A DNA stretch of 64,000 nt, taken from the NCBI GenBank assembly GCA_020428315.1, contig JAGQNA010000001.1:1-64000 (forward strand), in the 5' to 3' direction. This document shows, in pieces, positions 1 through 64,000 of the stretch (within the stretch, counting starts at the first letter, position 1; each line of letters starts with the position of its first letter). The stretch is from Candidatus Saccharimonadota bacterium (GTDB taxonomy: Bacteria; Patescibacteriota; Saccharimonadia; Saccharimonadales; Saccharimonadaceae). Under the pieces are notes generated by a model. It was given only the letters and a program-made list of their open reading frames with translations. It did not search any database and had not been told where the DNA came from. The translations under genes were made by a program, and so were the position numbers.

Positions 1-47
1 AAAGTTTGGTGAATTGTCCATCTTTTTGAGGGAATATTATCTGTCAT
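1..47 (-). CDS. Partial CDS, 5' end only (unknown product)
   Basis: The first 15 codons of a minus-strand reading frame (MTDNIPSKRW...) start with ATG at 47 and run off the window. The start is chosen because TATAAT on the minus strand (55-60) ends 7 nt before the ATG, the same spacing seen at other genes here. The promoter is a near copy of that in front of the next gene upstream (RhuM-Fic). Too little protein is visible to name a function. Confidence 0.4.
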   Translation of the reverse strand, partial: MTDNIPSKRWTIHQT

Positions 48-50
48 TAT

Positions 51-83
51 CTGTATTATAGCTTAAAAACAGGGATGAGTCAC
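51..83 (-). repeat. Promoter-containing direct repeat, copy A
   Basis: This copy matches 1069-1100 in the same orientation: the first 10 bases (including the TATAAT complement) are identical, then 4 differ, then AAAAACAG is identical, followed by a close GATGA..TCAC. It places the same promoter/operator in front of the cut-off gene at 1-47. Confidence 0.6.
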
Positions 84-88
84 ACAGT

Positions 89-1066
89 TTACTGACCATG
101 CAAGTTGCCTAGCATCAATAACACTAGGCCGACCATTTTGTCTTTGTCTTCGGGTTTGCTCTCGGCTACTAGCAGGGTGATGGCGGTGAGGGCTTGGGGG
201 CTGATCTCGTGGATGTTGAGCAGGCCGGTTTTTTGGAGGAACCAGACAAAGGCGTAGGCGCCGGAGCGTTTGTTGCCGTCTACGAAGACGTGGTTTTTGA
301 CGACGAAATACAGCAAGTGGGCGGCTTTTTCTTCGACTGTAGGATAGATGTCTTCGCCGGCGAACGATTGGAAGATATTGCCAAACAAGGCGTGCAAGCC
401 GCCTTTGGTGCGCTCGGTGGCGAATATGTCGGTGGCCTCGCCTTTTGCTATCAGGGCTTTGCGAAGTTTGTGGAGTTCGGCCTCTAGCTCGCTGGCGCCG
501 ATGTCGACGGCTTTTTTGATAGTACCGCTGCTTGGTAGCTCTGATTTGTCGTAGGCGTCGAGCGACAGCCAGGTGGTGGCAAATGCTAGTGCGAGGTCGG
601 TGGCTTCGCTAGAGCCGACTTGTTCGATGTCTGCTGATAGTAGTTTGAGGTCGTTTAGAGCACGCGTAAATTGCGATAGATTGTGCTCGACACGCTTTTT
701 GTCGATGACGAAGCCATCCGAAATATAGTCGCGAAGAGTCCTCGTCGCCCATTTACGAAAGTGCGTAGCGTTTTTGGAATTGACGCGGTAGCCAACCGAG
801 ATGATGGCGTCTAGGTTGTAGTGATTTGTGTCATAAGTTTTGCCGTCACTAGCAGTTATCCGGAATTTCCGGATAACTGAATCTCTGCCTAGTTCGTCGG
901 TATCAAAAATATTGCCCAAGTGCTCGTTGACTGTTCGTATATTTACACCAAAAACCTCGGCAATCTGCTTCTGACTCGCCCAAATCGTCTCCAACTTAGC
1001 ATCGACCGGCAGTTCAATCGCACCATCGGCCGCCTGGTAAATAGCTAGCTTGCTATCATCATTCAT
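89..1066 (-). CDS. RhuM-Fic/Doc fusion protein
   Basis: The N-terminal ~130 residues match the RhuM (virulence/phage antirepressor-like) family: an HTH-like stretch followed by the typical YNLDAIISVGYRVNS segment. The C-terminal half is a Fic/Doc domain with the active-site motif HVFVDGNKR near residue 255; the K after GN is typical of Doc-like members. Fic proteins transfer AMP or other phosphate-containing groups to target proteins, and Doc phosphorylates EF-Tu. Which activity applies here cannot be told. The frame can be extended to a TTG at 1084, but ATG at 1066 is preferred because TATAAT (1073-1078, minus) ends exactly 6 nt before it. The next gene upstream (minus) is a second Fic gene, and the stop of that gene (1097) lies close to this promoter. 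Likely role: toxin-like or phage-response protein (inference). Confidence 0.8.
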   Translation of the reverse strand: MNDDSKLAIYQAADGAIELPVDAKLETIWASQKQIAEVFGVNIRTVNEHLGNIFDTDELGRDSVIRKFRITASDGKTYDTNHYNLDAIISVGYRVNSKNATHFRKWATRTLRDYISDGFVIDKKRVEHNLSQFTRALNDLKLLSADIEQVGSSEATDLALAFATTWLSLDAYDKSELPSSGTIKKAVDIGASELEAELHKLRKALIAKGEATDIFATERTKGGLHALFGNIFQSFAGEDIYPTVEEKAAHLLYFVVKNHVFVDGNKRSGAYAFVWFLQKTGLLNIHEISPQALTAITLLVAESKPEDKDKMVGLVLLMLGNLHGQ

Positions 1067-1068
1067 GT

Positions 1069-1100
1069 CTGTATTATACCCCAAAAACAGAGATGATCAC
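1069..1100 (-). repeat. Promoter-containing direct repeat, copy B (RhuM-Fic promoter)
   Basis: This is the second copy of the 51-83 repeat. It carries TATAAT at 1073-1078 (minus), six bases before the ATG at 1066. CTGT and ACAG arms face each other within it (CTGTATTA ... AAAAACAG), so it could also be an operator. It overlaps the 3' end of the upstream Fic gene. Confidence 0.6.
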
Positions 1101-2005
1101 CCTGCCTGATGATCGATCTCATTGCTTTCTTTGAAGTCGGCATCAATCTTCCATACACCGCCCACGCGAAAGGCTGGAAGAGTCTGCCTGGAGGCTTTGT
1201 TGGCTACGATATTCCCCGCGATATCGTTCTGCTTGGCCCATTCGGACAAACGGATGATTTTTGGCGACCGAAGCATAGCGATACGCTTGTGGAGCGACTC
1301 CATGAGTAAATACGCGAATAGAGTCGTAAAACCATCATGCTTGTTGGTACGGCGGTATTCATCAAACAATGGATAATAATCGGTGCGTTTACTTTTATTT
1401 TGGATGATAATTGGTGGTAGGCCCAGGCTAGCCAGTTGTTGATTAATAAGCACTCGTCCGATACGACCATTACCATCATTAAAGGGATGAATTGTTTCAA
1501 ATTCAGCGTGAAAATAAGCAATTTTTTCTAAAAGAAATGTATCAGACTCTTGATTGTAATTTTCTAACAATTCCGAGATCAGACCTGCGACAAATGTTGG
1601 ATTGGCGCCAACATGGGCGCCTATTCGCACCCATTCTTTACCGCTACGATATCTACCGGCAATATCATCATTGATACCTGCCAGTAGCATCTTATGGAGT
1701 GATAGTATTAGTCCGGTCGTCAAACGCTCCTGTGGATTCTTGAGTAGCTCGGTCGTGATCTTCGCTAAATTTTTAGCCTCGTATACCTCTCGTATTTCGT
1801 GGTCTCTGAGCATTTTATCGCGCAGAAGTATATCTTCTGTCTCTTTGAGGGTAAGTGTTGAATTCTCTATAGCATTTGAGTTATAGACCATTTCTGGAAC
1901 CTCTGCGAGAGCTATCTCGTGAACAGCTACCTGATTAGCCAGAGCCAAGGATCTATACTCATCTGCTAGATAAAGAATCTTTTGACGAATTTGTTGGCTT
2001 ATCAT
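1097..2005 (-). CDS. Fic family protein (class II, self-inhibited)
   Basis: A 302-residue Fic protein with the full active-site motif HPFNDGNGRIGR near residue 175, as in AMP-transferring Fic enzymes. An N-terminal inhibitory motif SNAIEN (S43, E47, N48) fits the [S/T]xxxE[G/N] rule for class II Fic, in which the Glu blocks ATP binding. The C-terminal ~80 residues look like a winged-helix domain, common in this Fic subgroup. The start ATG at 2005 is preceded by TATAAT (2013-2018, minus) with 7 nt between, and no Shine-Dalgarno is seen. A strong inverted repeat (2031-2064) covers the -35 region and may be an operator. The adjacent RhuM-Fic gene suggests a paired accessory locus. The target protein is unknown. 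Confidence 0.9.
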   Translation of the reverse strand: MISQQIRQKILYLADEYRSLALANQVAVHEIALAEVPEMVYNSNAIENSTLTLKETEDILLRDKMLRDHEIREVYEAKNLAKITTELLKNPQERLTTGLILSLHKMLLAGINDDIAGRYRSGKEWVRIGAHVGANPTFVAGLISELLENYNQESDTFLLEKIAYFHAEFETIHPFNDGNGRIGRVLINQQLASLGLPPIIIQNKSKRTDYYPLFDEYRRTNKHDGFTTLFAYLLMESLHKRIAMLRSPKIIRLSEWAKQNDIAGNIVANKASRQTLPAFRVGGVWKIDADFKESNEIDHQAG

Positions 2006-2030
2006 AATATGTATTATAGCACATATATAT

Positions 2031-2064
2031 CGTGAAAACTAGTTCATTTTTATAGTTTTTCACG
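2031..2064. promoter_or_regulatory. 11-12 bp inverted repeat upstream of the Fic gene
   Basis: CGTGAAAACTA (2031-2041) faces TAGTTTTTCACG (2053-2064). It sits between the ends of the Fic promoter and the radC-like gene and covers the -35 position of the Fic promoter (-10 at 2013-2018). No T-run follows on either strand, so an operator is more likely than a terminator, though a weak terminator for the radC-like gene is possible. Confidence 0.45.
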
Positions 2065-2075
2065 GTTATTTCATG

Positions 2076-2717
2076 TTATATTATGGATCGATAGCTTTTT
2101 ACGGTGACTATCATATGGTCGAGGAGTTTGATGCCGAGTAGTTCGCCGGCTTCCTGGAGTCGCTCGGTGACGGCTCTGTCGGCGTCGCTGGCTTGCAAAT
2201 TGCCGCTGGGGTGATTGTGCGCCACGATGATGCTAGCTGCTCTGTCGGTGATGGCATCGGCGAAGACTTCGCGTGGGTGGACGAGACTACTGGTGAGTGT
2301 GCCGATGGTGATGATGCGCTTGGCGATGAGCCTATTGGCGCCGTCGAGAGTTAGGCAGACGAAGTATTCTTGCTGTTTGGTGCGAATGTCGGCAAGCTGA
2401 GCAGCGGCTACTTCGGGGCTGTCGATGATGGGTTGCTCTGGGTCGAGTAGATAGCGGCTAGCTAGTTCGTAGCTGGCGACGAGCTCGGCGATTTTGGCAG
2501 GTCCGAGTCCGATGACGCAGCTGAGTGATTCTACTGTGAGGCTGCGGTCGCGTTTGAGGATTTTTAGCACATCACGCGCAATCTTGGTCACATCTGCCTG
2601 GGCATTACCACTACCGATAATCGCCATCAGTAGCTCGTAGTCACTCAGGGCTTCGGCTCCCCTAGCCTGTAGCTTCTCGCGTGGGCGCAGGTCTTTGCGC
2701 CGGTCGGACATTTTCAT
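2076..2717 (-). CDS. RadC-like JAB/JAMM domain protein
   Basis: A 213-residue member of the RadC (UPF0758) family. The N-terminal UPF0758 region includes a helix-hairpin-helix-like segment (CVIGLGPAKIAEL). The C-terminal JAMM metal-binding motif HNHPSGNLQASDAD near residue 166 carries the expected H-x-H, Ser and Asp. Length is close to the family's usual 220-230. The historical DNA-repair role of RadC is disputed; many members lie on mobile or accessory DNA. TATAAT (2724-2729, minus) ends 6 nt before ATG 2717, pointing to a leaderless mRNA. A second ATG lies two codons on. It stands alone between the Fic gene and a divergent DsbA-like gene. Confidence 0.88.
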   Translation of the reverse strand: MKMSDRRKDLRPREKLQARGAEALSDYELLMAIIGSGNAQADVTKIARDVLKILKRDRSLTVESLSCVIGLGPAKIAELVASYELASRYLLDPEQPIIDSPEVAAAQLADIRTKQQEYFVCLTLDGANRLIAKRIITIGTLTSSLVHPREVFADAITDRAASIIVAHNHPSGNLQASDADRAVTERLQEAGELLGIKLLDHMIVTVKSYRSII

Positions 2718-2787
2718 AGCAAAATTATATCACCGAAACAAGTCAGCACTATGCTTAATAGTTGGTGAGTGTATATAATGTATAGCT

Positions 2788-3423
2788 ATGAATGTAGAAT
2801 TTTATTTCGATCCATCCTGTCCTTTTTGCTGGGTAACTAGCCGCTGGCTGTTGATGGTTAGTGGACACAGGAGTATTACTATTGACTGGAAGCCGTTTAG
2901 CCTAGCTCTCAAGAATGATGAACTTACGCAGAGAGATGATGAGGGACAACATGCGAATCTACACCGTGCTTCGCATCGTGTTTTGCGAGTTTTTGCTAAG
3001 GCCTCTGAACTACACGGTATAAAGCTTATAGATCTGTACACCAGTTCGGGCATCAAACACCATGTGGCAGGGTTTGAAATGAATAATGAGCATATCGCCG
3101 AGGTTCTGACAGATAATAATTTGCCAAAAAATTTGCTGGCTTATGCTGATGACACTAGTATTGATAGTGATTTAAGCACCAGTCTGGCGCAAGCAACGGC
3201 TATCGCAGGGCAAGACATTGGTGTTCCGACGATTATTTTTCAGAATAAGGCTGGTGATAAACAGGGCTTCTTTGGGCCAGTCCTACAAGAACTACCCGAT
3301 TTAGACGAAGCACTAGATTTATGGGATGGACTAAGTAAGCTTGCTACAAACTCTAGTTTTTATGAACTAAAGCGCTCCCGGCCATCTGGTGGTCCAGATG
3401 TCTTTAGCACAGCAAAATGCTAG
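2788..3423 (+). CDS. DsbA-family thioredoxin-fold protein (CPFC)
   Basis: A 211-residue protein with the thioredoxin-fold start and active site FDPSCPFCW (C11, C14), followed by a helical insert and a C-terminal strand with the cis-Pro region (GVPTIIF). The overall pattern (FDPxCP then TSRW) resembles actinobacterial DsbA-like proteins of the Rv2466c (mycothiol-dependent nitroreductase) type more than periplasmic DsbA. There is no signal peptide, so a cytoplasmic thiol oxidoreductase is likely. TATAAT (2774-2779) ends 8 nt before the ATG. Convergent with the sortase gene; no terminator is obvious in the 31-nt gap. Confidence 0.75.
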   Translation: MNVEFYFDPSCPFCWVTSRWLLMVSGHRSITIDWKPFSLALKNDELTQRDDEGQHANLHRASHRVLRVFAKASELHGIKLIDLYTSSGIKHHVAGFEMNNEHIAEVLTDNNLPKNLLAYADDTSIDSDLSTSLAQATAIAGQDIGVPTIIFQNKAGDKQGFFGPVLQELPDLDEALDLWDGLSKLATNSSFYELKRSRPSGGPDVFSTAKC

Positions 3424-3454
3424 GTGATTGTCTTAGCTTGTCAATAAATACAGT

Positions 3455-4102
3455 TTACCAAAGTTGCTTTGCTGAAACAGTTAATCTCTCGTTATAAGTT
3501 TTAGTTTTTTTATCATATTTACCGCTGCAGGTAACTAGGTTTAATTGGCTAGTTATTTTTGGGTCTTGGGAGAACATAATACTCAATGACTCTTTAGTTT
3601 TTGCGGATTTGCTACTAATCACCTCGTAGTTAACTACCTTACCGCTTCCTAGTAGTACTTTAAACTTATCTCCCCTTTTTAATTTATTAAGATCTTTAAA
3701 TACGCCATCATTTTGACGACCAGTCACGTGTCCATCTATTAAACTAAGTCCTTTTTCTCCGGGTCGAACAGTATCAACAAACCAACCTACTGTATGAAGA
3801 TTACTTGGTACAGCCACCTCGTTATTTTGATCAACCCCTACTTTTTGGACAAAGGCCTCGACACCAATACCTGGTATGATTATCTGCTTTGGATCATTAG
3901 GCTTACCCTGCCATTTGAAATCTGGCCCTGGTTTTACTGCATCTGGAGTACTAGTAGAATGTATAATAACTCCATCTTTATTTGTAAGCTTTGGGGTTAC
4001 TGGTTTTGATAGTAGGATAATTGCAACCAAAGACACTACGAGTATCACTAGCATGGCTGCGCTTATAATTTGTATTTTTTTATTCTTTAATACTTTTCTC
4101 AT
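3455..4102 (-). CDS. Sortase (class E/F-like), membrane anchored
   Basis: A 215-residue sortase. One membrane segment lies at residues ~10-31, followed by the sortase beta-barrel with catalytic His125 (DGHVTGR), Cys192 (LVTCSG) and Arg206 (YNERLTV). Sortases cut secreted proteins at an LPxTG-like motif and join them to the wall or to other proteins. The gene begins 5 nt after the stop of the upstream NHL protein, whose last residues are APSTGL, so the pair is almost certainly enzyme and substrate. The only ribosome-binding possibility is the G-rich end of that gene, implying translational coupling. Confidence 0.9.
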   Translation of the reverse strand: MRKVLKNKKIQIISAAMLVILVVSLVAIILLSKPVTPKLTNKDGVIIHSTSTPDAVKPGPDFKWQGKPNDPKQIIIPGIGVEAFVQKVGVDQNNEVAVPSNLHTVGWFVDTVRPGEKGLSLIDGHVTGRQNDGVFKDLNKLKRGDKFKVLLGSGKVVNYEVISSKSAKTKESLSIMFSQDPKITSQLNLVTCSGKYDKKTKTYNERLTVSAKQLW

Positions 4103-4107
4103 TCTTA

Positions 4108-6465
4108 CTACAACCCCGTACTCGGCGCACCTATCTTGGCAGTTGCTAGGCCAGCTGGGTCTACTATGGTGCCGTTGACTTGGTTGTCTGTGTCTAGTGG
4201 GCCACCGTCAGTGATTTGGTAGGTTACGACAGTTACGCTGTGGTTGTTGATGGTTTGGGTAGTGATGTTAGCGTTAGTAATGTTAAAGAAGGCATTGGTG
4301 TTAGGGTTGTATTTACGTAGTAGCTTGTTGTCTGGGGTTACGTCGTAGTAGTAAAGCTTGACTGTTGTAGTGTAGCCAGGTGTGCCACAGTTGGCTTCAA
4401 AGTTCCATAGGCCTTCAGTGTATTTGTAGGCTGGGTCTTTGGTAGCTAGTTGGTTTTGGTGGGTTATGTTGGAGTTTGTGAGGTTGCAGCTAGGGCTTAG
4501 TTCTAGGGCTACACTCTTGCCAGTGACGGTGCTGGCTACCATACCAGCCATATTTGGTTGAGTGGTGTCGACTGTACCGTCACCGTTGAGGTCGGTGGCT
4601 GGAGGGGCTGAAGGAGCCGATTGACTACCGTAAGAAAAAATCTGATAACGAGCGTTGAACGGATCCGTCACTATAATCTCGCCCGTGGGAGATATTGCAA
4701 TATCTCCCGTCATATCAAATTGACCATCCCCCATACCTCCGGTGCCCCATTTGGCCAAAAAATTTCCGTTGGCATCAAATTTTTGAACACGGTTATTGGC
4801 AGAGTCTGCAATGTATATATAACCATTTTGGTCAATATCTATTCCGTGCGCAAAACTAAATTGGCCATCACCGTAGCCACTAGAGCCCCATTTAGTTATA
4901 AAGTTCCCGTCTGTGTCGAATTTCTGCACATCACCCCTGTAGCTATCCACTACGTATATATCGCCAGCTTGGTCGATTGCTATGCCATAATTAGCCAAGA
5001 ATTGTCCATCTCCGGTGCCACTTGTACCCCATTTGGTGATAAAATTACCGTTTGCATCAAATTTTTGAATACGTGCATTGCCATCATCGGATACATACAC
5101 ATTCTCGTTTTTATCAACAGCGATGAAACTTGCGCCATCAAATTGCCCATCACCACTGCCAGTGGTACCCCATGTAGCGATAAAGTTACCTACGCTATCG
5201 AATTTTTGCACTCTGTTATTTGCACTATCGCCTACATATACGTCACCTGTAGGGCCAACCGCTATTGCTTCAGCGCCTTCAAACTGTCCATCGCCATGAC
5301 CCCAAGTGCCCCATTTTAATAGAAAATTGCCATTTGCATCGAACTTTTGCACTCGAGCACCATGTGGTTCGATTACATATACATTCCCCTGTGTGTCGGT
5401 CGCTACACCCAACGGCAAACTAAACTCGCCGTTTGCAGTACTAACTCCTAGTTGACTTAGAAAGTTGCCACTGTTATCGAACTTACGCAATGGCTTACCC
5501 CCTCCGGCATCAAGTACGTATATATCCCCTGATTGACTAACCGTTAAGTCAATTGGCCCATTAAACTCATTATCTCCGTTGCCTGGTGTACCCCATGCCT
5601 CGATGAAATTACCAGCTTGATCAAGTTTCTGAATACGACTATTCTGGTTGTCTGCTACATAGACATTATTACCGGAATCGACCGAAATACCGTATGGGGA
5701 ATTAAATTCCCCACTACCCGAACCAATACTGCCCCAAGCCGCCACAAACATACCCGTTGAATCAAACCTTTGAATACGATTATTTTGCTGATCAGTAATA
5801 TTAACCATACCCATTGAATCTACAGCTACATCATACGGCCTGTTAAACTCACCGTTCGCAGAACCTGTAGATCCCCATTTAGTTATAAAGTTACCGTTTG
5901 CATCAAACTTTTGGATCCGATTATTATCTGTATCTACAACATAGACATTACCGGAAGTGTCTATATCCAAGCCTTTTGGGCCTTCAAACTGACCATCTCC
6001 AGTACCACTGCTCCCCCACTGAGATATAAAATTACCACTTACGTCGAATTTTTGAACTGTATTCTTATCACTATCCGTGATATACACATAGCTATCGTTT
6101 ACAGCTACTCCTGAGATATCAGAGAACTTGCCACTTCCTTGGCCAACGCCCCCCCATTTTGTCAGTAAATTCCCATCTGAATCTAGTTTTTGAATTTTCT
6201 GTGATGCAATCTCTGTAACGTACACATTTCCGACAGAGTCAGTGTCTACACTTTGTGGATTCATGGGTATATATTTAATCGGTCCGCCAGTTTTTCTGAT
6301 AAAACTCGGTACTGCAGCTGGGGCAGGGAGTGCATTCGCCTCTTCTGCGTCTAAGACGACCGGGATTATTAAAGATAATATAAGCATCGCTATCAAAAAA
6401 AATACCCTCATAGATTTAAACTCTATATTTACCAATAGGGCTTGTCTCGTATATTTTAACCTCAT
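4108..6465 (-). CDS. Secreted NHL-repeat protein ending in APSTGL
   Basis: A 785-residue exported protein. The start at 6465 (MRLKYTRQ) is chosen because AAAGGA lies ~9 nt upstream; the frame is open further to 6570. A signal peptide ends near the AxA-type site before LPAPAAVPS. About a dozen NHL repeats of ~47 residues follow (pattern: N-x-R-I-Q-K-F-D-x-x-G-N-F ... W-G ... G-D-G-Q-F), expected to form six-bladed propellers. Then comes a calcium-loop-like DLNGDGTVD and a choice-of-anchor U-like domain (TDGGxxDxDxxVNGxIxDPxGL). The protein stops one residue after PSTG, with no hydrophobic tail, which is unlike a normal sorting signal. It is paralogous to the proteins at 15614-18076 and 18247-20649. 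Likely a surface or secreted binding protein; ligand unknown. Confidence 0.85.
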   Translation of the reverse strand: MRLKYTRQALLVNIEFKSMRVFFLIAMLILSLIIPVVLDAEEANALPAPAAVPSFIRKTGGPIKYIPMNPQSVDTDSVGNVYVTEIASQKIQKLDSDGNLLTKWGGVGQGSGKFSDISGVAVNDSYVYITDSDKNTVQKFDVSGNFISQWGSSGTGDGQFEGPKGLDIDTSGNVYVVDTDNNRIQKFDANGNFITKWGSTGSANGEFNRPYDVAVDSMGMVNITDQQNNRIQRFDSTGMFVAAWGSIGSGSGEFNSPYGISVDSGNNVYVADNQNSRIQKLDQAGNFIEAWGTPGNGDNEFNGPIDLTVSQSGDIYVLDAGGGKPLRKFDNSGNFLSQLGVSTANGEFSLPLGVATDTQGNVYVIEPHGARVQKFDANGNFLLKWGTWGHGDGQFEGAEAIAVGPTGDVYVGDSANNRVQKFDSVGNFIATWGTTGSGDGQFDGASFIAVDKNENVYVSDDGNARIQKFDANGNFITKWGTSGTGDGQFLANYGIAIDQAGDIYVVDSYRGDVQKFDTDGNFITKWGSSGYGDGQFSFAHGIDIDQNGYIYIADSANNRVQKFDANGNFLAKWGTGGMGDGQFDMTGDIAISPTGEIIVTDPFNARYQIFSYGSQSAPSAPPATDLNGDGTVDTTQPNMAGMVASTVTGKSVALELSPSCNLTNSNITHQNQLATKDPAYKYTEGLWNFEANCGTPGYTTTVKLYYYDVTPDNKLLRKYNPNTNAFFNITNANITTQTINNHSVTVVTYQITDGGPLDTDNQVNGTIVDPAGLATAKIGAPSTGL

Positions 6466-6572
6466 TTGTATATTCCTTTTGAACTTTTCTAGCGGCGGCT
6501 CCATACACCTATAAAGATAGTACCATGATATCATTATGTAATCGACTAATAATATATAGATTAGGCTCAATT

Positions 6573-6824
6573 TTATTTTTTATGCCAAAGTTTACCGAGA
6601 TATTTTTGTACGAACTGCTTACCTGTCAAAAGCGCACCGAGCCAAAAAGTAATTTCTCCCGCAACCAATAGTGCTACTGATACAACCGCCTTTTGTGCAA
6701 TTGAAAGTGATAAAAGTGGAATCACTAATAGGCTGAGCCAGAGCAAGCAGGCTAAGACTAATAGTGTAATACCGATTCTTAGCGATAGTATTTTAGTATT
6801 TGTTTGTAAATTTGTTTTTTTCAT
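6573..6824 (-). CDS. Small two-TM membrane protein (transporter-suffix-domain-like)
   Basis: 83 residues with two hydrophobic helices (~16-38 and ~45-66). The closing segment GEITFWLGALLTGKQFVQKY resembles the short transporter suffix domain found alone or at the ends of transporters. The start ATG at 6824 lies 3 nt after the stop of the upstream glycosylase-like gene, so the two are probably co-transcribed. Function unknown. Confidence 0.6.
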   Translation of the reverse strand: MKKTNLQTNTKILSLRIGITLLVLACLLWLSLLVIPLLSLSIAQKAVVSVALLVAGEITFWLGALLTGKQFVQKYLGKLWHKK

Positions 6825-6827
6825 ACC

Positions 6828-7421
6828 CTAGCTATCAGCACCTATAATAGACTGTACTCTTTGTTGTAGTTTTGGAATTACATCTACCTTAAACCACGAA
6901 TTTTTTGCCTGCCAGCGAAAATTAAGTGGGCTAGGGTGAACTAGTGGAAAATATTGTGGTAGGTATTCATTAAAATTTCGAACAGTTTCGGTTAAATTTT
7001 GCTTTGCGGTCTTACCGAGATAATGTTTTTGGGCATAGCTACCTATAAGGACTACAAGTTCAATTTCTAGCATATTCCCCAGTAGCATTGGATGCCACCT
7101 ATCAGCAAAATCCTTACGGGGTGGCAAGTCACCATGCTTACCTTTGCCAGGATAATAAAAGTCCATCGGTAGTAGTGCGATGATATCAGGATTATAAAAC
7201 TGCTCTTTACTAACGCCCAGCCAACTTCTTAGAGTATCACCGCTTGCATCTTGCCATGGTATCATGGCCTCTTGTGCTTTCTTACCAGGTGCTTGACCAA
7301 TGACTACAATTTTTGATCTTTCACTTGCGGTATATAGTGGCCGATAACCTTTTTGCTGCATTGCAGTATTCATATCATCATCTATAATCTGCTGATATAT
7401 CTTAGAAAATTCATCATTCAT
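6828..7421 (-). CDS. Uracil-DNA glycosylase superfamily protein
   Basis: 197 residues. The motif VVIGQAPGKKAQE near the N-terminus is the uracil-recognition/water-activating loop of UDG-fold enzymes, and VHPSPLNFRW near the C-terminus is the DNA-intercalation motif (HPSP). The family removes uracil or related lesions from DNA. It is not the classical Ung (motif GQDPYH) and lacks an obvious four-cysteine iron-sulphur set, so the closest match is the UDG-like family that includes many uncharacterised members. TATAAT (7428-7433, minus) ends 6 nt before the ATG. Confidence 0.75.
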   Translation of the reverse strand: MNDEFSKIYQQIIDDDMNTAMQQKGYRPLYTASERSKIVVIGQAPGKKAQEAMIPWQDASGDTLRSWLGVSKEQFYNPDIIALLPMDFYYPGKGKHGDLPPRKDFADRWHPMLLGNMLEIELVVLIGSYAQKHYLGKTAKQNLTETVRNFNEYLPQYFPLVHPSPLNFRWQAKNSWFKVDVIPKLQQRVQSIIGADS

Positions 7422-7427
7422 AATCTT

Positions 7428-7433
7428 ATTATA
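7428..7433 (-). promoter_or_regulatory. -10 box of the UDG-like gene (leaderless start)
   Basis: TATAAT on the minus strand, exactly 6 nt before ATG 7421, putting +1 on the A of the start codon. Confidence 0.6.
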
Positions 7434-7551
7434 TAGCCATCTAACGTAGATAAGCGATGTGTAGAGCTAGCTAATATATACAATAACCTATGTGCTAGCC
7501 ATTACTATAGCAAGGCTTGTTCTATAAAAAACCTACAAATATTGTAAATCT

Positions 7552-7575
7552 ATTGTTATAATTGTTATAATTGTA
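7552..7575 (+). repeat. 9-bp tandem repeat forming two -10 boxes before the giant surface-protein gene
   Basis: ATTGTTATA occurs at 7552-7560 and 7561-7569, followed by a partial third copy (ATTGTA). Each junction makes a TATAAT (7557-7562 and 7566-7571); the second ends 10 nt before ATG 7582. The rest of the 160-bp divergent gap (7422-7581) shows no other clear signal. Confidence 0.55.
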
Positions 7576-7581
7576 TTACTT

Positions 7582-10500
7582 ATGCATAAAAAGCACAGAG
7601 TAAGAGTTTCATACAAGAAACTACGAGGGACTAGTAAGAAAATTAAATCTTTTATTAAGCAAACTTTAAGTTCCATAAACCGGAAATTAATAAAAAGATT
7701 CCCTGTAGTATCTAAAATACGAAAATGGAAATATTTTGATAAGCTACAAAAAGGCCTAGCTATTGGAGTGTTAGCAATTGCTACTGTAGGCTTACTGCAA
7801 TTACCTATTTTTGCTACACCAGACCTAAACGATACCTGGACATTTAGCAACCCGGCTGAATATAACCACAGTAGTGGTATTGAAATAAATTCCGGAATTG
7901 CACGACTCAAAGCCCGTAACTATACTAGTGATGCTAATACGCGAGCCCTATATCATCTTGACGAATCTGGCGGTACTAATATTAGTGATGCCTCACCAAA
8001 TAACAATAACGCCACGCTACAGGGCGGTCTGTTTACGACAGGTAACCTAAATAATGGCCTAAGTCTTAATGGCAGCAATGAATTCGCATCGGCTAATAAT
8101 TCAAACTCGCTCAAACTTGGACAACAGCAAACCATTGAGGGCTGGACAAAGTTTAACAATAATTTTAACGCTGGTTCGTCATCGCACCGTCAAGGTATTG
8201 TCGATAAAGGTGATTATCAACTTTATTACGACAACGAAACTGGTAAGGTAACCTATGAATTAGCTGATGCTAACGCCAATACCTGGACTCCCGCTGGCGG
8301 TAACGACGTCAATGGAAGCTGGGACCTGAACGGTAAGAGATCCGTCAACACTACTATAAAGATGGGGAGCGACATCTACGTTGGGATTGGTATTGACGTG
8401 GGGGATGCCGAAGTCTGGAAATGGGACGGTAGTAGCTGGACGCTGATTGGTGGCGGAGCCAACTCGGTAAATGGTAGCTGGAATGCCAACACTTACGAAG
8501 CGGTGCATACTCTAGTTACAGATGGTACAAATATTTACGCTGGGCTCGGTAACAATCCTGCAGGTGATGGTGAGGTTTGGAAATGGAACGGTAGTAGCTG
8601 GACTAAGATTGGTGGTGATAGCTTAAATGGTGGCTGGACAAACTATATAGAAGCTGTTTATTCATTGGAATACTTCAACGGAAAGCTGTACGCCGGTACT
8701 GGTAAATCTACAACGGATGCCGAGATTTGGGAATGGAACGGTAGTAGCTGGACGAAAATCGGTGGTGACGGTGTAAGCGGGAGTTGGAATACCGCATATG
8801 AATACGTGCCTAAAATTACAAATGACGGCACCAATTTATACGCTTCTCTTGGTAACTCCGCAGGTGATGCTGAGGTTTGGAAATGGAACGGTAGTAGCTG
8901 GACTAAGATTGGTGGCGACAGTATAAACGGTGGCTGGGACGCCACTTATGAGTCGGTTCTATCATTAGAATATTACGGTGGTAACTTATATGCCGGACTG
9001 GGTAGCACAACTAACGATGCTGAGGTTTGGAAATGGAACGGTAGTAGCTGGACTAAGATTGGTGGTGACGGTGTTAATAGCAGTTGGGGGGCAAATTATG
9101 AATACGTTAGCTCGCTAGCTTGGGACGGCACAAATTTGTACGCGGGGCTTGGTAACAGTAATGGTGATGGTGAGGTATGGCAGTGGAACGGTAGTAGCTG
9201 GACTAAGATTGGTGGTGACGGTGTTAATAGCAGTTGGCCCACCATACTAGGCGATGCTATCTATTCATTATTCTACGAAGGTGGTAAATTATACGCTGGA
9301 ATTATAGATGCTGCTGGGGACGGCGGACTATGGGTATTTGAAAGTGGCTCCTGGACTAAAATTGGCGGCGGTAATGTAAATAAAAGTTGGAGCAAATACG
9401 GGCCGGCATCTGTCAATGTTATGCAAAAGGTTGGTGACTATCTGTACGCTGGTCTGGGTAATTACGCAGGTACGGCAAATGTTTGGCGCTTTGATGGCAA
9501 TAGTTGGGAGATAGTTGGTGGACAAGGCATCAACAATAGCTGGGGACCTGATACCTATGAACAAGTTATGAGCATGGCTAGCTTCCAGGGCAAGTTAATT
9601 GTGGGACTGGGAACAACTGCCAATGATGCTGAAGTCTGGCAATGGGACGGTACTACCTGGACTAAAATTGGCGGGGACAGCCTAAATAGTGGCTGGACGG
9701 CCAACTTTGAAGAAGTTAGCTCGATGGCTGCAGATGATACTGAACTGTACGTTGGCCTGGGTACCAACACTGGTGATGGTGAAGTCTGGAAATGGAATGG
9801 TAGTAGCTGGACCAAAATTGGTGGCGATAGCCTAAATAATGGATGGACGAACTATGTTGAGCGGGTGGCTTCAATAGCAATCCATAACGGCAAGCTATAT
9901 GCTGGCCTAGGCGGACACACTGGCGATGCTGAGATCTGGGAATGGAACGGTAGTAGCTGGACCAAGGTAGGTGGTGACACAATCGATGGCAGCTGGGGGT
10001 TCTCTGACTATCAACAAGTTGAGTCGATGATCTCGTATAACGGTAAGCTATACATTGGTACTGGTAATATTACGGGAGCAGCGACGTTATGGTCATGGGA
10101 TGGTTCTACATGGACCAAAGTAGGTGGCGATAATGTCAATGGCAGTTGGACCAGTGGTACGTATGAACGCCTAAAAACTCTTGCGGTTTATAATGGCGAC
10201 CTATACGCAGGCCTAGGGTACAGTGCCGGTGATGGCGAAGTCTGGCGACTTAGTGATGGTAATTGGACCAAAATCGGTGGAACTGGACTAAATAATGGCT
10301 GGGCATCAAACATAGAAGAGATTGGTTCATTCAGTGCCTACAAAGGTAAGTTCTATGTTGGCACCGGCCTATCCGCAAATTTAGACGCAAGGGTCTGGAG
10401 CTGGGGTAATAATACATTCGTACAGTCCAACCAGTCTAGTTTTGACACTAATTGGCACCACATCGCTGCCACATATGATGGCTCTACCGCCAAAATATTT

Positions 10501-13500
10501 ATAGATGGTACACAAGACGCTTCAACCACCAGTAATATTACAGTAGACTCAAAGAATCGCGATCTATTGATTGGTAAAACCTACGGTGGCCGTGAGTTTG
10601 GAAAACCAGTTGGACACTTTGAGGGTAAACTGGATGAAATTCGCCTTAGTGATGTAGTCCGCACTAATTTTATCTCGAAACCTTACGCCGATGCCCCACA
10701 AACAGTTGAGCTAGCAGACAGCGCACGCAAATCTGGTGTTTGGCATTGGGATACGTTATCTCATACAGATATTCCAGACGGCGGTAGTATTGCATATCGG
10801 CTATCTGACGACGATGGTTCAACCTGGAAGTACTGGGACGGTCTGGCTTGGACCACATCAAATAGCCTATCCGAGGCTAACACACCAACCATAATATCAG
10901 CCCATTTTGACAGCTTTCCTGTCACCTTTAAGGGTATGAAGTGGCAGGCAGTGCTAAGCGGTAACGGCAATCAGCAAGTTTCGCTTGATGGCGTATCTGC
11001 CATGGCTACCTCAGACACAGTCGACCCAACAGCCAACCCATCCAATTTAGCAGGTTACAAAGCCAACGGAGGTAGTGCAATTACTCCAAGTGGCTGGACA
11101 AACGGCTCTTCACCGTACTTCACCTGGGATCCGGGTAACGATGATGACTCGGGCATTCGTGGCTACTGTGCCTACCTTGGCACTGACCCTAGTGCTGACC
11201 CAATTACGACAAAAGGTATGTTGGGAGCATCTCCTGAATATACAAATAACAATTGTCAATTCGTTGTGAGCGGTAACTCTCTTGACCTCGCCACACCAGG
11301 TTTACTTGGTACGCCACTTTCGAGCAGTAACGATACTCTGTACCTCAGCTTACGTACAATAGATAAAGCAGGTAATATTACAAACACGTCATCACAATTT
11401 GCATTTAAGTTTGACAATACCGCCCCATCCAACCCTGGCTTTATTACTGCTCCGTCTGGCTTTATAAACACCAAAGACGTTGAAATGTCATGGCCAACCA
11501 GTGGTGGTAGTGCCCCGAGTGATGCCAACTCGGGAATTGCTGGCTTACAATATCGTATTGGCCCAGGTGGAACTTGGTATGGTGATGTACACAATGGCGG
11601 TGGCGACAGCTCAGATTTACTAGTAAACGATGGGTTATACGCAACTATACCGACACCAGACCATAACGACTTAGCCGAAGGAATTAATACGGTTTACTTC
11701 CGAACCTGGGACCAGGCTGGTAATTACACTACATCGTATGCAACAGCCACTCTAAAAATTAACACTTCGGGTGCCCCAAGCGAGCCAAATAATCTTACAG
11801 CGAGCCCATCGTCAAATACATCAAATTCATTTGGGTTCAACTGGGACGAACCAACAACTTATGTCGGTAACCAAAATAACATCACCTACTGCTACACTGT
11901 AAACGCTGTCCCGTCAGCATCATCGTGTGTCTACACCGCCCCTGGATCAACCGAATTGACAGTCGGCCCGTATGCCACGCAGCCAGGAGTGAATACACTA
12001 TATGTAGTGGCCAGAGACGAATCTAGTAACATTAACTATCTAAACTACTCATCTGTTACTTTTTCGGCTAATACCTCAGCACCTGGAGTACCTCGCAATA
12101 CGGATATTGTAGATGTATCAATTAAGAATACTAGCAACTGGCGAATCGCACTGACCTGGGCACCTCCTATAAATGTCGGGAGTGGCGTTAGCTCATATAA
12201 TATTTATCGTTCAACTGATAACTCAAGCTTTAGTAAAGTTGGCACAAGCACTAGTACGACTTACATCGATGCAGGATTAAATCAAATAAAATATTTCTAT
12301 AAGGTTACTGCCTGCGACAATACAAATAACTGTGGTGCACCTGGTTCAGTGGTAAACGAATCACCAACCGGTAAGTTTACTAGTCCTGCCTCTCTAATGA
12401 GTGGTCCCTCTGTTAGCGGAATCACCACTAAACGTGCCTCAATTAGCTGGTCAACTAATCGAGTTAGTGACTCTAAGATCGTCATCGGCACCAAGAGTGG
12501 AAAATACAGCAGCTCAGAAGTTGGCAACTCTGACCAGGTATCATCGCACAAAATATCGCTTGATAATCTTTCACCTGGAACTACTTACTACTACAAGGCA
12601 AAGTGGACAGATGAAGACGGTAACACCGGTACAAGTCAAGAACAGACATTTACAACTGCTCCAGCACCAGTCATAAAAGAAACTTCAATTAGTGATATAT
12701 CTCTATCGGGAGCTAATATATCGTTTACTGTTAAAGGTGCAACAAAGGCAAAAATTTACTACGGAACTAGCGACTCATTCGGTGGTCTTAAGCAAATCAA
12801 TACATCAACTTCTGAATCTAGATATAAAATTGATTTAGGTAATTTATCCGATGGTACAAAGTACTACATTATGGTTGGTAGTCAGGATCAAGAAGGAAGC
12901 GAGTATAGAGGCAGTATCTTAACCTTCACTACTCCATCACGACCACGTATTACTAACCTTCGCTTCCAGCCAGTTGCTAAAGAGCCCACGAGCACCCAAC
13001 GAGTTACATGGACAACTAATGTGCCAACTACTAGCCAAGTCAGCTACTCAACGCCAAATGGCAGACTAATTGAAATACAAGATTCAAAAATGGTTACTGA
13101 ACATGAAATAACGATTCGTAACCTTCAAGATGATAGCGTCTACAGCCTGATAGCATCTAGTCGTGATCGATCAGGAAATCTTGCCACCTCTGACAAACAG
13201 TCGTTCCGAACTGCCCTTGATACTCGGCCACCAACAGTTAGTAACATCGTGGTAAAGTCATCAATTCGTGGTTCTGGAACTGAGTCTCGTGGTCAATTGG
13301 TTGTTTCTTGGCAGACCGACGAGCCATCAGCTAGTCAAGTAGCCTATTCTGAAGGGTCTGGTGTAAAAGTATTTAACAGTAAATCTGCCGAAGATACCAA
13401 GATGACGACCGAACATATTATTATTATTTCTGATCTACCGACATCTCGCGTCTATAGTGTCCAGCCCCTTTCAAAAGATAAATCTAAAAATGAAGGTCAG

Positions 13501-13590
13501 GGTGAAGTGCAAACAGCTATCATCGGACGAGCGTCGGATAGTGCGATCACGATAATATTTAATACATTAAAGTCTATCTTTGGTCTCTAG
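7582..13590 (+). CDS. Giant secreted surface protein (LamG, 50-residue repeats, FN3)
   Basis: 2002 residues. A long basic N-terminus precedes a single hydrophobic export segment (~54-78). The first half of a LamG/concanavalin-like domain (from ALYHLDESGG, ~120-230) is followed by ~14 repeats of ~50 residues with the pattern V-W-x-W-N-G-S-S-W-T-K-I-G-G-D ... W. The second LamG half resumes near residue 950 (NWHHIAATYDGS ... KLDEIRLSDVVR). From ~1140 to the end are several Ig/FN3-like domains (typical YSTDNSSF and SPGTTYYYKA stretches). There is no sorting motif or C-terminal membrane segment. Repeats of this type probably form propeller blades. Probable adhesin for host contact (inference). 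The ABC exporter genes start 1 nt after its stop, so they may share an operon. Confidence 0.85.
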   Translation: MHKKHRVRVSYKKLRGTSKKIKSFIKQTLSSINRKLIKRFPVVSKIRKWKYFDKLQKGLAIGVLAIATVGLLQLPIFATPDLNDTWTFSNPAEYNHSSGIEINSGIARLKARNYTSDANTRALYHLDESGGTNISDASPNNNNATLQGGLFTTGNLNNGLSLNGSNEFASANNSNSLKLGQQQTIEGWTKFNNNFNAGSSSHRQGIVDKGDYQLYYDNETGKVTYELADANANTWTPAGGNDVNGSWDLNGKRSVNTTIKMGSDIYVGIGIDVGDAEVWKWDGSSWTLIGGGANSVNGSWNANTYEAVHTLVTDGTNIYAGLGNNPAGDGEVWKWNGSSWTKIGGDSLNGGWTNYIEAVYSLEYFNGKLYAGTGKSTTDAEIWEWNGSSWTKIGGDGVSGSWNTAYEYVPKITNDGTNLYASLGNSAGDAEVWKWNGSSWTKIGGDSINGGWDATYESVLSLEYYGGNLYAGLGSTTNDAEVWKWNGSSWTKIGGDGVNSSWGANYEYVSSLAWDGTNLYAGLGNSNGDGEVWQWNGSSWTKIGGDGVNSSWPTILGDAIYSLFYEGGKLYAGIIDAAGDGGLWVFESGSWTKIGGGNVNKSWSKYGPASVNVMQKVGDYLYAGLGNYAGTANVWRFDGNSWEIVGGQGINNSWGPDTYEQVMSMASFQGKLIVGLGTTANDAEVWQWDGTTWTKIGGDSLNSGWTANFEEVSSMAADDTELYVGLGTNTGDGEVWKWNGSSWTKIGGDSLNNGWTNYVERVASIAIHNGKLYAGLGGHTGDAEIWEWNGSSWTKVGGDTIDGSWGFSDYQQVESMISYNGKLYIGTGNITGAATLWSWDGSTWTKVGGDNVNGSWTSGTYERLKTLAVYNGDLYAGLGYSAGDGEVWRLSDGNWTKIGGTGLNNGWASNIEEIGSFSAYKGKFYVGTGLSANLDARVWSWGNNTFVQSNQSSFDTNWHHIAATYDGSTAKIFIDGTQDASTTSNITVDSKNRDLLIGKTYGGREFGKPVGHFEGKLDEIRLSDVVRTNFISKPYADAPQTVELADSARKSGVWHWDTLSHTDIPDGGSIAYRLSDDDGSTWKYWDGLAWTTSNSLSEANTPTIISAHFDSFPVTFKGMKWQAVLSGNGNQQVSLDGVSAMATSDTVDPTANPSNLAGYKANGGSAITPSGWTNGSSPYFTWDPGNDDDSGIRGYCAYLGTDPSADPITTKGMLGASPEYTNNNCQFVVSGNSLDLATPGLLGTPLSSSNDTLYLSLRTIDKAGNITNTSSQFAFKFDNTAPSNPGFITAPSGFINTKDVEMSWPTSGGSAPSDANSGIAGLQYRIGPGGTWYGDVHNGGGDSSDLLVNDGLYATIPTPDHNDLAEGINTVYFRTWDQAGNYTTSYATATLKINTSGAPSEPNNLTASPSSNTSNSFGFNWDEPTTYVGNQNNITYCYTVNAVPSASSCVYTAPGSTELTVGPYATQPGVNTLYVVARDESSNINYLNYSSVTFSANTSAPGVPRNTDIVDVSIKNTSNWRIALTWAPPINVGSGVSSYNIYRSTDNSSFSKVGTSTSTTYIDAGLNQIKYFYKVTACDNTNNCGAPGSVVNESPTGKFTSPASLMSGPSVSGITTKRASISWSTNRVSDSKIVIGTKSGKYSSSEVGNSDQVSSHKISLDNLSPGTTYYYKAKWTDEDGNTGTSQEQTFTTAPAPVIKETSISDISLSGANISFTVKGATKAKIYYGTSDSFGGLKQINTSTSESRYKIDLGNLSDGTKYYIMVGSQDQEGSEYRGSILTFTTPSRPRITNLRFQPVAKEPTSTQRVTWTTNVPTTSQVSYSTPNGRLIEIQDSKMVTEHEITIRNLQDDSVYSLIASSRDRSGNLATSDKQSFRTALDTRPPTVSNIVVKSSIRGSGTESRGQLVVSWQTDEPSASQVAYSEGSGVKVFNSKSAEDTKMTTEHIIIISDLPTSRVYSVQPLSKDKSKNEGQGEVQTAIIGRASDSAITIIFNTLKSIFGL
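8416..10410 (+). repeat. Tandem 150-bp coding repeats
   Basis: The core TGGAACGGTAGTAGCTGGAC occurs perfectly at 8584, 8734, 8884, 9034 and 9184, exactly 150 bp apart, and again at 9943. Diverged copies fill the rest. A longer block around 9055-9087 is repeated at 9211-9241. DNA-level identity points to recent unequal duplication. Confidence 0.9.
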
Positions 13591-13591
13591 C

Positions 13592-14377
13592 ATGACTAGT
13601 GTAAAATTGCCCGTCGATAAATCACTATTCACGACGAACAACTTGATGCTCACCTACACATCCGGTGATCAGGAAGTTACTGCTATCCACCCATGCTCAT
13701 TACAGATTCCCGAGGGTTCAATTACTGTTATTTACGGATCATCTGGTAGTGGAAAATCTAGCTTACTAAATATATTATCTGGCCTACAGAAGCCGACAAA
13801 GGGCACTTTAAATTTCTATGGCGAAGACGTGTACCGGCAGTCTCATAATGAGTTAGCCTACTTTCGAGCACATGAGCTTGGTATTGTATACCAAACGAAC
13901 TACTGGGTAAAAAGCTTATCGGTTATTGACAACATCTCGCTACCGTTGTTTTTTCAGGGTGAGTCCAAAGAATCTGCTCACCAAAAAACACTCGATGCAT
14001 TACGTCGTGTCGATATGGAGAAGTATGCTCATAAATATCCCGTACTATTATCTGGAGGTGAACAGCAACGTGTTGCTATGGCGAGAGCAATTGTCAGCGA
14101 TCCACCCGTTATTATTGCAGATGAACCAACTGGTAGCCTCGATACCGAGAATGGTAACATGATAATCAAACTACTTCAAAAGCTGCAAAAAGAAGGCAAT
14201 AAGACAATCATTATGGTTACGCATAATCTTGAGTACCTTTATATTGCCGATCATCTCCTCGAGATTCAAGACGGCAAAATAGAGCAAATTGAGCAGGATA
14301 AGATTGCTTCAACTGTTCGCAGTATGCTGTCTGATACACGAAAACGAATTACAGGCCTAATGGAGGATGGTAAATAA
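13592..14377 (+). CDS. ABC transporter ATPase (LolD/MacB type)
   Basis: 261 residues from ATG 13592, 1 nt after the stop of the surface-protein gene; an upstream in-frame TTG at 13580 would overlap that gene. Walker A (GSSGSGKSS), signature (LSGGEQQR), Walker B ([12 protein letters not shown]) and the H-loop (VTHN) are all present, and the EPTGSLD form is typical of the LolD/FtsE/MacB group. It pairs with the FtsX-like permease that follows, overlapping by 1 nt (TAATG). Such pairs work as mechanotransmission or export machines rather than importers. The placement suggests a role in release or handling of the surface protein, but this is inference. Confidence 0.92.
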
Positions 14378-15609
14378 TGCGCCTAAAGCAACCATCAGCA
14401 AAAGATAAGCCCGCTGTTCGCTTACGTATTTTAGCGTCACTTGCATGGCAGAATCTATTACACAAAAAATTACGGACCTCTCTGACAGTTGCAGGAATTG
14501 CTGTTGGAATCGGAGCAGTTTATTTTCTATTATCACTCGGTTTCGGAGTGCAACGACTAGTTGTAAATGAGGTTGTCGGCAATCAATCTATTCGAACAAT
14601 TGATGTGCGCACAGATAACTCAAAGGCTGTAAAAATTAATGATATATCTACTGAACGTATTGCAAACATATCAAACGTTAAGGAGATTGGAAAAAGTTAT
14701 TTCTTCCCAGGAAATCTTAAGATCAACAATAGCGAGAATGACAGTATTATCTATGGGGTAAACGATGGTTACGAAAATTTGACAAATCTAAATCTAATTA
14801 AAGGCTCAAGATTAAGTGACTCTAAAGAGGATAATCCGATTTTACTAAACAAGGCTTCGCTTGAGGCTATGGGATTAGATAAGGACTTGACCCAAGTATT
14901 AAATAAGTCTGTTGAAATATCTATCCCATTATCTAAAATAAAAAAAGATTTGGGTAAACTCAAAAAAACATTTAAGGTAGTTGGTGTTATTGATTCTGGC
15001 AGCGGGTCTGAGGTTTTTGTACGATCAGATATATTTCGAGGTCTAGGAATAACCGAACTAACCCAACTTAAGGTAGGTGTAAACGATGTTGAAAACGTAA
15101 ACACTGTAAGGTCGCAGATAGAGAACTTAGGGTTTGAAACGTCCTCTCCTGTTGACACATTGAATGAAATCAATCGCGTATTCCAGTTTATTAATATAAT
15201 CTTGGTTGGATTTGGTGGAATTGGTATGATAATCGCTATTCTTGGTATGTTCAATACCCTTACCGTGTCTCTACTCGAACGCACCCGAGAAATTGGCCTA
15301 ATGTTTGCCCTGGGTGCCCGCTCAATCGACATGAAGCGATTATTTATATTTGAAGCCCTATTGCTCTCAATATCCGGTTCAATTATTGGTATTATTGGTG
15401 CATACTTACTTGGTATAGTAATAAACTTAGTAATGAACTTCTTTGCTTCACAGCGTGGTGTTCATGAAGGATTTGACCTATTTGCCAACCCGCCAATTTT
15501 AATTATTGGAGTAATTTTATTTATGATCTTTGTTGGATTATTAGTTGTAGTTCTTCCATCTAGACGAGCACAAAAAATTAACCCTATCGACGCTCTACGG
15601 CGCGAATAA
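14377..15609 (+). CDS. ABC transporter permease (MacB/FtsX-like)
   Basis: 410 residues with the MacB topology. The first membrane helix (~33-58) follows the family's typical LAWQNLLHKKLRTSLT start. A ~220-residue extracytoplasmic domain lies at ~60-285, then three helices (~290-315, ~340-365, ~375-400) with the conserved ERTREIGLMFALGA coupling segment and a PSRRAQKINPIDALR ending. Its stop lies 4 nt from the converging NHL gene's end, and no hairpin terminator is seen in that gap. Confidence 0.9.
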   Translation: MRLKQPSAKDKPAVRLRILASLAWQNLLHKKLRTSLTVAGIAVGIGAVYFLLSLGFGVQRLVVNEVVGNQSIRTIDVRTDNSKAVKINDISTERIANISNVKEIGKSYFFPGNLKINNSENDSIIYGVNDGYENLTNLNLIKGSRLSDSKEDNPILLNKASLEAMGLDKDLTQVLNKSVEISIPLSKIKKDLGKLKKTFKVVGVIDSGSGSEVFVRSDIFRGLGITELTQLKVGVNDVENVNTVRSQIENLGFETSSPVDTLNEINRVFQFINIILVGFGGIGMIIAILGMFNTLTVSLLERTREIGLMFALGARSIDMKRLFIFEALLLSISGSIIGIIGAYLLGIVINLVMNFFASQRGVHEGFDLFANPPILIIGVILFMIFVGLLVVVLPSRRAQKINPIDALRRE

Positions 15610-15613
15610 ATAA

Positions 15614-18076
15614 TTACTTATTTTGAGTCTTTACTACGCCGGCAATCTTACGCCATAGGATAGCTACCGCAACAATAGCCATGATGCCAAGAGCAACCGC
15701 TAGATATTTTACCGGCTGACTATCAAGCCAGAATCCTGTATTCGGTACACCTGGTATGCCATTGGAGTTGTCTTTGTTAGTATTGGGCTTATTAACTCCA
15801 CCGCCCTGACCCTGAGCCTGAGCCTGACTAGAACCACCGCTAGTATTGTTACTGCCTGAGCTCGTGGTAACCCCTAAGCCTATCGGGTCAATAATCTTTC
15901 CATTCACCACACCGTCTTCGTCGTTAACTCCCCCGTCGGTGGCCGTATACACTACTCGTATATAACGCTGGCCTGATTCCATAAATTCACTGACTGTCGT
16001 GTTTGATACGGCTGAGTACTGTTTAGTTACCGAATTATACTTACGAACAACGACCTTATCTATGTCAAGATCCGTCTTGAAGCGTAAGTCTATCGTTTGA
16101 CTAAGTCCACTTGGTGTATCTAGGCAAAAATCAACAAATCCAGCCGGATAACTATAGCCATCATCTCCAGCTTCTAAGGAAGACTCTTGGTTTACGCTGT
16201 GGCATGATATTTTCGTAAATGGATTGGTTGACAGTACTGTATCATCAACCCTGCTAATCTCTGATGGATAAGAAAACTTCTGCACACGGCCGTTTGCAAG
16301 CTCGGTCACGTATACATTACCTTCGGTGTCCACTTCGACACCGCCCGGCCCAGCAAACTCACCCAGATCACCCCCAGGACTACCCCATTTTGATAAATAC
16401 CCTCCATTTGAATCAAACTTCTGGATACGACTATTATTGAATTCGCTCACATAGACGTTGTTCAAAACATCTACTGCTATCCGAACTGGGAAGTTTAGCT
16501 GCCCATCGCCACTACCCTGACTACCCCACTTGGTGATGAAGTTTCCGTTCGCATCAAACTTCTGGACATTATGATTCTGAGCATCTACTACATAGACAAA
16601 GCCGCCTCTGTCGACATCAATACCAAACACTGTCCCAAACTGCCCATAGCCACTACCCTGACTACCCCACTTGGTGATGAAGTTTCCGTTCGCATCAAAC
16701 TTCTGAATTCGATAATTTGCCATGTCTGTCACATAAAAATTGCCACTACCGTCAATCGCCAAACTAGTTGGTTTATACAGCTGACCGTCTCCGCCACCCG
16801 TTGTGCCAATTTTAGACAAAAAGTTACCCTGCTTGTCGAATACCTGGATTCGATTATTGCCAGAATCCGCCACCATAAGATTACCTGTGTGCGGATTGTA
16901 CTTGATGTAGTAGGGGGTGATCATCTCACCATCGGCCGAACCATAAGACCCCCACACCTTCAAAGGGTTGCCGTTCTGGTCAAGTTTAACAATTCTATGG
17001 CTGCCAGTATCTACTGCGTAAAGATTGCCCTCAGGGTCATGAGTCGACGATGTTACTTCATCAAATTGTGAGTCGCCTATAAGATACTTGTCAATTACAT
17101 CAACGCTACCATTGCTGGTGTTAAATTTATATATCTTGGTATCTAGACCCTGGCTACTTATAGCCAAAAGGCTTCCGCTACCGTCCAAACTAACGCTCAA
17201 AATATTCGACATCGTTGGCTCAGACCATTTACCCAAATAGCTTCCGTTGCTCGTATCAAATCGCTGTATCCTATCAGAGTTATCTGCAGCGTACAAAACA
17301 CCACTCTGATCAACCGCTATACTAGACAGGTTGTTAAATTGCCCATCACCAAATCCAGTAGAGCCCATCTTGAGCTGAAATACACCGCTAGACGAGAATT
17401 TCTTAATTTCACCCGTAGAAGTATCGGCTATGTAGATGTTGTCGGCTGCATCAATCGCTATGGCGTGTATAGCATAGAACTTATCATCCCCCGCGCCATA
17501 GCCACCCCATGATGTTATATAACTCCCCTGATCACTATATTTCCAGACTCGAGACTGATTCTGATCGATTATGTAGATGTTATCCTGTGAATCAACTACC
17601 ACCCCTACCGGCATACTACCACTGATATTAATCATGCTTGCCGGTGCGGCAGTGCCATCAGAATTAAACTTCAGGACACGACCATTGTATGAATCTGCAA
17701 CATAGATTTCTCCGCTACCACTAACCGCCAGTCCTCGCAGTGGGCAAAACTGCTCAGCTGGGGCGCTAGGTCCACATCCGTAGTATCCGATAGAGCCGAT
17801 TATACTATTACTAACATCCACCTTGACGATACCATTGTAGTTCGTCATGACATACCGATTGCCCTGGCTATCCACAGCTATAGAGTTGGCGTCTTCGATA
17901 CGGCTCGAGCCATAGCTACCATAGCTCGCTACGGGAGACGGCGTGTCGCTTGGATTTACCGCTGCCCGAGTATCCGTGCCGCTAACACTCGACCACACCA
18001 ATGCAAAAAATAATACAAAAAGTACAAAAAATCTATTAATGGTACCCGGCGCTCCACGACGCGTAATAGCTATCAC
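15614..18076 (-). CDS. Sortase-anchored NHL-repeat surface protein
   Basis: 820 residues from a GTG at 18076 with a GGGGGATGAG stretch just upstream. A signal-peptide-like helix lies at ~12-35. NHL repeats (~60-620) come next, then a choice-of-anchor U-like domain (TDGGVNDEDGVVNGK...DPIGLG), a low-complexity Ser/Gly/Gln/Asn linker, and a complete sorting signal: VPNTG (~777-781), hydrophobic helix (~790-807) and basic tail. This is the full-length version of the anchor that is missing from its two paralogues (4108-6465, 18247-20649). Likely attached by one of the two sortases in the window. Confidence 0.88.
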   Translation of the reverse strand: MIAITRRGAPGTINRFFVLFVLFFALVWSSVSGTDTRAAVNPSDTPSPVASYGSYGSSRIEDANSIAVDSQGNRYVMTNYNGIVKVDVSNSIIGSIGYYGCGPSAPAEQFCPLRGLAVSGSGEIYVADSYNGRVLKFNSDGTAAPASMINISGSMPVGVVVDSQDNIYIIDQNQSRVWKYSDQGSYITSWGGYGAGDDKFYAIHAIAIDAADNIYIADTSTGEIKKFSSSGVFQLKMGSTGFGDGQFNNLSSIAVDQSGVLYAADNSDRIQRFDTSNGSYLGKWSEPTMSNILSVSLDGSGSLLAISSQGLDTKIYKFNTSNGSVDVIDKYLIGDSQFDEVTSSTHDPEGNLYAVDTGSHRIVKLDQNGNPLKVWGSYGSADGEMITPYYIKYNPHTGNLMVADSGNNRIQVFDKQGNFLSKIGTTGGGDGQLYKPTSLAIDGSGNFYVTDMANYRIQKFDANGNFITKWGSQGSGYGQFGTVFGIDVDRGGFVYVVDAQNHNVQKFDANGNFITKWGSQGSGDGQLNFPVRIAVDVLNNVYVSEFNNSRIQKFDSNGGYLSKWGSPGGDLGEFAGPGGVEVDTEGNVYVTELANGRVQKFSYPSEISRVDDTVLSTNPFTKISCHSVNQESSLEAGDDGYSYPAGFVDFCLDTPSGLSQTIDLRFKTDLDIDKVVVRKYNSVTKQYSAVSNTTVSEFMESGQRYIRVVYTATDGGVNDEDGVVNGKIIDPIGLGVTTSSGSNNTSGGSSQAQAQGQGGGVNKPNTNKDNSNGIPGVPNTGFWLDSQPVKYLAVALGIMAIVAVAILWRKIAGVVKTQNK

Positions 18077-18246
18077 CTCATCCCCCTAATGTATAGTTAG
18101 TATAATTTTAGCATACAAAGATTGAGGATGTAACGAATTTACTTGTATCCTGCACTGTCTTCTTGCAAGACAAAACAATCGATATCGCTATAGACAGTAT
18201 TCTTCGCTGACCGACCGCTTTTTCTACCTTTCTCAGCACATTTACT
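18077..18246. other. 170-bp gap between two NHL genes
   Basis: It holds TATACT/TATAAT-like boxes within ~18090-18110 (minus), a plausible promoter for the 15614-18076 gene, and a 6-bp hairpin (TGTCTT/AAGACA) near 18157-18173 without a T-run. No gene is seen. Confidence 0.35.
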
Positions 18247-20649
18247 CTAAAGGCCGGTATTCGGTGCTCCAATGTTAGCCTGAGCCAAGCCTACCGGGTC
18301 TTTGATGATGCCGTTAGCCACACCATCAATATCACGCGTGCCACCATCTGTAACTTGATATGTCGCAACCACGACAGGGCTGCCGTTGATTGTCTGAGTA
18401 GTAATGTTTGCATCGTTGATTGTAAAGAATGCGTTGGTGCTAGGGTTGTGCTTACGCAGTATCTGGCCGGGGTAAGAAATATTGTAGTAATACAGTTTAA
18501 CGGTAGTGGTATAGCCTGACGTTCCACAATTAGCCTCAAAATTCCATAGGCCGTTATCGTAGCTATAGGCGGCATCCTGAGTTGCTAGCTGTGGCTCCCG
18601 GACAATACTGTCTGTCGTCAGGTCGCAACTGCTATCTAACGCTAAGACAACTGACTTGCCCGTAATTGGACTGGTTTTGCCACTGACATTTGACTGAGTG
18701 GCATCATCCACTCCGTCGCCATTTAGGTCTGACTCAGCTGGTCCAGGAGTGACTGGTTCAGGAGTCACTGGCTCTGGCTCAACTGGACCTGGAGCAACTT
18801 CATCTGGGCCGTATTTGAATATCTGGATTCGCTGGTTGTCGCTATCAGCCACAAATATTGTGTTGCCGTTAGATGAAACTTTTAGGCCTTCAGGGCTATC
18901 AAATTGACTATCGTCAGTTCCATACGAGCCCCACTGCGTTAGGTAGTTACCATCGGTATCAAACTTCTGGACACGGCTATTATCATAATCCAGCGCATAA
19001 ACATTACCAAGACTATCTACGTCTATAGCACTCACACTGCCAAATTCGCCATTACCTGTACCGGATTGGCCCCATTTGGCTACAAATGATCCAGTACTGT
19101 CAAACTTCTGCACCCGATAGTTGTACATATCTGCAACATAGATATTGCCATTAGAGTCAGTAGCAATCCCCGCTGGTGCATTAAATTGACCATCGGCACT
19201 GCCATATGAGCCAAACTTTGATATGAATGCCCCAGTAGTACTATTGATCTTTTGGATTCGGTAGTTTCCGTCATCCACTACTAGTAGATTGCCGTCAGGA
19301 GCTATAGCTAGTCCTCTTATGTTGCCATACTCACCATCGCCAGGGCCAGGTGACCCATCGCCACCGCTGGCGCCCCACTTTGCGATAAAGTTGCCGTTTT
19401 TGTCTAGTTTTTGTACGCGGTAGTTGTTGGCTTCGCCTACATAAATATTGTCAGAGCTATCAATGACGATAGATTCTGGAAAGTCAAATTCTCCGTTACC
19501 CGTACCGTTAGACCCATCGCCACCGTTGGCACCCCATTTAGCGATGAAGTTGCCATTTTTATCAAACTTCTGGATACGGTTGTTAGATCCATCGGCTACA
19601 TATATATTGCCCTGACTATCCTGAGCCATATCACGCGGTGCATTAAATTTGCCGTCTGCATTAGAGCCAGATATTTCAATCGTGCCATACCCACCAAACT
19701 GGCTGATGTATGTACCGTTACTATCAAATTTTTGAATTCTATCATTATCTTCGTCTACTACATAAATATTGCCCGCACCATCTACCCTAACATCGCTTGG
19801 CGAATCAAACTCACCGTTATTCTCGCCACAGGTCCCATCACCACCGCTAGCACCCCATTTGGTAACAAACGCACCTGAACTATTAAACTTCTGAATACGG
19901 CAATTGCCCCGATCGGCAACGTAGACATTACCAGAACTATCTACATCAATACCGTACATCTCACTGAATTGACCATCACCTGTGCCGCTACTGCCGAACT
20001 GGCTAATATATGTGCCGTCGCTAGCAAATTTCTGTACACGATAATTATTATAGTCTGTTATCCAAATATTGTCTGAATTATCAATAGCCAAACCCCTGGG
20101 CTCGTCTAGTTCGCCATCATCATCACCGTAAGTTCCAAACTGACTTACATATGTGCCATTGCTATCAAATTTTTGGATACGATTATTGTTACTTTCAACC
20201 ACAAATATATTTCCTGCGCTATCAAAATCAATACCGTAGGAGTTGTCGAACTGACCATCACCACTACCGTAGCTACCGAATTTGCTTATGAAGTTACCAG
20301 AGCTATCAAACTTCTGGATATCGTCTCTAGATAAGTCACCGACATATACATTATTGGATGAATCTATGCCGATACTGCGAGGGTTCTCAAATTGTCCGTT
20401 GCTGGAGCCGTATGAGCCCCACTTCAATAAATAATTACCGTTACTATCAAACTTCTGAATACGATTATTGTCATTATCAACCACATAAATATTACCACTA
20501 CTGTCAAAAGCCATAGCCTTTGGCTCAGCAAACTTGCCATTTGCCGCCTCTGGGTCATATGGATTAATCGTAGAGTGATAGCTCGGTACATCGGTCGGTT
20601 GCGGCAAAGCTACTGCCGGAGCCACAGGAGTCAATACTAGAGACAACAT
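18247..20649 (-). CDS. NHL-repeat secreted protein ending in APNTGL, possibly 5'-truncated
   Basis: 800 residues: about 13 NHL repeats with acidic loops, a Pro/Glu-rich linker, a calcium-loop-like DLNGDGVDD, a choice-of-anchor U-like domain and the end IGAPNTGL followed directly by the stop. As in the 4108-6465 protein, the sorting motif is present but the hydrophobic tail is absent. The N-terminus from ATG 20649 (MLSLVLTPVAPAVA) has a hydrophobic core and a cleavage-like site but no basic n-region. In-frame codons just upstream would encode RNRGKSL, exactly such a region, but no start codon precedes them before a stop. The DUF2779 gene ends 16 nt upstream. An insertion may have removed the original start. 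Confidence 0.8.
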   Translation of the reverse strand: MLSLVLTPVAPAVALPQPTDVPSYHSTINPYDPEAANGKFAEPKAMAFDSSGNIYVVDNDNNRIQKFDSNGNYLLKWGSYGSSNGQFENPRSIGIDSSNNVYVGDLSRDDIQKFDSSGNFISKFGSYGSGDGQFDNSYGIDFDSAGNIFVVESNNNRIQKFDSNGTYVSQFGTYGDDDGELDEPRGLAIDNSDNIWITDYNNYRVQKFASDGTYISQFGSSGTGDGQFSEMYGIDVDSSGNVYVADRGNCRIQKFNSSGAFVTKWGASGGDGTCGENNGEFDSPSDVRVDGAGNIYVVDEDNDRIQKFDSNGTYISQFGGYGTIEISGSNADGKFNAPRDMAQDSQGNIYVADGSNNRIQKFDKNGNFIAKWGANGGDGSNGTGNGEFDFPESIVIDSSDNIYVGEANNYRVQKLDKNGNFIAKWGASGGDGSPGPGDGEYGNIRGLAIAPDGNLLVVDDGNYRIQKINSTTGAFISKFGSYGSADGQFNAPAGIATDSNGNIYVADMYNYRVQKFDSTGSFVAKWGQSGTGNGEFGSVSAIDVDSLGNVYALDYDNSRVQKFDTDGNYLTQWGSYGTDDSQFDSPEGLKVSSNGNTIFVADSDNQRIQIFKYGPDEVAPGPVEPEPVTPEPVTPGPAESDLNGDGVDDATQSNVSGKTSPITGKSVVLALDSSCDLTTDSIVREPQLATQDAAYSYDNGLWNFEANCGTSGYTTTVKLYYYNISYPGQILRKHNPSTNAFFTINDANITTQTINGSPVVVATYQVTDGGTRDIDGVANGIIKDPVGLAQANIGAPNTGL

Positions 20650-20665
20650 CAGACTCTTGCCACGA

Positions 20666-22018
20666 TTACGACAAGCTCTTTAGGCATTTGTAAATTTCGA
20701 CCATAGCAAGGGTGTCGAGTTTGCAGTATTCGATAAGGTCAGACATGATCTGCTCTTTCTGGTTGGTGCGTTTGTCATCAAGTATTGCCTCCATCCAGAG
20801 TCGTTGAGCTGAGCCGCCCTCCTGAATACCAAGATCTTTATACGATAGTTCTGGGCATAATACCGGCAGCACCTGCTTGATACTTGCACTGCCGTTGAAA
20901 CGCGGATCATCATACCATTTTTGCTTGAATGGAATCATCAGATCAACCACACGCTCGTTGATAGCCTCCATAGCTTCTTTGTATTCTGTTAGCATTTCAC
21001 CGAGTTCACTATTGCGAGCTTTCTCAAACCCTTCATACCAGACAATGACCGAGCCTTCCGTGCCTATATCTTCAATGAGCCGTTCAGTTAGCTGCCGTGA
21101 TGGGTCGGAGTTTTCTCGGTGCAGATATTCTTTCCACTCAAGCTCAGCTTCAGGCGATTGCAGTACGTGTAGCGAATATTGGAACGGCACTTGCTGGTAC
21201 GGGCGGTGGCCGTCGAAATACGGTAACAATCCAGACATGGTTTCATAATCCAAGAAGTACAGTGGATATTTTAACTCACCCAAGAACTGCTTGATCTCCG
21301 CATGATTAATAACTGGCTCGGTATCTTCTGGCCATACTTGTTTTTCTGTCGGCACAATATTTTCGTACACTTTCAGCCACTCTTGTTTAGAGCCAAGTTT
21401 AGCTAAGTAAGGATTTGGATTTGGCATCTTTGGCTGTTTGGCAACCTCAAGTGCCATAGGCATATATTTGACAGTCAACTCACCCTTGGCTCGGACTTTC
21501 TTGGTGATATCTTTGATATGAGTTATCTTGTCTGCTTCAATCGGGCCACTACGAACATATTGGTTGTTGACGTGAATGACGTAGATATTACGGACACGCA
21601 GCCCGCTACCTTCTAGCACGGCAGTTTGGAATGCGAGGTCGAATTCATGCTCGGTCTTAGCACTAGTGCTAGCCTTGATTTCGTATAGATCGACTTCTTT
21701 ATCGCCAACAAAACTGACGATATCGCAAATACATGTGAACTCTTGCCACTCAAAACACGGTTGAAACAGAACTTGTTCACCACGATTGATTGCATCTTGG
21801 GTTCGTTCGGGTAGTGACAGATATTCATCGTAGTCAGAGAAACCAAGCGTTGCACCTTCTGGGAATAACGATTCAGCGTATGGCTCGAACTGATGTCCCG
21901 TATCGAACATTGCCTGAGTGTTTTCATCGACAGGTGGTAGTTTCTTCGGATCGTTTTTCTTGAGCCACAGCCACGCTGGGTGGCGCAGGAACATCATGTA
22001 GTCAGATTTTGAGATCAT
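20666..22018 (-). CDS. DUF2779 nuclease-like protein
   Basis: 450 residues. The N-terminal ~190 residues look like a Cas4/RecB-type PD-(D/E)xK nuclease domain, with the EIKAS core near residue 109. The C-terminal DUF2779 domain begins with YPLYFLDYETMSG near residue 254; the DYE pattern and the later D residues (LDTLAMVEIY) fit a DnaQ-like (DEDD) 3'-5' exonuclease fold. Two nuclease folds in one chain suggest nucleic-acid processing. It is the last gene of the four-gene minus-strand operon that starts at 24319; its ATG overlaps the SIR2-like stop by 4 nt (ATGA). Biological role not established; a defence function is inferred from the neighbours. Confidence 0.75.
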   Translation of the reverse strand: MISKSDYMMFLRHPAWLWLKKNDPKKLPPVDENTQAMFDTGHQFEPYAESLFPEGATLGFSDYDEYLSLPERTQDAINRGEQVLFQPCFEWQEFTCICDIVSFVGDKEVDLYEIKASTSAKTEHEFDLAFQTAVLEGSGLRVRNIYVIHVNNQYVRSGPIEADKITHIKDITKKVRAKGELTVKYMPMALEVAKQPKMPNPNPYLAKLGSKQEWLKVYENIVPTEKQVWPEDTEPVINHAEIKQFLGELKYPLYFLDYETMSGLLPYFDGHRPYQQVPFQYSLHVLQSPEAELEWKEYLHRENSDPSRQLTERLIEDIGTEGSVIVWYEGFEKARNSELGEMLTEYKEAMEAINERVVDLMIPFKQKWYDDPRFNGSASIKQVLPVLCPELSYKDLGIQEGGSAQRLWMEAILDDKRTNQKEQIMSDLIEYCKLDTLAMVEIYKCLKSLS

Positions 22019-23040
22019 GATTTCTTCTCCGCATCTACCAAGGGCTTAAACCATTCCGCCATTTCTGACAAACTAGAGAAGTTTTGCGGTACTGGATTGT
22101 TTGAAATGAATTTTGCCTCCCAATATTGGTTCCAGTATGCTTCTACGGATCTTCGTGGGTGTTTGGCAATAAATGAATCGTAAAAACTATCTAGTATATC
22201 TACGTGATGCGTATGGATGAACGGACTCCATGTTTCGCTCAATGCATCGTGATCTGATCCGGGTCTATTGATGATTTCGGTTTGCTCCATGCTGCGGTCA
22301 TTAACATCACCCCAACCATCCTTGAGTAGCCCTATCGCTTCCTTGTCGGTCACGGGTGCACTATACCCAAATACAGTAAACACCGAACAGTTCTTCAGGT
22401 AGTACTGTGCTGCTTCCCACTCTCTCTTAATAAAGTTATCTGACTGATAATCTTTATGTTCAACTGGATATAGAAGTTTGGATGGCTTAAAGGGCTTGCG
22501 ACACCTACTGCAAGGTTGTTCTGCGATGCCGCTCGTATTATGCTCCTCACAAAATCCAACTGTTACATTGCCATGAAGAAAAAATAACTGAGGAAAACTC
22601 GTAGTAATTCCGAGTTTAGCTAGTCGTATGCGAGATTGCATTAAAAACGGATCCCAATTGAATGTGAGGATGACGTCCTTGTCGCGCATGGATAAATTAA
22701 TCGCATCGTACAAATTTGGTTCATCAGGTAACTCGAGCTTCGAAAAATAGCCTCGTACCAAAGAATCAATTTTATTTAGCTCCTCTGACACGCCAAGTTC
22801 GAAAAGCTTAGAATAGGCAGACTCAAAATCCTTAGTCGCTAACTCTTTAAGTTCTTCGGGAAACAAATTATCGAGCTTCAGGTCTTCTGCAATATCTCGT
22901 AGTAATGGCACTGGCCTACCATGTTTATCGCCATTAGGTAATGCGGCCTTGCTTGCGCCAGCACCTAGCAGCAATACATGCGGCTTACTGTGAAATGGAT
23001 TAGCAATTTCTTGCTCTACTGTTACTTCGTGTTCATTCAA
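22015..23040 (-). CDS. SIR2-like domain protein with zinc-ribbon insert
   Basis: 341 residues. The Rossmann-type NAD-binding start VLLLGAGASK lies at residues ~22-31, NWD (~128) takes the place of the sirtuin NID motif, and FLHGN (~150-154) supplies the catalytic-type His. Four cysteines/histidines in GFCEEH ... PCSRC resemble a zinc site. The pattern fits SIR2-like domains, which in many antiphage systems (Thoeris, DSR, prokaryotic Argonaute-associated) hydrolyse NAD+. The ATG overlaps the stop of the upstream DUF6994-like gene by 4 nt. Function in NAD+ depletion is inference; a nucleotide-binding sensor is the alternative. Confidence 0.75.
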   Translation of the reverse strand: MNEHEVTVEQEIANPFHSKPHVLLLGAGASKAALPNGDKHGRPVPLLRDIAEDLKLDNLFPEELKELATKDFESAYSKLFELGVSEELNKIDSLVRGYFSKLELPDEPNLYDAINLSMRDKDVILTFNWDPFLMQSRIRLAKLGITTSFPQLFFLHGNVTVGFCEEHNTSGIAEQPCSRCRKPFKPSKLLYPVEHKDYQSDNFIKREWEAAQYYLKNCSVFTVFGYSAPVTDKEAIGLLKDGWGDVNDRSMEQTEIINRPGSDHDALSETWSPFIHTHHVDILDSFYDSFIAKHPRRSVEAYWNQYWEAKFISNNPVPQNFSSLSEMAEWFKPLVDAEKKS

Positions 23041-23495
23041 CGCTGGCTCGCCTCTACCATTTCTTGAATCTCGGAATTGTAGGTGTAGTTCACTATCTCG
23101 CCACTATCAATCAGTTCGACGGCATGCCTTACTGCCTGGATGGGTACACAATACCACTCTCGTGGTGCGCGATCTCGGCCGCCGATTGTCTCGGTAATGT
23201 TTATAAAATCATCGAGCTCACTTTGAGGTACTTGAGCGACAGTGTGCTGCAGCCTTTTCCATTTACTAAACGTTGCTACGGCTCTGTCGCTGGATAGCAA
23301 GATGTTACTGTCCGCAGATGCATAACGAAGCAAGCAATCATTGCTAAGTCTTTCAAGTCGAAATATTTCACCATTTGGCAGCGGTTTGCTCCATAGTATC
23401 TGGTGATATTTCTGTAGATCGCTGCTATATTTGTCGGCATCACGGTTGTTGTCACCCATCGCTGCCTGAAAATTAAAGCTTGTGTCAATCTTCAT
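23037..23495 (-). CDS. DUF6994-like protein
   Basis: 152 residues from ATG 23495 (MKIDTSFNFQAAMG); a longer open frame reaches back into the upstream gene but is less likely, since the chosen start falls 8 nt after that gene's stop. The block DADKYSSDLQKYHQILWSKP and the following SNDCLLRYAS resemble the uncharacterised DUF6994 family. No catalytic motif or membrane segment is seen. Conserved His, Trp and Asp suggest an enzyme-like fold, but the activity is unknown. It lies between the GIY-YIG and SIR2-like genes in the operon. Confidence 0.6.
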   Translation of the reverse strand: MKIDTSFNFQAAMGDNNRDADKYSSDLQKYHQILWSKPLPNGEIFRLERLSNDCLLRYASADSNILLSSDRAVATFSKWKRLQHTVAQVPQSELDDFINITETIGGRDRAPREWYCVPIQAVRHAVELIDSGEIVNYTYNSEIQEMVEASQR

Positions 23496-23503
23496 GATAT
23501 CGA

Positions 23504-24319
23504 TTAGCCTTTGCGCATGGCTTCGTCCATGGTTCGACCGTTTTTGTCTTTCCATGTGACCCAAGCGTTCACGTTGTGACCAGTTGCAAAACCGCCTGCA
23601 TGGTTTGGACTCTTCATTGCAACATTTTCTGTTAGCTCAACGACATCGCCCAAGTCCCTGCCATATTTTGTAAATATCTCTTCACGCTCCGCGAGTGACT
23701 TCTGCGCCCAGCTAGGCGCATAGCTTTTATCTATAACCGACCCTTCGAGTATGACGAACTTATCGCCTCGGAATTGTGCTTTTGCATTCGTCTTCTTGGC
23801 TGTGCAATACCAGGTATCTTCTGTCTGCTCAGCTCTAGTCAAAATGTCGTAGCCAAGTGATGTGAGGATGAGGCCTGTGTCATCAATAATTTTTTGGAGG
23901 ATGTGTAGATTAAACTCGTGGATGTTATTTTTAACAGGAACAGTCTTGTTTTCGGTCTTCATGCTACCCGATTGAGCCCGTTCAACAGCAAGTGATTCAA
24001 GATACCTCACATCAGTCTTGCCTAGATTATTGGTGGTTGAAATAATGGCGACAGCTACGTCCCAGAATTGTTTTTTCTGATCATGATCTCGCATACGGTG
24101 CAAGAAATTTTCAGTCTCGCCTATATAGCACAGTGACTCTTCCGCGCTGACCAAAAAATACAAAGAAGCTTGGCTCAATTCAGAACGGCTTTTCACATTG
24201 CCAAGGTGTAGGCGTGGTATGACAAATGCTTTTACCTGACTGTCACTGATTTCAATAATACGAACTCCTTCAAGGGTGCCATCAGGTAGGTATGTCTGTA
24301 TAAGTTTAGGCTGATTCAT
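23504..24319 (-). CDS. GIY-YIG nuclease domain protein with DUF4357
   Basis: 271 residues. A central GIY-YIG domain (~50-135) carries LYFLVSA ... CYIGETENFLHRMRDH, keeping the YIG part, the Arg and His of the active site, and a distal Glu (LESLAVERA). The C-terminal ~90 residues form DUF4357 (RGDKFVILEGS ... SPNHAGGFATGHNVNAWVTW), often found joined to GIY-YIG or restriction-type domains. It is the first gene of the four-gene operon. TATAAT (24328-24333, minus) ends 8 nt before its ATG. It is transcribed away from the serine recombinase, with a 66-nt shared promoter region. Confidence 0.85.
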   Translation of the reverse strand: MNQPKLIQTYLPDGTLEGVRIIEISDSQVKAFVIPRLHLGNVKSRSELSQASLYFLVSAEESLCYIGETENFLHRMRDHDQKKQFWDVAVAIISTTNNLGKTDVRYLESLAVERAQSGSMKTENKTVPVKNNIHEFNLHILQKIIDDTGLILTSLGYDILTRAEQTEDTWYCTAKKTNAKAQFRGDKFVILEGSVIDKSYAPSWAQKSLAEREEIFTKYGRDLGDVVELTENVAMKSPNHAGGFATGHNVNAWVTWKDKNGRTMDEAMRKG

Positions 24320-24385
24320 TACCTGTCATTATATCTTATTTTGGCCTAGACTTGTATCTGTTACAGCGGTATTGTTGTGCTTGCC

Positions 24386-25651
24386 ATGCTGGACAGTCAA
24401 CCGACATTAAAATATTGCCTGTATGCTCGAAAGTCTTCCGAGTCTGATGAGCGTCAGGCAATGTCGATTGACTCGCAACTAAATGAGATGCGAGCATTGG
24501 CCGAGAATGAGGGTCTAAACGTAGTTTGCGAACTACAAGAGAGCCACTCCGCTAAAGATTCGGGCAAGCGACCTACCTACAATGAAATGCTTGCTGGCAT
24601 CAGAAATGATGAATATAACGCCATCCTAACATGGGCACCCGATAGATTATCTAGGAATGCTGGAGATCTAGGTGCAGTTGTGGACCTTATGGATCAGGGC
24701 AAACTTCTGCACATTCGTACTTACTCGCAAACATTCACCAATAACCCCAATGAAAAATTCCTACTGATGATCCTATGCTCACAAGCAAAGCTCGAGAACG
24801 ACAACAAGAGTATTAACGTAAAACGTGGCATGAAAAGCAAACTTGAGATGGGCTGGCGACCAGGTGTTGCGCCACTGGGCTACATGAACAGAGCTTTTGG
24901 TGGAGTCAAAGATATTGTGCAAGATCCTGAGCGAGCACCATTCGTTAAACAGATATTTGAGAAAACAGCACAAGGTGCTGCTGGACGAGAAATAAAAGCA
25001 TGGCTCAAAGAAGCTGGGTGTACCAATAGATCTGGCAAAAACATATCCCTGTCACAAGTATTTACGATACTGAAAACGCCCTTCTACTACGGAGAGTTTG
25101 AATGGCCAGATAAATCTGGTAATTGGTATAAAGGTGCGCATGAACCGCTCATTACAAAAGAATTATATGATCAAATTCATACAGGACGCGCCGATTACAA
25201 AGGTGGTTGGGGCATAAAAACGTTCGCATTCAAAGGTCTGCTGGTATGCGGTACTTGTGGCTGTAGTGTGGTTGGTGAAGATAAACATAAGATACTGAAG
25301 GATGGCACTAACAAACGCTATATATTCTATCGATGTACTAAAAAGCGAGATTATAACTGCCCTGAAAAGTATATGAATGAACATGAAGTACAGGAACAAA
25401 TTAAGCAATACATCATTGAAAATGCAGACAAAATCGAGGTATCCAACAACATTCGCAGGCACATGGCACAACATCAGAAAATAATGCTCTTCCATCTTAC
25501 AAAGCATGGCGTATCAACAGATAAGCTACAGCCACTGGCCACTTATGCCGACTTTGTCCTCTCATCAACTAATGCCAAATTAATAACTGAATTAGTGCAA
25601 GGAATTCATACCAAATTCGCCCTAAAAGGCGGCAAGATTGGCTTAGTTTAG
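24386..25651 (+). CDS. Serine recombinase (large-type, short C-terminus)
   Basis: 421 residues from ATG 24386 (an in-frame GTG at 24377 is the alternative). The resolvase catalytic domain begins YARKSSESDERQAMSIDSQ, with catalytic Ser and Arg, and continues to DRLSRN. The Recombinase domain follows (~165-265), then a zinc ribbon with CGTCGC and, further on, YRC and NC. The usual long coiled coil after the ribbon is short, so this chain is smaller than typical phage integrases. It cuts and joins DNA at att sites. The divergent nuclease/SIR2 operon and the tRNA-Asn downstream suggest it mobilises or did mobilise the island. Confidence 0.9.
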   Translation: MLDSQPTLKYCLYARKSSESDERQAMSIDSQLNEMRALAENEGLNVVCELQESHSAKDSGKRPTYNEMLAGIRNDEYNAILTWAPDRLSRNAGDLGAVVDLMDQGKLLHIRTYSQTFTNNPNEKFLLMILCSQAKLENDNKSINVKRGMKSKLEMGWRPGVAPLGYMNRAFGGVKDIVQDPERAPFVKQIFEKTAQGAAGREIKAWLKEAGCTNRSGKNISLSQVFTILKTPFYYGEFEWPDKSGNWYKGAHEPLITKELYDQIHTGRADYKGGWGIKTFAFKGLLVCGTCGCSVVGEDKHKILKDGTNKRYIFYRCTKKRDYNCPEKYMNEHEVQEQIKQYIIENADKIEVSNNIRRHMAQHQKIMLFHLTKHGVSTDKLQPLATYADFVLSSTNAKLITELVQGIHTKFALKGGKIGLV

Positions 25652-25890
25652 AGCCACAAACTAACTAAAATTTGTTCTCTTTTTTGTTTAATATTGATGG
25701 CGACAGGTCACGAACCGAAGTAACAGGGGTAGAGGCTATTTGGTACGGTCTCGGAACTCGGTCTTTGAAATGTCCGCTGAGCCACCATAATGCTACACGG
25801 TCTGGGTCATTTTAGAGGGCATTTAACAGAGGTGAAACAAACAAAAAAGACCGGTCATAGGAACTCGGTCTTTATGTGTTGATTTGCATC
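25652..25890. other. Non-coding region between recombinase and tRNA-Asn, with a 14-bp direct repeat
   Basis: GGAACTCGGTCTTT occurs at 25753-25766 and again at 25860-25873; the second copy is one arm of the tRNA-Asn terminator. No protein gene is convincing here. The duplicated terminator arm could be a scar of integration or deletion next to the tRNA. Confidence 0.5.
25847..25875 (-). terminator. Terminator of tRNA-Asn
   Basis: On the minus strand AAAGACCG pairs with CGGTCTTT across an ~11-nt loop, followed by further T residues. It lies ~16 nt after the tRNA 3' end. Confidence 0.75.
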
Positions 25891-25965
25891 TGGCTCCAGG
25901 GGCGAGATTCGAACTCGCGACCAATGCGTTAACAGCGCACTGCTCTACCGCTGAGCTACCCTGGA
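25891..25965 (-). tRNA. tRNA-Asn (GTT)
   Basis: A complete cloverleaf: acceptor TCCAGGG/CCCTGGA, D-arm GCTCAGCGGTAGAGC, anticodon loop CTGTTAA with GTT, and T-arm GCGAGTTCGAATCTCGC. The CCA end is encoded. Such genes are common integration sites. Confidence 0.95.
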
Positions 25966-26033
25966 ATACTTGATGTATTATAGCCGACTGCCTCTGTTTA
26001 CGTCAACACCAGCAAACTGCTCTGTCTTGGCTC

Positions 26034-26450
26034 CTACTCGTGTCGACGCAAACTTGAGGCTAGTGTCTGGTAACCCAATAAATCTAATGCTTGTAATAAA
26101 ACCTCAATATTATCTTGTGTTTCAATGTTTTCGTCTGATTTTTTATAAAGTTCGGTAATTTTCTGAATGAATACATCTTCAACTGTTTGAATATGGGCTA
26201 TGTTGGTAGTCTGATTACTACTAGCTCTAGTAGTCACCTCAAGTGACCGTGGTGAATTGTCAACCCGTCTCAAAAACCCTTTTGCTATCAGCCCCTCGAC
26301 ATGAACTGCGACAGTTGAAACTGATTTATAATCAAGAGCTTTCATAATTTCGCGATAACTAGGGCTATAGTTATTGTCACTAATAAACTTAGTCACGAAC
26401 TCTAGAAGCTGCTGTTGTTTCTTGGTTGCTCTCACTTGCTGGCTATCCAT
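26034..26450 (-). CDS. LexA-type HTH regulator lacking the peptidase domain
   Basis: 138 residues. The N-terminal ~70 match the LexA DNA-binding domain (KKQQQLLEFVTKFISDNNYSPSYREI...KALDYKSVSTVAVHVEGL...GFLRR). Downstream there is no cleavage site and no Ser-Lys S24 peptidase region, only a helical, Glu/Asp-rich tail, so it cannot self-cleave like LexA. Its ATG overlaps the stop of the sortase gene by 1 nt (TAATG), so they are one transcript. It may control the sortase/surface locus or bind SOS-like boxes; both are inference. Confidence 0.8.
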   Translation of the reverse strand: MDSQQVRATKKQQQLLEFVTKFISDNNYSPSYREIMKALDYKSVSTVAVHVEGLIAKGFLRRVDNSPRSLEVTTRASSNQTTNIAHIQTVEDVFIQKITELYKKSDENIETQDNIEVLLQALDLLGYQTLASSLRRHE

Positions 26451-27550
26451 TAACTAACCTGTTGAGTGTAGACAATCACACGCTGCTTCATAGTAGAATT
26501 GTCTTTTGTCCAGTCACCTGTACAAGTAATAAAATTGGCACCCCGCAAAGCTTGTCCATAAGGCAACATAAACTTGTGCATATCCACTTTATCTTTATCT
26601 ACTGTTTGCTTGGCAACCACCTTGTAATCTATCTTCTTGCCATCGCCTCGTTCTATAGTTACCACGTCACCTTTTTCCAAATTACCAAGCTTACCAAAAG
26701 CACCAAACTTTGTAGCCCCACTTGAGTGTCCATCAATTGTAACCGCTCCAAGCTCACCCGGCTCAGAGCTTCCAGTATACCAACCAGTATCGAAAATATT
26801 ATTCGGTGCTTGCATGCTACTATCAGTATTTACGCCGACTGGGAGTATTCGAGCCTTTAAATCAACTTTATTTATATATAAGGCCCGTGGCTTACTTGGT
26901 GCAACTTGATAAGTCGACAAGGCATTTACTGGTAATGGCGTTTCATCACGCCCTTCACTTCGAGCCGCATGCTCACTACTAATATTCGGATTTGAGCCAG
27001 CCTTACCTATAGAGGTCGCCTGTGCAGTGGTCTGTCGATTTGTTAGCCAAGTGTCAACTGTCACATAACCAGTACTCACAAGCATAATTGCCACTAGAGT
27101 TGCAGTGATATTTCGGTAAGAAAATAGTTTTTGGAATAGATTACCACTAACCTTACTAGTTTGCGTTACCTGATGGTTACTTTGTCTAACTACTCGAGAT
27201 AGTAAGTCGGTTTGTTTTGCAGTTTTAGTTAGTTGATGACTAAGAGTGGTTCTAGTTTTTTGTTTCGTAATTACCGGCTTTGGTACTTTTCGAACCTGTT
27301 GCTGGCTAACTGAGGTTGATGGGTAAGATTTTAGATGAGAATTTGGATTACTAACTCGTTTAACGGGCTGCTTGGTATGTTCCTGTATGTTAATAGTTGT
27401 ATCTTTAGGTATACTCTGATAGGTAGTAGGAACTGATTTACCAATTGAATCATTAGCTTTACTGCCATCTCTACTAGGAATCTGTAGCTGACCACGTGAA
27501 TGACGTGGTCTAGCTAACAGATTATGTTTTATTGAAGTGGTGGTATCCAT
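26450..27550 (-). CDS. Sortase with long proline/threonine-rich cytoplasmic N-terminus
   Basis: 366 residues. A ~150-residue basic, Ser/Thr/Gln-rich N-terminal extension precedes one membrane helix (~152-170). The sortase domain follows with His275 (IDGHSSG), Cys343 (FITCTG) and Arg357 (KQRVIVY). The extension is far longer than in the other sortase (3455-4102). The PNTG-type surface protein is encoded by the next gene upstream, ~47 nt away. Likely the housekeeping or locus-specific sortase for TPNTG/VPNTG signals. Confidence 0.9.
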   Translation of the reverse strand: MDTTTSIKHNLLARPRHSRGQLQIPSRDGSKANDSIGKSVPTTYQSIPKDTTINIQEHTKQPVKRVSNPNSHLKSYPSTSVSQQQVRKVPKPVITKQKTRTTLSHQLTKTAKQTDLLSRVVRQSNHQVTQTSKVSGNLFQKLFSYRNITATLVAIMLVSTGYVTVDTWLTNRQTTAQATSIGKAGSNPNISSEHAARSEGRDETPLPVNALSTYQVAPSKPRALYINKVDLKARILPVGVNTDSSMQAPNNIFDTGWYTGSSEPGELGAVTIDGHSSGATKFGAFGKLGNLEKGDVVTIERGDGKKIDYKVVAKQTVDKDKVDMHKFMLPYGQALRGANFITCTGDWTKDNSTMKQRVIVYTQQVS

Positions 27551-27597
27551 AGTTTATTACGTAGTTTTATTTTTTATTTTATTTAAGACTAGTTTGT

Positions 27598-29151
27598 CTA
27601 TTTAGATACACGGCGAAGATACAGAAGACCAGCAACGGATATGACTCCCATTATTGCGACAAGAAGTGGGTTTGCTAATGTAGCAGCATGGAAACCAGTA
27701 TTCGGTGTTCCAGGAGCGACTGCATCATTGATTGCTGTTAGTACAAAATCATTTTTACCGGTGCCACCTTTATAGGTTACTACAAAGACTGCTTTACCTA
27801 GTGTAATCTTATCACCCTCTTTAACACCTTTAAAGGTACCCAGTATTGGACCTTTACCGGTGTTATTGATTAGAGTGAACTTATCACCCTTGGCAATCTT
27901 TCCACCCTTTAAGAAGGAAAGTTTAAGAGTAGCATCTGAGATGGACACGCTTTTCGCAACAATCTGATCATAGTTTTTCGAATCTAATATTTCAGCTTGA
28001 TAGATTGCACCATTATCTAATGTTAGATCATCTAGTACGGTAATCTTACCGGGACTATTACCTGGCGATACAGTACCTAGACCATATACATACAAACTAC
28101 CTACGGTCCCGGTTCCAGTTAATTTTCCACCTTCAGTTACTACTATATATTCTCGCTTACCACTCAAAATAGCAGTTTCATTATCGTAAACATAGACGTA
28201 AGACCCGGGTGTACTAATGCCAGTTTTTGAACCGGTAAGTTTTGTAGTTTTTACAGGATTAACCAACTTCTTGCCGTTAACGGTTAGTGAGGCATTTGGC
28301 GATGACATTGGATTCCTCTTAATAGTACCGCTACCTGATATTTTACCTGTAAATTTTACATTTGATGCACCGCTCATATAAACATTTACGTCTTCTGCGA
28401 GTGTAAGGTTACTAGAGATAGTAATCGACTTACCAGCCCATTTTTGACAGCTGTATGCTTTGTCGTATTTAGTACACGTATCATATACATTAAATGCTAC
28501 AGCCGCACCATTATTAACCGTAATTGGGTATGTGATATTTGAATCCAGCGTATACATTGTATTACCACTTATAGTAAGAGATGATATACCAGTTATACCA
28601 TTATCTCCTCCGAGTTCACCCATACTATCAATACTAGTTAAGTCGCCTGGTGTATTAAGTTTATTAAACATATTATAGTTCTTTAATGTCAGATTACCTG
28701 ATCCTTGCAACCCAGCCATTATCGATAGGTATATGTTAGAGTTTTCTGTCCGCTCAATTGATGCATTGTTTTGCAGTTTAACTACATTACCGGTTGTGTA
28801 ATACGAGTAGTAGTAGTCATTATTTGACACTGACTGATCTTTGCTAATTGTGATTTTTGAAAAAGAGATATTTAGATCGTTATTTATTGTTTCATCCTTA
28901 TCGCTACTTGCTTTTGCAACAGGACTTGCGGTATTAAATATCAACTCATCACCATCTTCAGGTATGGCATTTTCAGCCCAGTTTCCAGCAGTGCTAAATT
29001 TGCTGTCTTGCGCAGCCCCAGTCCAGGTTGCTTTACCGGTACTACTACCGGCATAAGCTGGTGTTGATGTTGATAATTGTGTTATTGCCACTAGCGTAAT
29101 CACAGATAAAACTGTAATCGATAGGCGACTTAATTGAGCCAGTACTCTCAT
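27598..29151 (-). CDS. Sortase-anchored beta-rich surface protein (TPNTG)
   Basis: 517 residues. A signal peptide lies at ~1-34, ending in the AYAG region. A long Ser/Thr/Gly/Asn-rich beta-repeat region includes SGKITV and ATWTGAAQDSKFSTAGNW-like stretches reminiscent of autotransporter passenger or adhesin beta-helices. The C-terminal sorting signal is TPNTG (~482-486), a hydrophobic helix and the basic end LRRVSK. Only three cysteines or so are present, all in the middle. Next to a sortase, it is a predicted wall-anchored protein of unknown ligand. A 10-bp tandem repeat (29227-29262) lies ~75 nt upstream of its start. Confidence 0.85.
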   Translation of the reverse strand: MRVLAQLSRLSITVLSVITLVAITQLSTSTPAYAGSSTGKATWTGAAQDSKFSTAGNWAENAIPEDGDELIFNTASPVAKASSDKDETINNDLNISFSKITISKDQSVSNNDYYYSYYTTGNVVKLQNNASIERTENSNIYLSIMAGLQGSGNLTLKNYNMFNKLNTPGDLTSIDSMGELGGDNGITGISSLTISGNTMYTLDSNITYPITVNNGAAVAFNVYDTCTKYDKAYSCQKWAGKSITISSNLTLAEDVNVYMSGASNVKFTGKISGSGTIKRNPMSSPNASLTVNGKKLVNPVKTTKLTGSKTGISTPGSYVYVYDNETAILSGKREYIVVTEGGKLTGTGTVGSLYVYGLGTVSPGNSPGKITVLDDLTLDNGAIYQAEILDSKNYDQIVAKSVSISDATLKLSFLKGGKIAKGDKFTLINNTGKGPILGTFKGVKEGDKITLGKAVFVVTYKGGTGKNDFVLTAINDAVAPGTPNTGFHAATLANPLLVAIMGVISVAGLLYLRRVSK

Positions 29152-29226
29152 TTTTTCTCCTTGTGTTTATATTATGTAACCGTTGTACCTGCTTAGTTTA
29201 TCATACTTAAGCATTAACGTAATTAG

Positions 29227-29262
29227 ATTATGTTGTATTATGTTGTATTATGTTGTATTATG
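29227..29262. repeat. 10-bp tandem repeat (3.6 copies) upstream of the surface-protein gene
   Basis: ATTATGTTGT is repeated head to tail at 29227, 29237 and 29247, with a partial copy at 29257. On the minus strand each unit contains CATAAT, close to a -10 hexamer. It sits between the surface-protein gene and khpB. Confidence 0.85.
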
Positions 29263-29281
29263 TACAATAATTATTTATATA

Positions 29282-29743
29282 TTATGAAGATTTTTGAGCA
29301 ATAATTATCTTCCGATCTCGCCCCTCACCCTCAGAAAACGTTTGGATATCATCATATTCAGACGCTACTTTGTGAACAATGCGACGATCAGCTGGGTTCA
29401 AACTTACCACATAACTATCGCCAGTTTGCCGAACTTGCTCTATCCAGCCACGAGCCTCGTTGGAAAGTTTTTCAGCCTTCTGCCTCTTATAGCCTGCGAT
29501 GTCGACATTGACTCGAACAATTGCCGCACCTTTATTCCTTAGTATCGTCGAAATAATGTACTGAATAGACCGCAACGTCTCGGCTCCGCGACCAATCAAG
29601 ACGCTATTTCTTTCAGTGCTTGGCACACTAAGCTCAATTACATCCTCTGATACATTAACATCTATATTTACATTTACCTCAAAAAAGGCTAGTAGATCCT
29701 CGAGGTATTTTTTTGCGAAATCAATTGATTCTTGCTGATTCAT
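29282..29743 (-). CDS. khpB: KH/R3H RNA-binding protein (KhpB/Jag)
   Basis: 153 residues. A KH domain carries the GxxG-like loop LIGRGAETLRSIQYI (~50-65). The R3H domain ends with the motif LNPADRRIVHKVASEYDDIQT (~113-133), where R-x-x-x-H is the hallmark. The N-terminal Jag-N domain seen in many Firmicutes is absent, giving a short form. It binds RNA with KhpA and affects cell elongation in streptococci. It overlaps yidC by 4 nt, the classic yidC-jag arrangement at origins. Confidence 0.92.
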   Translation of the reverse strand: MNQQESIDFAKKYLEDLLAFFEVNVNIDVNVSEDVIELSVPSTERNSVLIGRGAETLRSIQYIISTILRNKGAAIVRVNVDIAGYKRQKAEKLSNEARGWIEQVRQTGDSYVVSLNPADRRIVHKVASEYDDIQTFSEGEGRDRKIIIAQKSS

Positions 29744-30684
29744 TTCTTTCTCCTTTTCGTATCTTTCGCAGTTATACGGACCACTTCAGCCTGTTTAGCT
29801 TGTTTTTCACGAGCTTTTACGGTAGCTTTTTTATTTGTAGATTTATCAATACCCTGTTTTGTTATCTCCTCTAGCTCGTCTTGGTCTTGTCGCAATAAAT
29901 GAGCTTGTTGTGCGACAGCAACAATATTTGAAACCGTATAGTACAAGACTAATGCGCCAGGCAGGCTTATCATCACAAAAAACATTAGAATCGGTAGGAA
30001 TTTATTCATTTTTCGCATCATTACAGCATTCATCTCGGCTTGGTCAGGCTGTTTACCTTCAGCAGCCTCTGCCATTAAGTCACGAAAGCGTTTGGTTGAA
30101 TCTTGGTGTGGCATTGTTTGTTTTGACATTATATACTGAGTAATACCTGAGATAACTGCTAGTATTAAAATACTTATCTCTACTCCATTTTCGTGGATTG
30201 CATGTTGCGTTAAGTCAATAAAGCCTAGAAATGTTTCGTTAAAAGAATCCGGGTTCTCGATGATCTTCTGTATTGAACTAACATTTTCTAGAAAATCGTA
30301 GGTGAATTTAGAAATTTCATCTCGATGATAGGTAAAAATACGAATTACACTAAAAAGTGCAATAAATATCGGTACTTGTATTAATAGTATTCCAATTGGA
30401 CGGAATGGGTTTATTCCATTTCTTTTATATAACTCCATCTGCTCACGGGCAACCTGCTCACGATTCTTGCCGGCTCTCTTTTTTATCTTAACCAACTCTG
30501 GTTGAAGTTTGCGCATTGCCCTAGTCTGGTGAAGCATACTACGTGTTAATGGATACATTAAAAACCTAACTATTACTGTAAAGATAATAATAGAAACACC
30601 AAAATCACCACCAGGAATAATGGCATAAAGACTAATTAGCAGGTTAAATATTGGCTGTATTATTAGTACGTCGAAAAAGTTCAC
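29740..30684 (-). CDS. yidC: Membrane protein insertase YidC/Oxa1
   Basis: 314 residues from GTG 30684. Polytopic, with the conserved cytoplasmic segment SMLHQTRAMRKLQPELVKIKKR, the NPFRPIG and IQVPIFIALFSVI pattern, and a basic Lys-rich C-terminal tail (~280-314) that can contact ribosomes. There is no large N-terminal periplasmic domain, as in Gram-positive-type YidC. It inserts membrane proteins with or without SecYEG. Part of the rpmH-rnpA-yidC-khpB operon. Confidence 0.95.
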   Translation of the reverse strand: MNFFDVLIIQPIFNLLISLYAIIPGGDFGVSIIIFTVIVRFLMYPLTRSMLHQTRAMRKLQPELVKIKKRAGKNREQVAREQMELYKRNGINPFRPIGILLIQVPIFIALFSVIRIFTYHRDEISKFTYDFLENVSSIQKIIENPDSFNETFLGFIDLTQHAIHENGVEISILILAVISGITQYIMSKQTMPHQDSTKRFRDLMAEAAEGKQPDQAEMNAVMMRKMNKFLPILMFFVMISLPGALVLYYTVSNIVAVAQQAHLLRQDQDELEEITKQGIDKSTNKKATVKAREKQAKQAEVVRITAKDTKRRKK

Positions 30685-30728
30685 TCAGTACACTTTCCTA
30701 TCTTAAACTCTATATAGTATATCATTTT

Positions 30729-31082
30729 CTATCGATTTATATAGAGGTTGGCTTTCTTAAGTCCATTTTTTACCGATTCTAAAAGCTCAATATGGCTAAT
30801 AGTAGCTAGAATTGGTGAGTTTATTATTATAATAATATCGTAATTTGACCGTAAATATGGCAACTCTAGCCTAATTATTTCATATATTCGGCGCCTGATT
30901 AAGTTTCGTATTGTGGCTTTTTTAGAAATTTTCTTACTCACCACAATAGAGAATCTACTATTATTCCGACGTTTGTTTTCTACGTATTTAAAATTAAAAT
31001 CTTTAAAACGAATCGTCTTACCGTTTCGATAGGTATATTTCAATGACCCGTGACCATGAAACCGATTTATACTGGATAGCAT
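30729..31082 (-). CDS. rnpA: Ribonuclease P protein component
   Basis: 117 residues, the usual length. The family pattern is present: FSIVVSKKISKKATIRNLIRRRIYEIIR includes the RNR-type motif. It supports RNase P RNA in cutting tRNA 5' leaders. The ATG at 31082 lies 9 nt after the rpmH stop. Confidence 0.93.
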   Translation of the reverse strand: MLSSINRFHGHGSLKYTYRNGKTIRFKDFNFKYVENKRRNNSRFSIVVSKKISKKATIRNLIRRRIYEIIRLELPYLRSNYDIIIIINSPILATISHIELLESVKNGLKKANLYINR

Positions 31083-31091
31083 CTAGATTAA

Positions 31092-31229
31092 TTAGACAGT
31101 AATACGGGCACGACCCTTAATTCGTCGTCGCTTAATAACTGCACGTCCGGATTTGGTTGAAACGCGAGCTCTAAAGCCATGTGTCTTGGCACGATGGCGC
31201 TTGTGTGGTTGATGAGTTCTTTTTGGCAT
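31092..31229 (-). CDS. rpmH: Ribosomal protein bL34
   Basis: 45 residues, starting [20 protein letters not shown] and ending [15 protein letters not shown], the typical highly basic L34 pattern (T-H-G-F-R and the R-x-x-K-G-R end). It opens the minus-strand origin operon, divergent from dnaA. Confidence 0.96.
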
Positions 31230-31501
31230 AACTAAACACTGATTATACATCTGTTTAGCTTCTTATTCAAGGGGGTTTATTGAATTTTTAGAAACTATAT
31301 TTTATGAATAGTTTAGTTTTACACAAAAACAATCCACTTATCCACATGTTGTACGGTGTTGTTTTAGGCTTGTGGAAAACATCACCTCTGTTTTGGCTAC
31401 TACTAGTGTATAGTTTTCTAGGTTGTGGAAAAGCCAAAATTGAGTTACAATTTACTTTAAGTTGGCTATATATTCTTCATACTTAAGGGGGTTTTGAAGC
31501 T
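31230..31501. other. rpmH-dnaA intergenic region with DnaA boxes (candidate oriC, part 1)
   Basis: A perfect DnaA box TTATCCACA lies at 31338-31346. Box-like TGTGGAAAA (reverse orientation) occurs at 31371-31379 and 31424-31432. The sequence around 31255-31330 is AT-rich. Gene direction flips here (rpmH minus, dnaA plus), as at most bacterial origins. A G-rich AAGGGGG at ~31483-31489 lies just before the dnaA start. Confidence 0.7.
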
Positions 31502-32851
31502 GTGGATCAAGCAATCTGGCGAGGTGTTTTAGGTGAAATTGAAATCGATGTATCACGGGCTACTTTCGTAACTTGGTTTAAGAACACTGAGCTTGTAGAT
31601 AGTACTGATAATTCGTTAGTTGTCTCGGTTCCAAATGTTTTTGTTAAGCGCCAACTAGAGTCAAAGTTTAATAGTAAGATTCAGTCAATTATCCAAAACC
31701 ACACTGGTCAGTCTATTCCTGTTGAGTTTATCGTTAAGTCTTCAAAGAGAAGAGTTGTGTCACGAGATATTCAACCGTCCAATACAGAACCTAAGGATAG
31801 TACAACTCCTTCTACTGTTCCATCTTTGGATAGTAAGACTAATCTAAACCCTAGATATACGTTTGATAATTTTATAGTTGGGGGGAGTAACGATTTAGCT
31901 TACTCAGCGTGTCAAGCAGTAGCTGAAAATCCTGGAACCAAGTATAATCCTTTATTTTTATATGGCGGAGTTGGACTAGGAAAAACTCACTTAATACAAG
32001 CTGTTGGAAACGCTATAAAATTAAAAAATCCAAACTTAAAGGTCATCTATATTAGTTCTGAGACTTTTGTTAAGGAGTTTCTCGAAAGTATTCGTTTTAA
32101 GAAAAAGGGTTTTTCGGATAAGTATCGTAATATTGATGTATTGATTGTCGATGATATGCAGTTTATTGCTAATAAAGAGAAGACTCAGGAAGAGTTTTTT
32201 CATACTTTCAATGCGCTACATCAATCCAATAAGCAGATTATTATTAGCAGCGACAAACCACCAAAAAGCATCCCGACTTTAACTGAAAGATTAAGGAGTA
32301 GGTTCGAATGGGGTATGTCAATAGATATACAAATGCCTGATTTTGAAACTAGATGTGCTATTTTAGAATCAAAAGCAGATCAGTCTAATATTGAATTAGA
32401 TATTGAGACTGTTGAGTTTTTAGCAAATAGTGTAAAGACGAATATTCGTGAGCTTGAAGGTGTATTAAATCAAGTTTTGGCATTTTCAGAAATGCGTGGT
32501 GTAAGGCCAGATATATCAATTGCTGAGGGTTTTATACTGAATGCTAAAAAAACCAGACCGCAACATGTAACTAGTAAGCAGATTATTGATCGCACGGCTC
32601 GTTTTTTCCAACTCACACCTGTTGAGATCTGTAGCTCAAAACGATCAAAACATATCGTACTCCCTAGACAGGTTGCAATGTATTTATTGCGCAGCGAGCT
32701 TCATCTTAGTTTTCCAAAAATATCCCAGGAATTAGGTAGAAAAGATCATACAACAGCTATTCATTCGGTTGAAAAAATAGAAACGGCATTAAAGTTTGAT
32801 GTGTCGCTACGTGATCAAGTAGCTGAAATAAAAGAGTTGTTATATGTATAA
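31502..32851 (+). CDS. dnaA: Chromosomal replication initiator DnaA
   Basis: 449 residues from GTG 31502 with an AAGGGGG ribosome-binding-like site upstream. Domain I (~1-80) is followed by a short Ser/Thr/Pro-rich linker. The AAA+ core carries Walker A (GGVGLGKTH, ~154-162), Walker B (VLIVDDMQF) and sensor RLRSRFEWG. The C-terminal DNA-binding helices hold the signature GRKDHTTAIHSVEKI near residue 418. It opens oriC in the ATP form. The following gene is dnaN after a 259-bp gap that itself carries DnaA-box-like sites. Confidence 0.98.
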   Translation: MDQAIWRGVLGEIEIDVSRATFVTWFKNTELVDSTDNSLVVSVPNVFVKRQLESKFNSKIQSIIQNHTGQSIPVEFIVKSSKRRVVSRDIQPSNTEPKDSTTPSTVPSLDSKTNLNPRYTFDNFIVGGSNDLAYSACQAVAENPGTKYNPLFLYGGVGLGKTHLIQAVGNAIKLKNPNLKVIYISSETFVKEFLESIRFKKKGFSDKYRNIDVLIVDDMQFIANKEKTQEEFFHTFNALHQSNKQIIISSDKPPKSIPTLTERLRSRFEWGMSIDIQMPDFETRCAILESKADQSNIELDIETVEFLANSVKTNIRELEGVLNQVLAFSEMRGVRPDISIAEGFILNAKKTRPQHVTSKQIIDRTARFFQLTPVEICSSKRSKHIVLPRQVAMYLLRSELHLSFPKISQELGRKDHTTAIHSVEKIETALKFDVSLRDQVAEIKELLYV

Positions 32852-33110
32852 TAAATGTGGAAAAATTGTTTATTTAGTTGTGAAAAAGGTTTGGAAATTA
32901 TGTTTAAATGTAGTTAGCAGTTGTTTATTAATTATAGGTGTATGTGTTGATATGTGCACAAAATGGAGTATTACACTTTTTTTAAACATAAATTTACCCA
33001 AACTAATACACAGTAGTTTAGTTGCCGTTATATCTATTGTCTGTTATTTATCCCCATATTCCACAGAGCCTATATTAACTACTAAATATATAAGGATTTA
33101 ATAAATAGTT
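32852..33110. other. dnaA-dnaN intergenic region (candidate oriC, part 2)
   Basis: Box-like TGTGGAAAA lies at 32856-32864, TTATCCCCA at 33048-33056 and TATTCCACA at 33057-33065, within very AT-rich DNA. The 85-codon open frame that covers most of this gap has no ribosome-binding signal of its own and is not accepted as a gene. A bipartite origin flanking dnaA, as in several bacteria, is plausible. Confidence 0.6.
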
Positions 33111-34208
33111 ATGGAAATAGAAGTACTCCAAAATACATTTGCAAAAGCACTAGTCAACGCCAGCCGTTTAGCAAACCCAAAAGCTGACTTATCTACTATC
33201 GGTAATATTCTAATAAAAACCAATAAATCCGATATTGTCATAGAGTCAACAAACTTAGAAATTGCCAGTGTACAAAAAATCCCTGCAAAAATAATTAAAC
33301 AAGGATCTATAACTGCACCTGGAAAGTTAATTGCTGATTATATCAACAACCTACCTAATACAAAAATCACTTTAACAGTAAAAAATAACATAATCACTAT
33401 TAAATCAGACAAAAACACTTCAAATATACATGGTTACAGTGACGAAGATTACCCAGAAATACCACTTATTGATGACAATTATACCGCAAAACTTAATATT
33501 GATAAAAACAAATTAATCCAAGCAATTTCGCAAATAACACCGTGCGCCAGCCAAGACATTACTAGGCAGATATTAACAGGGGTCTTTATACATACAGTAG
33601 ATAAAGAAATCTATATGACAGCAACTGATGGATATAGGCTAGCAGAGAGAAAGAATATAGTTAAAAGTAATGATGAAATCGAAGCAATTATACCAGTATC
33701 AACCCTACAAGAGTTGGCATATAATATAAACGACGACATAAAAGAAGTCGAAATTACCCTCAATGATACACAAATACAATTTACAATAAACGAAAATATC
33801 ATCACAAGTAAACTTATAGATGGTACTTATCCAAACTATAAGCAATTAATTCCAAACAGTAACGATAAAAGTGCGGTAGTTAATCGTGATGAACTAATAA
33901 AGGCAGTGAAAATCTCAAGATTATTTACAAGAGACAGTGGTGGCGCAATAAACCTTTGTTTGGAAAATAACAAACTGATTATAAAATCGATCACTAGTGA
34001 ACTTGGAGAAAGTACTTCAGAAATTCCTGTCGAAGCACTTAGTAAAACTATAAACGTTACATTAAACTCAAAATACCTTAGTGATGCACTAAATACACTA
34101 AACACTACAAATATTAATATTGAATCATCTGGTAAATTGACACCCTTTATATTAAAACCAGAAAATGATAACACATATCAGTATATTATTATGCCGATTA
34201 AAAGCTAA
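33111..34208 (+). CDS. dnaN: DNA polymerase III beta sliding clamp
   Basis: 365 residues, the family length, with the three beta-clamp domains. Typical features include TDGYRLAERK in domain 2 and the C-terminal end YIIMPIK (usual form: LIMPMR-L). It tethers polymerase to DNA. No recF or gyrB follows; the next gene is convergent and overlaps its end by 4 nt. Confidence 0.97.
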   Translation: MEIEVLQNTFAKALVNASRLANPKADLSTIGNILIKTNKSDIVIESTNLEIASVQKIPAKIIKQGSITAPGKLIADYINNLPNTKITLTVKNNIITIKSDKNTSNIHGYSDEDYPEIPLIDDNYTAKLNIDKNKLIQAISQITPCASQDITRQILTGVFIHTVDKEIYMTATDGYRLAERKNIVKSNDEIEAIIPVSTLQELAYNINDDIKEVEITLNDTQIQFTINENIITSKLIDGTYPNYKQLIPNSNDKSAVVNRDELIKAVKISRLFTRDSGGAINLCLENNKLIIKSITSELGESTSEIPVEALSKTINVTLNSKYLSDALNTLNTTNINIESSGKLTPFILKPENDNTYQYIIMPIKS

Positions 34209-34717
34209 TTATATACGATATTAAATTTTTTGTGAAAAATAGCACCAGTATCGCTAGTAATATTAATGTCAATAAAATCTTCTATCTGATTTGAAGTTAT
34301 TTTGACAGTATGTATGTCACTGCCATTAATACCAAATTTAAATTCATAACCCCTAGAACCATCATCCTTAATAGGTGTTGATATATAAGAGTCTTTTACA
34401 AAACTAATCCCAGCATTGAAAAAACCCTTCTTATATAAGACATAGTTTATTATATAATCTTGAATATACGACATGTCATCAGCTGTAATACCAGCATCGT
34501 CGAGTGTATCGAATCCAGTAAGATATGGTAAATATGGATTCCCTTCCGTGTAGTTATATATCTGCCTATTTTCACCAGATAAACTATCAACACCAGGTTC
34601 TATTACTTTACTATTATCTCTGTTATTTATGTTTGAAAATACACCGAAACTCATAATAAACACAGTTAAAAATATTAATACAAAAAGAATAAACACCCTG
34701 TAATTAAACACTCTCAT
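34205..34717 (-). CDS. Hypothetical exported protein, secretion-locus end
   Basis: 170 residues with one membrane/signal helix (~8-30) and a mainly beta, Asp/Ser/Tyr-rich exterior part. No known motif is recognised. Its start overlaps the end of the next upstream gene by 14 nt, making it the last gene of the minus-strand secretion operon. By size and topology it could be a VirB8/TcpC-like subunit with the fold reduced, but the sequence does not show this clearly. Confidence 0.65.
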   Translation of the reverse strand: MRVFNYRVFILFVLIFLTVFIMSFGVFSNINNRDNSKVIEPGVDSLSGENRQIYNYTEGNPYLPYLTGFDTLDDAGITADDMSYIQDYIINYVLYKKGFFNAGISFVKDSYISTPIKDDGSRGYEFKFGINGSDIHTVKITSNQIEDFIDINITSDTGAIFHKKFNIVYN

Positions 34718-35171
34718 TATCTACCTGTATACTGTTAAAGTAATCATCGAGTAATTCATACGGAATACCCAATCCATCTGAGATATTCTGGTAAGTAAAA
34801 TACTTCTCAGGGTTAATAATAAAATTAATTTGTTCACTAGACTTGAATTTATTAGCGATTATCGGCTTAATAATATATAAACCCTCATCAATTTTAATCT
34901 CCACATTTACAATATACCACCAGCTACCATATCTTTTAATGGATTTAATCGATGATATATTGTGAATTTTCTTATCTTCCACAAGGTTACTGTTAACCTC
35001 ATTTAACCTATTAAGAAATTCAGTATTACTCGGAGTTGGTATTGCTTTAATGTGATTATATGGTGGGTTAAAGATACTTGATAACCACAAACCTAATAAT
35101 ATAGGAATTATTAATAAAACTACAACTAGTAAAATATTATTTTTCGTTGAAAAGTGTAACTCACTCAACAT
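34704..35171 (-). CDS. Hypothetical single-TM protein, VirB8/TcpC-like position
   Basis: 155 residues from ATG 35171 (MLSELHFSTK), 1 nt after the stop of the EEP-lysozyme protein; a longer frame would overlap that gene. One membrane helix lies at ~13-35, followed by an extracellular alpha/beta domain of ~120 residues. A small domain after one helix is the VirB8/TcpC topology and would be expected in a type IV secretion locus, but no diagnostic residues are seen, so the family is uncertain. Confidence 0.65.
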   Translation of the reverse strand: MLSELHFSTKNNILLVVVLLIIPILLGLWLSSIFNPPYNHIKAIPTPSNTEFLNRLNEVNSNLVEDKKIHNISSIKSIKRYGSWWYIVNVEIKIDEGLYIIKPIIANKFKSSEQINFIINPEKYFTYQNISDGLGIPYELLDDYFNSIQVDNESV

Positions 35172-35172
35172 A

Positions 35173-37233
35173 CTAGAAACCGGACCAGCCTCTTGTGCTT
35201 GAGGCGTTATTAATTTGTTTTGACTTCCAGCCCATATCATTAGGGTCGATCCAACCTTGGTAGTCTAAGTTCCAACCTTTACCTTCCAGGAAGTTAGCAT
35301 TTCGAATGAAGCCATCATTTAATACCTTATTATTACCAAGATATATTGCTACGTGGTTTCTTTTATAGAAAACCAAAGCGCCTTTTTTAATTTTTTTATT
35401 CGGGTGACCGATACTGTCTTTGTTAGCCTCCCAGACATCTATAGCCCTATTATAACCAGAACCAGTATTGCTTCCCATCCAAACTCTAGCACTAATAGCT
35501 AGACACCACCCATCACCCTCTAGCGAGCCTTTATATTCTTGGTTTACTTTCTTAGCATTACTTAATATGGTTTGTAGATTTTTAACCTCGCCGGTATCCG
35601 TAAAGCTACCTTCGCCGGTACCTATGTCCTGATCTATACTACTACTAGAACTATCATTACATGATACAGTTAATGCCTCATCGACACCCATTGAAGTTGG
35701 TGTTTTTCCACCAAACTTTTCTATTAAATCATTAGCACCCTTCAATCTACTACTAAATGCTTTTACTCCAGCACCTTCTATGTGTCTTTCAAAATATAGC
35801 ATAGCTTTATTCAAATCGGTTATCTTCCTATATTCATTAGGGTTGAACTTCCCTGACGTAATCGGTGGTTTACCTTGCATATTTCCCCATACCATATGAA
35901 GTTGTGCTCCCAGAGAGGATATATCACCAGACGCACCCGAATCCTTATATGTATTAAACACTTTTGGGTCTGCTGGTGTCCACTGGATTAAACCCCAGCC
36001 GGCGGTTATACCTTTAGGGTTGGCCGTACGTTCTCCATACTTTCTTGAACTTGATGTATTATTTTGAACATTCAAAGGGTCTACTCCAGACTCGTGTATC
36101 ATATTGCCAACTATGCCAGCTGCACCAATATCTGAAAAATTCCTATCACCAGTTCTGAAATAGTAAAAAGCACGCTCTTGATTATCTTCGCCAGGTAAAT
36201 TGTTACTATCTCCTTGACTAGACTTACAGTTACCGGTCAATGAGATAGTAGCGATGATGGTGGGGTGATCTGATCCATTCTTGCTTTTTCCACTTTTTTC
36301 GCTTTGTATTGCCTTGTACTCAGTTGCGGTCACCGCTTGTCCTTTAGGCATGTATATATGGTCTATGCCTACTTTGTTTTTAGATTTACATTTACCGTTA
36401 ATATTATTTACTGCATCATATACATTTTGAATGGATTCGCCACCACTTAATATACAGTAACCATCCGAATCACTATTAAAATCACCGGTTAAAAATAAAG
36501 GTGTTTTTTCGCTAGACAGCTCACTAAAAATCTTTTTGTAGTTGTTTGCATTGTCTATCCGACTCTGTTTATTTAGGGCCGTCGAGCCGGGTCTTACATT
36601 TGCGGGGTCGTGTATGCTTGCTACATAAAACATATTACCACCACTATCCCTTAGCTTTACTATGATTAAATGATCAGTATCTTCACCGTTGTCATACTTA
36701 AGGTTTCGTTGTTCTCCACTAACAAAAGTGAATTTATTTTTATTCCAAATAACTATATTTGGACTAAAGCCAGGGTGTCTTGTTTTTGTGGGCCACCGAT
36801 CATATACGATATCGCCACTAGCTTTACCTTCAATTTCAACTAATAGATTATGCTGTTCTGGTCTAACTTCTTGAAGCCCAGCAACTTGTACTTGATTATC
36901 TTTTAGTGTTTTAAGTGATTTAGGTAATCTCTCACGCCATTTACTCTCAAAAGCGTCGTTACCTGTATGTAAGATATTGAAACTTGCAATATTGAATGCT
37001 TCTCCACATTCACCCGTGGTGGTAGGTTGAGCACAGGAATTACTAGAATTTCCGGTATACATATTGATTGTATTTTTTTGTAAAAACCCCCTATCTATAT
37101 AAGCAAATACCTGTAAGGGTTGTAGTGATAAAACCAATGATAAAATAAAAACTAATAGCAAGTACAAAATATCATAAGAGATAGCTATCGATCGGCTTTT
37201 TGCCCGAAGTTGATATAGAGAATTATGAATCAT
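35173..37233 (-). CDS. Secreted EEP nuclease-like / lysozyme-like / CHAP-like protein
   Basis: 686 residues from ATG 37233, overlapping the upstream gene by 11 nt. A signal/anchor helix lies at ~18-42. An EEP (DNase I/exonuclease III-fold) domain at ~83-325 shows QEVR, GDFNSD, a GIDH and the terminal SDHP, i.e. the Glu, Asp/Asn and His of the active site. A phage-tail-lysozyme-like domain at ~345-480 has GIVGNMIHESGVDP and GWGLIQWT (catalytic-type Glu). A CHAP/NlpC-like amidase-peptidase domain at ~560-680 has GWCLAIS (Cys) and HVAIYLG (His). Lysozyme-CHAP proteins are the standard wall-opening subunit of Gram-positive T4SS; the added nuclease domain is not standard. Confidence 0.82.
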   Translation of the reverse strand: MIHNSLYQLRAKSRSIAISYDILYLLLVFILSLVLSLQPLQVFAYIDRGFLQKNTINMYTGNSSNSCAQPTTTGECGEAFNIASFNILHTGNDAFESKWRERLPKSLKTLKDNQVQVAGLQEVRPEQHNLLVEIEGKASGDIVYDRWPTKTRHPGFSPNIVIWNKNKFTFVSGEQRNLKYDNGEDTDHLIIVKLRDSGGNMFYVASIHDPANVRPGSTALNKQSRIDNANNYKKIFSELSSEKTPLFLTGDFNSDSDGYCILSGGESIQNVYDAVNNINGKCKSKNKVGIDHIYMPKGQAVTATEYKAIQSEKSGKSKNGSDHPTIIATISLTGNCKSSQGDSNNLPGEDNQERAFYYFRTGDRNFSDIGAAGIVGNMIHESGVDPLNVQNNTSSSRKYGERTANPKGITAGWGLIQWTPADPKVFNTYKDSGASGDISSLGAQLHMVWGNMQGKPPITSGKFNPNEYRKITDLNKAMLYFERHIEGAGVKAFSSRLKGANDLIEKFGGKTPTSMGVDEALTVSCNDSSSSSIDQDIGTGEGSFTDTGEVKNLQTILSNAKKVNQEYKGSLEGDGWCLAISARVWMGSNTGSGYNRAIDVWEANKDSIGHPNKKIKKGALVFYKRNHVAIYLGNNKVLNDGFIRNANFLEGKGWNLDYQGWIDPNDMGWKSKQINNASSTRGWSGF

Positions 37234-40200
37234 TGTATGCCCTAAATAAGTCTTTACCAATTGGCCTAAAATGACTCATAATCGAACAGCCACTTCTACT
37301 ACATGGTTGTCGTATTCTATCAGTAGAAGCATCAATATGTAGGTGATCTACATTAATCCCGGGATATTTTCTAACACTAGCTAGCTTTCCAACAGGATCG
37401 CCCGCTGAAATCTTGTCGCCGATTGATACACTAGTATTATCCATATGTGTATAGTATATTACAAGACCGGCCTTCTTATTGTAGATACTAACCCCCTTAC
37501 CCAAGCTACCGCTAGATAAATTTGTTACCGTACCATCAGCAAAGGCTTTAACGACAGTACCAGCTGGGGCACTGATGTCGTAAGCAAGGTATGGATGACC
37601 AGCTTTACTAGTATCGTTATTTGAAAATATACCACTATTTTTAACAACAGACTTGCCACCGGCTAATGGGAATGAAATGTTCCCAAATGAACTAGACTCA
37701 CTAATCGCACCAGTACTGGTACTTTCTCCGCCAGGTGTAGAAAGTGTTACATAAGACGGACCATGATCTGTTCCGCCCCTCAAATCATTTTCTATCCTAC
37801 CCCAATTACTGGCAGATAATCCATTGTTTGTTGACACATAGACCTGATCAATAGGGATTCTTCCACCTCTACAGCCGGTAGCTGATTTATTTTCTGCCAA
37901 ATCTCTAGCATATTTAAAGCCACTATTTACGAGATCACAAGACCTAACATTTCGATTAAAGTCGCCAGTAATAATAATGTTACCACTAGCCGACTTACTC
38001 TTTGCCCAGTTTTTTATCATCGTAACATTATGGCTTTTTATCGCAGTTGTTCCACCGTGACCACTATTTGGATTATGAATAGATGTAACAAAGAACGACT
38101 GGCCGGCACTGGTTTTTAGCTCCACCCAAGGGAACGGATACTTACTACCACCCTTACTTCCGTCGTTACTGTATATATCTGGAATATTTCCGCTACTTGC
38201 CATGGTAAACTTCGCAGGATTCCAGATAATCGCTCTACCTTGCGCCTTTGGTACATTGGCTGGGAAAGACTGGTAACCGGTAGCTTGCTTAATGCCGGCT
38301 AGAGATGCTTGTGACGTTTCTTGGGTGCCGATAATATCTAGCGGTTGGCCATTAAAGCCGTTGGTGATATTTTTTGACTGAATTGGTAGCTTTTTACTAA
38401 GTTTCATACATGAATTAGATATTTCATGACATAGGTTATAACTAGCAATATTAAAGGTCGCTGCATCGCCGGTGGGTGGTTGTTGCGGCGCAGACTCGCT
38501 TTCGAATTCTTCATCCTCACCATTTAGCATTGCCTCGGCTTGTAGGTCAGCACTAAATATATATCCGGCTGCAATTTTTTGCTCAGCTTCTGGATCGTTG
38601 GTTCTTTTGCTGTTTTTAATCGCATTAACACAATTATTATCAACCACACCATCGACTGTACATTGTTTATTGATTTGACTGTCAGATAATCCCCCACCTC
38701 TGCCTTTTATGGAACCCAGGGTGCATCCATCTAATGACTCAATAGACCCTTCGCCACACTCTTCGAGTTGGGTTGCAAGCTCGCTATCTTCAGGTATTAC
38801 CTCTGTGGTGTCTGTTGCCTCTTTATCTATATTTTTCGAACCAACAAGTTTCATTGCTCTATCTGGCGACATATTGACATATTCAGACGGCATACCTGTA
38901 TACGGTGTACAGGCGGCATTTAAGGCTACTTTACTCGTACCGAAATTACAATCTTCACTGTAATCATCAAATTTACTATCGGCTAAAGCTGTCGGTTGTT
39001 TAGTGATCGAAGAGATGTTCACAGATGAAGCTAATATATGAGCTGGCCCTTGCCTAGTGATACTACCTAGCTTTGAGATGATACTACCGAGAAAAGTAAA
39101 CTGACTTGATGTGTCGAACGGGCTTTTTGTTGCCTGAACTTCAGCGATATAGTCTGCTTTGTACTTATCACTCTCAAGCTGTTGTTCTGCTAATTGATCT
39201 TTTGATAATGCCACCTCACTTGATTTTAGACCGAGGTCGGAGAAGAAGGCCATAATCGCCATCCCTAGATAGTTGCCTAATTTTACTCCTTGCTCAGCAT
39301 TGTAAGATATTAGGTCAACTAATGCTCCACGAATCTTATCATTAGATAAAATTGCACCAACAGCTGCACCTATTACGCCAGCAGCAAGCCCCAGAGCTGT
39401 CTCTGCAGCTTTTAGTTTTATCGCTGTCCAAAGTACAGCCTTGGCTGCACCGTAGACAGCAGCACCCGGTCCGGTTGCAAGACTAGCAGCTGAAATCGCA
39501 GCCGATGCCATCATTGCCTGGGGGCTATATATAATATCACAAGAGTTTTTTGTGACCCCTGAAGCAATGGTTGATCCTTTAACCACCGAGCTGCCCATGA
39601 AAGCATAAGCGGCCACCCACGCGCCAAGCTCGACATGGCCAGTATTTATCCCAACGGCTTTTTGTAGAATTGATGAATCTAATGCCGATAAATTATCCTC
39701 GTCAGTTGCTGTAAGCGCGCTACTCGCTTCACTTGCTTGTTCGGCTGTTGCTTCTCCAGCCTGTATCTTTGATGCTGGAGATAAAATAATGTCACTAGCT
39801 GCTAATATAGCTCGACCGAGTATAAAACCCCGTACTGCCGATGCCACAAGTTTGGGTCCATTGATAGCTGCACAGCTAACCCCACCGACTGCTAGTATTG
39901 GATCACCCAGTCTTCCTATTTTTTTTAGCTGTCGGCTAAACATTTTCTCTATATGTTTTGTTAGTTTTTCCTTGATGACACTTTTCTTTGTGTCATCTTC
40001 TTGGTTTGTTACTAATTTTTTGATTTTCTCATTAAATGCTGATTTACCAGAGTGTTCATCTCCCTTAATTACCCCACCGTCTTTATTGATGCCCCGGACT
40101 TTAAAAAATTTCTTCGATATTAACTTACCACGAAAAGCGCTCCATCTAACATTTACCGCTTTATGAAAGTCTCCACGGATTTTTGGATTCTTGACTATTT

Positions 40201-40846
40201 CATCGACTAACTGGTTTGGTTTGATTGTCCTAGTCTTTCCGCTGCCATCATCTACAGTAAATCCAGTAATTGGCTTATCGGCAAAGCCTTTTCCGCTACT
40301 GAAGTCACCGCCGCCAATTGGTTTTATGCCAGCCTTATCTAGCTCTATTAGTAGCTTATTAGGTATACGGTCGAACTTTTCTATTACCGTATTTGGTTTT
40401 CCGGTGATACGTTGGTTTGTTTTAGCTAATTTTTTATCAATTAGTTTTAAAACTCGCCTTTCCATGTACGACACCCGAGAGTTATTTGTAAAAAAGGCAT
40501 TTTCCGAGAAAAACATAAGCGGATTCATGAAAAAAGCCGATAAAGCGCCAATTGGCCCAAGGATGAGAGTTAATACAAATACGGCGCCACTTTGAGCAAA
40601 CGCCTTTTTGAAGGAACCTTGTTTTTTGCCAGTGTCAGTCTTGTCGTGCCATAGGTCGTCAGATGAGTTCTCTGCATCGGCTACTTTGGCCGATACCGGG
40701 TGGTCATCAAGACCGTCAGCCGATCGGTTATATCCTGGCAATGTATCATGACTACCAGCTTGATTTTCATAATTTTCTATAGGATTATCAAAACGCTTAG
40801 CCTGACTCTCGGCAATTTCATCTTCTCGGGGTAGTGTGTCTGACAT
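37223..40846 (-). CDS. Multi-pass membrane protein with EEP nuclease-like and M23 peptidase domains
   Basis: 1207 residues. The acidic cytoplasmic N-terminus (~1-85) is followed by a helix (~90-120), further hydrophobic Ala/Gly-rich helices (~355-375, ~455-530) and a Ser/Glu-rich linker. An EEP domain at ~799-1035 has TQET, TGDFNRN, PIDQ and GTDHGPS, keeping the active-site residues. The M23 (LytM) peptidase domain at ~1060-1200 has HPYLAYD (His and Asp ligands) and HLHID. M23 enzymes cut peptidoglycan cross-bridges. It lies between virB4 and the EEP-lysozyme gene, so it belongs to the secretion machine. The EEP domain resembles that of the next gene, suggesting duplication. Confidence 0.82.
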   Translation of the reverse strand: MSDTLPREDEIAESQAKRFDNPIENYENQAGSHDTLPGYNRSADGLDDHPVSAKVADAENSSDDLWHDKTDTGKKQGSFKKAFAQSGAVFVLTLILGPIGALSAFFMNPLMFFSENAFFTNNSRVSYMERRVLKLIDKKLAKTNQRITGKPNTVIEKFDRIPNKLLIELDKAGIKPIGGGDFSSGKGFADKPITGFTVDDGSGKTRTIKPNQLVDEIVKNPKIRGDFHKAVNVRWSAFRGKLISKKFFKVRGINKDGGVIKGDEHSGKSAFNEKIKKLVTNQEDDTKKSVIKEKLTKHIEKMFSRQLKKIGRLGDPILAVGGVSCAAINGPKLVASAVRGFILGRAILAASDIILSPASKIQAGEATAEQASEASSALTATDEDNLSALDSSILQKAVGINTGHVELGAWVAAYAFMGSSVVKGSTIASGVTKNSCDIIYSPQAMMASAAISAASLATGPGAAVYGAAKAVLWTAIKLKAAETALGLAAGVIGAAVGAILSNDKIRGALVDLISYNAEQGVKLGNYLGMAIMAFFSDLGLKSSEVALSKDQLAEQQLESDKYKADYIAEVQATKSPFDTSSQFTFLGSIISKLGSITRQGPAHILASSVNISSITKQPTALADSKFDDYSEDCNFGTSKVALNAACTPYTGMPSEYVNMSPDRAMKLVGSKNIDKEATDTTEVIPEDSELATQLEECGEGSIESLDGCTLGSIKGRGGGLSDSQINKQCTVDGVVDNNCVNAIKNSKRTNDPEAEQKIAAGYIFSADLQAEAMLNGEDEEFESESAPQQPPTGDAATFNIASYNLCHEISNSCMKLSKKLPIQSKNITNGFNGQPLDIIGTQETSQASLAGIKQATGYQSFPANVPKAQGRAIIWNPAKFTMASSGNIPDIYSNDGSKGGSKYPFPWVELKTSAGQSFFVTSIHNPNSGHGGTTAIKSHNVTMIKNWAKSKSASGNIIITGDFNRNVRSCDLVNSGFKYARDLAENKSATGCRGGRIPIDQVYVSTNNGLSASNWGRIENDLRGGTDHGPSYVTLSTPGGESTSTGAISESSSFGNISFPLAGGKSVVKNSGIFSNNDTSKAGHPYLAYDISAPAGTVVKAFADGTVTNLSSGSLGKGVSIYNKKAGLVIYYTHMDNTSVSIGDKISAGDPVGKLASVRKYPGINVDHLHIDASTDRIRQPCSRSGCSIMSHFRPIGKDLFRAYNDS

Positions 40847-40870
40847 AACCTATATCTAATTATACATTAA

Positions 40871-42763
40871 CTACCGGGGGTCGGTATACCCACTGTTGAT
40901 TACTGGTTGACTAGGGGTTGGATTTTGTGGTTGTTGTGGACTGGGTTGCTGTGGGGTGAGCACAGGTGTCGATGAAACTAGCTGCTGCTCAGTTTCACTT
41001 GGTACTATTTGAATATGAACATGATTTTGACCAGCAAAAAACAGACCTTGGCCAATCGGAAAATTAGCTAGTCGTTTACGCTCTTCTTCGGTAAGCTTGA
41101 ATACATCAGCTAGTATGTCAACCGCACTCGAAGACTGTTTTAGTAGTAGTTGCATTGATGAGTTAGCAACGATTGCCCGGCCCATTTTGCTACCCATAAA
41201 ATCTTCGACATCTTGAGTGATAGTAGTTAATCCAAGTGCGTATTTTCGAGCACGCTTAGCTAGGCTGAATAAAAAATTTGCCGAATCATCGTATTTCATT
41301 AACTGCCAGGCTTCATCGACTATCAACATTCGCTTTTTTTGTTGAGTTCGTGTGATATTCCAGATGTGTGACAAGACAATATACATGGCAATTGGCCGAA
41401 GTTCATCTTCAAGGTCGCGGATATTGAACACTACCATATTATTATTGATGTCAATGTTGCTTTGCTGACTGAAGATACCCGCAAACGTACCACTGGTAAA
41501 CTTTCGAAGTCGCTGAGCAAGCTGCGGCCCAGTGCCACCCATGTGGAGTAAGGTGTCGTATAAGTCAGAAATTGTTGGCGGTGGTGACTGATGAGTTAAC
41601 GGATCACTAGTTATTCCCACTCGAGCATAGGTGTCGATTAATCCCTGATCAAGGTCAGCCTCCTCGGCTGGAGTCAATGCAGCCATTACTTGCCCGTTGG
41701 CGGCAACTTGATTTCCACCAAGCATTAGTCTAAATAGACCGTGAAGGGTTACTAGATTAGCCCGAAGAGCGTCGTCTTCTTCCTCGGTATCAATAACCTT
41801 TGGTAGATCAAATGGATTGATACGAGTGTCGCTATTTAAGCTAAGCCGAATATAGCTTCCACCAACAGCATCGGCCAGTTTTTGGTATTCGTTTTCTGGG
41901 TCGATAATTAAGATATCTGCACCGGTCATCATGGTGCGTAGCGCCTCAAGCTTTACGGTGAATGACTTACCAGCACCAGACTTCGCAAAAACCACCATGT
42001 TGGCGTTTTCAAGCTTATAGCGATCAAAAATAACTAGGCCGTTATTGTGCATATTTATTCCGTATAAGATACCGCTATTATCAGTTAGATCAGCACTGGT
42101 GAACGGAAAGCTGGTTGAAATTGCACCAGTGTTCATATTGCGGCGTATCTGGAGTTGGTCAGACATCTGTGGAACGGTGCAATTCAAACCTTGTTCTTGC
42201 TGACTACTGGCTACCTTGCTGAACACTAATTCTTGACCAAATATCGTTTCGATCTTGTGCTGCACAAAACTGAGCTCGTCTAGACTGTCGCCATAAATTG
42301 TGATGTATAGTCCGTAACGGAAAAATCGCTCAGCTCCAACCTGTAGCTGATCGCGTAGTTCTTCGGCGTCCCGAATTGCTGCTTCTAGCCCTGGGTCACG
42401 GGTTTTTCCTTTTTCGGCGTTCAGAGCAAAGTCAGCCTCTAGCTGAGTAACTTTTTTACGCAAATTTTTCATAACAACTTGCGTGTCAACCGGATAGACG
42501 AACATGCTTATATCAAGTACTTCATCGATATTTATAATCGAACTAAGCCAGCCAGTGTAAATTTCGTTTGGGTAACCATAGACATAAAGTGTTCTACCGT
42601 ACTTTGTACCTAGTCGAAAGTAGCTAGAGTGAATCTCGATACTACTTGGTGCAATTAGGTCACGTAGGGTTGATATACCCTTCAGGAAGGCCTGCTCAAC
42701 CTCCTGTTGCTCGCGCGCACGTTGCTGAGCAGCAATATCGACTGGACTTAGCTTTTTAGCCAT
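40871..42763 (-). CDS. VirB4/TraC-like secretion ATPase
   Basis: 630 residues. The N-terminal accessory region (~1-245) contacts the channel in relatives. The RecA-like motor follows with Walker A AKSGAGKSFT (~257-266), Walker B RMLIVDEAWQLM (~475) and the C-terminal TQDVEDFM pattern. A Pro/Gln-rich tail ends it. It powers substrate transfer and pilus assembly. Its start overlaps the upstream VirB4-N-like gene by 8 nt. No separate VirD4 coupling protein appears in the window, so this ATPase may be the only motor here or another may lie elsewhere. Confidence 0.93.
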   Translation of the reverse strand: MAKKLSPVDIAAQQRAREQQEVEQAFLKGISTLRDLIAPSSIEIHSSYFRLGTKYGRTLYVYGYPNEIYTGWLSSIINIDEVLDISMFVYPVDTQVVMKNLRKKVTQLEADFALNAEKGKTRDPGLEAAIRDAEELRDQLQVGAERFFRYGLYITIYGDSLDELSFVQHKIETIFGQELVFSKVASSQQEQGLNCTVPQMSDQLQIRRNMNTGAISTSFPFTSADLTDNSGILYGINMHNNGLVIFDRYKLENANMVVFAKSGAGKSFTVKLEALRTMMTGADILIIDPENEYQKLADAVGGSYIRLSLNSDTRINPFDLPKVIDTEEEDDALRANLVTLHGLFRLMLGGNQVAANGQVMAALTPAEEADLDQGLIDTYARVGITSDPLTHQSPPPTISDLYDTLLHMGGTGPQLAQRLRKFTSGTFAGIFSQQSNIDINNNMVVFNIRDLEDELRPIAMYIVLSHIWNITRTQQKKRMLIVDEAWQLMKYDDSANFLFSLAKRARKYALGLTTITQDVEDFMGSKMGRAIVANSSMQLLLKQSSSAVDILADVFKLTEEERKRLANFPIGQGLFFAGQNHVHIQIVPSETEQQLVSSTPVLTPQQPSPQQPQNPTPSQPVINSGYTDPR

Positions 42764-43649
42764 TTACTGCTCCTTGTGACGTACTATTCGGTTGGGGCGT
42801 GTCTGCTTTTTTGATGTATATTGAAGTGTTTTGCTGGAAGTTAGTCAGTGGTTCGCGTACGGAGGTATCTGGGTTGTAGACATTATAGTACAGTTCACCA
42901 AGTTCTTTAGTGCTAAGTTGGAAGCTATTAACTCCCATTTGAAACAATCCACTGGTAACCAAATCGACACGGTTTTTGATCTCATCTTTCGCTTTTTGAT
43001 AAGAAACTTCATCGATTTGTAGCACTCCCATTGATTGTTTTGCGAATAGTTTCGCGAAAAAGCCTTTCGTCTGGTTTTTGATATCAGCTACATTGCCTAG
43101 TGGAAAGTATGGTAGAGCGATATAGAAACTTTTATCCATAATGTTGGCTTCTTGACTGAGAACATCAATAAAATCAATATAATCGTCCATTAAGACGTTC
43201 AATAGCATATTGTCTTGGTTTTTTCGTAGATTAGTCAGCTTTTCAATGTACGGCCCGATATCAACCCGCTGTGAACGAACTAAAATTTGGATTGGAAAAT
43301 TAAGTGAATTCAAGAAATTCTGATAACTGTATTCCACACCTTCTCTTTCGCGACTACTCATGAGGTCAAAATTGATAGACTTACACGAAATGACAGCACG
43401 AAAACTACCATCTTTCATAATTACCATGTTGTCACGTATTTCAGATATCAGTAGAGTGTTTTGAGTACTATTCGGGTTTTGAGGAGGAGGCGGAGTTTTT
43501 TTATCTAGTGGTTGTTTAGCGTTTGGATCTTGAGTCGGAGCTGGTTGGGGTTGTCCAGGTGGTTGACTAGCAACAGGAGCAGTTGCCACAACTGGTTGCT
43601 GCGGTACATACTGAGGTAGCTGTTGTGGTCCTGGCTGTTCAGGCGGCAA
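42756..43649 (-). CDS. VirB4/TraC N-terminal-like protein, Pro/Gln-rich
   Basis: 297 residues from a TTG at 43649, supported by AAAAGGAG ~7 nt upstream. A ~65-residue Pro/Gln-rich N-terminus is followed by a domain like the VirB4/TraC N-terminus (DGSFRAVISCKSINFDLMSS ... LMDDYIDFIDVLSQEANIM), but no ATPase half. It reads as a stand-alone partner of the full VirB4 encoded next. This separate form is seen beside PrgI-like genes in CPR genomes (from memory, not checked). Confidence 0.7.
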   Translation of the reverse strand: MPPEQPGPQQLPQYVPQQPVVATAPVASQPPGQPQPAPTQDPNAKQPLDKKTPPPPQNPNSTQNTLLISEIRDNMVIMKDGSFRAVISCKSINFDLMSSREREGVEYSYQNFLNSLNFPIQILVRSQRVDIGPYIEKLTNLRKNQDNMLLNVLMDDYIDFIDVLSQEANIMDKSFYIALPYFPLGNVADIKNQTKGFFAKLFAKQSMGVLQIDEVSYQKAKDEIKNRVDLVTSGLFQMGVNSFQLSTKELGELYYNVYNPDTSVREPLTNFQQNTSIYIKKADTPQPNSTSQGAVNG

Positions 43650-43683
43650 TTCCCACTCCTTTTATCGTGCCGATAGGCATTAC

Positions 43684-44664
43684 TTAGTGAAGCGACACGA
43701 GGACTTCGTCTTCCGGAAGACCCTCTTTTTCGTGTATTCGTTTTGCTTCATGTGCAATTGTCTCCACCGAAAGTTCAGTGTTATTTGCAAGTTCTATTAT
43801 ATCAGGCGAGGGCTGTATGTTGCTAGTGGTTTGTGGAGTTTGAACAGTTGGTGGTTGTGGTTGGACATTTAGTGGCTGAATAACCGATTGATGCATGTTT
43901 GGATATGGTGTCAAATTGACATGGGGGTCGATTGATGGCTCTGGAGGTATGTTTGGTAGCTGAGCTACTTGCTGTGGAGCTAATACTGGCTGGCTGATAG
44001 CTGGTGTTTGTGGAGCTTTCACTTGAGCTGGTTGTTGTGCCTGGACGGGCTGAACGGTCGGTTGAGGTTGTCGGATCTTTGCTAGTAACGCTTCGCGCTG
44101 TTTACTAGCTGAAAGCTGTAAGCCGACTTCGATTTGTCGATAGGCTTGTGTTGAGGTATCGAGGATATCTTGGGCCTGCTGAGCTTCACTATAGATAGAT
44201 GGATTGACCGAATTTTCCTGGATCGCTGCCTTGCCTACGCCTCGAATTGCCCAACCGCGACTATCAACTACCTCTGCAAGATAGGCCAAGCGTTTTTCGG
44301 CTTCGTCTTGTGTTAAGTCCTTTGTGAGATGTTCTTCTGTTTTGTGTGGTGCCATGATCTTCACTAGGGTTTCTTGTCCGTCTGGATCCCATAGGCGCTT
44401 TCGAGGCCGAATGAAATAAAACTGAATCATTGCGGCAAGATATGTTTCCATCGGTTGCTCTTTGCGGAGTGGTAAGGCCAATGCCCCAAACAGCAAGATA
44501 ATTGGTAATGGTAAGATGGCTAGGCCAACAAAGATTTTAGCGAGTAGCCAGGCAATTGTAATCGCCCCAGCAACAATTATGAGATAAATAAACTGACGAA
44601 AACTAAACGGACCGAGTAGTTTATCGTCTGCTTCAACATCTTGAGGGACTTTATAGGATGCCAT
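43684..44664 (-). CDS. PrgI-family membrane protein (VirB3-like)
   Basis: 326 residues. The start MASYKVPQDVEADDKLLGPFS and two closely spaced helices (~25-70) with the end FYFIRPRKRLWDPDG are the PrgI pattern; PrgI is the VirB3-like subunit next to VirB4. A long Pro/Gln-rich cytoplasmic tail (~190-300) is unusual for this family. TATACT (44671-44676, minus) ends 6 nt before the ATG, suggesting a leaderless transcript and a separate promoter for the part of the locus from PrgI downward. Confidence 0.85.
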   Translation of the reverse strand: MASYKVPQDVEADDKLLGPFSFRQFIYLIIVAGAITIAWLLAKIFVGLAILPLPIILLFGALALPLRKEQPMETYLAAMIQFYFIRPRKRLWDPDGQETLVKIMAPHKTEEHLTKDLTQDEAEKRLAYLAEVVDSRGWAIRGVGKAAIQENSVNPSIYSEAQQAQDILDTSTQAYRQIEVGLQLSASKQREALLAKIRQPQPTVQPVQAQQPAQVKAPQTPAISQPVLAPQQVAQLPNIPPEPSIDPHVNLTPYPNMHQSVIQPLNVQPQPPTVQTPQTTSNIQPSPDIIELANNTELSVETIAHEAKRIHEKEGLPEDEVLVSLH

Positions 44665-44670
44665 GTGTTA

Positions 44671-44676
44671 AGTATA
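44671..44676 (-). promoter_or_regulatory. -10 box of the PrgI-virB4 operon (leaderless start)
   Basis: TATACT on the minus strand, exactly 6 nt before ATG 44664 and no Shine-Dalgarno between. Confidence 0.6.
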
Positions 44677-44690
44677 GCAAAGTGTTGAGG

Positions 44691-47501
44691 TTATAGTGGG
44701 TTTTGTCCCGACGCAATTTTACCTAATACTTCAGCGCCCGCAGCTTTGGCTCCAGCCATAACCTCACCATTCTTTATAATTCGTTTAGCTCGTTTCTGAC
44801 CGAGAGTACCACCATGTTCTTTCAATGCCGCTGCAGACTGGCTTGCAACCTCAGCATCTGTGAGCGTAGCAGCATTTAGTTTATCGAGTGTCCCTTTATC
44901 ATCACCAGCTGCCCACTGAAATACTCGAGCATCTTTACTGCGGTAGGTCCCAGCATTTGCAAGAACGTGTTTTTTGATGTCGCCTTGAAGTTTGGGGCTA
45001 AGGTCTTTCTCATTAGCGCTTAGAGATTCCTGGATAGCTGCTACTCCGTTAGTTTGGCCTTCTAGGGCTTGCATAGCTGCTCGAACCTCCTGACTGTTGC
45101 CAGCTTTTATAGCTTGATTCAGTCTCTCCTGTAAGACCATTGTAGGATTTTTTCCTGATTCAATCGCTTGCTTGGTCATCAATGCAGATATGTGTCCAGC
45201 TTCTTCGGCATCTCTGCTCTGGACGATAGCGTCGGCTTCAGCCTTATCCCTATCTGACGCTTTTCCATCGTTTAAAATATGGCGAGCTACACCTAATTCT
45301 TGAGCTCTTGTGGTGTCAGTTTCCATCTTACTTATTTTGTGTTTTCTCCGAGCCCTATACCCACCAGTAAAACGCCCCAGTTTGCCGATGGCACCGTTTT
45401 TTTCATTGGCTGCCATCTTGGCTTCTAGACTTTCTGACCGCCTTTTGGCTCGATCTTTGGTTTGTCTACCCGCTGCGCTCATCGACCGATCAAGTCCACC
45501 GCTTAATTTAGAACCAATTGCCCCTAGGCCGGCCATCGAGCTCTTTAGAAGTGTAGGAATTGCAAACAAAGGTACTGCCATAATACCTAGTGCGACTAGT
45601 TTGAGGTAGGTAGTATCGTCGATAATTGCTTTTCCGTTATCGATGTATCCAGTAACTGGGGTGTCACCAGCAGAAGCGTTATTGATTATCCGTGAAGCTA
45701 GAGTGCTAGCTCCAAAAACGATACCAATTATTGGAAATACTAACAGAAGTGTATAGAACATCTTCCACCACTTTTTAAACCAACTCTCAGTGTTTGGAAG
45801 CAAGTAGGCAACAAAAGCCAAGGGTGATATAACAACAAGTAATATAAGAACAGCCTTCCTAGCTAATAGAATTACTAGTGCTACCATTACAGCCAATAGA
45901 GCCGCTGTACCGATTGTCATTAAGAGTAGTAGTGCCGCGATTAGGGCTGTACCGGCAATTAATATCGTTGCAGTAACTTCTTTCCATCCCGTCGTATTGG
46001 TATTCTCTCCACTTGTAGTGGCGATACCATCGAAGAACTGGTAGATACTTGAGCCAACGATATTGCTAATGTCAACTGCCAGCTGACAGAGTATAAACGA
46101 TACGTTCACAAGGACGGCTGCGATGATTAGTCGCGGGAGCATCTTTTTGATACCATAATTTGAAAAACCACCACCAGTAATTTGTGAGTAGATTATGATT
46201 AAGAAGGCGATAACAAATAAGGCGTTAGCAATGTCCCGAAAACTACGCCAGGCAACATCGGTATCTTTGTCCTGAAGCAGCTTTGGCTCAACGATAAGCA
46301 GTTTAGATATTAGTCCAAACGCAGTTTCGTTGAGATCTGCCATAAAGTTTAAAACTGGACAAACAATCCAGCCAACACCCTCTACGGCACAAGATGTAGT
46401 TTCCTTAGTACCTCCGTCATCGCCATTATCACCTTCATCATTGATAGCATTAACTACATCCCCTGTATCTACATCAAGGTTTGCCTTTCTCCACTTTTTA
46501 TACGCATCTGCGTATTTTACAGTCCATCCAGACATATCCTCACATTTCGCACTTGCAAAACTACTATTGGTATCACCAGGATACCAAACACCCATAATAC
46601 TGCTATCTTGGTTCCTGTTGGTATCCCATGCGTAATCTCTTTCAACCTTGCCACCTATATAGAAACCTTGCCGTTCATCTATTTCTCCGTCGTCTTCCTT
46701 GACAAAACTAACTTTAACCTGCTTGTTACCGGCGTAATCTGTCGAAGTGCTAAGCATATTATCGATATTGCCATCTGGTGCGCCACAGAAGTTTATTAAT
46801 GAGTTTTTACCAATAAGATATTTTAGGGCATCGCTTGAATAGCCCTTATCGCCTGCTAGTTTATTGTCCTCTAGTTTTGCCCATGGTCGTAGTTTATGAC
46901 CCCCATTTTCGAGTGCCCAGGTTAGGGCTGGCTGAAAGACATCTGTGGCGCCACCGTCAAAGAATACCCCGTGCTGAGTAGCTTCACAGTTATTCCGTCC
47001 ATTGCCGCCGTCCTTATCGGGTTTAATTCGCTTGTCTTCGGCACCTTTCATATTCGGTGACCGGTTCATGGTGCATATAAGGTCTAAGACTGAAGAGAAG
47101 CCTAAGCTAGTGGCTCCTCTAACCCATATACTTCCGTCACTGCAATTTATTTTACCGTCAGTTTCAATTCCCTTTGACGGCACACCTGTTTCCTTGTTAT
47201 CTTCTAAGCTAGGTGCCATATAGCCAAGCGCGGTACTGGCGTACCCACTATCAATAAGTTTACCATCGTTTATGTCCTTTACGGAGATGGTTCGGTTACC
47301 TGTGATGCCATTACCGAAGGCTGGGAAATGTAAACAAGCATGCATGGCCCGATAGAAAAACCATCGCTCTAGTTGAACATTTGGATTTGGGTCAGCGCCA
47401 ACCTCTGCATTCGCGACATATGGCAGGAGTAGCTGTACAAATACACTGAAAGTGAATACGGCGATTGTAAAGATTAATTGAACTTTTTTTATCTTTAACA
47501 T
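44691..47501 (-). CDS. VirB6/TrbL-like membrane protein with charged tail
   Basis: 936 residues. A signal helix (~8-32) precedes an extracellular cysteine-containing domain (~35-370). A polytopic VirB6-like core (~370-655) carries VEGVGWIVCPV, then Gly/Ala/Ile-rich helices and LPNTESWFKKWWKMFYTLLLVFP. A highly charged Lys/Glu/Ala tail follows to 936. The core aligns by eye with that of 48433-52170, so the two are paralogues with different extracellular and cytoplasmic ends. VirB6 forms part of the inner channel. TATTAT ends 7 nt before the ATG. Confidence 0.85.
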   Translation of the reverse strand: MLKIKKVQLIFTIAVFTFSVFVQLLLPYVANAEVGADPNPNVQLERWFFYRAMHACLHFPAFGNGITGNRTISVKDINDGKLIDSGYASTALGYMAPSLEDNKETGVPSKGIETDGKINCSDGSIWVRGATSLGFSSVLDLICTMNRSPNMKGAEDKRIKPDKDGGNGRNNCEATQHGVFFDGGATDVFQPALTWALENGGHKLRPWAKLEDNKLAGDKGYSSDALKYLIGKNSLINFCGAPDGNIDNMLSTSTDYAGNKQVKVSFVKEDDGEIDERQGFYIGGKVERDYAWDTNRNQDSSIMGVWYPGDTNSSFASAKCEDMSGWTVKYADAYKKWRKANLDVDTGDVVNAINDEGDNGDDGGTKETTSCAVEGVGWIVCPVLNFMADLNETAFGLISKLLIVEPKLLQDKDTDVAWRSFRDIANALFVIAFLIIIYSQITGGGFSNYGIKKMLPRLIIAAVLVNVSFILCQLAVDISNIVGSSIYQFFDGIATTSGENTNTTGWKEVTATILIAGTALIAALLLLMTIGTAALLAVMVALVILLARKAVLILLVVISPLAFVAYLLPNTESWFKKWWKMFYTLLLVFPIIGIVFGASTLASRIINNASAGDTPVTGYIDNGKAIIDDTTYLKLVALGIMAVPLFAIPTLLKSSMAGLGAIGSKLSGGLDRSMSAAGRQTKDRAKRRSESLEAKMAANEKNGAIGKLGRFTGGYRARRKHKISKMETDTTRAQELGVARHILNDGKASDRDKAEADAIVQSRDAEEAGHISALMTKQAIESGKNPTMVLQERLNQAIKAGNSQEVRAAMQALEGQTNGVAAIQESLSANEKDLSPKLQGDIKKHVLANAGTYRSKDARVFQWAAGDDKGTLDKLNAATLTDAEVASQSAAALKEHGGTLGQKRAKRIIKNGEVMAGAKAAGAEVLGKIASGQNPL

Positions 47502-47531
47502 AAGTGATATAATAATACCACTAAACTAAAT

Positions 47532-47570
47532 ATCAGAAAAGCCATCAATTTGATGACCTTTCTGATTTTA
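47532..47570 (-). terminator. Hairpin after the lipoprotein gene
   Basis: ATCAGAAA pairs with TTTCTGAT with inner CATCA/TGATG pairing, forming a long imperfect stem. It lies just downstream of the lipoprotein gene stop (minus). The trailing T-rich part is weak on the minus strand, strong on the plus. Confidence 0.45.
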
Positions 47571-47596
47571 CTAGGTTGAACTACGAGTGTTATTTA

Positions 47597-48340
47597 CTAG
47601 CTTGCATCTACTAGCTTATACTGTCCATTAATTATTTGAAAGTGTAATGTTAACGGAACCGGCTCGTATATTATTCTGTGATCATCGTTTTCGCCATAGG
47701 CTTTATCGCCATTATCTTCACTAAACGCTGTCACACTAATAGTAAGTGGATCTGTGCTAATGATATCTATATTATCGTAGACTAATTTTACTCTGTAATC
47801 CTCTAGCCAATCGGGATTAGCATCATTGCTCAAGGCATCGATTGACTTAAGTCTTGTTTGTTGCAGATACTTTAGCCATACCATCGTTTCCTCTATATAG
47901 TTTCTAAGATTTTCATTGGTTTCCCAGCCTGTAGTTAGATTAGCCTTTATGAATTTATCCGCTGCAGCTTGACTAGTTTCGTCTGTAAATTCATCGTCGG
48001 ACATGAAACTTCTTTTTTGACTGTCTGCTTCGTAAAAACCTGCCCCGTCTTGGGTCATAAGGTTATACTGACGTAGATACTCTCCAAGGACGGCTTCCGG
48101 CGTAGTGAATTTGGCTGCGTCAATGCCATCGTACGTGTATTTGATCTTTTCTGGACTAGGTGTTTTTTCCGTTTGTGAAATACTTGAAGGATCTCTGTTT
48201 TGTTGCTCGTTTGACAACCCACATCCAGCGGTGACAGAAGCTGCTAACACTAGACCTGATAGTGCCGCTACATGCTTTTTCCATCTAGCACGTGTATCTT
48301 CTTTACCACAATTAAGTTCTGATGTAGTTACATTGTTCAT
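47597..48340 (-). CDS. Lipoprotein of the secretion locus
   Basis: 247 residues with a classic lipobox, TAGC preceded by LAASV (cleavage before Cys ~40 to give a lipid-anchored protein). Asp/Glu-rich mature part, with no named domain recognised. A GAGGAG ribosome-binding site lies ~7 nt before the ATG. It sits between the two VirB6-like genes, so a VirB7-like or host-facing role is likely (inference). Confidence 0.75.
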   Translation of the reverse strand: MNNVTTSELNCGKEDTRARWKKHVAALSGLVLAASVTAGCGLSNEQQNRDPSSISQTEKTPSPEKIKYTYDGIDAAKFTTPEAVLGEYLRQYNLMTQDGAGFYEADSQKRSFMSDDEFTDETSQAAADKFIKANLTTGWETNENLRNYIEETMVWLKYLQQTRLKSIDALSNDANPDWLEDYRVKLVYDNIDIISTDPLTISVTAFSEDNGDKAYGENDDHRIIYEPVPLTLHFQIINGQYKLVDAS

Positions 48341-48432
48341 ACTTTACTCCTCTTACTCACCCTTACACACTTAAGGTAAGTATATTATACAGAATATTTG
48401 TAATATTTGCAAGTATTTATATTACTACCGAG

Positions 48433-51400
48433 TTATAGCTTAAAGTTTGGCTGGTCGGATACTCGTTTACCATCTGTAACATTTTCAGAAGTATAGTCGG
48501 TATCTTCGTTGTAGACTGATGATGGGCTAGCACCAGGGTGATCTTGCTGAGGCATCCAGACTTGGAATTTCTGACCAGTATGATCCTTCTTGGTAATATA
48601 CTTGAATTTGGTCTCAAGCCTTTCCTGTACGGCAACAGATGAAGTATCGGTGCCGTTTGGTAGTTCAAGGTAATTCATAGTAGCACTCATCACACGCCTG
48701 ATACGATCTTCAAGGTTTGGATTTTGCTGTGCGGTACGGATTTGAGCAACCATTTTCTCGCGTAGAGTAGGGTTGCTAAAGTGTTTATCTCGGAAACCTT
48801 GCTGGCGTAGTAGGCGTATCCATGACAACCAGTCATCAATCTTAGCATCGGCAAAGCCTTGGGCGCTCATTTTGCCCCCGCCCCACTCTTCGATCATAGC
48901 ATCGGCAGTTGTATGGTATCTTTGTCCAGTCTGAGCCATCCCCTGGTGCGTACCTGAGACAATAGCACTTTTTTGGTGGCCTTTTTGGTAGCCATACATA
49001 TTCATTTGTTGTGCATCAGAATGGTCCTCTGCTTCAGCTGCTGTCAGATAATCAGTACCATCTGCCATCATGATACGATCAACTTCTTCACCCGTGTCAG
49101 GGCTAATAACCTTTTCTTTCATAACGACACCCCACTCATCACGCTTTGGAATATAGAATTTACCTACCGTATGGTCGAACACCATACCATGTTTGCGAGC
49201 GTTTTTGTCTAGGGCATCGATAACTGCTGCTAAGTTACCCTTTTTAGTAATGACTTGAATATCTGCTGCGTAACGTTCTTCGGGGGTAGCTTTTCGTCCA
49301 AGAATTGGCAGAATAAAGCCGTCATCATCTCTTAGCTGCTGGAGGTCACTTAGGATAGTTTCAGATAGGGTTGATTCAGAGTTTTCAGTATTCTCCATTA
49401 ATCGTGCTGATTTTTCTTTACGTGAACGACCGAGTAGACGACCTTCACCGTATTCGCTAGATTCACCTTTTACATTGATACCGGCCCCGCGATGGCGGAG
49501 TTTTTTACTGATTTCTTCGGTGATAACTCCGTCTGTATCATCTTCGGCAGTGCCACGAATAATATTCGTATAGGTGTCACTTTCGTGGTCTTGGGTGCTT
49601 TTGATAGATTCTGTAGCCAGTTGCTTGCTAAGACTTTCTCCGCTGATTTGTTCAGCGATAGCTCCAAGTGTTGTATTTTCGTGAGAAATGCCAGCCGTAA
49701 TATTTAACTCTGGATTTGTAAGACGATCGGTTTCATCTTTCATAAAGGTTGCAACCGCTTTGCCTCGTTCGGAATCGTCTAGGGCTTTCTGACCGATATA
49801 GTTTACCTTTGCTAAGAAATCTTTAGTATCTTCGGTAGCTCGCTCAGCCTGTTTCGTAGCCAGGGTCTCAAGTAGTCTGGTTTCGCGGGCTTGTTCGTGC
49901 ATTGGGGCATTCTCGTCAAGCATCGCTTTTTGCCAGAAGGCTTCATTTTGCTGTTCGATGATGTTTTCACTTGCTTTTAGGCGGGCTTTGGCGATAGCTG
50001 AACTTTCACGGATAGCAAGAATCTCATCAGCGATGGCTAAAGTGCCTTGTGAAGTACCGCTACCAAAGGCCAAACTACCCTTTAGCTGCATATCGGCCAT
50101 AAGCTGGTTGACTTGACCCTCGGCTTTGAGGGCTAGCTTGTCAGCCTTGAAGCCTTTGACATACATATCTTGAGGTTGGCCACTATTTTGAACAAGCTTA
50201 AAGTATTGTTCTTCGCCACCTTTCTGAATAATACTGTCGGCAGTTTCAGCGCGCTTGCTGTCAATGACGGCTTTGGTCTTAGTCTGTCGCATAAAAGCAT
50301 CATAGCTACCGTCGGGCGCAGAAACTAATCGCTCTTTATACTTGCGTTCACCTTCTTTATCGATAGCATTTTTTAGGGTATCAGCTTCCTCGTGAGCGTA
50401 ATGGCTTTCATGAATTCGATGCCCCAGCTCTGCTAAGCGACCATCACGGCGCCGGCGTCCGTCCATTTTATTGTCGGGACTAATTTGTTGACCATAGGCA
50501 TGCTCAAGGAACCGTTTTTTACCGTAGCGTTCTGACTCCTCTTGGTATGTAGCCGCCAGTGATTTCTCCTTATATAGTTTCTGGCCTGCTCTACTATGTG
50601 TTAGGTACTGAGCCTGCAACTGTTGACTATAGGCTTCAGTTCGTAGCTTCCGAGCTTCACCTCGGTTCATGAGTTCAGCTGCTTTCTTACTGACTTTACG
50701 AGTGGTTCGAGAGCGAGCATTTCGAAAACGGCCACTGGTAACATTTGGGTTCATTCGCTTCGCCATGGCTTTAGATCGCTTTTCGGCTGCACCAGCTTTA
50801 GCCCAGTTCTGTGTTCGGTCAAACACACCTTTACTTCTATCATTTGCCATGCCAGCGATAGTGCCGAGCATACCGCTACTTAGCTTAATAAGTATTGGTG
50901 TAATAAATAATGGTACAACTTGTACTAATAAACCGAGCAAGGCAACTGGAATATTTGGAGCAGTTTGCATAATCATCAATCCTGCTACCTGAGAAGCACT
51001 GAAAACAACCGCAAATGCTGGGTAAAAAACTAGCAATGTAATAAAGAATTTTTTCCAGCGATTAAACCAATCCTCGGTGTTTGGCAGTAGGTACATCACA
51101 AAAGCAATCGGTGAAATTACGATTAATAGCATAATTAGAGCCTGTCGTGCAGCTAATATGACTATTGCTACAAAGACGGCAAAAATAGCTGGAATGGCAG
51201 CTGCTAGGAGCATTAGTGAGGCGGCCCCAATACCGCCACCGATTAGGGCGATTGTGCCGATTGCTCCACCGACGACTAGTGTGCCACCACCGAGGATCGC
51301 TAGGGTTATTGATTTCCAATTGATAGTTTGTTCGGCATTTGGATTTGAGTTGGCAAGGTTGCTATAAAAACTAGTGAATAAATCATAGACGGCGGCACCA

Positions 51401-52170
51401 ATCACATTTGACAGGTCAACTGCTAGTGCACAGATCCAGAACGATATATTTACAAGTACAGCGGCAATCACAATACGTGGCATAATTTTTTTAATAGTGT
51501 AGTTGCTCATGACGGCTCCAGTAATTTGGGCGTAGATGAGCACTAAGAAACCGATAACGAACATCGCATTGGCGATATTGCGTACGATATTCCACATGTC
51601 GTAAATTACATTACCTTTATCGGCGAGTGAGTTGAAGGTAAAGAAGCCCTCTATCAGGCCATAGATAAAATCCATACCCTCAGCGATGTAGGTTGAAACT
51701 GGACAAACTATCCAGCCGATTGCTTCGATACCACAACTGGTTTCAATCGGGTCTGGTTCACTTCCAAAACTACCACTATCAATTGTTATAGTCTCGGGCG
51801 GTGATAAGCCGGTAAATGTGTCGGAGCGTGCATCATATTTTGCAGTCTGAAAAGTTGCTTGAGCGGCAGTTTTTAGATCAGTCGCTTTTGGAAAGCTAAT
51901 TAATTTTGCATCCTCACCGTCGGTGTAGTGAAAGTATATTGTACCCTCACTCAAGGTTGAGCGATCATTTTGTACAGCTGTAACTGGGCCGCTGTAGGTA
52001 ATATCATCGTAAACTAGACTTTCACCAGACCACTTAGCATCAAGTGCCTGTACAGGTGCAGAACCTAGTACAAACCAAGCAAAACAAGACACCAAAATGA
52101 TTGTGGCGTACGTAAGGAATGACCGCAACGATACTCTACCGTGCGGAGGTATACTATAGCCCTTCCACAT
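48433..52170 (-). CDS. VirB6-like membrane protein with ~800-residue charged tail
   Basis: 1245 residues. A signal helix (~18-42) and a short extracellular part lead to the VirB6-like core (~140-435) with IEAIGWIVCPVSTY and LPNTEDWFNRWKKFFITLLVF, matching its paralogue at 44691-47501. The C-terminal ~800 residues are Lys/Glu/Gln/Arg-rich and largely helical, without a recognised domain. This exceeds ordinary VirB6 proteins (~300-350) several-fold. The tail may be cytoplasmic scaffold or a secreted/exposed segment. An AAGGAT precedes the ATG at minimal distance, so the start is not certain. It is the first gene of the minus strand, divergent from the pilin cluster. Confidence 0.82.
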   Translation of the reverse strand: MWKGYSIPPHGRVSLRSFLTYATIILVSCFAWFVLGSAPVQALDAKWSGESLVYDDITYSGPVTAVQNDRSTLSEGTIYFHYTDGEDAKLISFPKATDLKTAAQATFQTAKYDARSDTFTGLSPPETITIDSGSFGSEPDPIETSCGIEAIGWIVCPVSTYIAEGMDFIYGLIEGFFTFNSLADKGNVIYDMWNIVRNIANAMFVIGFLVLIYAQITGAVMSNYTIKKIMPRIVIAAVLVNISFWICALAVDLSNVIGAAVYDLFTSFYSNLANSNPNAEQTINWKSITLAILGGGTLVVGGAIGTIALIGGGIGAASLMLLAAAIPAIFAVFVAIVILAARQALIMLLIVISPIAFVMYLLPNTEDWFNRWKKFFITLLVFYPAFAVVFSASQVAGLMIMQTAPNIPVALLGLLVQVVPLFITPILIKLSSGMLGTIAGMANDRSKGVFDRTQNWAKAGAAEKRSKAMAKRMNPNVTSGRFRNARSRTTRKVSKKAAELMNRGEARKLRTEAYSQQLQAQYLTHSRAGQKLYKEKSLAATYQEESERYGKKRFLEHAYGQQISPDNKMDGRRRRDGRLAELGHRIHESHYAHEEADTLKNAIDKEGERKYKERLVSAPDGSYDAFMRQTKTKAVIDSKRAETADSIIQKGGEEQYFKLVQNSGQPQDMYVKGFKADKLALKAEGQVNQLMADMQLKGSLAFGSGTSQGTLAIADEILAIRESSAIAKARLKASENIIEQQNEAFWQKAMLDENAPMHEQARETRLLETLATKQAERATEDTKDFLAKVNYIGQKALDDSERGKAVATFMKDETDRLTNPELNITAGISHENTTLGAIAEQISGESLSKQLATESIKSTQDHESDTYTNIIRGTAEDDTDGVITEEISKKLRHRGAGINVKGESSEYGEGRLLGRSRKEKSARLMENTENSESTLSETILSDLQQLRDDDGFILPILGRKATPEERYAADIQVITKKGNLAAVIDALDKNARKHGMVFDHTVGKFYIPKRDEWGVVMKEKVISPDTGEEVDRIMMADGTDYLTAAEAEDHSDAQQMNMYGYQKGHQKSAIVSGTHQGMAQTGQRYHTTADAMIEEWGGGKMSAQGFADAKIDDWLSWIRLLRQQGFRDKHFSNPTLREKMVAQIRTAQQNPNLEDRIRRVMSATMNYLELPNGTDTSSVAVQERLETKFKYITKKDHTGQKFQVWMPQQDHPGASPSSVYNEDTDYTSENVTDGKRVSDQPNFKL

Positions 52171-52278
52171 ATCCTTTTAATGCTACCACTTTTAAGGGGT
52201 AATGTCAATAGTTATGCTTAATTTAAAGAGGGTGGTAGACTTGAAAAAAATGTCAAAATATCGTATTTTTATAATATA
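52171..52278. promoter_or_regulatory. Divergent promoter region of the secretion locus
   Basis: 108 bp between the VirB6-like gene (minus) and the pilin cluster (plus). It has overlapping TATAAT-like boxes right before the first pilin ATG (52279) and AT-rich sequence. Both halves of the locus probably start here. Confidence 0.5.
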
Positions 52279-52710
52279 ATGTTAAAAAAAGAAACAACCT
52301 TACGGCTATTTATCACCATCTCAGCCGTTTTACTTAGCGGGATGTATACGTTAATTAACCCCGTAAAGCCAGCATTTGCCGCTGAGGTTTGTGGTACAAA
52401 GACAACTGTGCTCGATGGTTCATTTATACCCTGTAAAAAGAGCGACGATAATAAAAAGAGCGATCTCGAGAGTAACGCTATTTGGGGTATATTGTTATTC
52501 GTTATCTCAGTTCTTACCGCAGGGGTTGGCATACTGGCCGTTGGTGGGATTATATACGGAGCGATACTATACACGACCGCACAAGATAATTCGGGACAGA
52601 TTACTAAGTCAAAAGAGACGATTGCACACGTAGTGGTTGGTTTAATCCTGTACGCATTCATGTGGTCTCTGCTACAATTCTTAATACCAGGAGGAGTATT
52701 TATAAAATGA
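52279..52710 (+). CDS. VirB2-like pilin 1
   Basis: 143 residues. A signal peptide lies at ~1-34 (ending AFAA), then a short Cys-containing loop and two hydrophobic helices (~61-87, ~107-130) separated by a small polar loop with charged residues, the TrbC/VirB2 topology. It is the first gene of six. The ATG is close behind TATAAT-like boxes. The stop overlaps the next ATG (ATGA). Confidence 0.75.
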   Translation: MLKKETTLRLFITISAVLLSGMYTLINPVKPAFAAEVCGTKTTVLDGSFIPCKKSDDNKKSDLESNAIWGILLFVISVLTAGVGILAVGGIIYGAILYTTAQDNSGQITKSKETIAHVVVGLILYAFMWSLLQFLIPGGVFIK

Positions 52711-53162
52711 TACACAGAGTAATAGCTGGATATATATTTGCAATCTTTATGTTCGTTGGACTCGGTAGTCTGATACCAATGCAGTCTGCTCACGCTGTTG
52801 AGGCTGGTTGTGAATCGGGCTTTTTGACATTTCCTGCCTGGTATCATAACTTACCTTCTAAAGTTAAAGGCGATGGCTGCGCGTTAAAGGGTCCAAATGA
52901 TATGCCTGGCCCGGCTAAAACTAAACTTTCCAGATACATCTGGATAATCGTCTTAAATGTGTTAAATATACTGCTTCAGGTGGTTGTCTATATAGCTGCA
53001 GGCTTTATTATCTGGGGTGGATTTATGTATTTGATAAGCGGTGGTCAAAGTGACAAGATTACAACGGCACGTAAAATGATACAGCACGCTGTGATTGGCC
53101 TAACGATTTCATTATTTGCCGTTTTTGCTGTATCGTTTGTATCAGGATGGCTTCAGAAATGA
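52707..53162 (+). CDS. VirB2-like pilin 2
   Basis: 151 residues from ATG 52707, chosen because GGAGGAG lies ~10 nt upstream and the ATGA overlap is typical; a longer frame from 52662 is less likely. Signal peptide (~1-29), a loop with two Cys, then two helices (~82-108, ~122-146) with the SGGQSDKITTARKMIQHAVIG linker typical of the family. Confidence 0.75.
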   Translation: MIHRVIAGYIFAIFMFVGLGSLIPMQSAHAVEAGCESGFLTFPAWYHNLPSKVKGDGCALKGPNDMPGPAKTKLSRYIWIIVLNVLNILLQVVVYIAAGFIIWGGFMYLISGGQSDKITTARKMIQHAVIGLTISLFAVFAVSFVSGWLQK

Positions 53163-53449
53163 TTGATAAAATATACATCTTGGCAGTTGCAATAGATTCA
53201 GGCAAGGTTGGAATACCAGCTTTGGGCGCCGATGCTGTGCTTGTAAATGTATTGAGGCTCGTTTTTTATGTAGCAGGCGTCGTATGTGTAATCGCTTTAA
53301 TCGCTGCTGGCCTACTGTATGCCACGGCGAATGGCGAAGCTGATAAGATAAAAACTGCTAAAAATGCTATAATGTACGCTGTAATTGGCCTGCTGTGTGT
53401 CATGATGGCATTTGGTATAACAGGCTTTATAGTCGGGAGGTTTGAGTGA
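53159..53449 (+). CDS. VirB2-like pilin 3, no signal peptide
   Basis: 97 residues from ATG 53159 (ATGA overlap; 53147 is the in-frame alternative). It lacks a signal peptide, unlike its neighbours, but keeps both helices and the loop ANGEADKIKTAKNAIMYAVIG. The closing IVGRFE resembles the other members' IARFK/IAQFK. Confidence 0.7.
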   Translation: MIDKIYILAVAIDSGKVGIPALGADAVLVNVLRLVFYVAGVVCVIALIAAGLLYATANGEADKIKTAKNAIMYAVIGLLCVMMAFGITGFIVGRFE

Positions 53450-53823
53450 GAAAAATATTGATAGGACTAGCCCTAGTTATTGGGCTTGCCTTTCCACTAG
53501 TATCAGCTGTAGGTGCACAGGCAACTTCTGTTTTTGGTGATGCCTGTAGCTCCAACCCAAATTCACCAGTTTGTAAACAAGTTGATACAACGGGTGGTAA
53601 AGCAAATAAATTTATATTAGATCTAATCAACACCTTACTCTTTCTGCTTGGCACCATAGCTATAATTGCGATTATTGTCGGTGGTATTCGTTATACAACC
53701 TCCGATGGCGATTCTAGTAAAGTCAAGCAAGGCAAAGATACAGTACTCTACGCTGTGATCGGTTTAATTGTGGCTCTGTTGGCATATACAATAGTCAATT
53801 TTGTAATAGCAAGATTTAAATAA
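53446..53823 (+). CDS. VirB2-like pilin 4
   Basis: 125 residues from GTG 53446 (GTGA overlap with the previous stop). Signal peptide ~1-23, a two-Cys loop, then two helices joined by the loop RYTTSDGDSSKVKQGKDTVL. The sequence is very close to pilin 5, so the two are recent duplicates. Confidence 0.8.
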   Translation: MRKILIGLALVIGLAFPLVSAVGAQATSVFGDACSSNPNSPVCKQVDTTGGKANKFILDLINTLLFLLGTIAIIAIIVGGIRYTTSDGDSSKVKQGKDTVLYAVIGLIVALLAYTIVNFVIARFK

Positions 53824-53836
53824 ACTAGGAGATAAT

Positions 53837-54244
53837 ATGAAAAAAATAACTGCGATCTTAACAAAAAAATTGTCTATATTAGCCTGTGTGTTCGGATTTG
53901 CTGGCTTACTGACTATGACTACAGTAATCTTACCAGCTAGCGGTGTATCGGCACTTAATCCAGCAGATTCGATTCAAGATGGTGTTCAGGGTGCTGGTGG
54001 TGGCAGTGGTGGTGAATCCGATTTTAAGCAATCGATCAAGACGGTGGTTAATACCCTACTCTTTATACTTGGTGCGATAGCCGTGATAATGATTGTAGTC
54101 GGTGGTATTCGCTATACAACCTCCGACGGTGATTCAAGCAAAATAAAACAGTCAAAAGATACAATATTATATGCAGTCATTGGTATAATCGTTGCCTTGC
54201 TCGCGTATGCCATAGTTAACTTCATTATTGCTCAGTTTAAGTAA
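53837..54244 (+). CDS. VirB2-like pilin 5
   Basis: 135 residues with AGGAG before the ATG. Signal peptide ~1-38, a glycine-rich loop (GAGGGSGGESD), two helices and the RYTTSDGDSSKIKQSKDTIL loop. The C-terminus IAQFK matches pilin 4 (IARFK). Confidence 0.8.
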   Translation: MKKITAILTKKLSILACVFGFAGLLTMTTVILPASGVSALNPADSIQDGVQGAGGGSGGESDFKQSIKTVVNTLLFILGAIAVIMIVVGGIRYTTSDGDSSKIKQSKDTILYAVIGIIVALLAYAIVNFIIAQFK

Positions 54245-54309
54245 AAAACTTAACAAATTGATTAATATCTGATTTAATGTATATAAACAATTGAAAGGAT
54301 AGAAATTTA

Positions 54310-54723
54310 ATGAAACAATTAAAAAAAGCATTTAGCACCGTAACCTTTAGTGTTATGTTCATTATGGCAGCGGCCTTAGTAATCCCTGCTGTGAGTGCAC
54401 AAACAGTCGGTGCGCTAAGTATTACAGACGGAGCTAACTCAGCTCGTGGTAATAATCAAACAGACTGTTTGGTAGATGATAGCGGTGCAACTTGTACAGA
54501 CGAGCCAATTTTTAAGACTATTACTAACGTACTTTTGTTTATCGTTGGTGCGATTTCAGTTATTATGCTTGTAATCGGTGGTATTCGTTATACGATTTCT
54601 GGTGGTGATAGTGGACAGGTTAAATCAGCAAAAGATACAATACTTTATGCGATTATCGGTATTATTGTGTCATTACTAGCATTTGCTGTAGTAAACTTTG
54701 TACTTAGCAGCTTCGCTAAATAA
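54310..54723 (+). CDS. VirB2-like pilin 6
   Basis: 137 residues with GAAAGGAT ~11 nt before the ATG. Signal peptide ~1-34, mature start SITDGANSARGNNQTD with two Cys, then two helices with the loop RYTISGGDSGQVKSAKDTIL. The N-terminal ANSARGNNQ matches the distant copy at 56728-57135 (ANAARGTNQ), so those two share ancestry more closely. A terminator follows. Confidence 0.8.
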   Translation: MKQLKKAFSTVTFSVMFIMAAALVIPAVSAQTVGALSITDGANSARGNNQTDCLVDDSGATCTDEPIFKTITNVLLFIVGAISVIMLVIGGIRYTISGGDSGQVKSAKDTILYAIIGIIVSLLAFAVVNFVLSSFAK

Positions 54724-54750
54724 ACAAGACAGATTTACACATACTTTTAT

Positions 54751-54777
54751 ACCCAAACATGCGTTTGGGTATTTTTG
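54751..54777 (+). terminator. Terminator of the pilin operon
   Basis: ACCCAAAC/GTTTGGGT stem with a 4-nt loop, followed by ATTTTTG. Confidence 0.85.
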
Positions 54778-54780
54778 TAT

Positions 54781-54812
54781 TAAAAAATAACGATCCGAGT
54801 AGAATCGTTATT
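54781..54812 (-). terminator. Terminator of the Hsp20 gene
   Basis: On the minus strand AATAACGAT pairs with ATCGTTATT, followed by TTTT. It faces the pilin terminator, so the converging operons are both closed. Confidence 0.8.
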
Positions 54813-54830
54813 TCTTAAACCTAGATAGTT

Positions 54831-55313
54831 TTATTGAATTGCTATTTTCTTGGCTTGCTCTTGTTGAACCTTTGGAAACGAAATAGTTAACACACCGTCT
54901 TTTAGAGTGGCCGCTGCTTCATCTTCCTTCACCTGCACTGGTAGTGCAACTGTACGGCTAAACTCGCCCCAGTAACACTCTTGAATATGCCAATTACTAG
55001 CATCACTATCGTCGCCACTAGATAAAGTACCGCTTACAGTAAGAATACCATCTGAAATACTTACATCCAGATCTTCTTTGTTAACACCAGCAGTTCGTGC
55101 TTTGACGACAAGTCGATCCTCAGCTTCGTATACATCAACAGCTAGTTCACCGGGAAAATCATTGCTGTTTTCGTCCCAGTCTTCACTGGCTGGTGATGCG
55201 TCATCCTGAATGGGTGCAACTGTTGGTTGAGCTGTTGAAGCATCGTCATCATTTAAGAACGCTGCCGCAAGCTCATCTTCTATTAATAAATCATCGTTCT
55301 GTTTACGGGCCAT
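54831..55313 (-). CDS. Hsp20/alpha-crystallin small heat-shock protein
   Basis: 160 residues from ATG 55313, chosen because GGAGG lies 6 nt upstream; a GTG four codons earlier would include that site. The N-terminal ~65 residues are acidic and disordered. The alpha-crystallin domain (~70-155) has the family features VYEAEDRLVVKARTAGV and LKDGVLTISFPK (A-x-x-x-G-V-L-T form). It binds unfolding proteins to stop aggregation. Confidence 0.92.
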   Translation of the reverse strand: MARKQNDDLLIEDELAAAFLNDDDASTAQPTVAPIQDDASPASEDWDENSNDFPGELAVDVYEAEDRLVVKARTAGVNKEDLDVSISDGILTVSGTLSSGDDSDASNWHIQECYWGEFSRTVALPVQVKEDEAAATLKDGVLTISFPKVQQEQAKKIAIQ

Positions 55314-55382
55314 GATATCCTCCACTTCTATCTAAGGCTCTTATTGACAAGTAGTCTACTTCAGTATAGCTAATGTTAGGGG

Positions 55383-55388
55383 TATAAT
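55383..55388 (+). promoter_or_regulatory. -10 box before the comF leader peptide
   Basis: TATAAT, exactly 6 nt before the short ORF's ATG at 55395. Confidence 0.55.
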
Positions 55389-55394
55389 CAACAT

Positions 55395-55433
55395 ATGAAA
55401 GGTCAAAAATGTAAAAAACACAATGCTAGATAA
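55395..55433 (+). CDS. 12-residue leader ORF overlapping comF start
   Basis: MKGQKCKKHNAR then TAA. The ATG stands 6 nt after TATAAT (leaderless), and its stop codon (55431-55433) lies inside comF codons 3-4. Ribosomes ending there could restart at the comF ATG (55423), so it may couple translation. It could also be a chance ORF. Confidence 0.45.
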   Translation: MKGQKCKKHNAR

Positions 55434-56091
55434 AGTGCTTGGATTATGGGCTCCTCACTACTGTTATGGATGTGATTTAGTTGGTTTTGTTCTATGTAGT
55501 AATTGTAAATATAACATCATTAATGAACCGTTTGCTGGTTGTGTTGCCTGCCAGAAGACGGCTGTCGGGCGTACTGGAGTTTGTACTGAATGCCGTGTTC
55601 CCTACTCAAAGGCTTGGGTTATTTCTGATAGAGACGGGGTAGTGTTGAAGTTAGTAGACGAATATAAATTCAATTACAGAAGGTCAAGTTATGAGGTGCT
55701 CGCTGAAATGTTAAACGATACAGTTGCCTTATTGCCTGAAGATACTTTGGTCTGTACCGTTCCAACTATCCAAAAGCATATACGGCAACGTGGCTTTGAC
55801 CACGCAAAACTCCTTGCTAAGCAGTTTGCGTCACTTAGGAGATTAGAATTTGTGATACCACTTGCAAGAAATAAATCTACGGTACAGCTAGGTACTTCAA
55901 GGGTGGAACGTATAAAAAATGCAAGACTGGCATTTCGAGCTAGAGGTGTTCAGAGAGGTAGAAATTACCTGTTGATCGACGACGTGTATACTACTGGCTC
56001 AACAATGAGATATGCCACTCAAACATTACTTAACGCAGGCGCTGGTCAGGTTTGGATTGCAATTATTGCTCGTCAAGCACTCGACAAGTGA
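55423..56091 (+). CDS. comF: ComF family phosphoribosyltransferase-like protein
   Basis: 222 residues. The N-terminal cysteine clusters (YCYGCD, CSNC, CVAC, CTEC) form zinc ribbons. The C-terminal PRTase domain contains the PRPP-binding motif LLIDDVYTTGSTM near residue 185. Family proteins are needed for DNA uptake (natural transformation) in several bacteria; the ATPase ComFA is not in the window. There is no own Shine-Dalgarno; translation may be coupled to the leader ORF. Confidence 0.92.
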   Translation: MLDKVLGLWAPHYCYGCDLVGFVLCSNCKYNIINEPFAGCVACQKTAVGRTGVCTECRVPYSKAWVISDRDGVVLKLVDEYKFNYRRSSYEVLAEMLNDTVALLPEDTLVCTVPTIQKHIRQRGFDHAKLLAKQFASLRRLEFVIPLARNKSTVQLGTSRVERIKNARLAFRARGVQRGRNYLLIDDVYTTGSTMRYATQTLLNAGAGQVWIAIIARQALDK

Positions 56092-56122
56092 TGGCCTAAA
56101 CTGCTATAATCAAGCAAGATTT

Positions 56123-56212
<90 letters not shown>

Positions 56213-56231
56213 GATAGAATATGGAATAGGC

Positions 56232-56237
56232 TATAAT
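56232..56237 (+). promoter_or_regulatory. -10 box of the PH-like gene (leaderless start)
   Basis: TATAAT ends 6 nt before ATG 56244. Confidence 0.6.
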
Positions 56238-56243
56238 AGTGTC

Positions 56244-56645
56244 ATGAATAATGAATCGATGAAATCAACATTATTGCAAGGCGAGCAGTTGATAGGACAG
56301 ACTTTCGGGGCAATTCAACCACCAGTCATGACGCAAGCAGCAAACATTTATCTAACCAATCAGCGCATCATCATAGAAGCAAATGAAATGGCCCGTTCGA
56401 TAGCTCCCAACTGGCCAGCTAATAAGGCTGTTAATGTTACTACTGCAAGCTTTAATTATGTAGATATCAAAACTGTTACACCAGACAAATATCACCTGTT
56501 TGGTTTTATACCAACCAGAAACATCGCCATAGTAATTGAACTTAAGAACGGAGAGCGCCTGACGCTTTTGACGGAAGAGCGTGACAAGTTTATAAAAATC
56601 TTGACTGATGCTATTGCTGCTCAGACGACAACACCCTCCTACTAG
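56244..56645 (+). CDS. Hypothetical protein with GRAM/PH-like fold
   Basis: 133 residues without signal or membrane segment. The pattern NIYLTNQRIIIEANE, then a beta-rich FNYVDIKTVTPDKY...LFGFIPTRNIAIVIELKNGE and a final helix fits bacterial PH/GRAM-like domains that bind membranes or lipids. Family assignment is by pattern only. Confidence 0.55.
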   Translation: MNNESMKSTLLQGEQLIGQTFGAIQPPVMTQAANIYLTNQRIIIEANEMARSIAPNWPANKAVNVTTASFNYVDIKTVTPDKYHLFGFIPTRNIAIVIELKNGERLTLLTEERDKFIKILTDAIAAQTTTPSY

Positions 56646-56727
56646 CCCCTAGCGTTACTGGACTATAGTTCCAGACAAATGTATTCCGCCATGGCAGACT
56701 AACCAAATGCTAGGTTTATATAGGAAG
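56646..56727. other. 82-bp gap without gene
   Basis: A short CTGGAACTATAGTCCAG-like palindrome (56660-56676) is the only structure seen; no T-run follows, so a terminator is not supported. Confidence 0.3.
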
Positions 56728-57135
56728 CTAAACGTTGGTCCCTGCACTACCGTTAACGCTAAAACTGCCAAGCACAAACTTGATGATCGCATAGGAGAGT
56801 AGAGCGATCACTACACCAACAATCGCATATAGTATCGTATTTTTTGCGGCTGTTACATTTGCTGAGTTTCCGCCAGAAATAACGTAGCGCAAGCCACCAA
56901 TTATTATCATAATAACTGACACTGCCCCAAGTATAAAAAGTAATACATCAGTTATGGTACTAAAAATACCAGCATCACCAAATAGTTCAGCCTGTTGATT
57001 TGTACCGCGTGCAGCGTTGGCACCCGACTCTATACCACCATTGAAGGCATCGGTTCGGTTTGTCAAGAAGACACAGACACTCAGTAAAGATATCGTTACG
57101 TTTGCTAATGATATTTTTACGAATTTTTTCAACAT
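56728..57135 (-). CDS. VirB2-like pilin 7, separate from the main cluster
   Basis: 135 residues: signal peptide ~1-30, mature start GGIESGANAARGTNQQ, then two helices with the loop RYVISGGNSANVTAAKNTIL. It is closest to pilin 6 but lacks its cysteines. AGGACAAGAT stands before the ATG. It lies 2 kb from the main array, in opposite direction, between two tRNA-Ser genes, so it was probably moved or duplicated separately. Confidence 0.8.
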   Translation of the reverse strand: MLKKFVKISLANVTISLLSVCVFLTNRTDAFNGGIESGANAARGTNQQAELFGDAGIFSTITDVLLFILGAVSVIMIIIGGLRYVISGGNSANVTAAKNTILYAIVGVVIALLSYAIIKFVLGSFSVNGSAGTNV

Positions 57136-57223
57136 ATCTTGTCCTAACTTTAAGAATACTATATCAAATTCTTTTCAAAATAGCTACAATTGGCCTCTGT
57201 TTTATGTTACAATCAATCAAGCT

Positions 57224-57316
57224 GGAGGAGTACCCAAGTGGCTGAAGGGGCGGCTTTGCTAAAGCTGTAGGTCGGGGCAACCTGGCGCGGGAGTTCGAAT
57301 CTCCCCTCCTCCGCCA
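57224..57316 (+). tRNA. tRNA-Ser (GCT)
   Basis: A 93-nt class II tRNA with acceptor GGAGGAG/CTCCTCC, anticodon loop TTGCTAA (GCT), a long variable arm and encoded CCA. Confidence 0.95.
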
Positions 57317-57336
57317 ATTAGTTTATGTATTAACTT

Positions 57337-57366
57337 CGTCTACCTCTTTGGGTAGGCGGATTTTGT
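57337..57366 (+). terminator. Terminator after tRNA-Ser (GCT)
   Basis: CGTCTACC pairs with GGTAGGCG across a short loop, followed by GATTTTGTT. Confidence 0.65.
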
Positions 57367-57434
57367 TATTTACTCTATTGTCGCACGTGTACCACTAGTC
57401 GGCTTTTTTATTTATAACAAAAGTATCACCGTGA

Positions 57435-57440
57435 TATACT
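57435..57440 (+). promoter_or_regulatory. -10 box of the 236-residue membrane protein (leaderless start)
   Basis: TATACT ends 6 nt before ATG 57447. Confidence 0.6.
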
Positions 57441-57446
57441 ATTTTT

Positions 57447-58157
57447 ATGCAACCAAACAATCAGTATCCAGAGAATCAGGTACTAGAAACTCAACCGATT
57501 CAAGCTACTGTAGTACCTGTCCAGCCAGATGAAAGTCGGGCACAGCTTAATTCCTTGGTACAAGAGCAGGCATCGCAAATTGAACCACAACAGACTGCAC
57601 CAACAATCACTACTGAACTAGTAGCTGAGTCTAGTCAGTCGCAGTCGTCAGTTGAAAACGATACTGGAAGTAACTCTAGTTTATCGTCTGAATTACCAGA
57701 AGTCATGCCGGTGTCATGGCAATCGCATGAGTACACTCAGTATGACAAATCACCAGTCTGGTATGTCATACTATTAATCGTTACCTCTGTTCTTATAGGA
57801 TTATCCATACTATTTAACGCGTGGTCATTTGCAGTTCTAATCCCGATAATGGTTGTAGCATTGATGATGTATGCTCACAGACCTCCTCAAACTGTCAACT
57901 ATACGGTTAGTGAGCAGGGCTTGTATATCAATGATACATTACACCCAATGGGCGAGTTTCGAGCCTTCGCTGTTGGTAAAGAGATGGATCATAATTCATT
58001 GGTATTAATACCGATTAAGCGGTTTAGGCCATCGATTAAAATTTCTTTTCCAGACGAGGTTGGTGAGTCGATTGTCGATGTTATTGGTGCGTTTATTCCA
58101 AGTCAAGATTTTCAAATTGATCTATTTGATAAAATTATTCAAAAGTTACGCATCTAG
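57447..58157 (+). CDS. Hypothetical two-TM membrane protein
   Basis: 236 residues. The Gln/Pro/Ser-rich cytoplasmic N-terminus (~1-90) is disordered. A short hairpin of two helices (~108-145) follows, then a beta-rich soluble end (~150-236). The end (LHPMGEFRAFAVGKE...KISFPDE) looks like a PH-like or DUF domain of the type found after two helices in many Gram-positives, but is not securely recognised. TATACT and the ATG are spaced for a leaderless mRNA. Confidence 0.6.
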   Translation: MQPNNQYPENQVLETQPIQATVVPVQPDESRAQLNSLVQEQASQIEPQQTAPTITTELVAESSQSQSSVENDTGSNSSLSSELPEVMPVSWQSHEYTQYDKSPVWYVILLIVTSVLIGLSILFNAWSFAVLIPIMVVALMMYAHRPPQTVNYTVSEQGLYINDTLHPMGEFRAFAVGKEMDHNSLVLIPIKRFRPSIKISFPDEVGESIVDVIGAFIPSQDFQIDLFDKIIQKLRI

Positions 58158-58320
58158 TAAATTCTGCCTCTGTTATGATACAATAGTTCGAGTCTATCTC
58201 GTTGAGTTAGATGTACCTTCAAGTTATGATCCGGATAAAAATTCGGAATAGGGCACCCGAACGTAAGCTTGATTTCTAATGCATAATGACTAGGAGTTAG
58301 TTGAAATTAGGGTGCAGTAT
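58158..58320. other. 163-bp gap before tRNA-Arg
   Basis: No gene is convincing. GCACCCG occurs at 58252-58258 as well as at the tRNA 5' end, and GGGTGC (58310-58315) faces GCACCC (58321-58326) across 5 nt, so the leader could pair with the tRNA acceptor 5' strand. The rest looks unstructured. Confidence 0.35.
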
Positions 58321-58397
58321 GCACCCGTAGCTCAGCTGGATAGAGCGTCGGCTTGCGGAGCCGAAGGCCATAGGTTCGAATCCTGTCGGGTGTACCA
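58321..58397 (+). tRNA. tRNA-Arg (GCG)
   Basis: 77 nt: acceptor GCACCCG/CGGGTGT (with a G-U first pair), D-arm GCTCAGCTGGATAGAGC, anticodon stem TCGGC/GCCGA with loop TTGCGGA, so anticodon GCG; T-arm with TTCGAAT, encoded CCA. Bacterial tRNA-Arg for CGN normally has ACG, edited by TadA; here it is GCG. Confidence 0.9.
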
Positions 58398-58414
58398 CAC
58401 GAAAACTACAGATT

Positions 58415-58446
58415 GAGATTGGTTTGGATATCAATCTCTTTTTTGT
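58415..58446 (+). terminator. Terminator after tRNA-Arg
   Basis: GAGATTG pairs with CAATCTC across 10 nt, followed by TTTTTTTG. Confidence 0.85.
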
Positions 58447-58542
58447 TTACAGCTTCTCTACTCCTGTAAAATGAGTTTGGATTTTACTACGGTGTCACTT
58501 CTATCTTTCTAGCAGGAGAGATGATGACATTAAAATTATAGT

Positions 58543-58719
58543 ATGAAGATGAGCCGAATCGTTGAAGAACTTGAGCGACAAGGTATTTAACCAACTTACG
58601 CCAATATAGCTAGTTATGCGGTTTTTGTTTCAGAGGAGGGGCTGGTTGAGCGATTGGGGCTAAATATCGAAATACTGCAGCTTGAGTGGTTAAAAGAGCT
58701 ATTTCAACATACTGAATAG
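58543..58719 (+). pseudogene. Small broken ORF with internal TAA
   Basis: From ATG 58543 the frame reads MKMSRIVEELERQGI, then TAA (58588-58590), then continues PTYANIASYAVFVSEEGLVERLG ... to TAG at 58717-58719 with normal protein-like composition. One nonsense change would explain it. No family is recognised. It lies in an otherwise gene-poor stretch (58398-58820). Confidence 0.4.
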
Positions 58720-58820
58720 CATGAAGAAAGCATGATAATCAATGTTCTCCACTACTGCTCGTCTTGACATATCATCACGTTTATGTTAGGATTAACAGTA
58801 TAAATAATTAAAAAACAAAA

Positions 58821-59975
58821 GTGTCAGAAAAATCCACCACACCTAAATCATCGGAACTTATTCAGGCTCAAGTAGCTACATTCGCTGCCGAGGGGGTTAA
58901 AGACCCTCACGATAACTGGCATATACTTAATAATCTTGGAGATATAGCCTTGGGTCAGTCAGGAGGTGTTACAAGCGTTACTGATTCAGCTGGGTATTAT
59001 GAAGCGGAAAATGGCGACTTAAGTGGAATATTTTCAAGATATACTGCCTTCTTGCGTACTGTTGGTGGCTCGCAATATGAAGCAATTCAGGGTCGAGCAG
59101 GTATGCTGAACGACTATAACGGTTTCGGGCCAGAAATTGCTATTCTCAAGAGTGAATTATTAAATCTAGCAACCGGCAAAGAGCACCATAATTTTCTAGG
59201 GACAGGCTCTAACTCTATGGTTTTCTCTATTACTAAGGGTGATAAAGCCTATGCTGTGCGTGTGCCGCATGGACGAGATTCAAATCCGGCAGCGATTAAC
59301 AGTCATCTTGCAGGTGCCGTTTTAGGTAAGGGTGTCCCCCATTTAGAGCAAATTGTGGCTGCCTCTTATAAAGATGGTGTTACCGTAGCTGAAATGATGC
59401 CTGGTAAAGAAGTAGGTAATCTCACGATTGATGAAGCTCAAGCTGTAACCAACGAACAACTGGGGGTACTTGTCGACACATTAATAGCCGTCAGTGAACG
59501 TGGGATTGAAATCGACTCTAAACCCTCGAACATATTCTACGACCCTAAAGAAGGCTATGGTATTGTAGACTATCATTCCTCAAAAGTCGCAGGAAAGATT
59601 AGTGCCGACCAAGACCTTGGTACTATCGTTGGCAGGATGGCAGTAGTCATTGATAACTCTGGCTTTTACGGAAAGCCGTATATCTCCGAGAAGTCTGCCG
59701 AAGATTATGCAAATAACCTTAAGTTTAAGCGGGCTAACCTAGGGACACTTGAACGCTACCGCAATGTTGTTGAGGCGAAGCTAGATGGTGAGAGCCTAAC
59801 AAAGGCATTAAATGTGATTGATAAGCGCATCGCTACCGGCAAAGAAGCGGTTTTATATTATTCAAACCCTGATTGGGTATCTGAACAAATTGCTCAAGGG
59901 CGAGAGAGGGAACGACAGCGAAAAGAGCCAAAGAATAATCCAACAGGTTATTTGGTTACTCCTGATATACTCTAG
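58821..59975 (+). CDS. Protein-kinase-like fold protein, atypical ATP-site
   Basis: 384 residues from a GTG start. An N-terminal ~100-residue helical part is followed by a kinase-like domain. A glycine loop LGTGSNSMVF lies near ~126. AVRVP (~146) holds Arg where protein kinases have the ATP-binding Lys. The catalytic-loop equivalent is IEIDSKPSNIFYD (~231), with the Asp, Lys and Asn pattern, and IVDY stands in place of DFG. A kinase-like or pseudokinase role is plausible; the Arg makes normal ATP binding uncertain. There is no membrane segment, and no homologue is named. Confidence 0.6.
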   Translation: MSEKSTTPKSSELIQAQVATFAAEGVKDPHDNWHILNNLGDIALGQSGGVTSVTDSAGYYEAENGDLSGIFSRYTAFLRTVGGSQYEAIQGRAGMLNDYNGFGPEIAILKSELLNLATGKEHHNFLGTGSNSMVFSITKGDKAYAVRVPHGRDSNPAAINSHLAGAVLGKGVPHLEQIVAASYKDGVTVAEMMPGKEVGNLTIDEAQAVTNEQLGVLVDTLIAVSERGIEIDSKPSNIFYDPKEGYGIVDYHSSKVAGKISADQDLGTIVGRMAVVIDNSGFYGKPYISEKSAEDYANNLKFKRANLGTLERYRNVVEAKLDGESLTKALNVIDKRIATGKEAVLYYSNPDWVSEQIAQGRERERQRKEPKNNPTGYLVTPDIL

Positions 59976-60115
59976 GATAAGTGAATAGTTGCTTTCAATT
60001 GAGTTTTTAACTTCTCTACTGCTCTGTACCACTATTTTTCCAAGGACCATTTTAGGTCTTAATTTATTTTGGCGAAATAGATACGATTAGCTGACAATAC
60101 CATACTCATCTTTGA
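59976..60115. other. 140-bp gap without gene
   Basis: Nothing recognised; convergent ends of the kinase-like gene and the prepilin gene, AT-rich. Confidence 0.5.
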
Positions 60116-60649
60116 CTAATGCATTACCCGACTTTCACTCAGGATGTATTTTATCATGCTATCACTACTCAACCATCGTACGCGTCCGCAGTTTAAATTA
60201 TCATCGTCGATCGCACTGTCTAGAGCTTGTGCCATTTTTTGATCTACCCCACTGATGCGAATATTAACACCATTCAGATTTTGGCCACAACTTTTAAAAG
60301 TTTCGTCTGGATCACTAGGATCGTTATCGTAAATGTATGTCGACGATGAGTATCCTTTTATGGGTTTAAGCGGGCTAAGGTAGTTGCCTAACGAGGTGTT
60401 TGCTATGATATTATTCATATTTGGATTTGTTCCCTGTCCAAAGCTATTTTCGTATGGCCAGTCTGCAATGTTCGATTTAGTAGCGTATAGCGAAAATGCA
60501 TCCTCGATGTTTTTTAGATCTTCTGCTATCAAATTTGCTTTAGCACGCTCTTGGGTACCGTTAAAGGCAATAACACTAATACTTGCGAGGATACCTATAA
60601 CAGTAACAACGATAATTAGTTCGACGATGGTAAAGCCACCCTTATTCAT
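60116..60649 (-). CDS. Type IV prepilin
   Basis: 177 residues. The prepilin peptidase site MNKGG|FTIVE has Gly at -1, Phe at +1 and Glu at +5, followed by the hydrophobic LIIVVTVIGILASISVIAF helix. The globular C-terminal part has two cysteines (C near 91, C near 156 by inspection), probably a disulphide. It forms a type IV pilus or pseudopilus fibre. No pilB, pilC or pilD lies in the window. TACAAT lies 7 nt before the ATG. Confidence 0.92.
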   Translation of the reverse strand: MNKGGFTIVELIIVVTVIGILASISVIAFNGTQERAKANLIAEDLKNIEDAFSLYATKSNIADWPYENSFGQGTNPNMNNIIANTSLGNYLSPLKPIKGYSSSTYIYDNDPSDPDETFKSCGQNLNGVNIRISGVDQKMAQALDSAIDDDNLNCGRVRWLSSDSMIKYILSESRVMH

Positions 60650-60745
60650 AATGAATATTGTATCACGTTTGATCAGTCTGTATTCACTCCAGATTGTGCA
60701 AGACGGGCTATAAAATCGCAGTATATGATTGTTCGAAATAATAAG

Positions 60746-60751
60746 TATAAT
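60746..60751 (+). promoter_or_regulatory. -10 box of the HIT gene (leaderless start)
   Basis: TATAAT ends 6 nt before ATG 60758. Confidence 0.6.
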
Positions 60752-60757
60752 TAAGTT

Positions 60758-61156
60758 ATGGTTGATTCAATTTTTACAAAAATAATTAAAGGTGATATAC
60801 CCAGTTTCAAAGTTTATGAAGATGATTTGACATATGCATTTCTAGATATTCATCCTATTCAACCAGGACACGTACTGGTTATACCTAAGAAGCAAGTTGA
60901 GTTTGTGTGGGATTTAGATGGTGAGTCATACCTAGCATTGATGACAACAGTAAAAAAGACCGCACAGCATATGAAGAACGTACTCGAGGTGCCGTTTATT
61001 GGTGAGATGGTTGTTGGGGTCGACGTACCACATGCTCATGTACACCTGGTACCATTTACGAAAGTTGAACAGTTTCGAAACGTTCCAGACATGTCAGCAA
61101 TACCAGATAATCAAGCTCTACTGGCAATGGCAGAAAAACTTCGGTTTCATGATTAA
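60758..61156 (+). CDS. HIT family nucleotide hydrolase
   Basis: 132 residues with the histidine triad HAHVHLV (~95-101) that gives the family its name. The start IFTKIIKGDIPSFKVYEDD is the standard HINT-type N-terminus. Such enzymes remove AMP or other groups from small substrates. The start is leaderless, and the stop overlaps rlmH by 8 nt. Confidence 0.95.
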   Translation: MVDSIFTKIIKGDIPSFKVYEDDLTYAFLDIHPIQPGHVLVIPKKQVEFVWDLDGESYLALMTTVKKTAQHMKNVLEVPFIGEMVVGVDVPHAHVHLVPFTKVEQFRNVPDMSAIPDNQALLAMAEKLRFHD

Positions 61157-61604
61157 GATTCTTGCTATTGGCTTGAGGCACGATAAGGATCTCGTGGCCA
61201 GTATCGAGAATTACCAAAAGAGACTAAGAGCTCCATATAATATAACGTGGCAGTTGCTTGTAAACTCAAAAAAACAAAATAATGAGGCTAGGATTGATGA
61301 AACTGACCAGCTCATGAAGCAAATTAAAGACGATGAAACAGTTATCTTACTCGATGAACGTGGAATTATGATTAGTTCGGTACAGCTAGCACAAGCGTTG
61401 AATGTAAGCTTTAATCAGTCTAAGAAGATTACAATCGTGATTGGTGGTGCATATGGCGTCTCCCCTGCCTTGCATAGTAGGGCTCAGCATGTAGTAGCAC
61501 TTTCGCGGCTAGTCTTTCCTCATCAGATTGTTAGACTATTAGTCGCAGAACAATTATATAGAGCGCAAGAAATTAACTTTGGTGGAATGTACCACCACAG
61601 ATAG
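61149..61604 (+). CDS. rlmH: 23S rRNA (pseudouridine1915-N3)-methyltransferase RlmH
   Basis: 151 residues from ATG 61149, inside the HIT gene end. Family features: the start MIKILAIGLRHD, the LLDERG motif, the SAM-binding IVIGGAYGVSPAL loop and the C-terminal LSRLVFPHQIVRLLVAEQLYRA with the Tyr-His end. It methylates pseudouridine 1915 in helix 69 of the large subunit. Downstream of HIT with an 8-nt overlap, so translation is coupled. Confidence 0.95.
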   Translation: MIKILAIGLRHDKDLVASIENYQKRLRAPYNITWQLLVNSKKQNNEARIDETDQLMKQIKDDETVILLDERGIMISSVQLAQALNVSFNQSKKITIVIGGAYGVSPALHSRAQHVVALSRLVFPHQIVRLLVAEQLYRAQEINFGGMYHHR

Positions 61605-61621
61605 TATTTTACGAATTACTA

Positions 61622-61650
61622 TTGACAAATAGTCAAAATACTGCTAGTAT
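61622..61650 (+). promoter_or_regulatory. Sigma70-type promoter of the 109-residue gene
   Basis: TTGACA (61622-61627), a 17-nt spacer and TAGTAT (61645-61650). Unlike most promoters here, it leaves a 27-nt leader before ATG 61678. Confidence 0.7.
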
Positions 61651-61677
61651 TGTAACAGTAATAACTAAAATACAAAT

Positions 61678-62007
61678 ATGAAAAAATACACAATCCATTT
61701 ATTACCTAGCTGCTTAGCGTTAATTACGATGCTAGGAATCGCCGTGCATGATACTAAATTTGATACGATGATGCGTCTAGCGATAGCAATTCCGGTTGCT
61801 TTTACAACATTTGAAGCGGCACAATCACTTACACATACTAGCGACTTACATACACATGTCGATAAGGTGTCGGTAAAAAAATCTGTAAGTAAATATACTT
61901 ATCGGGTACCAAGTATTTGTAGCCGGAATTCAGACGATAAACGGTATCGGATGAATAATAAAATTCGTGGGCAGAACCCATTTGATGATTGTCTACTACC
62001 AGTTTAG
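61678..62007 (+). CDS. Hypothetical small exported protein
   Basis: 109 residues. A hydrophobic N-terminal helix (~7-25) and a second one (~30-45) are followed by a basic, Ser/Tyr/Arg-rich tail with two Cys. No family is recognised. It carries a consensus promoter and no operon partner. The gene ends inside the end of valS (convergent, 4-nt overlap). Confidence 0.55.
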   Translation: MKKYTIHLLPSCLALITMLGIAVHDTKFDTMMRLAIAIPVAFTTFEAAQSLTHTSDLHTHVDKVSVKKSVSKYTYRVPSICSRNSDDKRYRMNNKIRGQNPFDDCLLPV

Positions 62008-64000
62008 TTTGAAGAGTCGATTACCTTAAGTTCTTCTTGGAGTTTGTTAATTCGTTCAGTAATTTCACGGAGTTCTTTCTGTGACTCTTCTACGAGCTGT
62101 GGCGGTGCTTTTTCTATATACGAAGAATTCTCTAATCGTTTGCGTAAAGATTTGGCCCTGAAGTGTTCTTTTGATAAGCGCACTTCAAGGTTTGACTGGT
62201 GGTCATTTAGGGTATTCTTATCAATGTCAAACCAAACTTCCCTACCCTCACTAGCAATTCTGAGCCCTCTAGGCTGATCGGTATGGTCAATACTTTTTAT
62301 ATAAAATCCTACGAGATGTTTGACTAGCTCAAGATTTTCGCTGATCAAACTGTCGTTGCCGTATAATAAATCATATTTTTCATTACCCGGTAGTTCGTTG
62401 GCAACAAATCTAACCTCAGTTATAAAATTTTTTAATCTATCAAACTGAGATGCTGATATCTCATCGAAATTAACATGTGTTGGCCAGTCAGCGATTATGA
62501 GTTGCTCGTTGTACCAAGGAAGTGTTTGCCAGATTGTTTCTGTAACAAATGGTGCAAATGGATGTGAAATCCGTAATGTTACGTCTAGTGCCCAGACTAG
62601 AACGTCATGATTAAGCTCAGCTTTACTTGATTCGATGTACCAATCAGCTAGATTATCCCAGAGGCTGTGATATACGACCTCAGCAGCTTCAGCAAACCTG
62701 TATTGGCTAAGAAGTTCATCGATAGACTTAATTGAGTTATTTAGTTCTCTAATTATCCAATGATCGGCTAGTGAGATAGGTGTTGGTTCACTAGATTTAT
62801 ACATGTCTAGTAGTTTACTTTCGATGAAGCGCGCAGTATTCCACAATTTATTGCAGAAATTACGTCCTGCTATTACCTTTGCTTCACTAAAAGCTTGGTC
62901 TTGACCGGCGCTACGGCTAGCCATAATGCCCATTCTGAATGCGTCTGAGCCATATTTTGACACCATGTCCATCGGATTAATGACATTGCCTTTACTTTTA
63001 CTCATTTTTTTGCCATGGGCGTCGTTCACAAGCCCGTGCAAGTATACATCTTTAAATGGTAGCTTATCGGTAACTTCTAGCCCGAGCATTAGCATTCGGC
63101 TAACCCAAGGATATAAAATATCATGACCAGTTTCCATAACATTTGATGGGTAGAATCTTGATAGTTCGCCACCGTCTAGAAAATCTGTTGTTATGAATGG
63201 CCACTGACCACTACTAAACCAGGTATCGAACGTGTCTTCTTCGCGTCGGTAGACCTTGCCATCGATTTCGATCGATTTTTGGTCTACACGAGTATCAAAA
63301 ACCCAATCATTGGCATCGGCAGTATTTTGAAAAGCTGGAATTGGGATTCCCCAAGCAATCTGACGGCTAAGATTCCAGTCGCGTAAGTTTTCAAGATAAT
63401 AAAGTAGAGCTTTAGTGCGACTCTCGGGGTAAAATTTAACTTCACCACTATTTATTATATCGATTACCCTTTTGGCTAGAGGTTGAGTCTTCAGAAACCA
63501 CTGATCCTTGACTAGTGGTTGTATGATTGTATTGCACTTATAGCAATGCGCAATACTATTTTCTAATGTCTCTTCACCTCGACGAAAGTCGGCAGCTTCA
63601 AGTGCGGCTAGGATTCGTTTCCGTGCATCTAGGACTTCAAGTCCAGCAAATTGGCTAGGCACATTTGTCATCTTTCCATCAAAGCCAATGACTTGAATAC
63701 GAGGAAGATTGTGTCTTTCGCCTATTTCGAAGTCATTTGGATCATGCGCAGGTGTTATCTTGACGGCTCCAGTACCAAAATTAGGGTCTACATATTCATC
63801 TGCTATCACAGGTATCTCTCGATCAGCCAGAGGTAGCTGGACAGTTGTACCTATTAAATGTTTATAGCGTTCATCATCAGGGTGTACCGCAACTGCAACA
63901 TCGCCAAGCATTGTTTCAGGACGGGTGGTGGCAACTATAATTTCAGTTACTTTATCTAGGGATGGATAGGCAATTTTCCACAGCTTAGACTTTTCATTTT
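62004..64000 (-). CDS. valS: Valyl-tRNA synthetase, C-terminal part
   Basis: The frame remains open to the window edge at 64000, so about 665 residues are seen and the N-terminus with the HIGH motif lies outside. Near the edge TRPETMLGDVAVAV is the valine-type editing-domain start. Later come YPWVSRMLMLGLE, KKMSKSKGNVINP (the KMSKS loop) and the anticodon-binding domain. The last ~70 residues form a Lys/Glu coiled coil, typical of ValRS. It joins valine to tRNA-Val and removes mischarged threonine. Confidence 0.97.
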   Translation of the reverse strand, partial: NEKSKLWKIAYPSLDKVTEIIVATTRPETMLGDVAVAVHPDDERYKHLIGTTVQLPLADREIPVIADEYVDPNFGTGAVKITPAHDPNDFEIGERHNLPRIQVIGFDGKMTNVPSQFAGLEVLDARKRILAALEAADFRRGEETLENSIAHCYKCNTIIQPLVKDQWFLKTQPLAKRVIDIINSGEVKFYPESRTKALLYYLENLRDWNLSRQIAWGIPIPAFQNTADANDWVFDTRVDQKSIEIDGKVYRREEDTFDTWFSSGQWPFITTDFLDGGELSRFYPSNVMETGHDILYPWVSRMLMLGLEVTDKLPFKDVYLHGLVNDAHGKKMSKSKGNVINPMDMVSKYGSDAFRMGIMASRSAGQDQAFSEAKVIAGRNFCNKLWNTARFIESKLLDMYKSSEPTPISLADHWIIRELNNSIKSIDELLSQYRFAEAAEVVYHSLWDNLADWYIESSKAELNHDVLVWALDVTLRISHPFAPFVTETIWQTLPWYNEQLIIADWPTHVNFDEISASQFDRLKNFITEVRFVANELPGNEKYDLLYGNDSLISENLELVKHLVGFYIKSIDHTDQPRGLRIASEGREVWFDIDKNTLNDHQSNLEVRLSKEHFRAKSLRKRLENSSYIEKAPPQLVEESQKELREITERINKLQEELKVIDSSN

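Follow-up and report, generated by a model that had tools for sequence, protein, structure and literature searches.

Wall hydrolases that combine a lysozyme with a CHAP domain are normal components of the T4SS of Gram-positive bacteria, and in PrgK of pCF10 the muramidase alone is active while the LytM and CHAP domains are regulatory (PMC12857230). In the Saccharibacteria, the T4SS locus is reported to lie close to dnaN/dnaA (PMC12102498), and the same source reports for Southlakia epibionticum ML1 that a peptidase gene and a lysozyme gene, both downstream of virB4, are essential for epibiotic growth (PMC12102498, citing Wang et al. 2023). The role of the essential Saccharibacteria T4SS has been described as completely unknown (PMC11665869).

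The window (the whole stretch of 64,000 nucleotides that was analysed) contains a dnaN-linked Saccharimonadales T4SS locus, consisting of two VirB6-like proteins, PrgI, VirB4, a membrane chassis protein whose C-terminus is a hydrolase, and a lysozyme protein:

33111..34208 (+) dnaN, conserved neighbour marking the origin-proximal T4SS locus
35173..37233 (-) 686-aa lysozyme protein of the T4SS locus: signal/anchor, EEP1, Phage_lysozyme2, NlpC/CHAP (ORF, Pfam, HMM survey)
37223..40846 (-) 1207-aa membrane chassis protein of the T4SS, carrying EEP2 and M23 at its C-terminus (ORF, Pfam, HMM survey)
40871..42763 (-) VirB4 ATPase with TraG P-loop (Pfam)
42756..43649 (-) conserved companion directly upstream of VirB4, kept in relatives (HMM survey)
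43684..44664 (-) PrgI (VirB3-like), PF12666, E 4e-15 (Pfam)
44691..47501 (-) VirB6/TrbL-like membrane protein (weak PF04610, HMM survey)
48433..52170 (-) second VirB6/TrbL-like membrane protein (weak PF04610, HMM survey)

The gene order virB4, chassis, lysozyme gene, dnaN is found in this contig and across the order, and VirB4 was identified in 346 of the 368 genomes of the Saccharimonadales. Based on its position, the companion of VirB4 is probably TrsD/VirB4-N-like.

A sequence-only reading of this DNA had described the two neighbouring minus-strand ORFs of 686 and 1207 residues as fusions of EEP domains to wall hydrolases (EEP, lysozyme and CHAP in the first; a membrane part, EEP and M23 in the second). 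Both ORFs and both layouts were recovered, with the CHAP domain matched by Pfam as NLPC_P60; CHAP and NLPC_P60 are both papain-like amidase/endopeptidase domains. The individual segments are:

37102..37170 (-) hydrophobic signal peptide or anchor of the 686-aa protein, aa about 22-44 (hydropathy scan); LLLVFILSLVLSLQPLQVFA
36229..37005 (-) EEP1 domain, aa 77-335, with the full set of active-site residues and two conserved Cys (alignment, profile, AF2 model)
35713..36174 (-) lysozyme domain PF18013 (Phage_lysozyme2), aa 354-507, E 4.8e-19 (Pfam)
35176..35613 (-) NlpC/P60-CHAP-type papain-like domain, aa 541-686, NLPC_P60 E 3.7e-5 (Pfam, HMM survey)
40526..40582 (-) first transmembrane segment of the chassis, aa 89-107 (hydropathy scan)
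38750..39841 (-) conserved chassis core, aa 336-699, with hydrophobic segments, common to EEP-less Saccharimonadales proteins
37730..38461 (-) EEP2 domain, aa 796-1039, with the full set of active-site residues
37286..37603 (-) M23/LytM-type domain, aa about 1082-1187, E 1e-12 (Pfam)

The ATG start gives the 686-aa protein and an upstream TTG at 37260 gives 695 aa. A single hydrophobic signal/anchor segment (aa 22-40, value 2.44 in the hydropathy scan), a lysozyme domain, a papain-like peptidase and T4SS gene neighbours together identify it as a VirB1-like wall hydrolase. The catalytic-type Glu of the lysozyme domain (E390, 695-aa numbering) is invariant across 65 relatives, and C586 and H636 of the papain-like domain (same numbering) are nearly invariant. 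The 1207-aa protein has a soluble N-terminal part, a transmembrane segment and a long hydrophobic region to about residue 700, followed by EEP2 and M23. Its M23 domain is a less secure candidate for activity than the lysozyme and papain-like domains because the canonical HxxxD spacing is missing: HLH is present, but the first zinc His is displaced (H1084-x5-D1090), and the Pfam match begins past this His.

Single-sequence Pfam support for the EEP domains (PF03372) is marginal (21.6-25.4 bits vs a cut-off of 24.5). The assignment nevertheless goes beyond chance, because EEP1 and EEP2 match each other (E 6e-14), the family is recovered whole by profile (E 1e-85 to 1e-103), and the AF2 model of EEP1 (pLDDT 83.8, pTM 0.87) gives EEP matches in Foldseek (E about 1e-14, TM 0.65-0.69). 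Structure prediction and alignment of both domains had been proposed as a check along with the sequence-only reading; on this basis EEP1 can confidently be modelled as an EEP fold, and the EEP2+M23 model is weaker (pLDDT 73.3, pTM 0.60) with the same EEP matches in Foldseek. EEP1 and EEP2 both contain the active-site residues (N, E, H, GDFN, the D of 'IDH/IDQ', and DH), which do not vary in a six-sequence alignment, in agreement with the earlier view that both domains look catalytic (intact Glu, GDFN and DH). Of 38 related domains, tandem copies included, nearly all retain these residues at low overall identity, and EEP catalysis therefore appears to be under selection. The domains contain two near-invariant Cys and mostly even Cys counts, which would suit an exported, disulphide-bonded domain.

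Another idea is that the EEP domains serve chiefly as binding modules or structural spacers, or work on the envelope of the epibiont itself so that its T4SS can assemble. The regulatory LytM and CHAP domains of PrgK offer a precedent, tandem EEP copies could serve as spacers, and the zinc-ligand spacing of the M23 domain is displaced. However, nearly all copies conserve the active-site residues, and the EEP is lineage-specific whereas the T4SS needs assembly everywhere, leaving this explanation improbable.

The nearest solved relatives in the profile search are Bacteroides EEP proteins (3g6s, 3mpr and 4c1r, E 1e-26 to 1e-29 by profile and 1e-19 to 1e-29 for the EEP family overall), one of which (4c1r, BT3783) is a 'mannosyl-6-phosphatase' by its PDB entry name; E. 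faecalis 3l1w and uncharacterised proteins fall in the same group. In the same comparison the E-value was no better than 1e-5 for ExoIII and 0.03-0.4 for DNase I and CdtB, so that the Bacteroides group outscores DNase I/ExoIII-type nucleases by >10 orders of magnitude and the closest kin among solved structures are not nucleases. The fold ranking was uninformative for the substrate, since Foldseek places Tdp2 and nocturnin level with the Bacteroides proteins. The EEP superfamily takes in sphingomyelinases and inositol phosphatases, and the domains might accordingly be of a phospholipase C or phosphoinositide phosphatase type that attacks host membrane lipids or phosphatidylinositol mannosides after wall opening. 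Sphingomyelin phosphodiesterase 8j2f is among the profile matches (E 0.007), but trails the Bacteroides group by about 20 orders of magnitude, and the match list contains no inositol phosphatase type, making a lipid substrate very improbable.

The sequence-only reading had favoured an epibiont that opens the host wall and degrades host DNA or RNA, and surface EEP modules could indeed feed a purine auxotroph in the manner of Mycoplasma MnuA, a nucleotide-salvage nuclease (PMC11729948). The scavenging part of that proposal is biologically reasonable: PF00586, a marker of de novo purine synthesis, is missing here but was found in 14/14 control genomes, ComEC is present in this genome, and a nucleotide route other than competence is an acknowledged open question in the Saccharibacteria, with the T4SS a named candidate (PMC11665869). 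Among six exemplar EEPs, one matches NCBIfam MnuA (NF045851, E 1.5e-4), another ExeM/NucH (4e-3) and two xth; EEP1 matched neither the MnuA nor the ExeM/NucH model, and NF045851 did not match the full-length 686- and 1207-aa proteins. The DNA-processing Tdp2 is among the Foldseek matches of EEP1. No result speaks specifically for a DNA/RNA substrate, which is not preferred and appears unlikely, given the non-nuclease closest relatives, the glycan hydrolases and esterases that otherwise fill the position of the EEP, and its rarity: it occurs in about 4% of the genomes of the order, whereas the T4SS is found in nearly all and purine auxotrophy is general. The EEP domains differ widely in pI (4.6 to 10.0) and share no constant basic surface, a weak argument against nucleic-acid binding since DNase I itself is acidic, and charge was set aside as uninformative.

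The position of the EEP in the lysozyme protein points to a different substrate. An exchangeable slot separates the signal peptide from the lysozyme domain; it holds an EEP in the 686-aa protein and two relatives (G302 = L069 and G412 = L137), a GH43 in G185, G309 and L066 (aa 76-355), a GH3 in L028 (aa 79-371) and L025 (aa 320-598), a GDSL in L031 (aa 83-247), and is empty in other relatives. The GH43 is closest to endo-alpha-1,5-arabinanases (E 3e-16) and the GH3 to beta-N-acetylhexosaminidases, including LpqI of M. tuberculosis (E 3e-30). In 65 lysozyme and 70 chassis proteins, nearly all other C-terminal modules are peptidoglycan hydrolases (M23, VanY/M15, Amidase_2/3, CHAP and C39_2). Because relatives carry GH43, GH3 or GDSL there, the EEP occupies a slot otherwise used by wall-polymer enzymes and most likely acts on phosphorylated host-wall glycopolymers. 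We give a probability of roughly 0.5 to the EEP being a secreted phosphoesterase whose substrates are phosphorylated glycopolymers of the host's wall or surface. Besides the slot exchange, this glycopolymer reading draws on the Bacteroides relatives, the kept active site, the Cys pattern, the reported essentiality in ML1, EEP copies joined to M23, some of them also to NlpC, in proteins from outside the T4SS locus (L021, L065 and L068), and neighbouring phosphoesterase domains (a Tyr-phosphatase in L073, a type I phosphodiesterase in Nocardioides), although such companions would equally suit nucleotide salvage. Against it stands that EEP enzymes of very different substrates have a common fold and active site. 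The phosphatase role that the sequence-only reading kept as its alternative comes nearer to this explanation, with a wall or surface glycopolymer preferred over its phosphoinositide or sphingomyelin substrate.

The distribution of the EEP is narrow. It was found in about 13 of 295 T4SS chassis proteins, with 13 of 295 genomes of the order (about 4%) having it in a chassis-sized frame. A sample of 380 from across the phylum gave matches only in four Saccharimonadales genomes of the same family as this contig, so that a general T4SS component was rejected; its absence from most Saccharimonadales T4SS loci likewise means that it is no general nucleotide-supply device. In one sister genus, 10/10 complete chassis carry it, often in tandem. 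EEP1 nests with the chassis EEPs (93-99 SH-aLRT) and the EEPs of G302 and G412 fall in another group; a single origin of all EEP-lysozyme fusions is therefore not supported, and at least two EEP lineages were fused to the lysozyme gene separately. The nearest non-Saccharibacterial relatives found are secreted EEPs of Nocardioides/Marmoricola, which make up a separate, well-supported clade next to those of the Saccharibacteria, so that a recent transfer from the host is not supported. EEP1 had no match in 50,697 phage records, giving no sign of a phage origin, and a contig scan of genomes with the whole 686-aa protein as query returned no match.

In the glycopolymer reading, we infer export, host-envelope contact, EEP activity and substrate from the sequences. 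The 686-aa protein, as VirB1-like exported lysozyme/endopeptidase, and the 1207-aa protein, as membrane chassis with C-terminal hydrolase, would form a wall-attack pair of the T4SS, exposed on the epibiont's outer face where it meets the host, as their signal/TM segments and paired Cys suggest. Each would have gained an exported EEP module with intact active site in this lineage, which may hydrolyse phosphate mono- or diesters in the phosphorylated glycopolymers or surface glycans that decorate the host wall; once this decoration was stripped, lysozyme and peptidase could cut the peptidoglycan and the T4SS could reach the host membrane. More tentatively, the Saccharimonadales T4SS may possess a two-protein, host-matched wall-opening cassette in which EEP (one to three copies), GH43, GH3 and GDSL are exchanged to suit the envelope chemistry of the Actinobacterial host, with the EEP acting on phosphate-containing wall glycopolymers and helping to set host range. 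If so, the EEP would be the first T4SS-borne enzyme for such polymers. A swappable slot with wall-polymer enzymes offers a testable idea of T4SS action at the host surface and of host choice; if the EEP were a nuclease, it would bear directly on the nucleotide supply of purine auxotrophs without competence.

Several known systems resemble parts of this arrangement. The Bacteroides proteins 3mpr, 3g6s and 4c1r share fold and active site with EEP1 and EEP2 but are single-domain, with no wall-hydrolase fusion and no T4SS link. MnuA, a surface nuclease of a wall-less auxotrophic parasite, is a plausible functional analogue, although only 1/6 exemplar EEPs matches its model, weakly, and EEP1 does not. 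The peptidase and lysozyme genes of ML1 follow virB4 at the same site and in the same order, near dnaN, and are called orthologous, whereas the published description used for this comparison mentions no EEP. PrgK (pCF10), TraG (pIP501) and Orf14 (Tn916) are likewise exported or anchored, combine muramidase or SLT with CHAP (PrgK also with LytM) and are encoded in a T4SS locus beside virB4. The lysozyme-CHAP part is thus usual, as the sequence-only reading had held, and its view of the EEP fusion as unusual agrees with the open-licence literature, where no mention of an EEP in a Saccharibacterial T4SS was found. The described VirB1-like Gram-positive (MPF-FATA) members lack EEP, GH43, GH3 and GDSL modules; here, in contrast, the hydrolases are divided over two proteins, one of them a large membrane chassis, and the new element is the EEP module on VirB1-like T4SS wall hydrolases.

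The 686-residue protein (T4SS lysozyme protein) and the 1207-residue membrane protein (chassis protein) are encoded on the minus strand, at the positions given in the sequence-only reading (35173-40846), by ORFs that overlap by 11 bases. Pfam matches were Phage_lysozyme2, NlpC/P60 and a marginal EEP phosphoesterase domain (EEP1) in the former and M23 and a marginal EEP (EEP2) in the latter. The marginal single-sequence EEP scores are more than chance matches because the two regions align with each other over ~270 residues (E 6e-14), a profile built from six Saccharibacterial EEPs recovered family members at up to 5e-103, and the fold matches of the EEP1 model are EEP enzymes. The EEP1 AlphaFold2 model, with relatives from the window and genome contigs as input, was good (pLDDT 83.8, pTM 0.87); the EEP2-M23 model was weaker (pLDDT 73.3, pTM 0.60) and had the same EEP neighbors. 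Structure prediction and alignment, a check proposed in the sequence-only reading, thus bear out its claim of EEP domains fused to wall hydrolases. Its claim that both domains keep the Glu, GDFN and DH residues holds as well: all six aligned sequences share N, E, H, GDFN, the D of IDH, and DH, and the active-site residues are retained in almost every one of 38 related domains. This conservation suggests that the EEPs are catalytic and, combined with the fold match, implies that the catalytic residues would lie close in space in the models. The M23 domain of EEP-bearing chassis proteins (window 37286-37603; loci L020, L066, and L070) has lost the usual HxxxD spacing and kept HLH; it may bind zinc through another first ligand or be inactive. 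The genome of the window, an assembly of 69 contigs (816 kb, 98% complete), encodes one further EEP on contig C22, which is probably an ordinary ExoIII-type repair enzyme because it matches the whole Pfam model (E 2.7e-31) in a 265-aa frame.

The nearest solved relatives by profile are 3g6s, 3mpr, and 4c1r from Bacteroides, the last of which is named mannosyl-6-phosphatase BT3783. Enterococcus faecalis 3l1w follows, then nocturnin, CCR4-type enzymes, PDE12 and Tdp2, and last ExoIII and DNase I; the fold comparison gave no separation among these EEP relatives. A nuclease role for the window's EEPs is the less likely reading; it is favored by a genome that lacks a universal purine-synthesis marker and carries ComEC, and by the open question of competence-free nucleotide supply, for which the T4SS has been put forward (PMC11665869). 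Relatives of these EEPs in Saccharibacteria and Nocardioides are joined to a Tyr-phosphatase or type I phosphodiesterase domain. In secreted Nocardioides proteins (L093:9551-11716, L104:9761-11743), the same kind of EEP is fused with a type I phosphodiesterase/nucleotide pyrophosphatase domain, and a second EEP gene often lies adjacent. Genome G155 encodes a 930-aa protein (L073:6282-9071) with Tyr-phosphatase (PF13350), EEP, Big_7, and choice-of-anchor domains, and has six EEP matches, one disrupted by frame changes (L075).

Phage_lysozyme2 was matched in all 65 lysozyme proteins compared, accompanied by C39_2, M23, Amidase_3, CHAP, M15, and NlpC peptidases, GH3 (three proteins), GH43 (two), or GDSL (four). 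The position of EEP1, after the export signal and ahead of the lysozyme domain, is taken by GH43 in G185 and G309, GH3 in G008 and G035, and GDSL in G045. The GH3 domains are nearest to beta-N-acetylhexosaminidases and the GH43 domains to endo-alpha-1,5-arabinanases (NCBIfam AbnA match below cut-off). This arabinanase-like module (L066 aa 76-355; L067) hints at hosts with wall arabinan, or at plant arabinan. Among 70 chassis C-termini, 33 carry M23, 15 EEP, and 7 VanY, with single cases of Amidase_2 or NlpC. By these counts EEP is the sole phosphoesterase in a set otherwise directed at wall polymers, and this association and its kinship suggest a phosphate-containing wall decoration or glycopolymer as substrate. 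Signal or transmembrane segments and paired cysteines suggest that both proteins are exported, most likely to be displayed at the face touching the Actinobacterial host. There, EEP would strip phosphate-containing decoration or cleave phosphodiester-linked glycopolymers, exposing peptidoglycan to M23, the lysozyme and the papain-like peptidase, and would thereby give the T4SS access to the host membrane.

In an even sample, EEPs of the window's family occur in 18 of 295 genomes of the order, ~13 within a chassis-sized frame, and phylum-wide in only 4 of 380, all from the window's own family. All 10 complete chassis proteins examined from sister genus g18 carry EEP (G017, G308, G185, G309, G302, G156, G412, G414, G416, and G417); outside g18, chassis proteins with EEP were seen in the window (genus g1), G204, G154, G240, G042, G117, and G296. 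Tandem EEP pairs are common, the G204 protein carries three EEPs and lacks M23, and EEP-M23 proteins, some with NlpC, also occur outside the T4SS (L021, L065, and L068). In a maximum likelihood tree (quick search, SH-aLRT support), EEP1 groups with chassis EEPs of G156, G302, and G154; EEP2 falls in a separate divergent group with G417 and G240, supported below the starred level; and a third, starred group unites the third G204 copy with the EEPs that G302 and G412 carry in their lysozyme proteins. Finer placements are unsure because some branches are long. It follows from these groupings that EEP joined the lysozyme gene on two or more separate occasions and that copies moved between the two adjacent genes.

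The gene order is two VirB6-like genes, PrgI, a VirB4 companion, VirB4, the chassis gene and the lysozyme gene, then dnaN on the opposite strand. Between the last two lie:

34205-34717, minus strand, small single-TM protein
34704-35240, minus strand, small single-TM protein

Both families (170-210 aa) recur as a pair in L020, L022, L025, L026, L069, L137, L138, and L140 (E down to 1e-52). Because each has a single N-terminal TM and a ~150-aa outer domain, they are candidates for the VirB8-like component, which was reported as undetected in Southlakia epibionticum (PMC12102498). A 2002-aa ORF beyond the locus (7582-13590, plus strand) possibly encodes a giant surface protein. Across the order, 346 of 368 genomes have VirB4. 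Among 60 additional loci, selected on VirB4 similarity regardless of EEP content, 51 have a recognizable chassis protein immediately after VirB4, and nearly all of these have a lysozyme protein before dnaN. The pair of chassis and lysozyme genes is tandem-duplicated behind virB4 in L176, L177, and L178 (G189, G291, and G223) and likewise in L025 (G035). The locus is the origin-proximal T4SS known from Patescibacteria (PMC12102498), and the peptidase and lysozyme genes at the same place in S. epibionticum are reportedly essential for epibiotic growth (Wang et al. 2023, cited in PMC12102498).
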